Shown in pieces: positions 1-42,838 of a DNA stretch of 42,838 nt. The stretch is taken from positions 1-42,838 of the IMG/VR virus record IMGVR_UViG_3300021420_000069; one strand, written 5' to 3'. The notes under the pieces are model-generated. The model ran no database searches and had not been told where the DNA came from. It saw nothing but the letters and a program-made list of their open reading frames with translations. The DNA comes from a virus. The translations under genes were made by a program, and so were the position numbers. Numbering within the stretch: the stretch's first letter is position 1; the number at the start of each line of letters is the position of its first letter.

Positions 1-149
1 GGGAGGGAGGGGAAGGGGGTGGGGGCGGGGGCGCTGTGCGAACGAAGGAAGGTTGATTACGCGGTAAGAACCGGGGCGGTGAACGCGGGGCACACCGTAT
101 ACCATAAGGGGAAGCCGTATAAGATGCAACAGTTGCCAGTCGGCTGGGT
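1..149. repeat. Terminal overlap, left copy (circular closure)
   Basis: Positions 1-149 match 42690-42838 except at positions 6, 19 and 23, where this copy has G and the right copy has C, A and T. The purZ reading frame continues correctly across the join, so the contig is a closed or circularly permuted genome of about 42,689 bp. Three changes all to G within 23 bases of the contig edge look like low-quality read ends rather than biology. Confidence 0.93.
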
Positions 150-1224
150 GGCCGGGGATGGGTGCACATTAGTGATTGGCCCCGGGGCGTATATTCACCC
201 CGAGATATTCTTCCGCGAAGTCCTGATGGTCCGGGACCTTGGCTACAAGGGAACCATACTGGTCGATGAGCGGGCGGGGCTACATCTCCCCGAGCACATG
301 GACCGCGCCGGGGCCAGCGGGAGACACTACCTAATAGGCGCAACGGGGAAGGGTTGCTCCGAGGCTATACGGGACCGTATCGCCCTCCGGGGCAAGGGCG
401 GGAAGCTATTCAAGGATTGGTATATCGAGAACGTGATAATGCCGGTGACGGGTGCATCAACGGAATTGTGGGAGTTCTGCGACACTTCCGCCATCCTCAA
501 TAACGAATATGACAACGGGCAGCAAATCCTACTTGAGGGAACTCAGGGGAACATGCTGGACCTCTACCTCGGCCCCTATCCCTACACCACCCACAAGCAG
601 ACCCTCGCCTCTCAGTGGGTAACGGAGGCGGGCCTCTCCCCGGGGCTGGATTATGAGATAGTGTCGGTCGTCCGAACCCACCCCATCCGGGTGGCAGGGA
701 ACTCCGGCCCGATGCCGGGGGAGATAGACTGGCCCACCCTCGCCATCGAGATTAACAACAAGCGGCACGTGGCGGGGTTACCAGTTCTGGTCTCCCCGAT
801 GACAATCAATTCCTTCATGCTGGCCAAGAAGAACTTCCAGCGCGACCGGTATCCGAGCGAGGAAGTATGGAAGAGCGAGAGTGACAGGGACGCGTGGAAC
901 CTGCTGTCCCAGCCGGAACGAGAGGAGCTATCCAAGCTGTTCGAGTTTACCACCGTGACGAAGAAGTTGCGGCGCATTGCCCGTATGGACATTCCCAGCC
1001 TGCAGCGGTCCCTCATGGTGGACCGTCCGGCTTGGATTGCTCTCACGTTCCTGAACTACGAATTCCCGGAACTGTGGTATGAGCCGGAATTCAACACGTG
1101 GTGCAACCTAAACTTCTCTGATAAGCAACTGGCCTATATGGAGAACCTCGAAGGACAATTGGGATATAAAATCGGCGCGGTAACGTGCGGGCCGGAATCT
1201 CATCACTATTGCGGCAACCTATGA
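1..1224 (+). CDS. purZ: PurZ, succinoamino-dAMP synthetase (3' part; gene starts at 42648)
   Basis: This is the main part of an adenylosuccinate synthetase homologue of the PurZ type. Joined across the circular closure to its start at 42648 it gives 421 residues. PurZ enzymes condense dGMP with aspartate to make the precursor of 2-amino-dAMP, which host PurB then cleaves. Visible PurA-fold elements are the P-loop GSEGKG (read from the 42.7 kb copy), NAGHT with the likely general-acid His45, the GTQGNMLDL segment, a VRTHPIRVAGNSGPMP segment and a C-terminal TCGPES. The catalytic Asp of PurA is Ser16, the hallmark of PurZ. The copy at positions 4-6 reads Arg because of a probable base error at the contig edge. 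The stop overlaps the next gene by ATGA. Confidence 0.93.
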   Translation, partial: GREGKGVGAGALCERRKVDYAVRTGAVNAGHTVYHKGKPYKMQQLPVGWVAGDGCTLVIGPGAYIHPEIFFREVLMVRDLGYKGTILVDERAGLHLPEHMDRAGASGRHYLIGATGKGCSEAIRDRIALRGKGGKLFKDWYIENVIMPVTGASTELWEFCDTSAILNNEYDNGQQILLEGTQGNMLDLYLGPYPYTTHKQTLASQWVTEAGLSPGLDYEIVSVVRTHPIRVAGNSGPMPGEIDWPTLAIEINNKRHVAGLPVLVSPMTINSFMLAKKNFQRDRYPSEEVWKSESDRDAWNLLSQPEREELSKLFEFTTVTKKLRRIARMDIPSLQRSLMVDRPAWIALTFLNYEFPELWYEPEFNTWCNLNFSDKQLAYMENLEGQLGYKIGAVTCGPESHHYCGNL

Positions 1225-1952
1225 TTCTCGTTGATGATAGAATAGGTTCGGCAGACCTGATGGGGCACCTCCGCCACTGGGGGGTACCCTGCGAATTGAC
1301 CAGACTGGAGTACGGCGATGCATGCTTCGACGGCTGTGGCCCTGACGGGCCGATTTATATCGGCGTTGAGATTAAGAAGATTCATGATGCACTCCAATGC
1401 ATGGGTGATGGGCGGTTCGCTGGCCATCAGCTACCGGGTCTTATCCAGAGCTACGACCGTATCTGGGTGGTCGTGGAGGGTAACTGGTACCCGAATTTTA
1501 GTGATGGTATACTGCGAATGGCCGGAAGGTCTGGGAAAACCCGAGAAGTTGGCTTTGGAAACCGGCGATTCATGTACCGTGATATCGATCACTGGCTTAC
1601 GACAATGGAAGTGCGGGCCGGGATACGTGTCCGCCGGACTCGGGACCGCATCGAAACCGCTAGGGTCGTTGCTGACCTTGCAAGCTGGTGGAGTAAAGAT
1701 TGGGGCGACCATCGAGGACATCTAGCGCTGCATGAGGACCAGCCGGACGGGGCCATACTCATTAAGCCTAGCCTGTGCCGGAAGGTGGCAGCCCAACTCC
1801 CGGGGATAGGCTGGAAGCGGTCAGGGGACGTGGCGGCCAAATTCAAGACCGTGCAGGCAATGGTAGCGGCGCAGACGATCGATTGGGAATCCATCCCGGG
1901 CATAGGTTCCGGGATAGCCGAGAAGGTGTGGAATGCGTTACGTCAGCGGTGA
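1221..1952 (+). CDS. ERCC4 (XPF/Mus81)-type nuclease with C-terminal HhH
   Basis: The 243-residue product begins with a nuclease-like core: VDDR near the N-terminus, GDACF, then the pattern E-I-K-K-x-x-D, which fits the ExKxxxD variant of the ERCC4 active site, followed by a hydrophobic strand WVVVEGN. The C-terminal 60 residues hold two helix-hairpin-helix motifs (LPGIGWKRSG and IPGIGSGIAEK) that bind DNA non-specifically. Such proteins cut branched or flap DNA. The start at 1221 is set by an ATGA overlap with purZ, and the end overlaps the next gene by 20 nt, so it belongs to the Z/replication operon. A role in recombination or replication-fork repair is inferred. Confidence 0.75.
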   Translation: MILVDDRIGSADLMGHLRHWGVPCELTRLEYGDACFDGCGPDGPIYIGVEIKKIHDALQCMGDGRFAGHQLPGLIQSYDRIWVVVEGNWYPNFSDGILRMAGRSGKTREVGFGNRRFMYRDIDHWLTTMEVRAGIRVRRTRDRIETARVVADLASWWSKDWGDHRGHLALHEDQPDGAILIKPSLCRKVAAQLPGIGWKRSGDVAAKFKTVQAMVAAQTIDWESIPGIGSGIAEKVWNALRQR

Positions 1953-2934
1953 AGGGCCGGTGCCCTCCGACTTAATGTTCATCGGGGAGCGCCCCGGTAA
2001 GGAGGAGAATGCCTATGGCAGGCCGTTTGTGGGCAAGTCCGGCAAGGAGCTTGACCGATATCTATGGGATGCCCTTCATCGCCACCGTACTTCTGTTTAT
2101 GTCACTAATTTGGTTAAGGATTGGGCACCGGGCGACCGTGACCCTTCTCCGGAGGAAATTCTACGAGATACTGCGGTTCTGGAGGACGAGATCTCGCGGG
2201 TCAATCCTGAGATTATTGTTACTCTTGGCCGTTTTAGCACTCGATATTTCATTCCTGACGCCGATATGGAGGTGGTGCACGGGTACCCCCGAATCGTTGG
2301 TAGTCGGTGCGTTTGCCCTATATATCATCCTGCTGCAGGTCTCCATAGCACTGAATTTCAGGGATTGATAGCGTGGGACATGGAGAGGCTGGGGAGGCTG
2401 GTGAAGGGGGAAATAGAGCCGGTGGTAGCAGAGGACGAATACCCGGAGCCGGAATACATAGATATAAAGGCGTGGGTCGCCCCGGGGGATGCGGCGATCG
2501 ATACAGAAGGGTCGATTAAGAAGCCGTGGTGCCTGACGTTCTCGACGATGGCCGGGATAGCGGCCTGTAGTCGGAACGGGGACGCGGACTTCCGGCACAT
2601 CATTCTCCATAACGCGATGTATGACTTGGGCGTGCTCCGGGCGATGGGTACTCGGTTCGAAAGTTTCGACGACACCATGGTCATGGCCTACGAACTCTGT
2701 CTGGAGCCGCAGGGGTTGAAAGCCCTCGCGAAACGGCATTGCGGGATGGAAATGAATTCATACGAGGAACTGGTGGGACCGGCAAGGTTGGAGAAGCAAA
2801 CTCAATACTTACTAGAGGTAGACACTTGGCTAAGCAATCGGTTGAGCAACGAGTCAAAGCGGCAATCAAAGGCGTCCTCGAAAAGGGCGCGGACCCGCAA
2901 GACCGTTGGGAGAAAATCCGGGAAGACGGCCTGA
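1933..2934 (+). CDS. UDG-like domain plus first half of 3'-5' exonuclease (N-terminal part of the polymerase locus)
   Basis: The 333-codon frame starts with a family-4-like uracil-DNA glycosylase fold: GERPGKEENAYGRPFVGKSG (motif GExPG...G.PFVG.SG), IIVTLG, and YHPAAGL near residue 135. The Fe-S cysteines of family 4 are not evident. A DnaQ-like exonuclease follows, with ExoI D190-T-E192 and ExoII H226-N-x-x-Y-D231. The ExoIII motif is not in this frame but in the overlapping -1 frame. The last 38 residues or so, from about 2820, are Ser/Arg/Lys-rich and look like out-of-frame translation. UDG-exo-PolA fusions occur in phage polymerases, so this is most likely the front of one polypeptide broken by an indel or joined by frameshifting. 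Confidence 0.8.
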   Translation: MRYVSGEGPVPSDLMFIGERPGKEENAYGRPFVGKSGKELDRYLWDALHRHRTSVYVTNLVKDWAPGDRDPSPEEILRDTAVLEDEISRVNPEIIVTLGRFSTRYFIPDADMEVVHGYPRIVGSRCVCPIYHPAAGLHSTEFQGLIAWDMERLGRLVKGEIEPVVAEDEYPEPEYIDIKAWVAPGDAAIDTEGSIKKPWCLTFSTMAGIAACSRNGDADFRHIILHNAMYDLGVLRAMGTRFESFDDTMVMAYELCLEPQGLKALAKRHCGMEMNSYEELVGPARLEKQTQYLLEVDTWLSNRLSNESKRQSKASSKRARTRKTVGRKSGKTA

Positions 2935-4334
2935 CGGCGGAGATTGAGGAAGCCCTAGGGCCGATGCCCGAGGCCGATCTCGACGACATCCCGCTGGAGG
3001 ACGCGGTCCACTACGCCTGCCGGGACGCGGACGCCACTCTCCGTATCTTCCCGGTGCTCTCCCGGATGATAGACGAGATGGGCCTACGGGAAGTATACGA
3101 GATGGACCTAGCCGTGATTCCCATGGTGGAATGCATGCAGTCGTGGGGGATGAAGATAGACGTTCCCCACTTCCAGCAATTGGATAGGAAGTTGACCATG
3201 ATGATGGCGGTGGAGGTGGACGCCCTCTGCCAGCTGGTCCCGGGACTGCCCCACGATTTTAACCCCAACAGTCCGGTGCAGGTTGCGGACCTATTGTTCC
3301 GGCAGCTTAAACTTAAACCTACCAAGAAGACCAGCACTGGCAAGGATTCCACCAATGATAAGGTACTTGAAGCTCTTCGCAGTTCTAATCCCGTACTGCC
3401 TCACATCCTTTCTTACCGGGAGCTTGCTAAGGCTCGTGATTCTTTTTGCCGCGTTATGCCACGACTTGTTTCAGATGACGGCAGAATTCGATGCAACCTG
3501 CGAGTCACTAGGGTTAGCTCAGGGAGGCTGGCTGCTACGAACCCTAACCTCTTGGCTATTCCCGTCAGGTCTGATGTGGGGAAGGAAGTCCGACAAGGCT
3601 TCGTGGCTGATGACGGTTACGTCTTGGGGGGGTGGGACCTCGACCAAGCCGAAATGAGGTACATGGCGGACGAGAGCCAAGACGAGGGATTATGTAGCAT
3701 CTTCCGAGAGGGAAAAGTCGATGTCCATACCCAAACCGCAGCCGATGCCTTCGGAAAGAATCCTCAAGATGTTACTAAAATCGAGAGATACGCCGCCAAA
3801 CGCATTGGATTCGGCGTCATTACCGGAATTACTGAGGTGGGACTCTATGATCAGATGGCGCTTGCGGGCGCACAGGGATGGACGGTTGATCGCTGTAAGG
3901 ACGCCATCGATGCATATTTTGATCTTCGAAAGGGCGTCGCCGTATATATGGAAGCTTGCCGCGCCGAAGCTAGGCGGTATGGATTTGTTCGTGACCGTTG
4001 GGGGCGAATTAGATACCTGCCGGGAGTACACAGCCGAATTGATAGCGTTAGAGCCGAGGCCGAAAGACAGAGCCATAGCCATAAAATTCAGTCCGGTGCC
4101 CAAGGATTATTGAAACGGGCTATGGCGGCCATGTGGGACTGGATGCGGGCCAACCCGGATATCCGCCCCCTGCTACAGATACATGACTCGATGCTACTGG
4201 AGGTGAAGGCGGACCCGGACCTGATGGAGGAGGTGGACACGGCCATGCAATACTACTTGACGCAGACGACGCCATTGACGGTGCCGATGGGGGCGAAGGG
4301 CGGATATGCGGAGAATTGGGGGGAAATGGAATGA
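2739..4334 (+). CDS. dpoZ: Family A DNA polymerase, DpoZ type (C-terminal part of the locus)
   Basis: The frame supplies the end of the exonuclease domain, ExoIII Y92-x-x-x-D96, and then a full PolA polymerase. Motif A is D300-L-D-Q-A-E-M-R, the O-helix is K354-R-I-G-F-G-V-I-T-G, and motif C is Q-I-H482-D483-S. The O-helix carries Thr362 where Pol I has Tyr. Residues before about 25-30 do not resemble protein, so translation probably enters from the upstream frame near 2805-2840 rather than at the ATG at 2739. With purZ, mazZ and datZ in the same operon the enzyme is best read as the Z-tolerant replicase. The stop overlaps the next start (ATGA at 4331). Confidence 0.88.
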   Translation: MRDGNEFIRGTGGTGKVGEANSILTRGRHLAKQSVEQRVKAAIKGVLEKGADPQDRWEKIREDGLTAEIEEALGPMPEADLDDIPLEDAVHYACRDADATLRIFPVLSRMIDEMGLREVYEMDLAVIPMVECMQSWGMKIDVPHFQQLDRKLTMMMAVEVDALCQLVPGLPHDFNPNSPVQVADLLFRQLKLKPTKKTSTGKDSTNDKVLEALRSSNPVLPHILSYRELAKARDSFCRVMPRLVSDDGRIRCNLRVTRVSSGRLAATNPNLLAIPVRSDVGKEVRQGFVADDGYVLGGWDLDQAEMRYMADESQDEGLCSIFREGKVDVHTQTAADAFGKNPQDVTKIERYAAKRIGFGVITGITEVGLYDQMALAGAQGWTVDRCKDAIDAYFDLRKGVAVYMEACRAEARRYGFVRDRWGRIRYLPGVHSRIDSVRAEAERQSHSHKIQSGAQGLLKRAMAAMWDWMRANPDIRPLLQIHDSMLLEVKADPDLMEEVDTAMQYYLTQTTPLTVPMGAKGGYAENWGEME

Positions 4335-4672
4335 GCGAGAAACAGGAATATAAGGATTATAGGGCCGCAAAGTTCTCTGGCCGATTCGCCGGGAAGGTTG
4401 CCGCCCTCTTTGAGACCATCCAGCAGCGCAAGTCTCTGGAGGACAAGGAGAAGGAAATCAGATCGGAAGTCAAGGAGGACATGGCCGAGAAGGGCGAGAA
4501 AGCCGTGCTCTGCAACGGCATAAGAGTAACCTACGTAGACAGCTGCAGCACGAACATCTCCAAGCAAAAATTGCTCGAAGCCGGGGTAAGCGTAGCCGTA
4601 ATAGAACGGGCGACGGTGCGGACGCCCTATAGCACGATACAAGTCAAGAGGGAAGGGGACAAGGAATCATGA
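4331..4672 (+). CDS. Small protein with helical N-half, unknown function
   Basis: The 113-residue product overlaps the polymerase stop by ATGA and the datZ start by ATGA, so it is translationally coupled between two Z-pathway genes. The N-terminal half is charged and probably helical (KSLEDKEKEIRSEVKEDMAEK). The C-terminal half, ending in a Thr/Arg-rich strand pattern (ERATVRTPYSTIQVKRE), resembles tails seen in small phage replication or recombination accessory proteins. No catalytic motif is visible and no function is assigned. Confidence 0.75.
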   Translation: MSEKQEYKDYRAAKFSGRFAGKVAALFETIQQRKSLEDKEKEIRSEVKEDMAEKGEKAVLCNGIRVTYVDSCSTNISKQKLLEAGVSVAVIERATVRTPYSTIQVKREGDKES

Positions 4673-5265
4673 GCCATAACCGACTGCAGGACCTGCTAGC
4701 GCTATCGCACGTTCCGAGATGGGGAGTGGTGCCCACTACCCGCTCCCAGTCCGTAGCCGAGCATTCCTTCCGGGTGGCGGCGATTGCGATGGAGATTTGC
4801 CGGTACATCAACGGGGAGGACCTGCCATCTGCCGGTATCATCGAATATCATGTCATACTCTGGGCGCTAATACATGACGCCCCCGAAGCCGAGACCGGCG
4901 ACCTTCCCAGTACGGTCAAGGGCGCGTTCCCGGGGCTGAAATCCATTGAGATGGGGGCGTGCCCGTGGATGAGCCGGATGCAGGCCATCACCCACCCTCT
5001 GGAACGGGCTATTGTCGGGGTTGCGGACAAGATCGAGGCGATACTGTTCATTAGGGAATGGGGCGTGGGACCGAAGGCGAGGTATGCCGAGGAGCGGGAC
5101 ACCGCAATATTGCGGGAGAGGGTCGAGGAGGCCCGGTCCAAATTAGGACTGGCGGGCCTCCCGGACGTAGTGGGTCTGATTATTGATTCGGATTCGCTAC
5201 CGCCGGAACCGAAGGCGGAGCGGGAGAAGCTGGCACAGGGGGGGCAACTGCCGTTGCCGTTGTAG
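4669..5265 (+). CDS. datZ: DatZ-type HD-domain dATP phosphohydrolase
   Basis: The 198-residue HD-superfamily protein has the metal ligands H32 (SVAEHS), H69-D70 (IHDAPEAETGD) and D120 (VADKIEA), the YfbR/5'-nucleotidase-like arrangement used by DatZ. In Z-DNA phages this enzyme removes phosphates from dATP so that A is kept out of the genome. It lies directly after the polymerase and one small gene. The C-terminus is Pro/Glu/Lys-rich. It overlaps head-to-head at its 3' end with the last leftward late gene (5180-5707) by 86 nt. Confidence 0.9.
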   Translation: MSHNRLQDLLALSHVPRWGVVPTTRSQSVAEHSFRVAAIAMEICRYINGEDLPSAGIIEYHVILWALIHDAPEAETGDLPSTVKGAFPGLKSIEMGACPWMSRMQAITHPLERAIVGVADKIEAILFIREWGVGPKARYAEERDTAILRERVEEARSKLGLAGLPDVVGLIIDSDSLPPEPKAEREKLAQGGQLPLPL

Positions 5266-5707
5266 AGGCCGGACTGGCCGGTACTGTGATGTCGTTCTGT
5301 AGGGCCACGATGGCATTCACAAGCCCGGCCTTTGTCGCAGCGCTAACTTGGGCCGACCCGGGGAAGTTGTTCGCCACCCACTGGTCGAGTTCCGGACCGA
5401 TCTCCGCCACCACTGCCGCCAGTTTTTGAGAACCGGCGTTGGCGACATTTGTGAGGGCCGTTTCCGAGACTACCGCCTGCTGGAAGATTTTCCCCATCAC
5501 CGCTTGGAACGTTTGAATTAGGGGAGCATCTGCCGGCAGAAGTAGGCTTGCGACGTTTGCCACTTGAACCTCCGCTGCCTGAACCTTGGCCGAGCCTAGG
5601 AACCCGACCACGTCCTTGAGGCCGGTGTAGATCGCGGACCCGACCCGCTTGAGCCAGCTTACCTTGGGTGTTGAGATTGGTGTTACTGGTGTCGTACTCG
5701 TGCTCAT
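5180..5707 (-). CDS. Hypothetical protein at the end of the late operon
   Basis: The 175-residue product starts with ATG overlapping the upstream stop (ATGA). Its N-terminus is Thr/Pro-rich and its centre is Ala/Val-rich and probably helical. The C-terminal 35 residues are a Pro/Ala/Thr repeat-like tail. It is the last gene of the leftward late operon, and its final 86 nt overlap datZ on the other strand. No family was recognised. Position next to lysis-type genes makes a lysis or virion accessory role possible but unproven. Confidence 0.65.
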   Translation of the reverse strand: MSTSTTPVTPISTPKVSWLKRVGSAIYTGLKDVVGFLGSAKVQAAEVQVANVASLLLPADAPLIQTFQAVMGKIFQQAVVSETALTNVANAGSQKLAAVVAEIGPELDQWVANNFPGSAQVSAATKAGLVNAIVALQNDITVPASPASTTATAVAPPVPASPAPPSVPAVANPNQ

Positions 5708-6015
5708 TTTGTTTTCTCCTCTGTTTGAAATCTTGCCAGATTATCTGCATCCAGCAATTCTTTGGGCACCGTCAGTACTAGAAACCCCTTGGATTCAAGT
5801 TCCCGCAGGCTGAGGTACGCCGCCGTGGCCGCATCCTTAAGGCCCTGCCCCGCCCCGGCCCATGAGAATATCTTGCTGTTGCCCTCGGACCACAGCCCCG
5901 AGATGTAGGACGAGTACGCCGCCGACATGACCGCGTTGGCGGCCTTCCTCTCCATGTCCCCCATCTTGAAGCTATTGAACCAGTCCCCCGGGTTGGGGAA
6001 ATCTAATAGGCCCAT
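5704..6015 (-). CDS. Hypothetical late protein
   Basis: The 103-residue product starts at an ATG with a G-rich Shine-Dalgarno just upstream and ends in an ATGA overlap with the next gene. It is a mixed, soluble-looking sequence with alanine-rich helices and a charged C-terminus (EEKTK). No motif or family was recognised. It sits between a small membrane protein and the last late gene. Confidence 0.65.
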   Translation of the reverse strand: MGLLDFPNPGDWFNSFKMGDMERKAANAVMSAAYSSYISGLWSEGNSKIFSWAGAGQGLKDAATAAYLSLRELESKGFLVLTVPKELLDADNLARFQTEEKTK

Positions 6016-6029
6016 GGTGCCCCCTATCC

Positions 6030-6197
6030 CTAACTGGCCTTGTGGTCCTGCGCCAGCGCCCCGAGGAACGCCAGCAACGCCGCGAATACCAGTTGCTTGG
6101 GTGAAACGCCGTTCACGGAAACGTGGAGGGCTGCCAACGCCGCTCCGGTTACCGTTGTCTTCCAGCTTCCCGTTACCCCTGCCACTACTGTGTTCAC
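6030..6197 (-). CDS. Small membrane protein, holin-like
   Basis: The start is taken as GTG at 6197, which overlaps the upstream stop (GTGA) and has a GGAGG site 4-5 nt before it. This gives 55 residues with a hydrophobic stretch VFAALLAFLGALA near the C-terminus. The reading frame extends upstream to 6284, but without coupling or a ribosome site. Size, hydrophobicity and position after an L,D-transpeptidase-like gene suggest a holin or other lysis membrane protein. This is an inference from context. Confidence 0.55.
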   Translation of the reverse strand: MNTVVAGVTGSWKTTVTGAALAALHVSVNGVSPKQLVFAALLAFLGALAQDHKAS

Positions 6198-6577
6198 GTT
6201 GCCTCCTTCAATGTCGCCACTACCTGTACCTGACCCCCAACCTCTGACATTCGCTCCCGGGCGAACTTCGGCATGATGATACACCCTTCGGATGCCTCGC
6301 CCATATGGGTAAACGAATCCCCGTGTATGCCAAAACCGGACCTCCCCATCATATCATTCGAAGGGTCCGGCGTCAACCAGATCACGCACGGCCCGTGGGT
6401 ATCCGTATCGACCGGGGGTAGTTCCATGTCATAGATTCCGACCGGAATCGGCCCAAGGCTCTTGACCGCCTCCATCGCGGGGTTGTTCTTATACGACCCC
6501 TTCCCCGAATAACCCACCGCGAGAATTTTCCCGTCCGGGTCCAGCATGGCCCCGCTGTTCTGCACGTACGTCCACAT
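6194..6577 (-). CDS. L,D-transpeptidase-like (DUF2778-type) peptidoglycan protein
   Basis: The 127-residue product has the pattern G-K-I-L-A-V-G-Y-S-G-K-G, then SLGPIPVG, FGIHGDS, and ASEGCII. This His...Ser/Ala-x-Gly-Cys arrangement is that of YkuD-like or Tlde1/DUF2778 domains that act on peptidoglycan stem peptides. The probable nucleophile is the Cys in EGC. Start at 6577 is fixed by an ATGA overlap with the upstream gene. It lies between two small membrane proteins, so it is the best candidate lysis enzyme in the window. No lysozyme, amidase or transglycosylase was seen. Confidence 0.7.
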   Translation of the reverse strand: MWTYVQNSGAMLDPDGKILAVGYSGKGSYKNNPAMEAVKSLGPIPVGIYDMELPPVDTDTHGPCVIWLTPDPSNDMMGRSGFGIHGDSFTHMGEASEGCIIMPKFARERMSEVGGQVQVVATLKEAT

Positions 6578-6879
6578 CAGGATTGTCCTTCCCGGGGGCT
6601 GCGCCTCCCCACATTCTCCCTCTGCCTGTCCTTTATCAGCCATTCCAAATGGTCGCAGACCTTGTCGAGCTTCTTGAGCAAGGCGTCCCGGGCGTCCGCG
6701 TCCACCATATGCTCCTTCCTCCACGTCTCAAGGTTCGCCATGCGCCATTCTATGTCCTTGCGGTACTCGATCTCCGCCCTCTTGGACTGGGCCTGCGCAT
6801 TATAGAACTTGATTATCGCTATCACCAGAAGAACGAAGGTCAGGAAATTCCCGAGCGTAATGGTAGAGTCGAAGTGCAT
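6577..6879 (-). CDS. Membrane-anchored coiled-coil protein (holin/spanin-like)
   Basis: The 100-residue product has one N-terminal membrane helix at about residues 10-25 (FLTFVLLVIAIIKF) and a charged helical remainder rich in Glu, Arg and Lys, likely a coiled coil. This topology fits inner-membrane lysis accessories such as i-spanin-like or type-II holin-associated proteins. Its start overlaps the upstream stop (TAATG), and its stop overlaps the transpeptidase-like gene (ATGA), placing it in a lysis cassette. Confidence 0.65.
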   Translation of the reverse strand: MHFDSTITLGNFLTFVLLVIAIIKFYNAQAQSKRAEIEYRKDIEWRMANLETWRKEHMVDADARDALLKKLDKVCDHLEWLIKDRQRENVGRRSPREGQS

Positions 6880-8237
6880 TATTCCTCCGGGGTACCCGTA
6901 GAACCGAACCGCTGCTTCCTACCTGCCGTACGTTTGGAACTCGCCGCCGTCGCATCCTTGAGGTTCATCCTCTTTTCCGTCTTCATGGACTTGAGGTCCG
7001 GTAACTTCTCATGCTCGAACGGGTGCCCCTCCATGTCCGCAACCTGCCTCTCCATTATAACCCTGTCCCGCAGGGAAAGATTCGGGTCCTGTAACTGCGC
7101 CTTCAAGTCGTAGTATACCGTCCGCTGCTCCGGGTTGATAAGCTTGGCCCGGGGGCCTGCCTCGCCGGGTGCGGCCCGCCTCTCCACGCCCGGAGTTCCG
7201 GAACTCTCCGCACGGGGAGGAACGGGGGCGGGGGCGGTCGGTGGGCGCGTCCCCCCGCCCTTGGATGAGAATGTCGTGCTCTCCCGGGCCGGGGGATATC
7301 CCTCCTCCGGGGTATATAGGACGGTCTCTCCCCGCCTCTGTAATTCCTGTCCCGCCCTACTATCCCCCTTCCCCGCAATTTCCCTGAGTTGCGGCTTCCC
7401 CGGCACTTGCTCCGGGGTCAGCGGGTTCGTGAACGGCGTCTCCCTAATGGGGATGCGGGTTACGGGGTGCTCCCCGCCCCCGGAGGCTACCGCGCCCTCA
7501 GCGTTTATAGCCGGGGAAACTGGAGCGGAACCGGAACTAGCCTTAATCGACTCTATGAGCGGGGGCGCGGTTCGCCTCGGGGACACCATATCCAGCAGGG
7601 TCGGCCCCATATATCCCCCGGCAATCGCCCCGGGATATTTGGCCAATTCATACCCACCCACCGCCCCGGCAACTCTGGCTGCCCTATTCAGCCCCGGTCT
7701 CACCGGCCCTGCCCCGCCCTCAGTTCTCATTACTTTGGAGGCTAGGGTTCCACCCTCCTCACTGGCCTCCCCCGCCATCGCGGGAACTACCTGCCCCACC
7801 AGCGACCCGGCCCCGTGCGCTCTCCTCATCGCGGCGTCCTCCGGGTCCTCGTTCGGCGGCCCGGAGAACAGTTCCTTACCGGCCCGGTAGATGCCCTTGG
7901 CGGCCCCGTACCCGGGGAAGATTGACTCCCCGACTATCTCATCCGTGGGGGTTGGGGTGCCCTGCGCATTCTTGACCGCGTCCTTGAGCGGATGCATGGT
8001 CTCGGGTAAGCCGCTGGCCCCACTGGCGACCCCCAAACCGAACTCGGTTGCCTCCCGGTCGAAATTACTGGGGACGGGGGCAACTTTCTGCGCGAGACGA
8101 GGGGGGACGGCCTGTGCGGGCACGTCCTCCCATCCGGAATCCTCCGCAACCTTCGCCTTGAGCGGCTGCGCCTGCGGCTTTACGTCTTCCCATCCATCGT
8201 TGCCATTATTGGGCAATTGGTACCTGCCTGTACTCAC
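6879..8237 (-). CDS. Internal virion (ejection-type) protein, candidate
   Basis: The 452-residue product is Pro/Gly/Ala/Glu-rich with two GWEDV motifs near the N-terminus (about residues 15 and 35), a small glycine-rich hydrophobic region around residues 185-220, and a basic C-terminus. GTG is the apparent start; the gene overlaps the previous one by 32 nt. It is third in a run of low-complexity proteins downstream of the tail genes, where podoviruses encode ejection proteins. Sequence similarity to a named ejection protein was not recognised. Confidence 0.6.
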   Translation of the reverse strand: MSTGRYQLPNNGNDGWEDVKPQAQPLKAKVAEDSGWEDVPAQAVPPRLAQKVAPVPSNFDREATEFGLGVASGASGLPETMHPLKDAVKNAQGTPTPTDEIVGESIFPGYGAAKGIYRAGKELFSGPPNEDPEDAAMRRAHGAGSLVGQVVPAMAGEASEEGGTLASKVMRTEGGAGPVRPGLNRAARVAGAVGGYELAKYPGAIAGGYMGPTLLDMVSPRRTAPPLIESIKASSGSAPVSPAINAEGAVASGGGEHPVTRIPIRETPFTNPLTPEQVPGKPQLREIAGKGDSRAGQELQRRGETVLYTPEEGYPPARESTTFSSKGGGTRPPTAPAPVPPRAESSGTPGVERRAAPGEAGPRAKLINPEQRTVYYDLKAQLQDPNLSLRDRVIMERQVADMEGHPFEHEKLPDLKSMKTEKRMNLKDATAASSKRTAGRKQRFGSTGTPEE

Positions 8238-9537
8238 CGGTCTTGGTGTTGCGCTGGACCTTGAATCCCGGCTTGGGGGCGGGGGGCTGATTCGCTCCCG
8301 GCTTTGGGGCCGTTGGGTTCAAATTCGGCGTGGGTCTGGTCGCCCCCTGTACGTTGAAATACTCCTCCATCTCCTGAACCTTGCGCGAATCCTCCTGCAG
8401 CCTCCCTTGTGCCAGTGTTACCATCTGGCTCATCTGCCTCGGGGTGAGCACCACGCCCGTCATATACCCGTCCGGCCCGAAATGCGCCTCGACCCGCTCG
8501 TCTAGATACCCCGATCTTTTCGCCTCATCGATAATGCTCTGGTTGAGCCTCGCGCCCTTCTGCAGCCCCATGGTCATGCCCAAGTGGTTCGCCAATAGGT
8601 TTAGCATCGCCTGCTGGTTCCCGGGGTCGCGGGTCGCCTCATTGTAACTGTTCATCATCACGTCATATCGGGACTGGCTATCCTCGAACGTATCGAAGGA
8701 CTTGGCGACCAGCGGGGGAATGGCTTTGGCCTTGTTCGCCGCCGCAGCCGCCCGTACGTTCGCGATCGATTTCTGGGCCGCAATCCGGGCCTGCGCTACC
8801 GCCATCCTCCCTACCTGCTTCTGGTCCTCCAGACTCTCGCGGTTGGTTTCCTTATCGTCCTCGGTCTTGCGCGCCTCCCCGCCTCTGGCCGCAATCTGGT
8901 CCAGCATGCTCTGCTGGCGCTCGCTTTGCATTCTCTCCTGCAGGGTCATGCGCTTGGTCGCGAGGTCCTCCTGCGTAGCCATTCGCTGCCGTTCCATCTC
9001 CTCTTGGTCCATTAGCGTCTGCTGCCGGTTTACATCGTCTATTAGTTTGTTCTGGCGGTCGAAGGTTTCTCTCTGGTGAATGTCCGTGACCTGATTCCGC
9101 CTCGCCACTCCCCGTTCTATGCCTTGGGCCGCTCCCTGAGTCGCGCCCGGAATCCCCGAGAAGGCCGCCCCGGCCACCCCAGCGATCTCCGGTAACAGTT
9201 GTAATAGCCTTTGCTTTCCGGTCGGCCCCGGCTGCGGTGCCATGGCCGCGTCCCGCTGCTTGATGAGTTCCGATAAGTGCGCCCGCGCCCCGGCCCCGTA
9301 GTCCACTCCCTGCCCCGTTCCGGCTGACCCATTGGTCTTGGCGCGGTCGAGGTTCGGCCCCCCGGAGCGGCCAGTCATGTCGTCCGTGGTCCGTTCCGTA
9401 TCGGTTTCCCCGCCCCCGCCCGCGCCCATTTCCAATCCGAGCATGTTGCTGTATAGCCCGGACTGCCTGCGCCGGGGTGCGCCGTACTCCGCCGGAATCT
9501 CTTCCGGCTGGCCCACCATGGTGCCGAATCCGCCCAT
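8206..9537 (-). CDS. Internal virion protein with long coiled coil, candidate ejection protein
   Basis: The 443-residue product has a glycine-rich N-terminus, an Ala/Gly segment near residues 115-140, and a long charged helical region at about residues 145-270 full of Gln, Arg and Glu. The C-terminus is Pro-rich. Such composition and the position after tail-hub genes are typical of podoviral DNA-ejection proteins. Its start overlaps the previous stop (TAATG). Confidence 0.65.
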   Translation of the reverse strand: MGGFGTMVGQPEEIPAEYGAPRRRQSGLYSNMLGLEMGAGGGGETDTERTTDDMTGRSGGPNLDRAKTNGSAGTGQGVDYGAGARAHLSELIKQRDAAMAPQPGPTGKQRLLQLLPEIAGVAGAAFSGIPGATQGAAQGIERGVARRNQVTDIHQRETFDRQNKLIDDVNRQQTLMDQEEMERQRMATQEDLATKRMTLQERMQSERQQSMLDQIAARGGEARKTEDDKETNRESLEDQKQVGRMAVAQARIAAQKSIANVRAAAAANKAKAIPPLVAKSFDTFEDSQSRYDVMMNSYNEATRDPGNQQAMLNLLANHLGMTMGLQKGARLNQSIIDEAKRSGYLDERVEAHFGPDGYMTGVVLTPRQMSQMVTLAQGRLQEDSRKVQEMEEYFNVQGATRPTPNLNPTAPKPGANQPPAPKPGFKVQRNTKTGEYRQVPIAQ

Positions 9538-10148
9538 TATGCACCCCCACCAAAGTCACCAACTTGCGGAGGGGCGGTGCCCTTGTTGGTGAATATTCCG
9601 GAGAGGTTACCGCCAAGACCGGATAGCCCTCCGGTCGCCGCATCCATGCCGATTCCCAATAAGGAGTTGAACAGCCCGCTGCCGAACTGCTGCTGCTGCT
9701 GCTGGTATTGCTGCTCCAGCCCCGCCTGCTGTCCGCTCAGCCCCACGGCTTCGCTTCCCAGCGCGGTGCCCATTCCTGCCGTCTGTCCTGCCGCCGCCAG
9801 CGCCGGTCCGCTCGCTTCGAGCAGGGCCTGATTCGGCTGAGCCGCCAGTGCTTTCGCTTCCGAAGTGGCGACCTGCGTGTCCGCCCCCTGCGTCACCGGC
9901 TGCTGCTGCCCAAACCCCGCCGCGTTCGCCCTCGCATTGGTATTGCTCATGACGTTCTGATACGCGTTCGACGTGGCTTCGGTGCCGGTGTTCAGTAGGG
10001 CCTTGTAGAACGGGGACTGCTGGACCGGCCCCTCGAATTGGGATAGGGTCCCCTGCGCGGTCCCATAATCCTGCCCCTGCTGCTGCTGGTTCTGCTTAAC
10101 CGTGCTCCCGATTGACCCCTCTAGGGGACTTCGGCTGGGCTTGCTCAT
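9537..10148 (-). CDS. Gln/Ala-rich virion protein, candidate ejection protein
   Basis: The 203-residue product is rich in Gln, Ala, Gly and Asn, with a poly-Gln run near residue 155 and a hydrophobic glycine-rich C-terminal part (LFNSLLGIGMDAATGG). This resembles small internal ejection proteins such as P22 gp7 in composition and place, not in recognised sequence. The ATG overlaps the upstream stop (ATGA). Confidence 0.6.
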   Translation of the reverse strand: MSKPSRSPLEGSIGSTVKQNQQQQGQDYGTAQGTLSQFEGPVQQSPFYKALLNTGTEATSNAYQNVMSNTNARANAAGFGQQQPVTQGADTQVATSEAKALAAQPNQALLEASGPALAAAGQTAGMGTALGSEAVGLSGQQAGLEQQYQQQQQQFGSGLFNSLLGIGMDAATGGLSGLGGNLSGIFTNKGTAPPQVGDFGGGA

Positions 10149-10648
10149 GGCTGATCGCTCCCTCTGCCGTGCACCAATGCGTACGGTATGACGTGGCCGG
10201 TCTGCATATCGATCACAAGAATCTTACTGGCCGGGGGCGGGGTAGGGGGATTCACCCCGGTCCCACTGGCGAGCGTTGTGCCGCTCAATCCGGGCGTGAG
10301 CAGGCTGGTGTTCCCCAGATACTTCTTCGCCCGGACCCAGTAATACCGCTTGACGGCGGCCTGTCCCACGTTATCGAACCATTGGGCGCTGTCCCCGACG
10401 CCCTGAACGTTCGCCTGCGTGTTGTTGGCCGTGGCCGCCCACAACACTTCGTAGTAATCCGCCCCAAGGGACCGGGTCCACTGGAGGAGGTTCCCGAACG
10501 CCATGGGGGTAACTTTGAAGTTCGTGGGCGTGGGGAGGGGCTGCTGCGTTCCCCGTAGGCTCACCACCTGCCCCTGTAAGTCCTGTAGGAAGTCCCGCAG
10601 GTCCTTTGGAATCCCGACTGGTAATTCCCGAACTCCTCTAGTGCTCAT
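10145..10648 (-). CDS. Virion protein with fibronectin type III-like domain
   Basis: The 167-residue product has an FN3-like core at about residues 40-125 (PTNFKVTP..FGNLLQWTRSLGADYYEVLWA...YYWVRAKK) followed by a Pro/Gly-rich linker and a short C-terminal segment. FN3 and Ig-like domains are common decorations of tail proteins. It is coupled by ATGA to the tail protein upstream and by ATGA to the next gene. Confidence 0.7.
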   Translation of the reverse strand: MSTRGVRELPVGIPKDLRDFLQDLQGQVVSLRGTQQPLPTPTNFKVTPMAFGNLLQWTRSLGADYYEVLWAATANNTQANVQGVGDSAQWFDNVGQAAVKRYYWVRAKKYLGNTSLLTPGLSGTTLASGTGVNPPTPPPASKILVIDMQTGHVIPYALVHGRGSDQP

Positions 10649-13110
10649 CGGTCAGCCGTCCCTATGGAACCTAGTGACAGTTCCAATACGTTCACGCTGG
10701 CGTCTATCGGGGGGAAGGTTAGTTGCAGAGAGCAACGGTTGCCCCGCATCGAAATCGAGGCCAGTCCGCTGGTAGGCACTCCCACCGGCCCCACCAGTAA
10801 TGGATTCCGAATATTGTGCTGCAGATTGTCCACTATCGCGGCAGTCATGGTCATGTTGGTCGGGTCGGCGGGGATGTCCGTCACCACCAATGCCCTACGG
10901 AACATCTTGCTCCGAGTCGGGGTTTCGTTTCCGAAGTACCCGGAATTCCAGTGGGCCGCAAGGTTGTTCTCCGTGTTGGGGATGATGGTGTTCGGGGAGG
11001 GGGAGACGCCTCCGGTCGTGTCCTGCGAGATGGGTAGGTTGAATATCTGGTCCCCGGTGCCGATGCAGAGCAACTTCTGTAGCTTGTTGGTGGTAATCAC
11101 GCCTATGGAATTCGCCGGGATGTTGCACGGGAATACGTCTATGGCCGAGGTCTCGGTATTCAGCCCCCAGAATATGATCTGGTTTGGGGTAACGGAACCG
11201 TTGGCCGAGAATAGTAAGGCGTACCAGTCCCGCTCCAGCCAGTTGAAATACGCGGACTGGGCGTTATATTCGTACCCCGGGGTGGCCTGCCTCAGCAGGG
11301 GGTAGACGTTCCGGGACATATCCTGCAGCCCCGACGCCGTACCCGTCTGGGCGGAGCCAAAATTGAATAACTGTACCGTATTATCGCTGGCCCACCAGAG
11401 CAATCCGTACGGGGTCGCCTGTATGGAGGCGTGGGACTTGCAGCCGATTTTCCACGGCATTTCCTCAAGGAACGCGGAGAATTGTACTGGTGCGGAGATG
11501 GAGATGTCCTCCAATTGCCCCCTCAGGGTGTACATGCGGTCGAGGTTACTGAATGCCACCACGCCGTGGTGCAATACGCCTATTCCAGCTATGGCGCTGG
11601 CTCCGATCGCCAGCTTGAGGCGGTTGTTCGGGGGGAAACTCTCCTCCGGGCGGCCAAGTAGAATCTGCTCGTATCCCGAATATATAATGTCCGTGGTTGC
11701 GCCGGTTAAGTTCGCTACGAACACCCGGCTCTGGCCTACCGCTAGGAAGTTTCCCTGCAGGGGCGGGTTATTGAGGAGGGGCGCTTGCGTCGAGGCATCC
11801 AGACTGGCATCCGGAGACATATCGATGGAGGATGACGCTCCGGTAATGGAACTGGTCGGCGTCCGGAACAAGTCTGCTCCACTATCCAAACTGGCAAACA
11901 CTATCAGGCCAGTGACCTGCGGGTCCGGAGAGGCGGGAACGCCAAAGAACAGTATCCTGTTCGTGACCGGCCCCGGCAGGATGAAGGACGGCCCAACATT
12001 ACTGACATGGCCGGTGATCTGATTGACGTACGAGAATCCGTAGACCTTGTCGGTAACAAAATTTACCCCGGTGGTGATAGTGCCGGTCCCGGCAGCGTTC
12101 GAGTCCGGCCCCGCTTGCAGGGCCGTGAAGCTTTGTATACACCCGAACCCTTGAGTAAGCCCGGTGATAGCGAAAGTCCCGTTGAATGTCGGGTCGGCCC
12201 AACCGGAGGTCACTATTTGTAGTCCCGCATTTGCCGCAAGGATGCCGGTGTACGCAGGTACGGCCAACGTAAAGACCACGACGCCAGCAGCGCGGGAAGC
12301 GGTCGCCCCGGAGAATACACCGCTCTCGGAGGGGACGGATACTGTCCCTGCCCCGCCCGCGTGGTTGAACGGCCCGCTATTTGCCCCCGCCTGATTGACG
12401 GTATAGGCTTCCCCGGGGGTCACGATAGTTGCAATCACGAAGGTTCCATTCATTGTCGGGTCGCCGGTGTTCCCCGCGACCGTGATGGTATCCCCGACCA
12501 GCAGGTTTAATGGCTGGTAGATCGTCCCGCCGATGTTACCAAAATTGAGGGTGATGGTAAGAACGTTTGCTGCCCGCTGGATAGAGAAGATGTTGACGTT
12601 CAGCGACCCGAGGCTTAACGAAGCGGTAGGCGGCTGTATCCCCCATAGCCAGAAGTTCGCCCCCGTCCACTTCATCATGCGCTGGCCGTTTGCCATGAAT
12701 AGAATGTTGTTGGCCTCGACCATGGACCAGATCGGCGCGTCTGTCGCCCCGGCGTCTATGGCGATCTTGGCTGTCATGTCTGCCGTCAGTGCCCACAGGC
12801 TGTTGTTAGCGAAGTTCGCCACCACTTGCCGGGTGCCGTTGTTCTGCTGGAAATCGGTGAAGAACACCGGTCCGGCCCCGGACCCGGAGATTCCGGCGAG
12901 GGACTGTGCCACGGGGTACCGGAACTTGCTCAGCCCGCCCCACCCCGGGACCATGACGTTCTGGCAATCCAGCGCCCATTCCGGCCCGAGGGAGGTCACG
13001 GACTGGTAGGCAGAGATGCCCCGGAAGTTCTTGACCGTCTGGGTGGTAAGCCCGCGACGGAAAAGTTCAAACGCCGGTGTAGAGTAAAGCTGTTGTCCCT
13101 GTGAAGCCAT
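10645..13110 (-). CDS. Tail protein, P22 gp10-like / tail stabilisation candidate
   Basis: The 821-residue product begins with a helical segment and the pattern NFRGISAY...PEWALDCQNVMVPG, as in podoviral tail-accessory proteins where 'A.D..N' marks the start of a beta-rich body. The rest is long, beta-rich and punctuated by repeated NG/TFxI motifs (PTFNGTFAITG and PTMNGTFVIAT), suggesting a beta-propeller or repeated barrel. It follows the gp4-like connector in transcription order. Assignment to the P22 gp10 or tail tubular B class is from this layout and needs a profile search. Confidence 0.65.
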   Translation of the reverse strand: MASQGQQLYSTPAFELFRRGLTTQTVKNFRGISAYQSVTSLGPEWALDCQNVMVPGWGGLSKFRYPVAQSLAGISGSGAGPVFFTDFQQNNGTRQVVANFANNSLWALTADMTAKIAIDAGATDAPIWSMVEANNILFMANGQRMMKWTGANFWLWGIQPPTASLSLGSLNVNIFSIQRAANVLTITLNFGNIGGTIYQPLNLLVGDTITVAGNTGDPTMNGTFVIATIVTPGEAYTVNQAGANSGPFNHAGGAGTVSVPSESGVFSGATASRAAGVVVFTLAVPAYTGILAANAGLQIVTSGWADPTFNGTFAITGLTQGFGCIQSFTALQAGPDSNAAGTGTITTGVNFVTDKVYGFSYVNQITGHVSNVGPSFILPGPVTNRILFFGVPASPDPQVTGLIVFASLDSGADLFRTPTSSITGASSSIDMSPDASLDASTQAPLLNNPPLQGNFLAVGQSRVFVANLTGATTDIIYSGYEQILLGRPEESFPPNNRLKLAIGASAIAGIGVLHHGVVAFSNLDRMYTLRGQLEDISISAPVQFSAFLEEMPWKIGCKSHASIQATPYGLLWWASDNTVQLFNFGSAQTGTASGLQDMSRNVYPLLRQATPGYEYNAQSAYFNWLERDWYALLFSANGSVTPNQIIFWGLNTETSAIDVFPCNIPANSIGVITTNKLQKLLCIGTGDQIFNLPISQDTTGGVSPSPNTIIPNTENNLAAHWNSGYFGNETPTRSKMFRRALVVTDIPADPTNMTMTAAIVDNLQHNIRNPLLVGPVGVPTSGLASISMRGNRCSLQLTFPPIDASVNVLELSLGSIGTADR

Positions 13111-13113
13111 AGT

Positions 13114-14181
13114 TTACCAGAGGTGCGGTACGATTCTAGAATCCTTACGCCAGTTCTCGGCCAGTAGTGCAATCTGGACTTCGAGGGCCTTGGCGTTGGC
13201 CTTGCCATCCCATGCTTGGAACGCCAGATACTCGTCCACTCCCAATTTTAAGTTGGCTACCGCCTTGTTGACGATATACTCCCGGACGCCGTTTATATTA
13301 ATATAGGGCATCTCGGCTTGGTCGTACGCTAGACGCCGCACCTTTACCACCGGCCAGTACCGGGGGGAGAAGGCCAGCCCCAGCGGGGGCCGGAATTCGA
13401 TGACGTTCCCGTTAATGAGGTCCCAGACGTAGTGCTGGTATTCGGAAGCCGTACTTAGGGTGCGGGCCATTCTCCTCATTACCTCGGAATCCATACTGAC
13501 CTGATTCCACGCCCGCATGAGGGTATCGGACGTTATTACTTCGAGATGTTCAATCCAAGCAATATTGTCCCCCGTGGTGTTCGCGAGAGGAGGAGGCTGG
13601 TCCCATTCCTGCGGGGGAGGCCCGGGAAGGACCGCGCCCAAGTCTTGGAACCCCGCCACTGGTTCCGCGAACGGTACCCCTATTGGGATGGGGTTCTGGT
13701 TCTGGAGTGCGGACTGGTCGGTATCATTACTTACTCCCGTGGAATAGACGTTATACCCAAACACCTTGAATCCCGCCTCGTACGCAGGACTGGTAATCTT
13801 CGCCAGCTGGTTAGCCCCGACCGCGAGGGGTGAATACGGGGACGGGTTCGTCTCGCTGCCGGATTCAGTCACGTAGGTGTAGGCGATCTGGTAATTACGA
13901 GCGCCGAGAGCGCCCCCGGCTACGGCGGCCACCACCGGGGCTATGGTCGGGTCTTGGATGGATACGAGGGTCACCCTTTGTGCTCCTGCCGGGGCGTTGA
14001 AGGTCACCGGGCTGTTTGCCCCAAACATCCTCTCATATTGCGTAATGACCATCTTGTTCCAGATGGATTCGAGGGCGTCGTTGATGGCCTCATTGAGTAG
14101 GGGAATATCGGTCGCGAGGGCGTAATCCCCGCGAAGCCAAGCGAGGACCGATGTGCGAACCGTCGCTAGTGTGTCTGCCAC
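13114..14181 (-). CDS. Head-tail connector, P22 gp4-like candidate
   Basis: The 355-residue product starts at GTG with a strong AGGAGG site. Its N-terminal helices (PLLNEAINDALESIWNKMV) match the style of P22 gp4-type adaptors that sit under the portal. A beta-rich central insertion at about residues 70-200 resembles an FN3-like module (NYQIAYTYVTESGSET). The C-terminal helices end in LAENWRKDSRIVPHLW. It lies between the capsid-side genes and the large tail protein. Confidence 0.65.
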   Translation of the reverse strand: MADTLATVRTSVLAWLRGDYALATDIPLLNEAINDALESIWNKMVITQYERMFGANSPVTFNAPAGAQRVTLVSIQDPTIAPVVAAVAGGALGARNYQIAYTYVTESGSETNPSPYSPLAVGANQLAKITSPAYEAGFKVFGYNVYSTGVSNDTDQSALQNQNPIPIGVPFAEPVAGFQDLGAVLPGPPPQEWDQPPPLANTTGDNIAWIEHLEVITSDTLMRAWNQVSMDSEVMRRMARTLSTASEYQHYVWDLINGNVIEFRPPLGLAFSPRYWPVVKVRRLAYDQAEMPYININGVREYIVNKAVANLKLGVDEYLAFQAWDGKANAKALEVQIALLAENWRKDSRIVPHLW

Positions 14182-14196
14182 CGGCCCTCCTAGGGT

Positions 14197-14382
14197 TTAC
14201 TTTCGGCTATCCCGCCTCAGCGGTTCCGTCGCCTCCACCCTTGCGCCCTCGTATTGGTGGCCCGGTTCGTCGTGCAGTTCCTTCGGGACGTGCAGGGAAC
14301 AGTAGTGGTCGCCCTCGGGAGGTTCATCTTCCCCCGCCCCGATGGCGGTCTTACAAATCTTACAGTGTATGATATAGCTCAT
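14197..14382 (-). CDS. Small Cys/His protein
   Basis: The 61-residue product has HCKICKTAIG near the N-terminus and HYCSLH about 20 residues later, a spacing that could bind one zinc ion. Its start overlaps the upstream stop (ATGA). Function unknown; such mini zinc proteins are frequent in phage structural operons. Confidence 0.65.
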   Translation of the reverse strand: MSYIIHCKICKTAIGAGEDEPPEGDHYCSLHVPKELHDEPGHQYEGARVEATEPLRRDSRK

Positions 14383-14597
14383 CTCGACTGCTCCAGTCTA
14401 CGGACGGGTAGCGCAATCTCGTCCTCACGGACCTGCCCGTCCTCGTCCTTTTCCTTGTACCGGATGATGGCATAGAGTTCCGGGTCGGTATAGGAGGCCC
14501 GGGGGAAGTCTAGGTGTACTATCACCCCGGCCCTTCCCTCATGGTCGCCCGAGATTACCCTTACCGGCATCCCGAGCATGGCCTTATCGGCTTGCAC
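14379..14597 (-). CDS. Small SH3-barrel-like protein
   Basis: The 72-residue product starts at GTG with an AGGAAA site directly after the preceding stop. The pattern GMPVRVISGDHEGRAGVIVHL is KOW/SH3-like, and YAIIRYKE...EIALPVRRLE continues the barrel. No specific function can be assigned. It is coupled by ATGA to the following Cys/His gene. Confidence 0.65.
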   Translation of the reverse strand: MQADKAMLGMPVRVISGDHEGRAGVIVHLDFPRASYTDPELYAIIRYKEKDEDGQVREDEIALPVRRLEQSR

Positions 14598-15227
14598 TTA
14601 TTTCCTCCGCGCCCGCGCCGGTTGGGTAGGCACTTCCCCGTCCGCCTCGGTATCTTCGCCGCCGTTCTGCTTCATGAGTTGTGCCACCTGCGCCGAGAGA
14701 ATCGCCAACTGGTCCTTGAGGTTCTTGTTCTCGGCGGCCAGTCCGTCCGCCTGTTCCTGCGCCGGGTCCGCGAAACCGATGGGGCGAATTCCATACTTCT
14801 TAAGGTCAAACTTGCGCCGTTCGATGATGCGCATGATGGACTCCGGAGGCGCAGGCACCGGCTTGTTGCGCTGGACGAAGTCCGTCACCATGTCGGATAC
14901 GAATTGAGATAGCCGCTTGGTGTCCTGCTCCTCGGACTTGGCCAGCGACTCCTCCTTGGCCTTATCCACGTCCCAAGTCACGCCCGTCTCCGTCTCCTGC
15001 TCCTCGACCCGGACCACGCCGGTATAGCCGAGATGCTCAAGGATGAAACGCCCTGCCTCGAACGGAACCTTGGTGGGCTTCCCCGGGGGCACGATGAATA
15101 GCCTCCCGTTTGCCCCCGGTCTCGCCCCATCCACCACGGCCCTTACCTCGTCCGTGGCCGTATAGAGGACCATCGTGTCGTGGTAAGTGCTCGCCATTAC
15201 CTGTACTCCCGGAATAGTCGCAGCCAT
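14598..15227 (-). CDS. Hypothetical virion-operon protein with C-terminal coiled coil
   Basis: The 209-residue product has a good GGAGG site upstream of ATG 15227. The N-terminal 75 residues are beta-rich (FIVPPGKPTKVPFEAGRFIL), the middle is charged, and residues about 165-190 (LAAENKNLKDQLAILSAQVAQLM) form a short coiled coil. A similar mix is seen in proteins encoded between capsid and connector genes in podoviruses. Function not recognised. Confidence 0.7.
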   Translation of the reverse strand: MAATIPGVQVMASTYHDTMVLYTATDEVRAVVDGARPGANGRLFIVPPGKPTKVPFEAGRFILEHLGYTGVVRVEEQETETGVTWDVDKAKEESLAKSEEQDTKRLSQFVSDMVTDFVQRNKPVPAPPESIMRIIERRKFDLKKYGIRPIGFADPAQEQADGLAAENKNLKDQLAILSAQVAQLMKQNGGEDTEADGEVPTQPARARRK

Positions 15228-15241
15228 AATGAACCTCCCCC

Positions 15242-16012
15242 TTAATTTTCGAGAATGTGTTTACCGCCTGTTTCCCGCTTATAAACGTCCGGTCGCATAC
15301 CCGGGTTGTCACACAACTCCTCCGGGGCCGCCTCCGGAAGGTGCCCGTGCTCCTTCGCAAACTTTAGATTGGCTGCCTCCAGCTTATTCCACGTTTCGCG
15401 GCTGGCCCCCCGGAGGGTGATCTCCTCCCCGGTCTGCATTGCCCTCTCTACTTGTATGAACTCCTTGACGCGCTTGTCGCTCATGCCGTCGATGATGCCC
15501 CCCAGTCGTTCATTCGCCAGCCGGAAGTTTTCGTCCCGTATGGCCTCGGCGGCGTCCCGCTTTTCCTGAATATATCCCGGCCTCTGCATGTCGTGAGCGC
15601 GTAGGTAGTTAACCAAATCCGGGCGGACCTTATCGTCCTCCACTATCGTCCGCAATACCGTGTTGCCGTTCCCGTCCTGTTCCTCGATGAGAACCGCCCT
15701 GCCCCCAGTCCCGACATATCCGACCGGGTGCCAGACGCCTAGTTCCTCAACGAACCGGTCCAGCATCCAGCCCAAGTGCCTATCGTGCCTTACCCGGCAG
15801 AATTCGTCCACTTCCTTCTGAATCTTGAACGTCCACATGATTTGGGTGGGGGAACCCAGCCCCGCCTTGACGGTCGCGATACGGTCTTCGATTTGCCGCT
15901 CGATCATTGAAACCTCGTGCGGCAACCACATGCCCTTGACGAGCATAGCGGACAAGGTCTCTACCTCGATGTCCCACCAGTCCGGACGCGACGCCATCAA
16001 AGCGATAGTCAT
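15242..16012 (-). CDS. Hypothetical virion-operon protein
   Basis: The 256-residue product is a mixed alpha protein rich in Arg, Glu and Trp (RPDWWDIEVE near the start), with no recognised motif. The start at 16012 overlaps the HNH gene stop (ATGA) and has a GGGGGG-type site 4-5 nt upstream. It is preserved in the capsid-to-connector segment, so a head-completion or virion role is likely but unproven. Confidence 0.7.
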   Translation of the reverse strand: MTIALMASRPDWWDIEVETLSAMLVKGMWLPHEVSMIERQIEDRIATVKAGLGSPTQIMWTFKIQKEVDEFCRVRHDRHLGWMLDRFVEELGVWHPVGYVGTGGRAVLIEEQDGNGNTVLRTIVEDDKVRPDLVNYLRAHDMQRPGYIQEKRDAAEAIRDENFRLANERLGGIIDGMSDKRVKEFIQVERAMQTGEEITLRGASRETWNKLEAANLKFAKEHGHLPEAAPEELCDNPGMRPDVYKRETGGKHILEN

Positions 16013-16329
16013 AGACCCCCCATAGACCTTTTATAAGTTCGATCAGCGTGACAGTTCGAGCATACTACGTCGCATTTCGCCATCTCATTGAGGATGGACT
16101 TCATGCCCCAACTCCCGAGGCTCTTACCGGCGAGTTCGAATCTCTTGATACCCCGCACGTGGTCAAACTGCATAACCCAATACCCGTAGCGCCTACCACA
16201 ATCCGCACACGGTACAGATTTGGCTTGACGCACGAAGGCCCTCTTACGACTAATAGCTCGTCTGGACTGGTCTGCCAGTTTATCACGGTTGACTTCTCTC
16301 CAATCCTTAACGTGTTGATATCTACCCAT
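16009..16329 (-). CDS. HNH endonuclease (free-standing homing type)
   Basis: The 106-residue product has CADCG, then FDHVRG, and CSNCHADRTYKR, giving the Cys4-zinc plus His-Asn-His arrangement of small HNH nucleases. The N-terminus is basic. It follows the major capsid gene, a common insertion point for homing endonucleases, and its DNA is less GC-rich than its neighbours. Its start codon and ribosome site lie inside a 13-bp inverted repeat (16326-16361), so its translation may be held back. Confidence 0.82.
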   Translation of the reverse strand: MGRYQHVKDWREVNRDKLADQSRRAISRKRAFVRQAKSVPCADCGRRYGYWVMQFDHVRGIKRFELAGKSLGSWGMKSILNEMAKCDVVCSNCHADRTYKRSMGGL

Positions 16330-16361
16330 GGTATCATCCCCCTAAGAAGATGATACCATGG
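16326..16361 (-). promoter_or_regulatory. Inverted repeat covering the HNH gene start
   Basis: Positions 16326-16338 and 16349-16361 are perfect 13-bp inverted repeats with a 10-nt loop. On the minus strand the loop carries the G-rich Shine-Dalgarno-like run and the 3' arm holds the HNH start ATG at 16329. The hairpin lies 20 nt after the capsid stop. It could lower HNH translation or weakly end transcription after the capsid gene; no U-run follows. Confidence 0.7.
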
Positions 16362-16380
16362 TAGACGGAAACTGCGCAAC

Positions 16381-17676
16381 CTAGATAGTAGGCGGAGCAG
16401 TTGCAAAGTTTGCAGGGACTAGGAGGTTTTGTAGACGCCCCCAAGCACTGCGTTGAAGGATTCCAACGTTGTGGTACCAGCGGAGCAGCCCTGCGACCGC
16501 GTCCGCGATACCGTTTGCACCAATGATGCGAGTCCAAGTCCCCGCCTCGTCCTCTGCCAGACTTAGCGGGATTGCCTCGAACTTCTTCATCATTTCGGTG
16601 TCGCCGTGGAAGATGCGGTCGGTCCGCTGGTCCTTGTCCTCGACCATAGGCAAGCCTGCGTAGTCGAAAACGTTGAAGCCCAGATCGAGCGCCTTCTTCC
16701 CAACCTTGGCCGCCGGACCCTCGTTCGTGATGTCAAAACGCAGGGTGGTCGTGGCAATGCCGATGTACTGGTTGATCTGCGCGGACGGCAGGAGGAAGAT
16801 ATTTCCGTCCACCCCGCCCCGGTTCTTGACAAACTGCCGCAACTGCTGGAGCAATTGGGAGCTAAGAGCCGCTGCCCCATTGTCGAACAGGTACGATTGC
16901 CAAGCCGGGAAGACGCCGGGGTCGATGCCCTGAACCACGCCACTGGAATTGACTAGGTTCTGGAAGCCGTTCGCCGTAAACCAACCATCATTGACGACGG
17001 CGAATTGGGGGTACTCCCCGGTAAGCGCGATGGCGTGGCCTGCCACGCTGGTTGCGGCCACGCTTACCACGCGGGTGGTATAGTTGATGGCCGTGATGGG
17101 AACGTTGACGAAGTCCGGAGCGCCGCCGCCGACCGGGATGGAGTCTACTGGCTGGCCGACGCGGAGATAAATCGCGCCGGGAAGTAGTCCGGTGTTGTCT
17201 GCAGTAAAGGACGTGTTCGCCACGATCGGGGCTGCGGCCTGAGCGAGTTGCCCGCCCGGTTCCGCACCGATTACCACCACATTCGCGTGGCTCACAATAT
17301 CCTTCATGTCGAATTTGGCTTCCAGCGCCTTCGCCTGCATGAAGGCCCGGGATTCGCCCTTGGTGAGGTTCTCGGCCTGCCCGGTAATAGTAATCGGGCA
17401 ATACATATACCGGAGGGTGACGGTGGCGTTGGTGAGGCCCTGATTGCCAGCCGCGCCCACGCCGGTCGTGCCTTCCGGCCTGTAGCCCAAGTTCCAATTC
17501 GGCTTGACGCGGGCCAGAAATACGTAGCCGCGAATGCCGACGTTGTTGATGGGCTTGCCGAACTTGCTCCCGTCGCCAAAAAGGTTCATTACTGCGGGCA
17601 GGGTAGATACCTGCTCTTGAATCGCACCATAGACGATCTTGGCATCGGGAAGGTAGGTCGTTGTGTCTACTCCCAT
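16381..17676 (-). CDS. Major capsid protein (HK97-fold candidate)
   Basis: The 431-residue product directly follows the scaffold gene in the leftward operon. Features include an N-terminal helical start (AKIVYGAIQEQV), PITITGQAENLTKG, a large beta-rich central insertion, and LPSAQINQYIG...FDITNEGP...FNVFDYAGLPMVEDKD near residues 320-365, a pattern usual for HK97-type capsid proteins of podoviruses. A GAGGGAG ribosome site precedes ATG 17676. It is expected to form the icosahedral shell together with the scaffold. Confidence 0.83.
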   Translation of the reverse strand: MGVDTTTYLPDAKIVYGAIQEQVSTLPAVMNLFGDGSKFGKPINNVGIRGYVFLARVKPNWNLGYRPEGTTGVGAAGNQGLTNATVTLRYMYCPITITGQAENLTKGESRAFMQAKALEAKFDMKDIVSHANVVVIGAEPGGQLAQAAAPIVANTSFTADNTGLLPGAIYLRVGQPVDSIPVGGGAPDFVNVPITAINYTTRVVSVAATSVAGHAIALTGEYPQFAVVNDGWFTANGFQNLVNSSGVVQGIDPGVFPAWQSYLFDNGAAALSSQLLQQLRQFVKNRGGVDGNIFLLPSAQINQYIGIATTTLRFDITNEGPAAKVGKKALDLGFNVFDYAGLPMVEDKDQRTDRIFHGDTEMMKKFEAIPLSLAEDEAGTWTRIIGANGIADAVAGLLRWYHNVGILQRSAWGRLQNLLVPANFATAPPTI

Positions 17677-17775
17677 TGAGTCTATTCTCCCTCGTTATCG
17701 AATTAGCGAGGCGAGCCGCTTGTACGCCTGAGGTGGCGAACCCTCTTACGCCTGCGGTTGACGATGCCGCTTACG

Positions 17776-18732
17776 TCAAGACTGGTAGCCGGACTTACCT
17801 TGTGCCCGGCGAATACTGTCAGGGTCATTAATCATTTCGTCGAGGGAAGGTTTCTTCCCCGGTTGCCCTCCCTGTGGCTGCTGGCCCGCGCCCGGACGGG
17901 GACCACCACCGACCGCCCCCCGTTCCCGCGCCGCTCTGGCTAGGTAGTATTTGTCGATCATCGTGACCGCCTCTTGGAACGCCTTCTGGATTCCAGCGGT
18001 CTTGCCTCCGAACTTGAGGTCCTTGAGGGCCTGTTCGTCGTATTTCATGATCTCGGAAGTGGCATTGGTAAGGAGAGCAACCTCGTCCTGACTCGCCTTC
18101 CCGATATCGATGCCTTCCTTGGTGAAGAGTTCCGCGATAAGCTGGTGGGTGGTGCGCTCGAATATCGCGTTGGCCTCGTTGGTGATGCGGAGGTTTTCCT
18201 GCTGCCGTATCGGACCGATGGCCTGATCGATTCGCTCCTGAATCTGCTGGGCGAGGTCCCGGTCGTCGCCTTGGTCCTGATTACCCCGTCCCTGCTGGCG
18301 TTGGAACGCCTCGTTGCGCAGGAAGTCGATGGTTGCGATAGGGTCTTCCTTGAGGGCCTCGACGATTTCGGCATCCGGGTACCCCAGTTCCCGGCCCAGC
18401 CCCCCCGCTTCTTGGAAAATCCGGGTGTAGACCCCGTGGCTGAGTTGAGCCGCGTCCGGCTGGATTCCCAGCTTCTCCCAAGGTTCGTACTTGGATTTCA
18501 GTCCGTCATATTCCTTGCGGAGGTTCTCGATGCCCGTCTGGCCCGGAGCCGGGGCTGCCGGTGTAGCTGGCGCTCCCCCGGGGGCAGGAGCGGCAGGCAC
18601 AGGGGGGGCACCGCCGCCTCCCGTCGCCCCCGCGCCGCCATCCCCGGAGCCTTGGGAACTGGCGGGGTTCGCTGGAGTGGCCCAGTACATCACCGGCCTA
18701 CTGCCAAACCATTTTGAAAATTGACGGTTCAT
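17776..18732 (-). CDS. Scaffolding protein
   Basis: The 318-residue product has a Pro/Ala/Gly-rich N-terminal third, a central highly charged helical region (about residues 65-275) and a C-terminus rich in Gly, Gln and basic residues. This composition and its place immediately upstream of the capsid gene are typical of podoviral scaffolding proteins. ATG 18732 follows a GGGGGAA site. No protease gene was seen nearby, so the scaffold may leave intact, as in P22. Confidence 0.78.
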   Translation of the reverse strand: MNRQFSKWFGSRPVMYWATPANPASSQGSGDGGAGATGGGGAPPVPAAPAPGGAPATPAAPAPGQTGIENLRKEYDGLKSKYEPWEKLGIQPDAAQLSHGVYTRIFQEAGGLGRELGYPDAEIVEALKEDPIATIDFLRNEAFQRQQGRGNQDQGDDRDLAQQIQERIDQAIGPIRQQENLRITNEANAIFERTTHQLIAELFTKEGIDIGKASQDEVALLTNATSEIMKYDEQALKDLKFGGKTAGIQKAFQEAVTMIDKYYLARAARERGAVGGGPRPGAGQQPQGGQPGKKPSLDEMINDPDSIRRAQGKSGYQS

Positions 18733-18763
18733 AGTGTTTCCCCCTTCGTACAGTATAGCACAC

Positions 18764-19453
18764 CTATTTGTCCCTACTCAATATGGACTTGACTAGACGG
18801 CGCTTGCGGAAGCCCTCGATGGAAACCTTGTCCCCCTTTATAAGCTGCTGCGCCTCAGGAAATTCAAGGATATCGTCATCCCACCAAGCCGTACAGATAT
18901 CCCCCGCGTTGACGGTATGCTGCAGCACCCGGCACGCACCTTGTTTGGACTCCCACTTCTCGCCCTTCGCCACCATGTAGTGGTCGCAATCGTCCCCGCC
19001 TTCCACGCCCCCGCAGTTGGCCCCACCGGACTTTTGCCCTCTCTCGGAAGCGTTGATCCAGATGAGGCCAACTGAATCGGGGGTATCAAGGGCGTCGTGA
19101 AACTTGACCTTATCGGAACCGGGGCCGTATTCGTGCATGGAGCAGCAGGGCCAGTATTCTATGGGATCGCCGCTGTCCCGGGACCCCGTGACCTTCTGGA
19201 CCTTTATATCCGGACCCAGCCTCTCGCAGGTCTTGTCCGGGTTCTGCTCCTTGCAGGTATAGCAGGACGCGGGCTTACCCCCCAATTCCTCAGCCGTAGT
19301 ATATAGGACCTGCTCGTCCCGGAGGATTGGCACGCCATAGAAGTCCGGCTGGGATTTGTCGCGGCGCATCGAGTCAATCTTGGGTAATTGTTCCTTACCG
19401 TACTCGACGAACCCCCCGGGTTCGGCTGCGGATTTGAGTTCATCCCTTCCCAT
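18764..19453 (-). CDS. Cysteine-rich hypothetical protein
   Basis: The 229-residue product starts at ATG 19453, which overlaps the previous stop (TAATG). It has about ten cysteines: CYTCKEQNPDKTC, WPCCSMHEYG, NCGG...DDCDHY, GACRVLQHT and DICTAWW. The clusters could bind zinc or an iron-sulfur centre or form disulfides. No signal peptide is visible, in contrast to the genes just upstream. The family was not recognised. Confidence 0.65.
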   Translation of the reverse strand: MGRDELKSAAEPGGFVEYGKEQLPKIDSMRRDKSQPDFYGVPILRDEQVLYTTAEELGGKPASCYTCKEQNPDKTCERLGPDIKVQKVTGSRDSGDPIEYWPCCSMHEYGPGSDKVKFHDALDTPDSVGLIWINASERGQKSGGANCGGVEGGDDCDHYMVAKGEKWESKQGACRVLQHTVNAGDICTAWWDDDILEFPEAQQLIKGDKVSIEGFRKRRLVKSILSRDK

Positions 19454-20286
19454 TACTGTGCCACCAGATTCGTTGGCGGCGCTGGAACATATATGGTCAG
19501 CGCCGGTGTAGACTCCACTGTCCCTGAGACGGCGGTCACGCCGTAGCAATAGTTTTGAGAACCTGTCACGGCGGTCAAATCGGTGTAAGTCAGCGCCGTA
19601 ACGCCTCCTACGAGCAGGGATTTAGCGAATGTAGTCGGGCACCCACCGGGGGCGCGATAGATATTATATTTGGTGCCGGTGGGATTGAGTAAATCCTTCC
19701 ATATAAGCGTGACACTGTGCGCGACAGTGGGAGACGATGTAAGCGAGATGGCGTCGAAGTTAGCCTGCAGGCCCGAATTGCTAAGCAGGATGATAAGATC
19801 GCCTGCGGGGACGGTGGCCCCAGTAGTGCAGTTCAACGTGGAGAGCGTATAGGTGCCAGCGGGGATGGTGGATTCGGTGACGTTAAGCGAGCAGAGTGGC
19901 GTGGACCCGATGAGAAGCTGGGCAATTGCTATGCCATTGAAGTTGTCGAGCCGGTTGCCTACATAGAAGGAAAGCAAATAAGTCGTGTTTGGCTGTGCCG
20001 GGATGCCCAAGTCCTGCGCGATGCTACCGATATTCAGGAACAGACCCTGCTTGCCGTTGGGGTAGGCAGTGAAGTAATTCGCACTTAGCGACTGTACGCC
20101 ACCATTCGAGCCGGATGCCAGTGTCCAGCCCGGCACGTTGCCAAATTCCCATGCGCTAAGGCCAAGAGCGGCGCCCCACGTAACGGGTGATTCAAACGAT
20201 GGGTTCTGGATGGGGATGGGGGTTTGAGCCGCGAGAGGTAGCGTGAGCACCAAGCAAAACAGCCCGAGTAGAATTGTGCGCTTCAT
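19453..20286 (-). CDS. Secreted-type protein: carbohydrate-binding-like domain plus FN3
   Basis: The 277-residue product starts at ATG 20286 with a strong AGGAGG site. Residues 1-20 are a Sec signal peptide (KR, hydrophobic core, AAQ). A galactose-binding/DUF642-like domain follows (NPSFESP...VPGWTLASG...LNIGSIAQDLG), then an FN3 domain at about residues 190-275 (HSVTLIWKD...TKYNIYRAP...YCYGVTAVSG). The style is that of secreted proteins in soil Gram-negatives such as Acidobacteriota. It sits in the virion operon, so it may be a fibre, a cell-surface decoration or an acquired host gene. Confidence 0.75.
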   Translation of the reverse strand: MKRTILLGLFCLVLTLPLAAQTPIPIQNPSFESPVTWGAALGLSAWEFGNVPGWTLASGSNGGVQSLSANYFTAYPNGKQGLFLNIGSIAQDLGIPAQPNTTYLLSFYVGNRLDNFNGIAIAQLLIGSTPLCSLNVTESTIPAGTYTLSTLNCTTGATVPAGDLIILLSNSGLQANFDAISLTSSPTVAHSVTLIWKDLLNPTGTKYNIYRAPGGCPTTFAKSLLVGGVTALTYTDLTAVTGSQNYCYGVTAVSGTVESTPALTIYVPAPPTNLVAQ

Positions 20287-20294
20287 GGTGCCTC

Positions 20295-22436
20295 CTATGG
20301 AATCCCAGCCTGAAATTGTAAGATATCCGTGCTTCCTCCAACCGGCGTGTTGGTAATCGTGAAACTCGCCCCTGTCGTAGTGCAAGTCGTTGTAACGATA
20401 CTGGTCGGGAAGGCGTTCGTTCCGCCAACGTCGGTAAGTGAGCAAATCGGAGTCACCGGAAACGCTATTGGAAAGACGATGGTAAGCACCTGCGGGGAAG
20501 ATGGCGTAGTTCCATAGGTGACTGTGAACTGCCCTTGCCGCGAAGCTCCGGTGACTGCGGATATGCACTGGCCAGCGGTTGCGCAGCCAGTACCGAAACC
20601 GGATGTTGGGGTGATATTCGAGGCGGCAAGAATCGTCCCAGTTACAGATGCCGCTCCGAACCACCCGCCAGCATTGTTGACGGCACCCGTAAAGATGTTC
20701 CCACCCTCATCCACGAAGGTGCTCCCAGCCAACATTTTGACGGAGTTGGTGCCTCCAGAGAACGTGCTATTGACCGCTTTAATCGTGGTGCCACCAAGAT
20801 TGTCTTTTACCCCAATACTCGTGCTTGCGCCCCCGATGAAACGGCTTCCATGCGCGTTGATGGTGCAGCCATTTGAAAGCACCGCAGATTGGGCTGTGGG
20901 GCCGGGAACGTAATCCCCGAACGAATTCCATACGACGCCACCGCTGCACAAAACCGATGCCGCCTGCCCGCCTACGAAGATTCCCAGGAATTGCGTGTTG
21001 TAACTGTTGAGGGTCGCGGAACCGAGTATGACCGACTCGCCACCGCCACAGAATACGTTCCATGCGGTGACATAGCTGGCGAATGAGCAAGGAACGGCAG
21101 GACCAGCGATGTTGACGTTCATCAGACTGGTGTTGGCGTTTGTCACCCCTTGCATGGAGACGCCGGTCATGCCCGTGCCGCCGAACTCAATCAGCGAGAT
21201 ATTCTGAAACGCTGACTCGAATTGCCCGACTAGTCCGAATGCGGCGGTGGAGTTGGTCAACGCCAGCCCAGCGCCGAAGATTGCGAAGCCTTCAAGGAAT
21301 TTCGACTGATCTCCTCCTGTGGTTTGTGGCACCGCGAACCACGCTCCCCCGTTTGCAAGCGTGGCATTCGTGAAATCGGTGGCCGGACTCAGTAAAATCA
21401 ATGTGCTGTTCTGGCCGCCCGCTCCGCGCACGCCGGTCCCCTGCATTACACCGTTGGGGGCGTTCACGCCTTGCTGACAATACCCGGTCGAGTTCTGAAT
21501 CAGGCCGTTAATGTAGATGCCACCGGCGGGAAGCAAAAGAAGACTGCACGGCATGGTGGAAGCGGCCACCCACGCTGCCTGCAGCGCAGCCGTGTTGTCG
21601 GTATGCGCCCAGACGAAGTTACACTGGCCGTTTGAGGCCGTGGAAGTACAGGTGGCGCTGGCGTTTTGAGCCGTAAGCCCATCGTTCTGGCACATGAAGA
21701 CTTGATGCGCGGTGATAGGTTGATTCGTGCAGATTTTCCCCAGCGGCATAACCGCTGAAGCGAGGTTGGAGATTACGCTGGTGCATTGATTGATTGTTCC
21801 GTAAGCGATGGACCCCGCATCGCTAGATAAGAATGGCTGTTCGGTAGAAAGCGTAGTTACCACATTCGACGCGTTCGTAAAGCTGGCCACGCAGGAGGCT
21901 TTGCCGTCGCCCTTGACGCCAAACTGCGCGGCGTCCGTAACGGTGCCCCAGCCGCCAGTCGCGGTAGTCAATACGCCGCTGCTGCACTGTAATAGTTGGT
22001 TCGTAACGGTATTGAAGTACAGGAACGCCCCGCTCGATGGGCAGGTAGGGTTCGTCGTCACCTGCGGTATGCCGTTAACATTGCTGGCGTACCAAGTTCC
22101 GGCGAATCCGTCGTACTGTAATTCGATGGCATTATTCGCGCCCGTAATAAGGGATGGAGACCCCGGAACATTTGACGGCCATGTCAGCGTGAACGTTCCC
22201 GGATTGATAAATAATTTGACTGTCTGGCCGCCCAGCCCGTTTATAATGGTGAGGGTAGCATTGGACGTGAGCGCGATCTTGAAGGCGCACGCGGACTGGG
22301 CAGCGCCGCCGAGGCCGCAGGTGGAGGCGTCCACCGTGATCACGCCGGCAGCGTTGGGGGTAAGAATGCTCTGACCCCGGGCAAACGGAGCGATCGCGAG
22401 TAGTAACAGTAATACGAGTTTTTTGGTTAGTTGCAT
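20295..22436 (-). CDS. Tail-spike-like beta-helix protein with signal peptide
   Basis: The 713-residue product starts at ATG 22436 after a GGAG site. An N-terminal signal peptide (TKKLVLLLLLAIAPFARGQ) is followed by a beta-rich adaptor-like region. Then AAQFGVKGDGK (about residue 175) marks the start of a pectate-lyase-type right-handed beta-helix with 'D..ALQAAW' and repeated GxGxxN turns, as in tail spikes that bind or cut polysaccharides. There are many paired cysteines. The C-terminal part (VTYGTTPSSPQVLTIVFP...) is beta-rich. Signal peptides are not expected on virion spikes assembled in the cytoplasm. Confidence 0.78.
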   Translation of the reverse strand: MQLTKKLVLLLLLAIAPFARGQSILTPNAAGVITVDASTCGLGGAAQSACAFKIALTSNATLTIINGLGGQTVKLFINPGTFTLTWPSNVPGSPSLITGANNAIELQYDGFAGTWYASNVNGIPQVTTNPTCPSSGAFLYFNTVTNQLLQCSSGVLTTATGGWGTVTDAAQFGVKGDGKASCVASFTNASNVVTTLSTEQPFLSSDAGSIAYGTINQCTSVISNLASAVMPLGKICTNQPITAHQVFMCQNDGLTAQNASATCTSTASNGQCNFVWAHTDNTAALQAAWVAASTMPCSLLLLPAGGIYINGLIQNSTGYCQQGVNAPNGVMQGTGVRGAGGQNSTLILLSPATDFTNATLANGGAWFAVPQTTGGDQSKFLEGFAIFGAGLALTNSTAAFGLVGQFESAFQNISLIEFGGTGMTGVSMQGVTNANTSLMNVNIAGPAVPCSFASYVTAWNVFCGGGESVILGSATLNSYNTQFLGIFVGGQAASVLCSGGVVWNSFGDYVPGPTAQSAVLSNGCTINAHGSRFIGGASTSIGVKDNLGGTTIKAVNSTFSGGTNSVKMLAGSTFVDEGGNIFTGAVNNAGGWFGAASVTGTILAASNITPTSGFGTGCATAGQCISAVTGASRQGQFTVTYGTTPSSPQVLTIVFPIAFPVTPICSLTDVGGTNAFPTSIVTTTCTTTGASFTITNTPVGGSTDILQFQAGIP

Positions 22437-24427
22437 ACCCACACTCCATTCAGACGCTTGGCTATAGCCCCGGTTCCGCTACCCGCACAGGGATTCGCGA
22501 TGGTACAGTTTGAGCAGAAGTACAGCGTGCCGTTCGCCGGAGTTCCGAGGTTGGCGAACACTACGGGTATCAATGTCGGTTGGGCCACATAACTTATGAC
22601 CGGTACATTCGGGTCCGTGCTGTACTCGGAAATCACCACCGAAGACCCCGGAGATAATATGCCACGTCCAGCATTTCCATCATTGATGAAACAGCCTGAT
22701 ATTCCACCAAGCTGCGTGTTTTTCACTACTAACGACACGCCACTCGCATTCTGAATCATGCACCTAGTGGACCCAGATTGGTCCGCGCCCAGCGTCAATC
22801 TTTCAATTACATCCGCATTGCCGTTCGATCCAGTTACTCCAACTACGGCTGTAGTTGTGTCGGAGGCGTTATCTTCCTCCGTGTAGATGTCATGGTAATG
22901 AGCAGCCGCGCTCCCGGTATTAAACTGAACAATGGCGACATCGTTCAATCCCGTGCCAGCGTTCGTACAACTCAGCGACCCGATGTTGCCACCGCCATTC
23001 ACGCTGGAATTATTGCCGAGAGTGCAGGGCGTCCCTACGTTATTAGCATTGCCTTTCGCTTGATCGACGATAGCGCTACAACATACATTCGTTATGCCCA
23101 ACGCCCTTCCAGATGAGACAAGACTCGAACCGCTGACGTTGACCACTCTACTGAGATCGAATAGTGATTGAATGTGCATTACAAAGCCGGAGATGGTTGT
23201 ACCTGCGACATCGGCGCAACTTATTCCCTCCATGTGAAGATAGGACCCGCCAACGCCCGGAGAAGGTTCCGTGCCGCACACGTCTATGACGTTTGCTGAT
23301 GAACTGGCAGTAATTATAAAGAGGTTTCCCTGCCCGGATGTTGTGCTGATGGCGGTGCTGCGGTCAAAGACTTGCAAGCACCGTGCGCCACCAGTGACGT
23401 TGCAGGTCCAAGCGCCGTAAGGAGGAAATAGCATCGTGACCGGAGTTCCGGCTCCCGAAGCGTGAGCGCCGACATCGAGTTCAGTTGAGTATATGTAGCT
23501 ATAAAGCGTTCGCACATCGCATGTCCCACCGCCTAACCCTAGTACCACCGTGTTGCAATGCTGCGGCGTGGCGAATGCCGTGCCGGGGGAGAGTCCGTCA
23601 TTGGAGTCACTACCCGCCCCGTCTACGTAACGATAGGCGGAAGCGGTGGCGTACTTTATAGCCCCGTTACCGGACGTGGAAACATTCGTCGCCGTAGCTG
23701 CATTACCGGTAGTGTTCGCACTATTGTTGGGGATGTCCCCGGACACCAGTGCCGGTAACTGCGAGTGGGCGAGAGACCCAGATAGGTCCGTGAACGCGGG
23801 CTGGGTACAGTTGGCGTTACCGGAAGCAGTGACACCCTTAGCAAATAAAGTGGCCCCACATTGGCTGGGGGCCGCCGCTAGCGCTGTTGCCGTCCCTGCG
23901 TTTCCCGCTGCATTCCCTGTTATGCTCCCTGCTATCGGGTTCGCGAACGTCCACGTGCCGTTCATGGTCGGGGAGCCGCCAAACGTCCCCACGATATTGC
24001 CCGGACCGTTCAAGCCGACCGCGTTAATGGTGGTGAAATTCGGACCAAGAATCTTGGCCGAAGGGTTGAGGGCAGCGGATACGTCTTGGCTTGCCCCCGA
24101 GATTGCAATAGGGGTGGGGTTGGAGAAGCACACAGCAACGGGGGTGGGGTTGCCGGTCGGGCCGATCTGGGTAGGCGGGGCGCAGATAGTAAAGACATAG
24201 GAAGCCGGGGAAGGAAGCACCATACTGAATGCCCCAAGATTGGAAGTGTTCGAATTCACGGGGGTGCCCGGGTTCTGGCCGAGGGGAACCTGCTTAAACG
24301 CCGAGGCCGTACCGGTGGCGTAGGGATTGCCATTCGGGTCCACGATGGTGCCCGTGACCGTGGTGGTCTGCCCGAACGCGGGAGCCACCCATAATACTAA
24401 TACGGCTAGAAGTTTGCGGAAGTCCAC
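22427..24427 (-). CDS. Tail-fibre or spike-like protein with signal peptide and beta-helix
   Basis: The 666-residue product starts at GTG 24427 with an AGGAG site. Residues 1-20 form a Sec signal peptide ending AFG/Q. A transthyretin-like or carboxypeptidase-regulatory-like domain follows (VTGTIVDPNGNPYATGTA), then a spacer region with NGPGNIVGTF repeats. A parallel beta-helix begins at YVDGAGSDSNDGLSPGTAFATPQ (about residue 275). The C-terminus is a small Cys-rich module, YFCSNC...NPCAGSG...RLNGVWVCN, also present in the 27152-27841 protein. It overlaps the preceding gene by 22 nt and the next by 10 nt. Confidence 0.75.
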   Translation of the reverse strand: MDFRKLLAVLVLWVAPAFGQTTTVTGTIVDPNGNPYATGTASAFKQVPLGQNPGTPVNSNTSNLGAFSMVLPSPASYVFTICAPPTQIGPTGNPTPVAVCFSNPTPIAISGASQDVSAALNPSAKILGPNFTTINAVGLNGPGNIVGTFGGSPTMNGTWTFANPIAGSITGNAAGNAGTATALAAAPSQCGATLFAKGVTASGNANCTQPAFTDLSGSLAHSQLPALVSGDIPNNSANTTGNAATATNVSTSGNGAIKYATASAYRYVDGAGSDSNDGLSPGTAFATPQHCNTVVLGLGGGTCDVRTLYSYIYSTELDVGAHASGAGTPVTMLFPPYGAWTCNVTGGARCLQVFDRSTAISTTSGQGNLFIITASSSANVIDVCGTEPSPGVGGSYLHMEGISCADVAGTTISGFVMHIQSLFDLSRVVNVSGSSLVSSGRALGITNVCCSAIVDQAKGNANNVGTPCTLGNNSSVNGGGNIGSLSCTNAGTGLNDVAIVQFNTGSAAAHYHDIYTEEDNASDTTTAVVGVTGSNGNADVIERLTLGADQSGSTRCMIQNASGVSLVVKNTQLGGISGCFINDGNAGRGILSPGSSVVISEYSTDPNVPVISYVAQPTLIPVVFANLGTPANGTLYFCSNCTIANPCAGSGTGAIAKRLNGVWVCN

Positions 24428-24879
24428 GTAATCGCTCCTGCGAGAGGCCCCGTTCCCGCCATAATGATACAGACGTTGTCACCGGCCACGGCGGTCTTGA
24501 GGACCATGCCGGAACCGGAACCGAAATTGACCGTTCCGTTGGCGGCCAAGCCTAGACCGGCAGCGGCGGTGGTGCCGCCGTCCAAGGCAAGAGTGTTGGT
24601 AGCGCACGTGGTACCGGTGCCCTCCACGATGGAAAAACTACTGCCGCCTATGGAGCCGAAGTTGTATCCGCAGACGTAGATGAAGTTGTTGGCGTTCCCG
24701 GCAGTAATGACCTGCAGGGAAGAGGCGGAGGAAACGGGCTTGGTCGTATCGCAGACCGGCATCGCGTTCTGTAGGGGAGCAGCGTGAACCATGGGAGGAG
24801 GACCGGGAACACCATAGACCGAAAACACTGCACCCAAGACTAAAACCGTGTATAAAGCGCACTTCAAGATGTCTTTCAT
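24406..24879 (-). CDS. Secreted-type small protein
   Basis: The 157-residue product overlaps the portal stop (ATGA) and has a GGGAGG site. The N-terminus is a signal peptide (KDILKCALYTVLVLGAVFSV) with a possible cleavage after VHA. The remainder is small, Gly/Ala/Thr-rich and beta-like with four or five cysteines (CDTT, YVCGYN, TTCAT, CIIMA). Family unknown. It is one of five adjacent late genes with export signals. Confidence 0.7.
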   Translation of the reverse strand: MKDILKCALYTVLVLGAVFSVYGVPGPPPMVHAAPLQNAMPVCDTTKPVSSASSLQVITAGNANNFIYVCGYNFGSIGGSSFSIVEGTGTTCATNTLALDGGTTAAAGLGLAANGTVNFGSGSGMVLKTAVAGDNVCIIMAGTGPLAGAITWTSANF

Positions 24880-27128
24880 TGGTTACCTCCCGGTGACTTT
24901 CCTTGCGAGGCCGTGGCCCCGGCGTTGCCTTGAACCTGTGACTGCGACTTCTCCCCCGGCTTGGCGTTCCCTTCCGCAGGGGGCTTGGGGGCGCCCTTCC
25001 CGGCGACCGCTCCCATCGCGGCTGCCCCTGCTGCTTGCTGCATCATCATGAGTTGCGTATTCACGATATGCTGGATGAGCAGTTCCTGATTAGGCTGTGG
25101 CCACTTCTTGAAGTCCTGTGACTTAGCTTGGTCCTTATGGAAGTACACGTGGATGGCCATGTCCTCAATGAGGGGCATGGGCTGAATCTGGGGAGGCGGC
25201 CCCATCTGGGAATTCCACGTCTTGAACTGCTGATTCTCGAGCCTGGCGTTGGTGGCGTCCTTGTTGAAGGACTTCTGCATGCCGGTTTCACCGAATAGTT
25301 CATAGACCCTGGAGCGGACGCCCGGGTCGGACAGGTCCAGTGCTCCCTTGTCCCACATGGTCATCATTTCCTGCCGCTTCTCGTCCCGGGTCTTCGGCAA
25401 TCCATGTGTGGTCGCGATGAACTCTATCATGGAGTTGAGGTCGGCGGACTTGAAGGCCCGAATCTCCGCCTCCAGCCCCGGGCCGACTATGCGGCCTATC
25501 TGCTCGAACGTGAAGTAGAACTGTATGAATTTCACGTACTTCCGGATGGTTTCGCAGGCCCAGTCGTTCCAGTTCTTGACGGGCTTGGAGAACATGAGTT
25601 CGGCCTGACCCCGTAGTTGTGCAATCGCGGCGGCAGCCGTAATAGCGCCTTCCTGCTCTCCTCTAAACGCGTTGACAGCCATTGAGATGTTCTGGAATTC
25701 AGCATGCAGATTGTCGCGCTGCTTGTAGATTCCATCGTCGAGATGGCCGCTGCCCATTCGGTGGGGCGGTTCACTATTAGGGCCGATGGCCCGCCACTTG
25801 ATGACCTTGTCTGAACGGCCAGTAATTTCCGTAACGATGGTATTCGCATCAACCACGATGGGGTCCACCGCCGCAACCATGGCATGAAGCTTGATAACGG
25901 ACTCATAGGCATTAAGCTCCCGCTGAATTTCGACGAGGTCGAACCCGATAGAACGGGGGAAGAAGATCGTAGGGAGGGTGAGGTAATAAGCGAACGTGAC
26001 CGGGTGCTCGGGGAACTTCCACTCCTCGGTGAAGGCGGGCTTGTCGTTGATGACGACCTGATAAAATCCGTCCGGGAAGTCCTTAAGCTTCTTCGGGGGG
26101 ACGTACATTTCCAAGGTCATGCAGGAATCCTTGACCTGAACCGTACTATTACTATAACCCGTATACCAGAAATTGAGGGCGTGCTCGTAGGTGACGGCAT
26201 AACCGTCCGGCCAGACGGCGTCCGGCTGGGCTTCGAAGTCCCACATATACCAGATCATGTCGGTGGGGCGTCGAATGGCCCAGAGCAAATACGGGGAATC
26301 GTCCATGGTATTGGCCCCGGGCCGGGGAAAGGCCCCGAGGTTGGACTCGATGCGGAGGGATAATTCGTAGGAGGAAATGTCCTCCATGAGGGGCTGGCCC
26401 TGCTCGTCCTGCATCGGCGCGACCACTTCCGAATCCTCGGCCTCGACGGGCTGGCCGCACCCGGGGCAGAATGCCGGTGGCTCCTCCCCAATGGGGACCT
26501 GATTCCAGCGATCGCAGGTGTCGCACATGTACCCCTTGGTCGGTTGTGCGCCCTTCTGCTGCTGCTGTGAATTGGAGGACTTGACCTGTATGATGGAGGC
26601 GAGGCCACCACAGAGGACGAAGAGGTTGGCGGCTAATCCGGCCCTGTCGCCGGAAGTGCCGAACTGCTTCTTGAGACCCTCCTTCTCCGAAACATAAGCG
26701 GCCAGCTTCGTGGCGACCCTTGCCACCATGGAGGATTCGGGGTCGAGATCGTCATTCTCGGCCTTGGGGGAAGCCTCTACCTCCGGGAACTGATAAATAT
26801 TGGAAGTGACGGCATCGACGGTCGGGGAGAACCGATTAATGCGGGGGCGAGGAACCCACTCGTCCGTGGGCTGCTGGGGCTGCCAGACCTTCCGGGCGTC
26901 ATCCCAGTCAATCCACGACTGGTTGGCGTAGAAGAGAAGGGCCTGCCAGATCGACTGATGGTATACGATATAGGCGTTCTTGAGGTCCGTCCAAGTGTCC
27001 TGCGTCTTCTGCAGGGCCTTCCCTTGGTCTAGCCCATTCTGATTGGATACACCCGAGTCGGTGTTATCCTTCTGGCCGTCAGCGGACCGGCCAAACGCCC
27101 CGCGCACGGCTTGGAGAAGACCGCCCAT
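24876..27128 (-). CDS. Portal protein (P22-type candidate) with zinc ribbon
   Basis: The 750-residue product starts at ATG 27128 with a GGAGG site. It matches podoviral portals in length and layout: N-terminal helical region (SWIDWDDARKVWQPQ), PRPRINRFSPTVDAVTSNI, FDLVEIQRELNAYES stem-like helix, and a C-terminal Gln/Ala/Gly tail (from about residue 690). A zinc ribbon, CDTCDRWNQ...FCPGCG, is inserted near residues 200-225. The portal forms the 12-fold ring through which DNA is packaged by the terminase encoded about 4 kb upstream. Confidence 0.85.
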   Translation of the reverse strand: MGGLLQAVRGAFGRSADGQKDNTDSGVSNQNGLDQGKALQKTQDTWTDLKNAYIVYHQSIWQALLFYANQSWIDWDDARKVWQPQQPTDEWVPRPRINRFSPTVDAVTSNIYQFPEVEASPKAENDDLDPESSMVARVATKLAAYVSEKEGLKKQFGTSGDRAGLAANLFVLCGGLASIIQVKSSNSQQQQKGAQPTKGYMCDTCDRWNQVPIGEEPPAFCPGCGQPVEAEDSEVVAPMQDEQGQPLMEDISSYELSLRIESNLGAFPRPGANTMDDSPYLLWAIRRPTDMIWYMWDFEAQPDAVWPDGYAVTYEHALNFWYTGYSNSTVQVKDSCMTLEMYVPPKKLKDFPDGFYQVVINDKPAFTEEWKFPEHPVTFAYYLTLPTIFFPRSIGFDLVEIQRELNAYESVIKLHAMVAAVDPIVVDANTIVTEITGRSDKVIKWRAIGPNSEPPHRMGSGHLDDGIYKQRDNLHAEFQNISMAVNAFRGEQEGAITAAAAIAQLRGQAELMFSKPVKNWNDWACETIRKYVKFIQFYFTFEQIGRIVGPGLEAEIRAFKSADLNSMIEFIATTHGLPKTRDEKRQEMMTMWDKGALDLSDPGVRSRVYELFGETGMQKSFNKDATNARLENQQFKTWNSQMGPPPQIQPMPLIEDMAIHVYFHKDQAKSQDFKKWPQPNQELLIQHIVNTQLMMMQQAAGAAAMGAVAGKGAPKPPAEGNAKPGEKSQSQVQGNAGATASQGKSPGGNQ

Positions 27129-27151
27129 CAGCCCTCCGGGCTACGATTCGG

Positions 27152-27841
27152 TTAGAAGCAGCGCCAAGCGCCGGAAACGCGGACGGCAAGGTCCACGCCA
27201 GCCCCGGAGGTGCAGGTCGCGGAACCGGTGGTCAGGACGGTGCAGGAGGTGCATATCAGCATGCCGCCGTCCGCATAGGTGGAGGGAAGGTTCGCGAAGG
27301 TGGACTTCGCCAACATCTTCGCTGCCGGGAACTGGGCGACGGACCGCGAATCGGTGATGGTTGCGCAGGTAGAAGCCCCGCAGACCACGGTTGCGAGAGG
27401 AATCTCGACGCCGGGAATGGGATAGAGGATGGCGTTGGGAACTCCGGGGCCGTTAAGCTGAGAAGTGCCGAGAGAGCCGGGACCGGTCACGGCGGTCTTG
27501 GCGTAGACCAAAGTCTGGGGGCAGTTGAATACGATCAGATAGGTGGTATTGGCAAGCAGGTTGAGAACCGATTCGGAGATATTCTCCTCTGCGCCGGAAC
27601 AGAACACCGGTCCGCCATCCACCTGTATGGAGAGGTTAGCCCCGGGGTTAGTAACGGTCCCGGCAGCGCCGGTCGTGGTAGCAAGGGCAGCGAAGGTAAC
27701 GGCGGGAGCAGCGAAACCGGGAACGAAGGTCGATCCGTACTGAGCCGCGACCGATTTGGGATGGTGAAACCCGCCAACGCCAATAATGACGGCAAGGGCG
27801 AGGATTACAGATAAGGCTACGACTCGATTAATGCTTCGCAT
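27152..27841 (-). CDS. Secreted-type protein with C-terminal Cys module
   Basis: The 229-residue product starts at ATG 27841, which is preceded by a strong AGGAGG site. Its N-terminus is a signal peptide or anchor (RVVALSVILALAVIIGVGGF...SVAAQ). The body is beta-rich (TTTGAAGTVTNPGANLSI). The C-terminus carries LICTSCTVL...CTSGAGVDLAVRVSGAWRCF, the same C-x-x-C...R-x-x-G-x-W-x-C tail as the 22427-24427 protein. It lies directly upstream of the portal gene in transcription order. Function unknown. Confidence 0.72.
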   Translation of the reverse strand: MRSINRVVALSVILALAVIIGVGGFHHPKSVAAQYGSTFVPGFAAPAVTFAALATTTGAAGTVTNPGANLSIQVDGGPVFCSGAEENISESVLNLLANTTYLIVFNCPQTLVYAKTAVTGPGSLGTSQLNGPGVPNAILYPIPGVEIPLATVVCGASTCATITDSRSVAQFPAAKMLAKSTFANLPSTYADGGMLICTSCTVLTTGSATCTSGAGVDLAVRVSGAWRCF

Positions 27842-28100
27842 TTGGTATATCCTCCTTAAAAGGTTTCTTGTCGAACCACCCGGAACTTTTCTCAACGGGG
27901 ATGGGGGGACGCGGTAGAATCAGGCCCTCCACCCCGGATTTGGCCGCGACCGCCTCGGTCAGCCGGTCTATCCGCTCCTGCTGGGAACTGATGATTGACC
28001 GGTAGTGGGCGCACTGGCGATCGGCGTGCACCACCATAAAAAAGGACGCACCCACGACGGTAACGATCAGTAACACCACCAGTGCGGTCACGACCACCAT
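27828..28100 (-). CDS. Small membrane-anchored protein
   Basis: The 90-residue product begins with a single membrane helix (VVVTALVVLLIVTVVGASFFMVV) followed by a probable helical segment (SSQQERIDRLTEAVAAK) and a Pro/Lys-rich tail. Its start overlaps the upstream stop (TAATG) and it overlaps the next gene by 14 nt. No family recognised. Placement in the head-gene region is unusual for a lysis protein. Confidence 0.65.
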   Translation of the reverse strand: MVVVTALVVLLIVTVVGASFFMVVHADRQCAHYRSIISSQQERIDRLTEAVAAKSGVEGLILPRPPIPVEKSSGWFDKKPFKEDIPNAKH

Positions 28101-28459
28101 TAGAAGTCCGCGCCTTCCTGATGGGCGGCCCCGGTGAAGGGTGCCCCGGCACCGATATGCATGCCGTGTCTTCCCCCGCCCTGCCCGAAATAATTCGGCT
28201 TCTTGAAGCCGTTCCCACCGAAGTGGGTCTTGTTGACCATGTCCCCCTTAAGAGTTCCGCCTTGGGAGCGCTGGGTCTTCATGAGGGCGCGTTTGAACCC
28301 GTGCGAGGAATGAGGATTACCCGCAATGGCCGTAGAAGTAACGCCCTGCTCCGCTCCGGTGCCTCCCCGCTGAGGGGCACCGGCGGAGGCGCTGAAATCG
28401 GCGGGGTTAGACCGGAACCCGGACCCGCTATCGTCCTGAAATCTGTTGGACCCGTCCAT
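28100..28459 (-). CDS. Gly/Ser/His-rich small protein
   Basis: The start is taken as ATG 28459, which has an AAGGAAGGTGGAG site; an extension to 28510 exists without one. The 119-residue product is low-complexity, rich in Gly, Ser, Asn, Phe and His, and probably disordered. It resembles the other low-complexity protein at 29391-29957 in style (FxxxSGSG, GGG, basic residues). Function unknown; both may be minor virion or assembly proteins. Confidence 0.6.
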   Translation of the reverse strand: MDGSNRFQDDSGSGFRSNPADFSASAGAPQRGGTGAEQGVTSTAIAGNPHSSHGFKRALMKTQRSQGGTLKGDMVNKTHFGGNGFKKPNYFGQGGGRHGMHIGAGAPFTGAAHQEGADF

Positions 28460-28763
28460 GCTCCACCTTCCTTTCAAGATCGTCGAGAACCTTGTCAGAG
28501 GGACCGTCAACCCCCCGCATCAGGACCATGAAGTCCTTAAAGACGGAAACGGTATCGGCCCCTTTGCCGTCTTGCCCAAAGGGCAGTTTGAACTGTACGG
28601 TAACGAAGCCGGGAGTCAAGGCCCCCTTCGGCATGCCCTCCGTCCGGTCGGGTAGGCCCCCCGGTTCGATATCCGTGACCTCGACCGGCTGATCAAGCTT
28701 CCCCCAGTGCATGAGAATTCCCTTGCGAATCGGTTCCCCGTAACGATCGACTGGCTTGCTCAT
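28428..28763 (-). CDS. Hypothetical late protein
   Basis: The 111-residue product starts at ATG 28763 overlapping the upstream stop (ATGA). It has a beta-rich, barrel-like first half (GEPIRKGILMHWGKLDQPVEVTDIEPGG), then FVTVQFKLPFG and a helical charged C-terminus (KVLDDLERKVEHGR). No family recognised. It overlaps the following gene by 32 nt. Confidence 0.65.
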   Translation of the reverse strand: MSKPVDRYGEPIRKGILMHWGKLDQPVEVTDIEPGGLPDRTEGMPKGALTPGFVTVQFKLPFGQDGKGADTVSVFKDFMVLMRGVDGPSDKVLDDLERKVEHGRVQQISGR

Positions 28764-29146
28764 ATAGATATTTGAGGCCGCAGGGGCAGGGTGAACATTA
28801 CCCCTGACTGCTCGGCGGCCTTCTCCCCCCTGACGAATTTTAACATGTTGGTATTGGACGGGTCAACCAGAAAGATCGCGTCCAAGATGGAGTGCTGGCG
28901 GGCTACGGCATCGGCCAAGGCATAGGAGCAAAGAGCCGACGCCACAAGGCGTCTACTGAGACCCGAGCCGCAGTGAAATTCATGGAGGAAGGCGTAGGGA
29001 CGCCAGACAAGACAGGCAAAGGGGGAACCCACCGGGCCAGCAACAACGATGCGGTCGCGTTCCAGACGGACATCCCCTGCCCGATTATCACCCAGTATTC
29101 GGTCAAGTCCAACAGCGTCCTCCGAGCGGTAGAGTCGGGCAATCAT
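28760..29146 (-). CDS. GNAT-like small protein, candidate
   Basis: The 128-residue product has features of the small phage GNAT fold: an N-terminal 'IARLYRSEDAVGLDRIL' helix, a strand 'RIVVAGPVGSPFACLVWRP', a helix 'SRRLVASALCSYALADAVA', and 'AIFLVDPSNTNMLKFVRG'. The acetyl-CoA-binding R/Q-x-x-G-x-A motif is not clear, so it may be non-catalytic. It is coupled by ATGA on both sides. Confidence 0.5.
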   Translation of the reverse strand: MIARLYRSEDAVGLDRILGDNRAGDVRLERDRIVVAGPVGSPFACLVWRPYAFLHEFHCGSGLSRRLVASALCSYALADAVARQHSILDAIFLVDPSNTNMLKFVRGEKAAEQSGVMFTLPLRPQISI

Positions 29147-29382
29147 GCAGCGTGATATTTCCTCTCGAACACGTCCTTGGGGTTGAGATAAACATACCCG
29201 TCTGATTGGGTAACGACGTAATCCCCCGCGACCGGCGTCATACGGGCAAGCATTCCACCGTTCGGAGAGTATAACTTCCCGCTCTCCAACTTGAGAACCA
29301 TTGGTTGCTCGCTTGTCGCGGGTGAAACGACCCCCACGATCTTTTCTGCGTCTACTTCTACCGGATTCGCGATATATTTCAT
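29143..29382 (-). CDS. Small conserved-style phage protein
   Basis: The 79-residue product contains ANPVEVDAEKIVGV and ARMTPVAGDYVVTQSDGYVYLNPKDVFERKY, a pattern frequent in small proteins near terminase and portal genes of phages. It is preceded by a GGGGGAGA ribosome site. No biochemical function is known to me. Confidence 0.75.
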   Translation of the reverse strand: MKYIANPVEVDAEKIVGVVSPATSEQPMVLKLESGKLYSPNGGMLARMTPVAGDYVVTQSDGYVYLNPKDVFERKYHAA

Positions 29383-29390
29383 GTCTCCCC

Positions 29391-29957
29391 CTAAGTATTT
29401 GAAGTAACCGGTGCGCCTCCGTAGGCTCCCTGCGCAGACTCGGAACCGCCGCCCCTTGCGCCCATGGCGGCCCGCTTGAACCGCCCCGCGATAAGCTTAT
29501 AGGACCGGCCAGACGTATTACCTGCCCCGGGGGAAGGGTTGGAATTCGGATAGTCGGACAGGCCGTCGTTCTGCTGGCCGCCGAAAGCGGACCCCCGGGA
29601 GCGCTGGTCTATGGAACCGCGATGCTGGGGGGAGCCGCCGTGGCCGGGGACTCTGGCCTCGGGGCGCATTGCCCCCCCTCTTGCCTCCCCCGGGAACCCA
29701 CCCCGCGAGGCCGGGTTCCCGGAGCCGGACCGTCCACCTCGCATGGAGGCGTGGGCGGATGCCTTCTGGCCATGATGGCCAAACCCCCCGCGTTGCTTAG
29801 GGGGAATGCGACCGGAGCCGGAACCCTGCCGGGGACCCCCGCCGCCGTTCGGGTCCGGGAAGTTATGCTTGGAATCGTTCCCCGGGATAGACATGGGGTT
29901 ATCCCCGCTAGATTTAATGCTTACCACGGGGTAGCGGGGTTTCATGCTAGCCGCCAT
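29391..29957 (-). CDS. Gly/Arg/Ser-rich low-complexity protein
   Basis: The 188-residue product is about one quarter glycine, with repeated GRSGSG, GGFGHHG and RGGFPGEARGG blocks, and is basic and probably disordered. ATG 29957 has an AAGGAG site and overlaps the preceding gene by 11 nt. The style recalls RNA- or DNA-binding RGG-type tails, but no family was recognised. Confidence 0.6.
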   Translation of the reverse strand: MAASMKPRYPVVSIKSSGDNPMSIPGNDSKHNFPDPNGGGGPRQGSGSGRIPPKQRGGFGHHGQKASAHASMRGGRSGSGNPASRGGFPGEARGGAMRPEARVPGHGGSPQHRGSIDQRSRGSAFGGQQNDGLSDYPNSNPSPGAGNTSGRSYKLIAGRFKRAAMGARGGGSESAQGAYGGAPVTSNT

Positions 29958-30138
29958 AGAGTATCTCCTTGACTGCGGTAAAAAAAGGACAGGACTCTCT
30001 AACTGTGTCCGGCACTCGCCGGAACTCGTCTCGAATCAAGTGTAGCCTAGAGATTGGCAGGCCGTCAATATAGCGGCGCAGGAGGCGCAAGCCTCGCGGG
30101 TGTCTTAATGCTAACCGTATTCTGGCGCGGTCTGTCAC
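29947..30138 (-). CDS. Small basic protein
   Basis: The 63-residue product starts at GTG 30138, which overlaps the upstream stop (GTGA). It is Arg/Leu-rich and probably helical (RIRLALRHPRGLRLLRRYIDG). Function unknown. The coupling on both sides supports it as a real gene. Confidence 0.6.
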   Translation of the reverse strand: MTDRARIRLALRHPRGLRLLRRYIDGLPISRLHLIRDEFRRVPDTVRESCPFFTAVKEILYGG

Positions 30139-30338
30139 GTGCTAATTCTCACCGGGCCACCCCCGAAACGGCGAGGTTCCTTGGGAGCACGGCCCGGGAG
30201 ACCCGCCGTCTTGGTAGAGGCGAAGTCGCGAAGCTGGCCGACTGACATCTTAGGGTCATCGGAGCGGGGGTGGCCGGATTTGGCGCGGGCGTATGCCGCC
30301 CCCATGAAATGCTGCTGGGCCTTGGACGTACTGGGCAT
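30135..30338 (-). CDS. DUF3008-like small protein
   Basis: The 67-residue product begins PSTSKAQQHFMGAAYARAKSG, the recognisable start of small DUF3008-type phage proteins, and has a basic C-terminus with GRAPKEPRRFGGG. These genes are often next to terminase or portal genes; their role is unknown. The start overlaps the preceding stop (TAATG). Confidence 0.8.
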   Translation of the reverse strand: MPSTSKAQQHFMGAAYARAKSGHPRSDDPKMSVGQLRDFASTKTAGLPGRAPKEPRRFGGGPVRIST

Positions 30339-30514
30339 TACTGGCCTCCAAATGCTCCGGTTCCGGATAATCCGATATCGATGGCGGTCTCCGCAACCTC
30401 TTCAAGCGCGTGACCGATCTTGTGGAAGAAATGCTTATGACAGTGCGGGCATTCCACCTCCACCGGTGCCGGTGTTGGGATTTTGGTTTCGACTACTGGT
30501 TTATCAGTGTCCAT
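30338..30514 (-). CDS. Very small zinc-finger-like protein
   Basis: This 58-residue gene is coupled to both neighbours: its ATG at 30514 overlaps the terL stop (TGATG), and its TAA at 30338-30340 overlaps the next ATG. A strong AGGAGGGTAA site precedes it. The product contains CPHCHKHFFH, a possible C2-H2 mini zinc finger, then an acidic helical stretch (ALEEVAETAIDIGL). Function unknown. Confidence 0.7.
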   Translation of the reverse strand: MDTDKPVVETKIPTPAPVEVECPHCHKHFFHKIGHALEEVAETAIDIGLSGTGAFGGQ

Positions 30515-32172
30515 CAGTTTACCCTCCTAGGGAACCACGTTCCCGTGGAATCCCCTGTCCCCCCGGGGAACCACTGGTTCTCATCGGGAACGGTGCCGAA
30601 TTTGGCGGCCCACCGCTCGTGCGCCCTGTGCGCCACCTGCGAGTGAGTATTCATGGTGACGATATCGGTCGCGGTGAACCTCGGCGGTTCCGGGCGGGAC
30701 ATGGCCACGTAGCGGACGTTATCTATCCAGTGGTCGGAGCCGACATACTTGAACCCCCCGGCAGACGTGACCGTCTTGCGCCATCCGATTAGCTCCTTAA
30801 TCCCATTTCGATTATGATCAGCCACAATAAGGATGCTAGGAGAACCACGTACCCCGGTAAGAGGGTGAATGTGAGTGGGCTTAACGTGAAAATACTCGCG
30901 AAGCAGATTAATTCCAGATTCAAGAGCGTTCCAAGCTGGAATGGTGGGAATTCCACACCTTTGGTATGCATCTTGGGTGCTCCACATCTCGTTCTTGGAC
31001 TGGAGGGTCTTTGCCTGCGTGGACGGGTCGATGAGAATGTATTCAAGGGCCTTGGTGGACCAATGGACGGTCTTATCCGTCTCAGCCAGCTTCTTGGTCT
31101 GGTCCGTGCGCCCGCACCGGTCTACCCATTCATCCAGCAGCTTCTTGATTCCCTCGGAATGCTCCGTAATGAGCCGGTTCTTCTCGTAATACTCCCCCAA
31201 CACTATTAAGTTCGCATCCGGGTCTATGCCCATCAGAACGAAGGCCACCGTGCCAGTTGTTGCATGATCGAGTGACGCAACGAGGGTAAGTCTTGCAAGG
31301 TAGGCAGGGGGCGGCATTGGAATACAGTGAGTGTTGCGGTCGAATTCCTTGAAGACTTGGCCTTCGCTGGCTTCCCATGAGCCTTCGAGGTATTTCTTGA
31401 CCCAAGCCGTTGGGATATCCTTCTGGTTCCGGAGCAGGTCTTCCCAATTCGGCGGCAGGTACGGGTTATCTCCCGGTAGCGCTTGGATATAAATTCGTCG
31501 TCCATCAGATACCACGGGAGAGTTGGGAGAGGCCTCGCGAATGAGGTGGCCGAAATGGTCCTCCAGCCACCCCGGCTCAGGGTTAGTTCCCAGCCATGCC
31601 TGATAGGGCGGGCAACTACCATCGGGCAGGGTCCAGCGCAACTGGGCCATAAGCTGTAGATAAGTCTCACGCTCGATTTCAGACGGCTCATCGATAGCAA
31701 TTGCGCCGAATTCCTTACCTTTGGCTGATTCGACTTCATTGATATCCCCCAATCCGCCGTACACTATTTCGGTCGGGTATTTGGGATTCCATGTCCGGAG
31801 CGTTATGATGTGGTCGGTCTTGTGATGCCGCAAGATTAAGTCCGGGGGGCACATCTGGGAGAAGGTAACAAGGGTGCTGCCCTTTAGGTCTGTCAAGTCC
31901 TTGCGGAATAGGCCGATACGATTACCCGGGATAGCGCAGACAACCATAATGATCTTGGCACATAGGGCACGAGACTTTCCAGAGGACTTGGACCCGCCAT
32001 AGAGTTGCTCCGATTCGGCTGCGGATAGAAATTTCCACTGCTTGATCGAGGGGGGCTTACCTATGGAGAGGGGGCGGCCATTATAATTGATAATGAGCGG
32101 GGGACCCACGCGGGGGTCGGCCATAAGCTTAGTGGGGATAGTACTAATTGTGGCCTCCCCTGCGGCAGGCAT
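30514..32172 (-). CDS. terL: Terminase large subunit
   Basis: The product is about 552 residues from ATG 32172; ATG 32124 is an alternative start. It has the packaging ATPase Walker A GGSKSSGKS, Walker B IAIDEPSEIE, and LGTNPEPGW as a coupling motif. The nuclease half contains SLDHATTGT, the usual first Asp of the RNase H-like fold, and a later EYILIDPS and SPSILIVADHNRN with further acidic residues. It drives genome packaging through the portal. Parts of the gene use AT-richer synonymous codons than neighbouring genes. Confidence 0.92.
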   Translation of the reverse strand: MPAAGEATISTIPTKLMADPRVGPPLIINYNGRPLSIGKPPSIKQWKFLSAAESEQLYGGSKSSGKSRALCAKIIMVVCAIPGNRIGLFRKDLTDLKGSTLVTFSQMCPPDLILRHHKTDHIITLRTWNPKYPTEIVYGGLGDINEVESAKGKEFGAIAIDEPSEIERETYLQLMAQLRWTLPDGSCPPYQAWLGTNPEPGWLEDHFGHLIREASPNSPVVSDGRRIYIQALPGDNPYLPPNWEDLLRNQKDIPTAWVKKYLEGSWEASEGQVFKEFDRNTHCIPMPPPAYLARLTLVASLDHATTGTVAFVLMGIDPDANLIVLGEYYEKNRLITEHSEGIKKLLDEWVDRCGRTDQTKKLAETDKTVHWSTKALEYILIDPSTQAKTLQSKNEMWSTQDAYQRCGIPTIPAWNALESGINLLREYFHVKPTHIHPLTGVRGSPSILIVADHNRNGIKELIGWRKTVTSAGGFKYVGSDHWIDNVRYVAMSRPEPPRFTATDIVTMNTHSQVAHRAHERWAAKFGTVPDENQWFPGGTGDSTGTWFPRRVN

Positions 32173-32965
32173 TCCCGTGCTTCTTGCACCGGCGATACGG
32201 GTGCTCCTTATTAGGCGGGGCAACCTCTAGGGCGGCCTCCTTACTGGAAATCGTCCCGGGCTTCGCCCGTTCCGATTTCACGTCGCCGGTTCCATCTGGC
32301 GGCGCTTGCAAGTCATCAGGTTTATAATCTGCTACGCGATTGACAAGTCGTTTGCGCGCCGGTATGCGGGGGGTCTCGTCGAGTACCTGTTCTCCAGTAT
32401 GTACTACTATTTCGTTTTGTTGTGTTTGCGGTTCGTTTGGTTTCGTTTGGGGAACGAAAGCGGCGAGCCACGGAACGGAAGGAAGCGAAACGGAAAGGCC
32501 GGTCGAGTCGGCCCCGGGGCGCGGGCCATCGGCCAAGTCCAGCGCTTGCCTCCCTAGCTTCACGCCGTCCTTCGCTAGGCTTAGCGCTTCTTCGATGCTT
32601 AGTTTGCTCGGTTCCGTTTCGTTTACCTTTCGCTCGGCCTTCGCTAGCGAAGACAAGGCGAAGCGAACTGAAGCTGAACGCAGCTTGATGCGGGTGGCTT
32701 CGTTTAGGTCGGCTTGGTTCAGCTGCAGCATCGCCGCCCATTCCGCAACTCGTGACACCCAGCGCCATCGCTTTGCCCAGCGAACTCCGAGCGTGTGGGA
32801 GACGAGCGGGTCGAGCGCCCGCATCGAGCGAGTCTTCGGGTCTTGGTCGCGGTAAAGGAGGAAGGCCCGGAATGCCTCGGCGGACTCCCCGGGCTGCCTG
32901 TCCCAAGGAAGCGTCTGCGGCTTCGCCGCACCGCTTCGGTTTTCCGTTTCCGTTTCGGGAGCCAT
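32144..32965 (-). CDS. terS: Terminase small subunit, candidate
   Basis: The 273-residue product begins APETETENRSG and has AFRAFLLYRDQDPKTRS...RWAKRWRWVSRVAEWAAML, the pattern of small-terminase-type HTH proteins, followed by a helical, charged region and a Pro/Lys-rich basic C-terminus. It lies just upstream of terL and overlaps it. ATG 32965 has no Shine-Dalgarno site but lies 7 nt after the -10 of a good leftward promoter, suggesting a leaderless transcript. The frame extends upstream to 33031, inside the promoter. Confidence 0.75.
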   Translation of the reverse strand: MAPETETENRSGAAKPQTLPWDRQPGESAEAFRAFLLYRDQDPKTRSMRALDPLVSHTLGVRWAKRWRWVSRVAEWAAMLQLNQADLNEATRIKLRSASVRFALSSLAKAERKVNETEPSKLSIEEALSLAKDGVKLGRQALDLADGPRPGADSTGLSVSLPSVPWLAAFVPQTKPNEPQTQQNEIVVHTGEQVLDETPRIPARKRLVNRVADYKPDDLQAPPDGTGDVKSERAKPGTISSKEAALEVAPPNKEHPYRRCKKHGNACRRGGHN

Positions 32966-32971
32966 GGCCAA

Positions 32972-33001
32972 AGCGTACCACCGGTGGCCCGAATCTGTCA
33001 A
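32972..33001 (-). promoter_or_regulatory. Late promoter, leftward
   Basis: On the minus strand TTGACA (33001-32996), an 18-nt spacer ending TGG and TACGCT (32977-32972) match the phage promoter form seen at 36480, 37185 and 39102. The expected transcript start falls on the terS ATG at 32965. It would drive the whole structural operon. Confidence 0.6.
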
Positions 33002-33013
33002 CCCACAGGAGGA

Positions 33014-33042
33014 TTGACGGGCTGACAACATCGTGCTAGACT
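33014..33042 (+). promoter_or_regulatory. Early promoter, rightward
   Basis: TTGACG, a 17-nt spacer ending TGC and TAGACT. It is divergent from the leftward late promoter by about 13 bp between the two -35 boxes. The expected start falls at the GTG of the 33050 gene. Confidence 0.6.
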
Positions 33043-33049
33043 CGCAACC

Positions 33050-33250
33050 GTGACAAACATCGACCGCTCAAGAGTCCGCTGGAAGACGAGGCGCAAGGTC
33101 AAGATGCCTCCGGGTCAACGCTGCGAGGATTGCGGTGCCCCTCCTCCCCTCCAGCGGCACCACACCAACTACGAGAAACCTCGCGAGATTGTCTGGCTCT
33201 GCCCCTGCTGCCACATCAAGAGGCACGGCGGGTCATTCCGCAACTCGTAA
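33050..33250 (+). CDS. Small HNH-like / zinc protein
   Basis: The 66-residue product has CEDCGAPPPLQRHHTNYEKP...WLCPCCHIKRHGG: two CxxC pairs around HH and a terminal CHxxxH, a compact HNH-type signature. It may be a nuclease or a zinc-binding DNA-interacting protein. The start is GTG 33050, eight nt after a -10 box and without a Shine-Dalgarno site, consistent with a leaderless message. First gene of the rightward arm. Confidence 0.7.
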   Translation: MTNIDRSRVRWKTRRKVKMPPGQRCEDCGAPPPLQRHHTNYEKPREIVWLCPCCHIKRHGGSFRNS

Positions 33251-33306
33251 CATCGTGTAACATGCCTTGTAACTGTTACAGTAACTTACTTGTAACATAA
33301 GGGGGA

Positions 33307-33335
33307 TTGACAGCCGGACAAGCCCGTGATAAACT
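33307..33335 (+). promoter_or_regulatory. Early promoter, rightward
   Basis: TTGACA, 17-nt spacer ending TGA and TAAACT. The expected start near 33342 precedes the gene at 33374, which has its own AGGAGG site. Confidence 0.6.
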
Positions 33336-33373
33336 GGGGCTGCAGTTGAGAGACAGGCAACAAGGAGGCCGAC

Positions 33374-33718
33374 ATGGCGACCAAGAAAGAACGGCAGGCA
33401 AGAATCAGCGCAGCGGCAGCGGGGGTCCAGAAGGCGCACAAAGAACTGGCGAGAGCGGGGGCAGAGCTTCTCCTCGCCATCGGGGCCACGGAAGACGAAA
33501 TCGAGGCCGCAGCCGAGATGTTGGCCGACTGCCTCAACGACGAACCGGCCATCCGGACGCACGATGGGTTGAGTCACTGGGGCGCGATGCTGGCGCAGCA
33601 AGTTCTCGACGACCGCGAGTACGCGGAAGAGGAACGCTTGGAGGCCGAGGAAGTCCAGCAGGCCAAGGAGCGCCAAGCCCACAGCCAGACGCCCGTGCCC
33701 GACAACGACAACAGCTAG
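33374..33718 (+). CDS. Early helical acidic protein
   Basis: The 114-residue product has an AAGGAGG ribosome site. It is Ala/Glu-rich and almost all helical, with a basic start (ATKKERQAR) and an acidic C-half ending in PVPDNDNS. No motif recognised. It is the first gene after a strong promoter, a place where phages keep host-takeover or anti-defence proteins, but nothing in the sequence shows this. Confidence 0.7.
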   Translation: MATKKERQARISAAAAGVQKAHKELARAGAELLLAIGATEDEIEAAAEMLADCLNDEPAIRTHDGLSHWGAMLAQQVLDDREYAEEERLEAEEVQQAKERQAHSQTPVPDNDNS

Positions 33719-33724
33719 GCCGAA

Positions 33725-33769
33725 ACGCCCCTCGGGGCGTCCCACCGTGAGGCGGTGGCCGATGAGGCC
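33725..33769 (+). other. Tandem hairpins after the early gene
   Basis: Three consecutive potential hairpins lie in the spacer: a 6-bp stem with CTCG loop (33725-33740), a 6-bp stem (33742-33758), and GGCC/GGCC (33757-33769). They could slow or partly end transcription or protect the mRNA. No U-run follows. Confidence 0.5.
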
Positions 33770-33795
33770 AAAGACAGAAGACGAAGGAGCCAGTC

Positions 33796-34044
33796 ATGAC
33801 GAACAAGGAACGCAAGGCCAACAACGAGAGCAAGCGGGTCAACCCCTGCCTGTGCGGGTGCGGGGAGAAGTGCCTCAAGCATTTCAAGCAGGGACACGAC
33901 CAAAGAGTGAGGGGCATCCTCCTCCGGGCGGCAGAGGAAGGCGGGGCGATTCCTAAGCTGCTGGCCAAAGCCATCGCAGCCGGGGTCATTATCCCCAAGA
34001 CCAAGCTGCAGGAAGCCAACCAGCCGGTTCTGCAGGACGCGTAG
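33796..34044 (+). CDS. Small CGCG-GHD motif protein (paralogue 1)
   Basis: The 82-residue product contains NPCLCGCGEKCLKHFKQGHD followed by a helical region. The C-x-C-G-C-G-x-K...F-x-x-G-H-D motif recurs in the protein at 35476-36147. The cysteines and the GHD His could bind a metal. Such mini motifs are seen in many phage and actinobacterial small proteins, without known function. The site AGGAG precedes ATG 33796. Confidence 0.72.
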   Translation: MTNKERKANNESKRVNPCLCGCGEKCLKHFKQGHDQRVRGILLRAAEEGGAIPKLLAKAIAAGVIIPKTKLQEANQPVLQDA

Positions 34045-34087
34045 CCGGGGTGAGTGACGAGGGCGTGAGAATCCGCAACACGCCCCC
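34045..34087 (+). other. Two-tier hairpin spacer
   Basis: Within the spacer GGGCGTG and CACGCCC form a 7-bp stem, enclosed by CCGGGG and a matching C/G-rich arm at its right end. It follows the preceding stop codon directly. A terminator-like or mRNA-stabilising role is possible. Confidence 0.45.
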
Positions 34088-34099
34088 GGTAAACCGCAA

Positions 34100-34119
34100 G
34101 CGGGGTCACAAGCCCTCGC
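34100..34119 (+). promoter_or_regulatory. TCACAAGC-loop hairpin, copy 1
   Basis: A 6-bp stem (one G-U pair) holds an 8-nt loop TCACAAGC. It ends 16 nt before the ATG at 34136, just ahead of the ribosome site. Two further copies with different stem sequences but the same loop occur at 34409 and 34930. Confidence 0.6.
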
Positions 34120-34135
34120 AGAAAAGAGGAAGCAC

Positions 34136-34378
34136 ATGGCGACGCTAGCAAACGGCACGATTCGGCAGACGATAGACAAGCAGGCAGGACACGGTCCGTA
34201 CCTGTGGGCAGTAGTCTGGCACAACAAGCGCTGGATGGACGCGGGCATCACGGACACCATCGAAGTCTCCGTGTTCTCGTTCTGGGACGACGCGGTCGAG
34301 ATGCGCGATAGGCTCCAAGCGAACGGCCACGTAGCGCAAATCGACCTAGCAACCGACAACACACGCAAGGCAGAGTGA
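34136..34378 (+). CDS. Small early protein
   Basis: The 80-residue product has an AAGAGGAA ribosome site. It is an alpha/beta sequence with YLWAVVWHNKRWMDAGI and VSVFSFWDDAVEMRDRLQANGHVAQIDL. No family was recognised. It is flanked upstream and downstream by hairpin spacers. Confidence 0.7.
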   Translation: MATLANGTIRQTIDKQAGHGPYLWAVVWHNKRWMDAGITDTIEVSVFSFWDDAVEMRDRLQANGHVAQIDLATDNTRKAE

Positions 34379-34397
34379 CCGCCCATTCTCGGGGCGG
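34379..34397 (+). other. GC-rich hairpin after stop codon
   Basis: CCGCCC and GGGCGG form a 6-bp stem with a 7-nt loop immediately after the preceding stop. Similar hairpins follow other early genes at 33725, 34045 and 34899. Confidence 0.5.
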
Positions 34398-34408
34398 GTA
34401 ATGCCACA

Positions 34409-34428
34409 GGCCGGTCACAAGTCCGGCC
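34409..34428 (+). promoter_or_regulatory. TCACAAGT-loop hairpin, copy 2
   Basis: GGCCGG/CCGGCC form a perfect 6-bp stem around the loop TCACAAGT. It ends 17 nt before the ATG at 34446, the same spacing as copy 1. Confidence 0.62.
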
Positions 34429-34445
34429 AGAAAAGGACGGGGTGA

Positions 34446-34685
34446 ATGGCTACGAAGAGGGAGAAGGCGAAGATACACAACGCGATGCGCTTAGCCGTGC
34501 TGGAGCGCCTCACGGAGGAGTCCCGCACTGACCACCGCATGACGCACATCGAGTTGGCACACGACCTGAACATGGGCGCAGGCCAAGCGCTGGCGCTACT
34601 TCGCGAACTGGAGGCATCCGGCGACGTGTTGTACGACGGGTTCCATTGGGTCAGTCTAACCATGATCAGTCTGGTGCTCCCGTGA
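34446..34685 (+). CDS. Small winged-helix-like protein
   Basis: The 79-residue product has a basic N-terminus and a helix-turn-helix-like order: AVLERLTEES, MTHIELAHDLNMGAGQALALLRELEASGDV, then a strand YDGFHWVSL. This is the layout of a small winged helix and suggests DNA binding. The stop overlaps the next start (GTGA). Confidence 0.65.
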   Translation: MATKREKAKIHNAMRLAVLERLTEESRTDHRMTHIELAHDLNMGAGQALALLRELEASGDVLYDGFHWVSLTMISLVLP

Positions 34686-34909
34686 GCACCCGCAAACTCA
34701 CCCGGGAGGAGGACAAGGCACTGTGGGTGGAGACTAGACTCCTTGCTTCTCCCGGTCTGACCATCAACCAGACGTTTGCCAGACGGCGCAAGCTGGAACT
34801 GGCCTACGAGCGGTTAGTGAGGCACGAACTCCCCCAAGTCTGTCACTGGGGGACCAGACTGTCCAGCCTAGCAAACGAGTTGTTCTATCGCGGAGTGGGA
34901 CGCCCATAA
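34682..34909 (+). CDS. Small early protein
   Basis: The 75-residue product starts at GTG 34682, which overlaps the preceding stop. It is basic and helical (STRKLTREEDKALWVETRLL, ARRRKLELAYERLVRHE). A hairpin overlaps its stop codon. No family recognised. Confidence 0.6.
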   Translation: MSTRKLTREEDKALWVETRLLASPGLTINQTFARRRKLELAYERLVRHELPQVCHWGTRLSSLANELFYRGVGRP

Positions 34910-34918
34910 GCGGGCGTC
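34899..34918 (+). terminator. Terminator-like hairpin
   Basis: GACGCCC and GGGCGTC form a 7-bp stem with a 6-nt loop over the stop codon of the preceding gene, followed by TT only. It is a weak intrinsic terminator or an mRNA-end hairpin. Confidence 0.4.
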
Positions 34919-34929
34919 TTAACGCGGCA

Positions 34930-34949
34930 GTCCGGTCACAAGCCCGGGC
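34930..34949 (+). promoter_or_regulatory. TCACAAGC-loop hairpin, copy 3
   Basis: A 6-bp stem (one G-U pair) around the loop TCACAAGC. Unlike copies 1 and 2 no gene starts 16-17 nt downstream. The same bases can instead pair with 35010-35029. Confidence 0.55.
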
Positions 34950-35029
34950 GATGAGGATGCAACTAGCCTCGGTCAAGTGCGTACGCTAGTTCAACCCTGT
35001 AACGCACCGTCGCTCGGGCTTGTGGCCGG
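34932..35029 (+). ncRNA. Structured RNA element with 20-22 bp stem and pseudoknot-like interior
   Basis: Bases 34932-34951 pair with 35010-35029 in a continuous 20-bp stem including two G-U pairs, extendable by two pairs. Inside, 34961-34967 pairs with 34985-34991 (7 bp), and 34977-34984 pairs with 34999-35007 (8 bp, one bulge). These two interleave, as in an H-type pseudoknot, or are alternatives. The outer stem competes with the copy 3 TCACAAG hairpin. A very short frame (ATG 34957, 10 codons, stop overlapping the second helix) could be a leader peptide. It precedes the gene at 35058. Its function is unknown. Confidence 0.5.
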
Positions 35030-35057
35030 TCTAATCCAACCGCGTAGGAGCCTAGTC

Positions 35058-35294
35058 ATGGCAAAGTCAGCAGCGAAGTCCGCCCCCGCCGAAGAGGCAG
35101 CGGGCGTAACGTTCACCATCACGGCCACTCAGGACCGCGTGACCAAGAATGCGGTCCGGTTTGCCGAGGACGTGCCCGAAGGCGTTCAGCCCGACGCGTA
35201 CGTCGCGAAGGTCGGCCAAATCTACATCCAGAAGAGCGCACTGGGTGGAGCGCCAAAGCGCATCGAACTCACACTAACGGTGATGCCCGAGTGA
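35058..35294 (+). CDS. Small early protein
   Basis: The 78-residue product has a TAGGAG site before ATG 35058. After a Lys/Ala-rich start it has beta-rich sequence (VTFTITATQDRVTKNAVRFAEDV, VGQIYIQKSAL, RIELTLTVMPE), a style common among small phage proteins. Function unknown. Its stop overlaps the next GTG. Confidence 0.7.
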   Translation: MAKSAAKSAPAEEAAGVTFTITATQDRVTKNAVRFAEDVPEGVQPDAYVAKVGQIYIQKSALGGAPKRIELTLTVMPE

Positions 35295-35476
35295 GCAAGA
35301 TGCCCCTAAGGAGGAAGGCCCTGTGGAGGGTCTTCCTCCTCTCCTGCCTGCTCACGACCCTCTTCATTGCCATCGCGCTGTGGCTCGGGGGCTGCGACGA
35401 CAGGACAGATTCACACCGCCCGCACTGTGACATGCTGTACGAGCGCGGCCACGCCCAGCCGTGTAGGAGGTTCTGA
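35291..35476 (+). CDS. Small membrane protein
   Basis: The 61-residue product starts at GTG 35291 (GTGA overlap). It has a basic N-terminus, one membrane helix (VFLLSCLLTTLFIAIALWLGG) followed by CDD and a Cys/His-containing tail. The C at the end of the helix is not a clear lipobox. Function unknown; an early membrane protein could act in superinfection exclusion, but this is only a guess from class. Confidence 0.6.
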   Translation: MSKMPLRRKALWRVFLLSCLLTTLFIAIALWLGGCDDRTDSHRPHCDMLYERGHAQPCRRF

Positions 35477-36147
35477 TGTCCCAGCCCTTCTTCGTAGCGC
35501 CCAGTTCGTCCAACCCATTGACTTGGGGCGACAACTGTGCTATAATTGACGGTGTGAGGGAAGTACCCTTACGGGTGCTGGCCCCGGGGCAACGGTTTGC
35601 ACTGGTCCTCAGTGCAACGACACCAGAACCCCACAAACGCGTTAACGGGACAGTAGTTCGCCAGACGGCCTGCAGCATCGTGGTCGATCTTGACGAGGGC
35701 CAAGGGCGGGGCGGGTTCTCCTTTACCAGCCCGGATGGGGAGCTTATCACCATCGGCGGGGGCGGGAATCGGCGGACCACGTGGTCGCCCGACACAGCAG
35801 TTCTAATCTTACCGAAAGAGGGGGAAAGCAAAATGGCACAAGAACGAGTAGCAGTATTACCGATCGGCAGGAAGTCTGTCCCTGCCCCGGGCAAGAAGAC
35901 GGTCGCGAAGGCGTCCAACGCCACGAAGGCCGTCACCAAACAACCCAAGACTCTGAATCCGTGCGGATGTGGGTGCGGGGACAAGGTCGCGGGACGCTTC
36001 CGGCAGGGGCACGACTCCAAGTTCTACTCGATGCTCAAGAAGGTCATCAAGGGCGAGTTGGGCTTCGACAAGCTGCCCCGGCTGGTGCAGAACACGGTGG
36101 GAAACGTCGCGGGGGCGAAGAAGCTAGTCGCCGCTCACGGGGGCTAG
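35476..36147 (+). CDS. Two-part protein with SH3-like part and CGCG-GHD motif (paralogue 2)
   Basis: The ATG at 35476 overlaps the previous stop (TGATG) and has an AGGAGG site, giving 223 residues. The first part is beta-barrel-like (VLAPGQRFALVL, RVNGTVVRQTACSIVVDLD, TWSPDTAVLIL). The second carries NPCGCGCGDKVAGRFRQGHD and helices, the same module as the protein at 33796. A consensus promoter lies inside the 5' end (35518-35546). An internal GTG at 35554 could be a leaderless start, and ATG 35833 with a GGGGGAAAG site could start the C-terminal module alone. Confidence 0.7.
   Translation: MSQPFFVAPSSSNPLTWGDNCAIIDGVREVPLRVLAPGQRFALVLSATTPEPHKRVNGTVVRQTACSIVVDLDEGQGRGGFSFTSPDGELITIGGGGNRRTTWSPDTAVLILPKEGESKMAQERVAVLPIGRKSVPAPGKKTVAKASNATKAVTKQPKTLNPCGCGCGDKVAGRFRQGHDSKFYSMLKKVIKGELGFDKLPRLVQNTVGNVAGAKKLVAAHGG
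35518..35546 (+). promoter_or_regulatory. Strong consensus promoter inside a gene
   Basis: TTGACT, a 17-nt spacer ending TGC, and a perfect TATAAT. It is the closest match to the sigma70 consensus in the window. The expected start is at about 35553, next to an in-frame GTG at 35554. Confidence 0.65.
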
Positions 36148-36423
36148 CAAGTCGGAGTCTACAGGGGGAGCAGTCGGACGCCTCGGAGGGGTAACCTTCC
36201 GGGGCGTTTCCGTGTAGGGGAAGGCCCGGATGACCGTCTCGATGGGAATATCCAAGGCCCGGGCGATCTTGGACGCGGTGTCGAGGGTCAGCCTGCGCCT
36301 CCCATTAACGATGCGGGAGACGTGCTCCACCAGTATGCCCGTCCGGGCAGAGAGTTCGCACAACGTCATGCCGGGGGCCAGATTCGTCAGCCTGCGGGGC
36401 GTCTTGTTGTTGCGGTGCCTCAT
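36124..36423 (-). CDS. XRE-family transcriptional repressor
   Basis: The 99-residue product is a helix-turn-helix protein: MTLCELSARTGILVEHVSRIVNGRRRLTLDTASKIARALDIPIETVI matches the XRE/lambda-repressor-like five-helix fold. A Pro-rich C-terminal tail follows and no peptidase or dimer domain is present, as in Cro-like or HigA-like proteins. It is the only leftward gene in the early arm and is divergent from the promoter at 36480. Its start at 36423 lies 7 nt after a -10 box and has no Shine-Dalgarno site, as for lambda cI from PRM. Confidence 0.82.
   Translation of the reverse strand: MRHRNNKTPRRLTNLAPGMTLCELSARTGILVEHVSRIVNGRRRLTLDTASKIARALDIPIETVIRAFPYTETPRKVTPPRRPTAPPVDSDLLAPVSGD
36178..36207 (+). 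terminator. Strong hairpin with GTAA tetraloop
   Basis: Bases 36178-36190 and 36195-36207 form a continuous 13-bp stem (two G-U pairs) closed by a GNRA-type GTAA loop, followed by TTC. It lies 30 nt after the stop of the rightward gene ending at 36147 and inside the 3' coding part of the leftward repressor. It could end early transcripts before they run against the repressor gene. Confidence 0.55.
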
Positions 36424-36429
36424 GTACCC

Positions 36430-36459
36430 ATTAAAACACAGGGATCGTCTGTCTGGCAA
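36430..36459 (-). promoter_or_regulatory. Repressor promoter, leftward
   Basis: On the minus strand TTGCCA (36459-36454), an 18-nt spacer and TTTAAT (36435-36430). The expected start coincides with the repressor ATG at 36423. Confidence 0.5.
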
Positions 36460-36479
36460 CCCCCACAACTCTGTCCTAT

Positions 36480-36509
36480 TTGACACGCTGGTAAAGCGTA
36501 TGGTACGAT
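36480..36509 (+). promoter_or_regulatory. Early promoter, rightward, divergent from the repressor
   Basis: TTGACA, an 18-nt spacer ending TATGG, and TACGAT. It lies within the roughly 190-bp control region between the repressor and the 36616 gene. The region probably holds the operator; I could not define an inverted repeat. Confidence 0.6.
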
Positions 36510-36615
36510 GGGTGTGCACTAGGGGGTGCGACACAAAAGAAAGAAAAAATCTGTAGACCCGGTGGACCGGGTAGACCGGTAGACCGGTAAAAGTAGGAGC
36601 CAGAGGAGCGACCCA

Positions 36616-37188
36616 GTGGGACGAGACGAGAACGGCAAGTTCAAGCACGACCAGCGGCACGACTCCACACCGTACAGGCCGTCGCTGCCGGGGGACGAAC
36701 GGAACCAGATAGTTTGGTCAGCAAAACTTTCCCCATCCGAGGACAGGAAGCTAACGATACTGTTCGACCAGCACCGGCGATTATTCGGGTGGCAGACGCG
36801 GTCCGACATGCTGCGGGACATTCTCAACATGGGGTCAAAGTCTGTGATGGCGGATATACCGAACCCACACCCAACACTAATAGACCTACAGAACGAGCAG
36901 GACGAGTTGGCGCAGATGACGGGGCTGGCAGACCGGCACATCAGGCTGTCGCGGCAGGTGGACCAGACTGAGGAGGCGCTGAGAGTCTGCCAGATGAGCG
37001 AGGACGGGGCGGGCATGATAGAGATACTGGACAGGTGGCGGACCGTGACAGAGAACGTGATGGACCGCACGATACGCGAAAAGCGAAGGAAAATCTTCAA
37101 GCAGCGCTGGGAGGGACCACTGAAACTGTTGATGCAGGGCCGGATGGTGAGCCTCAAACCTCGCGACCAAGTTCCGGACGAGGATTGA
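36616..37188 (+). CDS. Hypothetical early protein
   Basis: The 190-residue product starts at GTG 36616 after an AGAGGAG-like site. An N-terminal basic stretch is followed by WSAKLSPSEDRKLTILFDQHRRLFGWQTRSDMLRDILNMG, which could be a ribbon-helix-helix or other small DNA-binding fold. The rest is helical and charged, perhaps a coiled coil. It is the first gene controlled by the promoter facing the repressor. Confidence 0.65.
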   Translation: MGRDENGKFKHDQRHDSTPYRPSLPGDERNQIVWSAKLSPSEDRKLTILFDQHRRLFGWQTRSDMLRDILNMGSKSVMADIPNPHPTLIDLQNEQDELAQMTGLADRHIRLSRQVDQTEEALRVCQMSEDGAGMIEILDRWRTVTENVMDRTIREKRRKIFKQRWEGPLKLLMQGRMVSLKPRDQVPDED

Positions 37189-37214
37189 CACACCGACAAT
37201 GGGCGTGGTACTCT
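37185..37214 (+). promoter_or_regulatory. Promoter for the helicase gene
   Basis: TTGACA (overlapping the end of the preceding gene), an 18-nt spacer ending GGGCGTGG, and TACTCT. The spacer and -10 are nearly the same as at 39102 (GACAATGGGYGTGG shared). Confidence 0.55.
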
Positions 37215-37236
37215 AGAGACTGGGGCATCGTGGCGA

Positions 37237-38859
37237 GTGGCTAATCTTCCAGAACCAAATTTGATAGGACTCCCCGAGAAGTACACGGCGTGGAGGACCG
37301 GCCAAGACCGGGCGGTCCTGCGCCTGCTGGAGACGGACAAGCGGTTCATAGTGCTGGGCATGCCGACCGGCTCCGGAAAAAGCCTGACGTACATGGCGGG
37401 GGGAGTGCTGGACGAGGATGCCCCGGCCCTGTATCTCACCAGCACCAAGGGGTTGCAGAACCAGCTTATATCGGATTTTGGGTCAATCGGACTCGCGGAT
37501 GTACGGGGCATGAATAACTACGCGTGCCTTGAGATGGCAGACGGACAAGGAGGATTGTATGGAACCACTAAACGAGCAATTAGTTGTGACGAAGGTCCAT
37601 GTCTCGCAGGCTGGAAGTGTGATAAGGCTGACGGTGGATGCACGTATTTCGATGCCCAGCGGAAAGCCAAGCGATCTCATCTCACTGTCACAAATTACGC
37701 CTATTGGATGGCGGTCCGCAATTCTGAGTCCGGAGGAGACGGCGGGGTACTTGGGCGACGAGGGCGTCTCGTCCTTGATGAGGCTCACGCTGCGTTTGAT
37801 GAGCTTGCTGACCACCTTGCCATCGAGATCGGACACTGGGAAATCGAGTCCATCCTCGGAGGGGAGTGGCCAGAAGGGGGATTCGACGAGTGGAAGAAGT
37901 GGGCACGGGGAGCGGCCCAGTCGGTCGGAGCTAAAGTCGAAACCCTCTCCTCGGAGATAAAGCTCGGGATAAGGGGGAACAAAGCCGCCTTGTCGCACCT
38001 AAGGGAGCTACGGGACCTGCTAAGACGGCTGCAGGCCATAGGGACGGCCAAGGGCCAGTGGGTGTGGGAAGAATCCCGGGACAGACGCGGGAGGCGGGTG
38101 ATGCGTCTGGACCCGGTCTGGCCCGGAGATTACGCCGAGGACGTGCTATTCCGGAAGGTGCCCAAGATAGTGCTGACGAGCGCGACCATACGGCCAAAGA
38201 CGCTGGAACTGTTGGGGATAAAGAAGGAGGAATATGAATTTGAAGAACATACCAGTACGTTTCCGGTGGCGAACCGCCAATTGCACTGGATACCCACAGT
38301 GCGAGTTCGCCATGACATGGACCCGGGCCACGCTCGACTGTGGGTGGCGAAAATTGACGCAATACTTCGGGCGCGGGGTGAACGTAAGGGCATCATTCAT
38401 ACTGTTTCGTACAGTCGTCGCGATTACATTCTTAGGTACTCGGAGTTTCGTAGCCGCCTCCTTACTCACGACTCGGGAGGAATGCAAGATTGCGTGTCTA
38501 AGTTTCGAGATTCTGGACCCGGCACGGTGCTGGTCTCACCCTCTGTCTCTACAGGATTCGATTTTCCCGGAGGAGACTGTCGATTTCAGATTATCGGGAA
38601 GGTCCCCTTCCCGGACACCCGGAGCAAGGTACTGCAGGCCCGGTCGGAACGCGACCCGGAATTCTTCGCGTACGTAGCAATGCAGGCGGTGGTCCAGATG
38701 TGTGGGCGGGGGATAAGGTCTGCGGACGACTGGTGCGAGAACTTCGTCTTGGACGATAACTGGCAATGGTTCTTCAACAAGTATAAGAAATTCGCGCCGA
38801 AATGGTTCGTAGAGGCGTGCAAGCGGTCCGACCTAGTGCCGCCGCCGAGGGTATTATGA
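37237..38859 (+). CDS. DinG/XPD-like superfamily 2 helicase
   Basis: The 540-residue product has Walker A GMPTGSGKS (residues 41-49), DEAH (181-184), LTSATI, SPSVSTGFDFPGG and QMCGRGIRS as motif VI. Cysteines C97, C117, C122, C128 and C135 between motifs I and II could bind a 4Fe-4S cluster, as in DinG and XPD. Such helicases unwind 5'-3' and resolve R-loops and forks. It is most likely the replicative or recombination helicase of the phage. Two internal segments use AT-rich synonymous codons. Start is taken as GTG 37237; no strong ribosome site. Confidence 0.88.
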   Translation: MANLPEPNLIGLPEKYTAWRTGQDRAVLRLLETDKRFIVLGMPTGSGKSLTYMAGGVLDEDAPALYLTSTKGLQNQLISDFGSIGLADVRGMNNYACLEMADGQGGLYGTTKRAISCDEGPCLAGWKCDKADGGCTYFDAQRKAKRSHLTVTNYAYWMAVRNSESGGDGGVLGRRGRLVLDEAHAAFDELADHLAIEIGHWEIESILGGEWPEGGFDEWKKWARGAAQSVGAKVETLSSEIKLGIRGNKAALSHLRELRDLLRRLQAIGTAKGQWVWEESRDRRGRRVMRLDPVWPGDYAEDVLFRKVPKIVLTSATIRPKTLELLGIKKEEYEFEEHTSTFPVANRQLHWIPTVRVRHDMDPGHARLWVAKIDAILRARGERKGIIHTVSYSRRDYILRYSEFRSRLLTHDSGGMQDCVSKFRDSGPGTVLVSPSVSTGFDFPGGDCRFQIIGKVPFPDTRSKVLQARSERDPEFFAYVAMQAVVQMCGRGIRSADDWCENFVLDDNWQWFFNKYKKFAPKWFVEACKRSDLVPPPRVL

Positions 38860-39113
38860 CAGGCGAGGAAAATAGAAAGTTGACTTTCGAGGCTAATCGG
38901 AAAGCCATCAGCTTCTGCACCGGTTACCTCGCGGGCCGCCCCGATGCGCAAGCCAGACTCATCAGTAGCCTAGCCTTCGAAATGTTCAAGTATGACACGG
39001 ACGGGCTTGTCCGTCTAAAGTATGAAGGTAGTCTACTAGAACTAACAGCGCACTTGACGGCTGCGGAGGCGATGTTCGAAGAGGCTAGAGTCCGAGAGGG
39101 ATTGACGCCTTGA
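38856..39113 (+). CDS. Small hypothetical protein
   Basis: The 85-residue product starts at ATG 38856, overlapping the helicase stop (ATGA). It is helical with mixed charge (TGEENRKLTFEANRKAISFC, LISSLAFEMFKYD, LTAHLTAAEAMFEEAR). No motif recognised. The promoter at 39102 overlaps its end. Confidence 0.65.
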   Translation: MTGEENRKLTFEANRKAISFCTGYLAGRPDAQARLISSLAFEMFKYDTDGLVRLKYEGSLLELTAHLTAAEAMFEEARVREGLTP

Positions 39114-39131
39114 CAATGGGTGTGGTATGCT
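39102..39131 (+). promoter_or_regulatory. Promoter for the replication/Z operon
   Basis: TTGACG, an 18-nt spacer ending GGGTGTGG and TATGCT. It precedes the ssDNA-binding candidate at 39179, which has a strong AAGGAG site. From here the rightward genes are closely packed through the join to 5.27 kb. Confidence 0.6.
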
Positions 39132-39178
39132 TTCTGGGCGTAGGCAGTAGGCCCAAATTCACAAGGAGATGAACACAC

Positions 39179-40036
39179 ATGGCAATTCAAAAGAAGACAG
39201 GGGGCGCGGCTGGGGCTTCTGGCGTACCCGCCAATGCGGTAAGCTTGAAGCCGTCAGACCAGCAGCAGGGGGGAATACTGGACGACATGGACGTGGACCT
39301 CAAGTCGCTCACGTTCGTGGAGTACGACTACAACGGGAAGGCAGACAAACCAACTCTGGCGCTGCTTGTGGTGATGGGAGACAGCGAGGGCACGGACCAC
39401 GACCAGTACTTCTCGGCGGGCGACTTGAGCCGGTTCCAGCCCAGTCCGGACGGGAAGTACGCGGTGGCGGTGGCCGGGGCAAAAGGACTCAGCACCACGT
39501 CCAATGCGGCCCTGTTCCTCAAGTCCATCGTCGATCAGGGGTTCCCCGAGGACCGCATCACCCATACCGTGGAGCCGTTCGAAGGCGCAAACGTCCACGT
39601 CGTCCGGGTGCCGCAGCCGAAACGGAGCGGGTTGGTGCAGGCCGAAGGGGAACGGGAGCGGACGGTGCTGGTGGTAAGCAAGATCAACAGGCTCCCATGG
39701 GAGAAGCAGGGAGGGAAACCAGCGGCACGCCCTCAGGCGGCCTCTATTTCGCGTCCTACTGCGGCGGGTGCGGGAAAGTCCACATCAGCCCCCGCTGCGG
39801 CGACCAATGGTGAGAACGACCTGACCGAAGAGGCGCAGGGCATCATGTTGCAACTGCTTGAGGCCAAGGGCGGGGAAGTGGCCAAGAAAGGCATCGCGCC
39901 GGGGGTGTTCAAGCTGCTTGCGGGCAACCCTGCCCGGGCGGAACTGCTCAAGACGCTCACGGACGAAGAGTTCCTTCTGTCCGGAGCAGAGGGCGGCCTC
40001 TGGGCGTACGAGAACTCCACGGTTTCCGCAGCCTAG
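39179..40036 (+). CDS. Single-stranded-DNA-binding protein, candidate
   Basis: The 285-residue product has a beta-rich N-terminal domain (KSLTFVEYDYNGKADKPTLALLVVMG, FSAGDLSRFQPSPDGKYAV), a Pro/Ala/Thr linker at about 180-210, and a C-terminal winged-helix-like domain (IMLQLLEAKGGEVAKKGIAPGVFKLL). This layout and the following nuclease and ATPase genes fit a phage SSB-like protein. There is no acidic C-terminal tip. The name rests on context more than sequence. Confidence 0.5.
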   Translation: MAIQKKTGGAAGASGVPANAVSLKPSDQQQGGILDDMDVDLKSLTFVEYDYNGKADKPTLALLVVMGDSEGTDHDQYFSAGDLSRFQPSPDGKYAVAVAGAKGLSTTSNAALFLKSIVDQGFPEDRITHTVEPFEGANVHVVRVPQPKRSGLVQAEGERERTVLVVSKINRLPWEKQGGKPAARPQAASISRPTAAGAGKSTSAPAAATNGENDLTEEAQGIMLQLLEAKGGEVAKKGIAPGVFKLLAGNPARAELLKTLTDEEFLLSGAEGGLWAYENSTVSAA

Positions 40037-40066
40037 GGCACCGTTTCGATACGGGGAGAATAGTGC

Positions 40067-40720
40067 ATGCGGATAACGGACGTGACATCGGACGAGTTCA
40101 GGGCCATGGTACTGGCGTATCCGTCGCCAGAACCGTCTGCTCCTCGTTCGTCCGGTGTTCACGTCTCGGATATAATCAGGGACATAGACAACACGGTCCT
40201 CAATGTTGGCCAGCGGCAGAAGTTCGACCAGCTTACCCCCCAAGAGAAACTGCGAATGGGGGCGCACACTTCGATGGGCTGGGCGTGGGAGGAGGTCGTG
40301 ACCCACGCCCTCGCCCGGGTCCGCCCTACCATGCCGGGGGTGATACACCCGGGGGAGTTCACCCTCGATGGCATCCATATGACCCCGGATGGTGTATTCG
40401 AGCGCGAATGGGCGGTGGAGGAGTTCAAGGCGACGTGGAGGAGCAGCACCAGACCGATCGACCCGGACTTCTGGTCGTGGCTGGTCCAGATTAAGGCGTA
40501 CTGTCTGGCGCTGCAGACCCAGAGGGCGTATCTCAGCGTGTTTTGGGTGTGCGGGGACTACCGGGAATCCGGGCCATTCACCCAGCGGTTCAGGCTGGAG
40601 TTCAACGACGCGGAAATTAGGGACAATTGGACTATGCTAGTATCGCACGCCAAATCGAAAGGATGGTTGGAGCCTAAAAAACAACATGTCACCCACACCC
40701 GCACCAAAAAACGCAAGTAA
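40067..40720 (+). CDS. PD-(D/E)XK nuclease
   Basis: The 217-residue product has a likely active site D-G-V-F...V-E-E-F-K (TPDGVF...AVEEFKAT), with helix GWAWEEVVT upstream providing another acidic residue, and VQIKAYCLALQTQ downstream, as in Cas4/YqaJ-like nucleases. The gene order SSB candidate - nuclease - Sak4-like ATPase is that of phage recombination cassettes. Its end overlaps the next gene by 35 nt. Confidence 0.75.
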   Translation: MRITDVTSDEFRAMVLAYPSPEPSAPRSSGVHVSDIIRDIDNTVLNVGQRQKFDQLTPQEKLRMGAHTSMGWAWEEVVTHALARVRPTMPGVIHPGEFTLDGIHMTPDGVFEREWAVEEFKATWRSSTRPIDPDFWSWLVQIKAYCLALQTQRAYLSVFWVCGDYRESGPFTQRFRLEFNDAEIRDNWTMLVSHAKSKGWLEPKKQHVTHTRTKKRK

Positions 40721-41489
40721 TCTCTACACATCGTCCGGGTTCTCCCGGGTCAACCGCAAGATAGCCTACAGGCTCATCATGGCGACGGACGGGCCGGAGA
40801 AGTCCGGCAAGACCAACTTCGCGATGACCATGCCGGACCCGGTCGCGATCATCGACACCGACCTCGGGCTGGAAGGCGTGGTGGATAAGTTCCAAGCCGA
40901 CAAGGAACTGTACGCCATCTCCACAGAGGTCAGCCTGCAGGAACTCAAGGAACTCAAACCGGAGGTGGCGGCAGCCGAAGCCCAGAAGGTGTGGAGCCGC
41001 GTAATGAAGGGGTACCTAGGAGTCCTTGGGACCGCCCGTTCCATCGTGGTTGACAACGCCACGGAACTCTGGGAAATTCTCCGCATGGCGAGGTTCGGGA
41101 AGCTGGACCACGTGAAGCCCCACCACTACGCCCCCGTGAACGCCGAGTACCGGGACTTCATCAGGCTGGCGTACGACCAGACAACCACGAGCCTTAACCT
41201 CATCCACAAGATAAAGGACGAGTACGCCAACGACAACCGAACCGGGAACAAGATAAGGGCCGGGTTCTCGGACACGGGATTCCTAGTGCAGGTCAATTGC
41301 TCCTGCTGGCGGGCCATCTCTCCTAAGGGCCAGCCCGCCATCCCGTTCCCGGACTTCTTCCATATGACGGTGAATGATTGCCGCCAGAACATGGAAATAG
41401 CGGGAATGGACCTATCCGGAAGCGATGTTAACTTCCCAACCCTAGCCGTCCAAGTTTTCCCGGACACTAAGGAGCGCGACTGGACCTAA
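40686..41489 (+). CDS. Sak4/RecA-like P-loop ATPase
   Basis: The 267-residue product has Walker A GPEKSGKT near residue 36, VAIIDTDLGLEGVV, and Walker B-like RSIVVDNATELWE. This matches phage AAA_24/Sak4-type single-strand annealing or RecA-like recombinases. It likely works with the SSB candidate and the PD-(D/E)XK nuclease on DNA ends and forks. Confidence 0.75.
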   Translation: MSPTPAPKNASNLYTSSGFSRVNRKIAYRLIMATDGPEKSGKTNFAMTMPDPVAIIDTDLGLEGVVDKFQADKELYAISTEVSLQELKELKPEVAAAEAQKVWSRVMKGYLGVLGTARSIVVDNATELWEILRMARFGKLDHVKPHHYAPVNAEYRDFIRLAYDQTTTSLNLIHKIKDEYANDNRTGNKIRAGFSDTGFLVQVNCSCWRAISPKGQPAIPFPDFFHMTVNDCRQNMEIAGMDLSGSDVNFPTLAVQVFPDTKERDWT

Positions 41490-41491
41490 AA

Positions 41492-41674
41492 ATGGCTACA
41501 ACCAAAGAGACGGAAAAGATCGAGTCCATAATCGTATCGTTTATGCGGCGGCTGGAGCCAGATGGCACCATATCGGCGGTGCAGATTCGCCAGTATGCAT
41601 CGTTCCTCCACCTGACCCCGGAGCAGGCGCGGTCACTGGCGAGAACGTTACTGGCCAAGCTGGGGGACCAATGA
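41492..41674 (+). CDS. Small helical protein
   Basis: The 60-residue product is helical with an HTH-like look (SAVQIRQYASFLHLTPEQARSLARTLLAKLG). It overlaps the next start (ATGA). Function unknown. Confidence 0.65.
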   Translation: MATTKETEKIESIIVSFMRRLEPDGTISAVQIRQYASFLHLTPEQARSLARTLLAKLGDQ

Positions 41675-41856
41675 GCCTCGATGACATCATCAAGCCCGAG
41701 TACCGGGAAGAGGCCAACCGCATCTTGAAGATGCCGTTGGACTTGCGGAGCGCGGAGGAGTTCGACTTCGTCGAGTCTCTCATCCAGAACCCCGACAAGC
41801 CCGTAACCCGGAAGATGATATTCTGGCTCCGAGACATCAAGGACAGGACCCAATGA
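41671..41856 (+). CDS. Small acidic protein
   Basis: The 61-residue product is coupled by ATGA on both sides. It is helical and charged (SLDDIIKPEYREEANRILKMP, SAEEFDFVESLIQNPDKP). Function unknown. Confidence 0.65.
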   Translation: MSLDDIIKPEYREEANRILKMPLDLRSAEEFDFVESLIQNPDKPVTRKMIFWLRDIKDRTQ

Positions 41857-42113
41857 CAGGCGAATTCACCGACCAGACCCTGACCTGTATCGACTGCCGC
41901 GCCAAGTTCGTCTGGGCCTCCGGGGAGCAGTCGTTCTTCGCGGACAAGGGGTTCACCGAACCGAAGCGGTGTAAGCCGTGCCGGGATAGGAAGAAGGCGG
42001 CCAGACTGCAGAATGCGGGGGCCGCCATCGAACCCGCGCCGCTCTACGACAAGGACCAACAGGAGATGGATAATGCCAAGGAAAACAGGCGGAGACGGTT
42101 CCGGGGACGGTAG
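41853..42113 (+). CDS. Zinc-ribbon protein
   Basis: The 86-residue product has LTCIDCRAKFVWASGEQSFFADKGF followed by RCKPCRDRKK, the pattern of the 'probable zinc-ribbon' family. The C-terminus is basic (ENRRRRFRGR). It overlaps the next gene by 41 nt. It may bind DNA or a protein in the replication complex; this is not shown. Confidence 0.75.
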   Translation: MTGEFTDQTLTCIDCRAKFVWASGEQSFFADKGFTEPKRCKPCRDRKKAARLQNAGAAIEPAPLYDKDQQEMDNAKENRRRRFRGR

Positions 42114-42516
42114 GGACAGGCTGGAGAAGCTGCACCGGGAACTGACCACCACCGCCCGGAAACTCATGGTGGCCAAGAACCGGGACTATGGGGCGGACTC
42201 GGACCCGTTCCGGAACTTTCACCAGTTCGGCTATCTAGGTATACTAGTTCGGTTGTCGGACAAGCTGGCCCGCCTCCGGACTTATACGGAGCGTAAGTCC
42301 TTCGCGGTGAAATCCGAGTCCGTGACCGACACCGTGATAGACGTAATAAACTACGCGGTCCTCTTCGAGGGGTATAGGAGGAGCAATGTTGACAGAGGCG
42401 CAGGTAGTGATGGAGATACATCGGGCCATAGCAAAGCACGGCGCATTCCCAAAGAACCATCTCCGGGCACACCTGCACCTCTCGGAGGAGGTGGGGGAAG
42501 TCGCAAGGGCGCTTGA
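42073..42516 (+). CDS. Nmad1/DUF1599 nucleotide-modification-associated protein
   Basis: The recognisable domain spans residues about 20-103: LMVAKNRDYGADSDPFRNF, GILVRLSDKLARL and SESVTDTVIDVINYAVLFEGY, as in DUF1599 (Nmad1), found with DNA base-modification genes. Its E...D pattern recalls MazG-type pyrophosphatases. The last 40 or so residues (Gly/Ser/Pro-rich) overlap mazZ by 131 nt and look non-functional. Placed just before mazZ and purZ, it may act in nucleotide metabolism for the Z genome; its function is unproven. Confidence 0.7.
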   Translation: MPRKTGGDGSGDGRDRLEKLHRELTTTARKLMVAKNRDYGADSDPFRNFHQFGYLGILVRLSDKLARLRTYTERKSFAVKSESVTDTVIDVINYAVLFEGYRRSNVDRGAGSDGDTSGHSKARRIPKEPSPGTPAPLGGGGGSRKGA

Positions 42517-42745
42517 GGAGGTAGTACACTCCCCCCGGCTGGGTGACCGCAGAGTCAAGCATATGGGGGACCTCCGGGAGGAACTGGTGCAGGTAGTGGC
42601 GGTATGCTCGATGTGGATTCTTAACATAGATTTGGAGAGGAGCCGGGATGAACACGAAGCCAATAATCATCGTACAGGGGGCACAGTGGGGGAGCGAGGG
42701 GAAGGGGATGGTGGCGGGGGCGCTGTGCGAACGAAGGAAGGTTGA
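42386..42745 (+). CDS. mazZ: MazZ-type MazG nucleotide pyrophosphohydrolase
   Basis: The 119-residue product has a MazG core at residues 5-82: HLSEEVGEVARALEEV with E34, E35 and E38, then LREELVQVVAVCSMWILNID. The second helix has Gln where classical MazG has Asp. In Z phages MazZ turns dGTP into dGMP, the PurZ substrate. AGGAGG precedes ATG 42386. Residues after about 83 overlap purZ by 98 nt and look like readthrough (Gly/Arg-rich). Confidence 0.82.
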   Translation: MLTEAQVVMEIHRAIAKHGAFPKNHLRAHLHLSEEVGEVARALEEVVHSPRLGDRRVKHMGDLREELVQVVAVCSMWILNIDLERSRDEHEANNHRTGGTVGERGEGDGGGGAVRTKEG

Positions 42746-42838
42746 TTACGCGGTAAGAACCGGGGCGGTGAACGCGGGGCACACCGTATACCATAAGGGG
42801 AAGCCGTATAAGATGCAACAGTTGCCAGTCGGCTGGGT
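42648..42838 (+). CDS. purZ: PurZ, 5' part (continues at 1)
   Basis: ATG 42648 follows a GAGAGGAG site. This copy gives the correct N-terminus, NTKPIIIVQGAQWGSEGKG, with Ser16 in the P-loop where PurA has the catalytic Asp, and NAGHT with His45. It joins in frame to positions 150-1224 through the terminal overlap. See the entry at 1-1224 for the remaining description. Confidence 0.93.
   Translation, partial: MNTKPIIIVQGAQWGSEGKGMVAGALCERRKVDYAVRTGAVNAGHTVYHKGKPYKMQQLPVGW
42690..42838. repeat. Terminal overlap, right copy
   Basis: This copy matches 1-149 apart from three positions near its left edge and encodes an intact purZ P-loop, so it is the more reliable of the two. Confidence 0.93.

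Follow-up and report, generated by a model that had tools for sequence, protein, structure and literature searches.

Signal-peptide-bearing proteins around the portal gene of a podovirus-like phage are candidate exported receptor-binding proteins

We analyzed a 42,838-nucleotide stretch of viral DNA, the IMG/VR record IMGVR_UViG_3300021420_000069 (hereafter the window), in which five genes with signal-peptide-like starts flank the portal gene on the minus strand. Gene A (27152..27841, 229 aa) lies directly upstream of the gene for a P22-like portal protein (24876..27128; phrog_156, E 2.1e-15) and encodes a predicted signal peptide, a domain resembling the shoulder of receptor-binding proteins (RBPs) and fibres, and an exchangeable C-terminal Cys module. 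Downstream of the portal gene follow gene B (24406..24879, 157 aa; signal peptide, Cys-rich), gene C (22427..24427, 666 aa), gene D (20295..22436, 713 aa; signal peptide and tailspike-type motif, Cys-rich) and gene E (19453..20286, 277 aa; signal peptide, HpiC1-like jelly roll and FN3-like tail). Gene C combines its signal peptide with an N-terminal beta-sandwich of CarboxypepD_reg/transthyretin-like type, a fibre-like middle, a beta-rich tip and a C-terminal Cys module. The portal protein and the major capsid protein (16381..17676, minus strand) are without signal. Gene A starts with ATG at 27841 behind the ribosome-binding site AAGGAGG, gene B with ATG at 24879 overlapping the portal stop, gene C with GTG at 24427 behind AGGAG, gene D with ATG at 22436 (an alternative GTG at 22442 is possible) and gene E with ATG at 20286 behind GGAGG. 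The portal gene and gene B, B and C, and C and D overlap, D and E are almost adjacent, and the end of E is joined to the start of the following gene (TAATG), such that the block is encoded among the virion genes and translationally linked to them. This single string with the portal gene suggests that A to E are probably expressed late, along with the virion proteins.

In each of the five N-termini, a positive n-region leads into a hydrophobic core and on to an A/G-x-A/G site with small residues at -3 and -1, as called with our own n-h-c rule, which is crude and misplaces some cleavage sites. The predicted signal peptides (all minus strand) comprise 33 aa in gene A (27743..27841; MRSINRVVALSVILALAVIIGVGGFHHPKSVAA, ending PKSVAA/Q), 33 aa in gene B (24781..24879; MKDILKCALYTVLVLGAVFSVYGVPGPPPMVHA, ending MVHA/AP), 19 aa in gene C (24371..24427; MDFRKLLAVLVLWVAPAFG, ending APAFG/Q), 21 aa in gene D (22374..22436; MQLTKKLVLLLLLAIAPFARG, ending PFARG/Q) and 20 aa in gene E (20227..20286; MKRTILLGLFCLVLTLPLAA, ending LPLAA/Q). 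An earlier note on this DNA had placed five genes with Sec signal-like starts here, four of them with Gln right after the site. Re-reading of the minus strand recovers the five genes at the same positions, the n-h-c rule and recurrence in about 18 relatives uphold the signals, and predicted cleavage exposes Gln at +1 in all but gene B. A stricter whole-genome run of the rule missed genes D and E owing to start choice, and genes A, B and C, the three screened for later hydrophobic segments, passed. The rule also flags a few genes outside the block. Inspection found no lipobox Cys in the five leaders, and a lipoprotein anchor of the superinfection-exclusion type was rejected on that ground.

The cleavage rule is blind to position +1, and Gln nonetheless follows the site in 32 of 52 block proteins versus a background of 3.5%; the nominal P of 1e-33 overstates this enrichment and is indicative only, because the 52 proteins are related. 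A stronger argument is Gln34 of family A, which is invariant in all 15 gene A homologues and forms one of only 14 invariant columns at a mean column identity of 38%, while the leaders themselves differ in length and sequence. Cysteine accounts for 58 of 2042 residues in the block (2.84%) versus 25 of 4633 (0.54%) in the window's remaining likely virion proteins, a roughly 5-fold enrichment against that reference (Fisher P 2e-13). On these sequence features, predicted Sec export of the block proteins is well supported.

Gln at +1 of most signal peptidase I sites, as found here in the window, overall and in family A, is the Q-rule (Bochtler 2018), which was reported for Bacteroidetes and is low in the neighbouring phyla tested (PMC5837995). 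We compared one acidobacterial plasmid with S. meliloti pSymB, counting signal-like proteins without later membrane segments: Gln stands behind a candidate site in 35 of 62 (56%) on Granulicella tundricola pACIX901 (NC_015057) versus 5 of 29 (17%) on pSymB. This difference suggests that the phage mirrors an acidobacterial habit, and the Gln preference that the block shares with Granulicella thus fits an acidobacterial host. A CarboxypepD_reg-like domain, as in gene C, is also abundant on the Granulicella plasmid. Portal and capsid alignments searched against 84,980 species genomes recovered neither the window nor any relative, and a plasmid search with an approximate, consensus-like acidobacterial TonB-plug query returned nothing. 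We infer that the host probably belongs to the Acidobacteriota.

To describe gene A, an AlphaFold2 model was built from 15 sequences (mean pLDDT 65, core mostly above 75). Its shoulder-like beta domain, residues 59-168 (27338..27667, minus strand), matches the tail fibre of cyanophage A-1(L), with Z 11.5 and an rmsd of 2.1 Å over 85 residues at 24% identity. Other matches of the core are the phi812 baseplate, the lactococcal p2 and 1358 RBPs, BPP-1 Mtd, the HFTV1 fibre, SPP1 gp22 and TssK; rows 1-21 of the structure search are all phage or T6SS baseplate proteins, after which Z drops to 2.9. A search of the viral models in BFVD agrees, with Mtd-N, minor tail, RBP and tail fibre matches, and a PDB sequence search with the gene A profile gave one non-significant row (E 0.42). 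A docking domain of this shoulder type was found for gene A only and is a likeness of fold, not of sequence. Behind the conserved core, family A carries at least two different C-terminal modules; its leader has a long h-region.

Gene C presents the N-terminal beta-sandwich of its mature protein at residues 20-128 (24044..24370, minus strand), conserved in six relatives and modeled with pLDDT 88-96 in most 10-residue blocks (lowest 73). The sandwich begins within a few residues of the predicted cleavage site, and no suitable internal start lies just behind the signal. The fold is common to many extracellular proteins and not diagnostic (Z up to 9.4), and the CarboxypepD_reg-like domain scores below the curated cut-off. 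The tip region (22577..23599, minus strand) is 60% identical over ~341 aa to a 1478-aa signal-bearing spike of phage L104, a phage with three signal-bearing fibre-like genes in a row; at the sequence level, this sharing reads as a domain swap. The C-terminal Cys module (22430..22660, minus strand), the last 77 residues of gene C, recurs in the siphophage-like MW202444, with 46% identity to the end of a 1254-aa signal-bearing fibre encoded there directly behind a tail gene. A conserved N-terminus with an exchangeable tip of receptor-binding type is thus present in the block, in family A and in gene C. That MW202444 fibre end was the sole match in tblastn searches of genes A and C against phages and of gene C against plasmids. 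A Foldseek comparison of viral models with the full-length gene C model was uninformative, and a PDB sequence search with gene C returned nothing.

The domain assignments of the earlier note hold in part. It had read beta-helix spike domains in two of the five genes: gene D carries, by eye, the tailspike-type motif FGVKGDG...DNTAALQAAW...PAGGIY, gene C shows weak strands in a low-confidence tip model (pLDDT mostly below 60), and Pfam matches neither helix. In one gene it had named a carbohydrate-binding-like domain plus FN3; in gene E the former is borne out by the HpiC1-like match (PF22825, E 1.6e-22), and the FN3 tail is plausible by eye. Pfam detects no S74 or MAT-type domain in the block proteins, and PHROGs and Pfam give no family for most of them. 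Elsewhere in the window, central tail fibre J is a weak match for the small FN3 protein encoded at 10145-10648.

The same block, which the earlier note had suggested seeking in related phages, was found in about 18 IMG/VR contigs by portal searches; capsid searches added a few more. Signal-like starts recur at the same positions around the portal in these contigs. Every relative contig that reaches past the portal to the preceding gene has an ORF with a signal-like start directly before the portal or one gene further, and these ORFs are homologues of gene A. Directly behind the portal there are usually one to four signal-bearing ORFs, and in one relative gene A is the only signal-bearing gene adjoining the portal. 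The number, length and sequence of the block genes differ among relatives, whereas the capsid protein is 90-92% identical across the five full-length relatives compared, a hypervariability as expected, on sequence grounds, for receptor-binding genes. Searches of viral contigs with single-sequence patterns for gene D and a sub-range of gene A found no relatives. In four related genomes (G001, G002, G003 and G006), all genes above 120 aa were read by eye, and every large spike- or fibre-like gene recognized carries a signal. Genes lying at the distal end of the cassette are among them (for example 23563 and 24957 in G006, 19159 in G003, 33036 in G001). Small FN3-type or nozzle proteins could also serve as receptor binders in the relatives. 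Among relatives, the scaffold gene and part of the capsid genes likewise have hydrophobic leaders.

Comparable blocks exist in cultured phages (PMC11924767; records PP887698, PP885685 and PP885688). In Tunturi_1 and Tunturi_2, podophages of Tunturiibacter, five of the six proteins encoded by a run of consecutive genes (gp12-gp17) among the tail genes bear signals; in Tunturi_1 these are gp12, 13, 14 ('tail spike protein'), 16 and 17 ('virion structural protein'), most with Gln at +1, and the Tunturi_2 block includes a deposited 'tail fiber protein'. The gp17 leaders of the two phages (LLATSLAGA versus LIAASFAGA) differ by changes that keep the signal. The jumbo myophage Tunturi_5 has six in a row (gp337-342), mostly with Gln at +1, of which three bear the deposited name tail fiber protein and one that of virion structural protein; the deposited Tunturi names rest on similarity, not on particles. 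Like the window, all three phages thus have consecutive large, Cys-containing fibre or spike proteins with Sec signals inside the virion gene cassette. In contrast to the window, the Tunturi block lies behind a tail-protein gene, not the portal, and Tunturi_1 has no significant sequence similarity to the window's block. The term 'signal peptide' is absent from the main text of PMC11924767. The fibres of Tunturi_3 and Tunturi_4 are signal-free, and since Tunturi_3 infects the same strain as Tunturi_1 and Tunturi_2, the host does not demand export. The fibres of the Bacteroidota phages crAss001, B40-8 and FCL-2 are also signal-free. The idea that Q-rule hosts force signals onto fibres was rejected on the basis of all of these fibres, so the trait appears to belong to certain phage lineages and not to be host-forced.

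We propose, with a probability of roughly 0.6, that the block encodes exported tail-fibre or receptor-binding proteins of a podovirus-like phage, probably of an acidobacterium, which are joined to heads at lysis. The proteins would be made late from the translationally overlapping string with the portal gene, and a Sec signal peptide would take each across the inner membrane. Signal peptidase I would then cut at A/G-x-A/G and expose a Gln that may be cyclised by the host, giving pyroglutamate. The Cys-rich, beta-rich chains would fold and gain disulfides in the periplasm, and at lysis the spikes would meet DNA-filled heads and dock on the tail via shoulder-type N-terminal domains. That is to say, infectious particles would be completed outside the cytoplasm, at or after lysis. 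Sec export and the predicted cleavage site are strongly supported at the sequence level, and fold, position and domain swapping all speak for the assignment as RBPs, whereas we infer that export and cleavage take place in vivo, that pyroglutamate and disulfides form, and that the proteins attach at lysis and are present in virions. Counting against the proposal, heads assembled in the cytoplasm would have to come together with an RBP from the periplasm, and we know of no tailed-phage parallel for such a meeting. The signal-free fibres of Tunturi_3, the relative in which gene A alone bears a signal beside the portal, and the modest mean pLDDT of the gene A model also weigh against it. Late attachment is nevertheless chemically plausible by analogy with P22, whose morphogenesis in vitro, starting with heads and base-plate parts, is recorded (Israel, Anderson and Levine 1967, as cited in PMC3741392), and with T4, the assembly steps of which proceed in extracts (PMC9576892).

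The earlier note had left three options: proteins secreted onto the host surface, virion proteins that reach the particle by an unusual route, or hydrophobic N-termini that anchor them in the particle. The unusual route is best supported, because gene A has an RBP shoulder fold, tips are swapped, and no large signal-free spike was recognized in the related genomes, with Tunturi_1, Tunturi_2 and Tunturi_5 likewise. A coat, depolymerase or decoy function may be a second role, and a possible, tentative extension compatible with the exported-RBP reading is that the fibres act at the host surface, by receptor occupation or exopolysaccharide cutting, and then join progeny at lysis. All evidence for export and RBP identity is consistent with such dual use, as are enzymatic domains such as the GDSL lipase in Tunturi_5 gp342, although the proteins should stay periplasmic unless they cross the outer membrane.

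A doubtful alternative is that the block proteins are not virion components at all: the infected cell would secrete them, as adhesins or as proteins acting on glycans, to cover its surface, to make receptors inaccessible or release them (superinfection exclusion), to weaken the exopolysaccharide ahead of lysis, or to serve as decoys. The true RBP would then be another protein, for example the nozzle or the small FN3 protein. This alternative agrees with the genuine signals, the high proportion of Cys and the J match of the FN3 protein; HpiC1-like, GDSL, laminin-G and CHB_HEX-type domains are in keeping with secreted proteins that act on glycans, and surface modification has been proposed for P. 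gingivalis phage Q-rule proteins (PMC10367356). However, gene A has a shoulder-type docking domain, tip swapping is typical of RBPs, several such proteins are deposited as tail fibre or spike in cultured phages, and the signals on all recognized large spikes of the four related genomes leave only small, non-spike candidates. The secreted and virion roles may both be true.

It is unlikely that the N-termini stay uncleaved and tether the fibres to particle or membrane, or that export takes only part of the chains and those left in the cytoplasm are assembled as usual. The long h-region of family A could anchor, and the leaders on the scaffold and capsid genes of relatives point the same way, but the predicted +1 Gln is invariant amid divergent leaders, and the Gln preference is common to Granulicella. 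Gene C, moreover, lacks a suitable internal start close after its signal, and its confident beta-sandwich lies within a few residues of the site; the particle anchor is disfavoured by this conserved A-x-A/Gln boundary with mature domains close behind. An artefact of chance hydrophobic starts or wrong start codons, to which the crude rule and its calls outside the block might point, is scarcely credible, given that the chosen starts have good ribosome-binding sites, that signal-like starts occupy the same gene positions in about 18 relatives and recur in cultured phages, and that Gln at +1 is conserved.

Tailed-phage assembly is, per textbook, wholly cytoplasmic, whereas the present sequences suggest that the probable spikes of this soil phage and its relatives may leave the cell interior and join the particle outside the cytoplasm. 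We consider it slightly better than an even bet that some tailed phages of diderm soil bacteria have Sec-exported, periplasm-matured, disulfide-bonded fibres that join heads only at lysis, a trait that would have arisen in several unrelated lineages, namely the window's group, L104, MW202554, MW202444, Tunturi_1/2 and Tunturi_5. Fibres exported and joined at lysis would constitute a second assembly route for tailed phages, explain possible disulfide stabilization of the fibres and tie progeny infectivity to the Sec and signal-peptidase machinery of the host. Acidobacteria are abundant in soil and their phages are little known; a signal peptide with Gln at +1 on spike genes would offer a sequence marker for the RBPs of uncultured acidobacterial phages. 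The cultured Tunturi_1, Tunturi_2 and Tunturi_5 make the exported-spike idea directly testable.

Among known systems, the P22 tailspike is likewise a podovirus tailspike joined to heads, in contrast cytoplasmic and without signal. The gene A core shares the fold of the A-1(L) tail fibre, the lactococcal p2 RBP and BPP-1 Mtd, and differs from them in its additional Sec signal and Cys-paired C-terminal module; none of these three is known to be exported. In crAss001, a tailspike and fibre cluster (gp21-gp26) occupies the same slot between portal and capsid genes, whereas its proteins have no signal peptides and 0-1.3% Cys. No account of tailed phages exporting their tail spikes or fibres came up in a search of open-access full text. 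The nearest published case is that of the Porphyromonas gingivalis phages (PMC10367356), which encode signal peptides with Gln at +1 adapted to the host signal peptidase; these belong to five genes of unknown function in temperate phages and are not called fibres or spikes. A bacterial parallel for exported phage-like fibres, by analogy, is the mosaic adhesive trimer (MAT) family of Bdellovibrio (PMC10769870), whose phage-fibre-like adhesins have a signal peptide, a conserved beta domain at once and a variable tip. The MATs are bacterial proteins with S74 or other solved tips, none of which was detected in the window's block, and their order of signal peptide followed by conserved beta-rich domain is that of gene C at residues 20-128.

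Inspection of the window reveals a PurZ-like synthetase gene (19-1224; phrog_1211, E 6e-49) as well as a DatZ-like dATP triphosphohydrolase gene (4669-5265; phrog_7076, E 2e-25). A further gene (42013-42516) is DUF1599/MazG-like, and because of these three genes the phage may carry 2-aminoadenine (Z) in its DNA. The match of the synthetase to NCBIfam PurZ (1.3e-44) falls under the cut-off of that family and ranks after the PurA-type PRK04293. One ORF of the window encodes UDG4 plus a 3'-5' exonuclease (1933-2934) and is overlapped in the +2 frame by a DNA polymerase A ORF (2739-4334), so that the exonuclease domain is divided between the two. The same exonuclease split recurs in the related phage genome G001 (ORFs 27263-28330 and 28201-29733), so the division is probably genuine rather than a sequencing error, reflecting either a programmed shift or two proteins.

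Recombinase- or integrase-like genes were found in certain relatives (contigs L016, 4068-4538, and L005, 2250-2717; genome G003, 30406-31485), which suggests that some members of the group are temperate; none was recognised within the window.

Some head genes of relatives also have hydrophobic leaders. A hydrophobic N-terminus, like MIKHLLSYLLFCGTMFAAGAPA, is conserved among homologues of the window's scaffold gene (17776-18732) in contigs of relatives (L003 at 4857, L005 at 12517, L012 at 6143, L013 at 12886, L016 at 13809, L019 at 5321 and L024 at 11027), and a hydrophobic leader is likewise borne by some capsid ORFs (L006 at 19591, L033 at 4960). Head assembly could possibly be linked to the membrane. 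Conservation among relatives is unusual in its contrast, with 90-92% identity for the capsid protein (window 16381-17676) and just 56-66% for the portal (24876-27128).

In Tunturi_5, a cultured jumbo myophage of Tunturiibacter, the signal-bearing fibre gp342 (L126, 16889-20449) combines GDSL esterase and laminin-G domains and is likely a fibre-borne glycan deacetylase. Gln occupies the predicted signal peptidase I +1 position in 35 of 62 signal-like proteins on the Granulicella tundricola plasmid pACIX901, versus 5 of 29 on S. meliloti pSymB. This strong preference, as read from plasmid-encoded sequences, shows a Q-rule-like habit beyond Bacteroidetes, in one acidobacterium.
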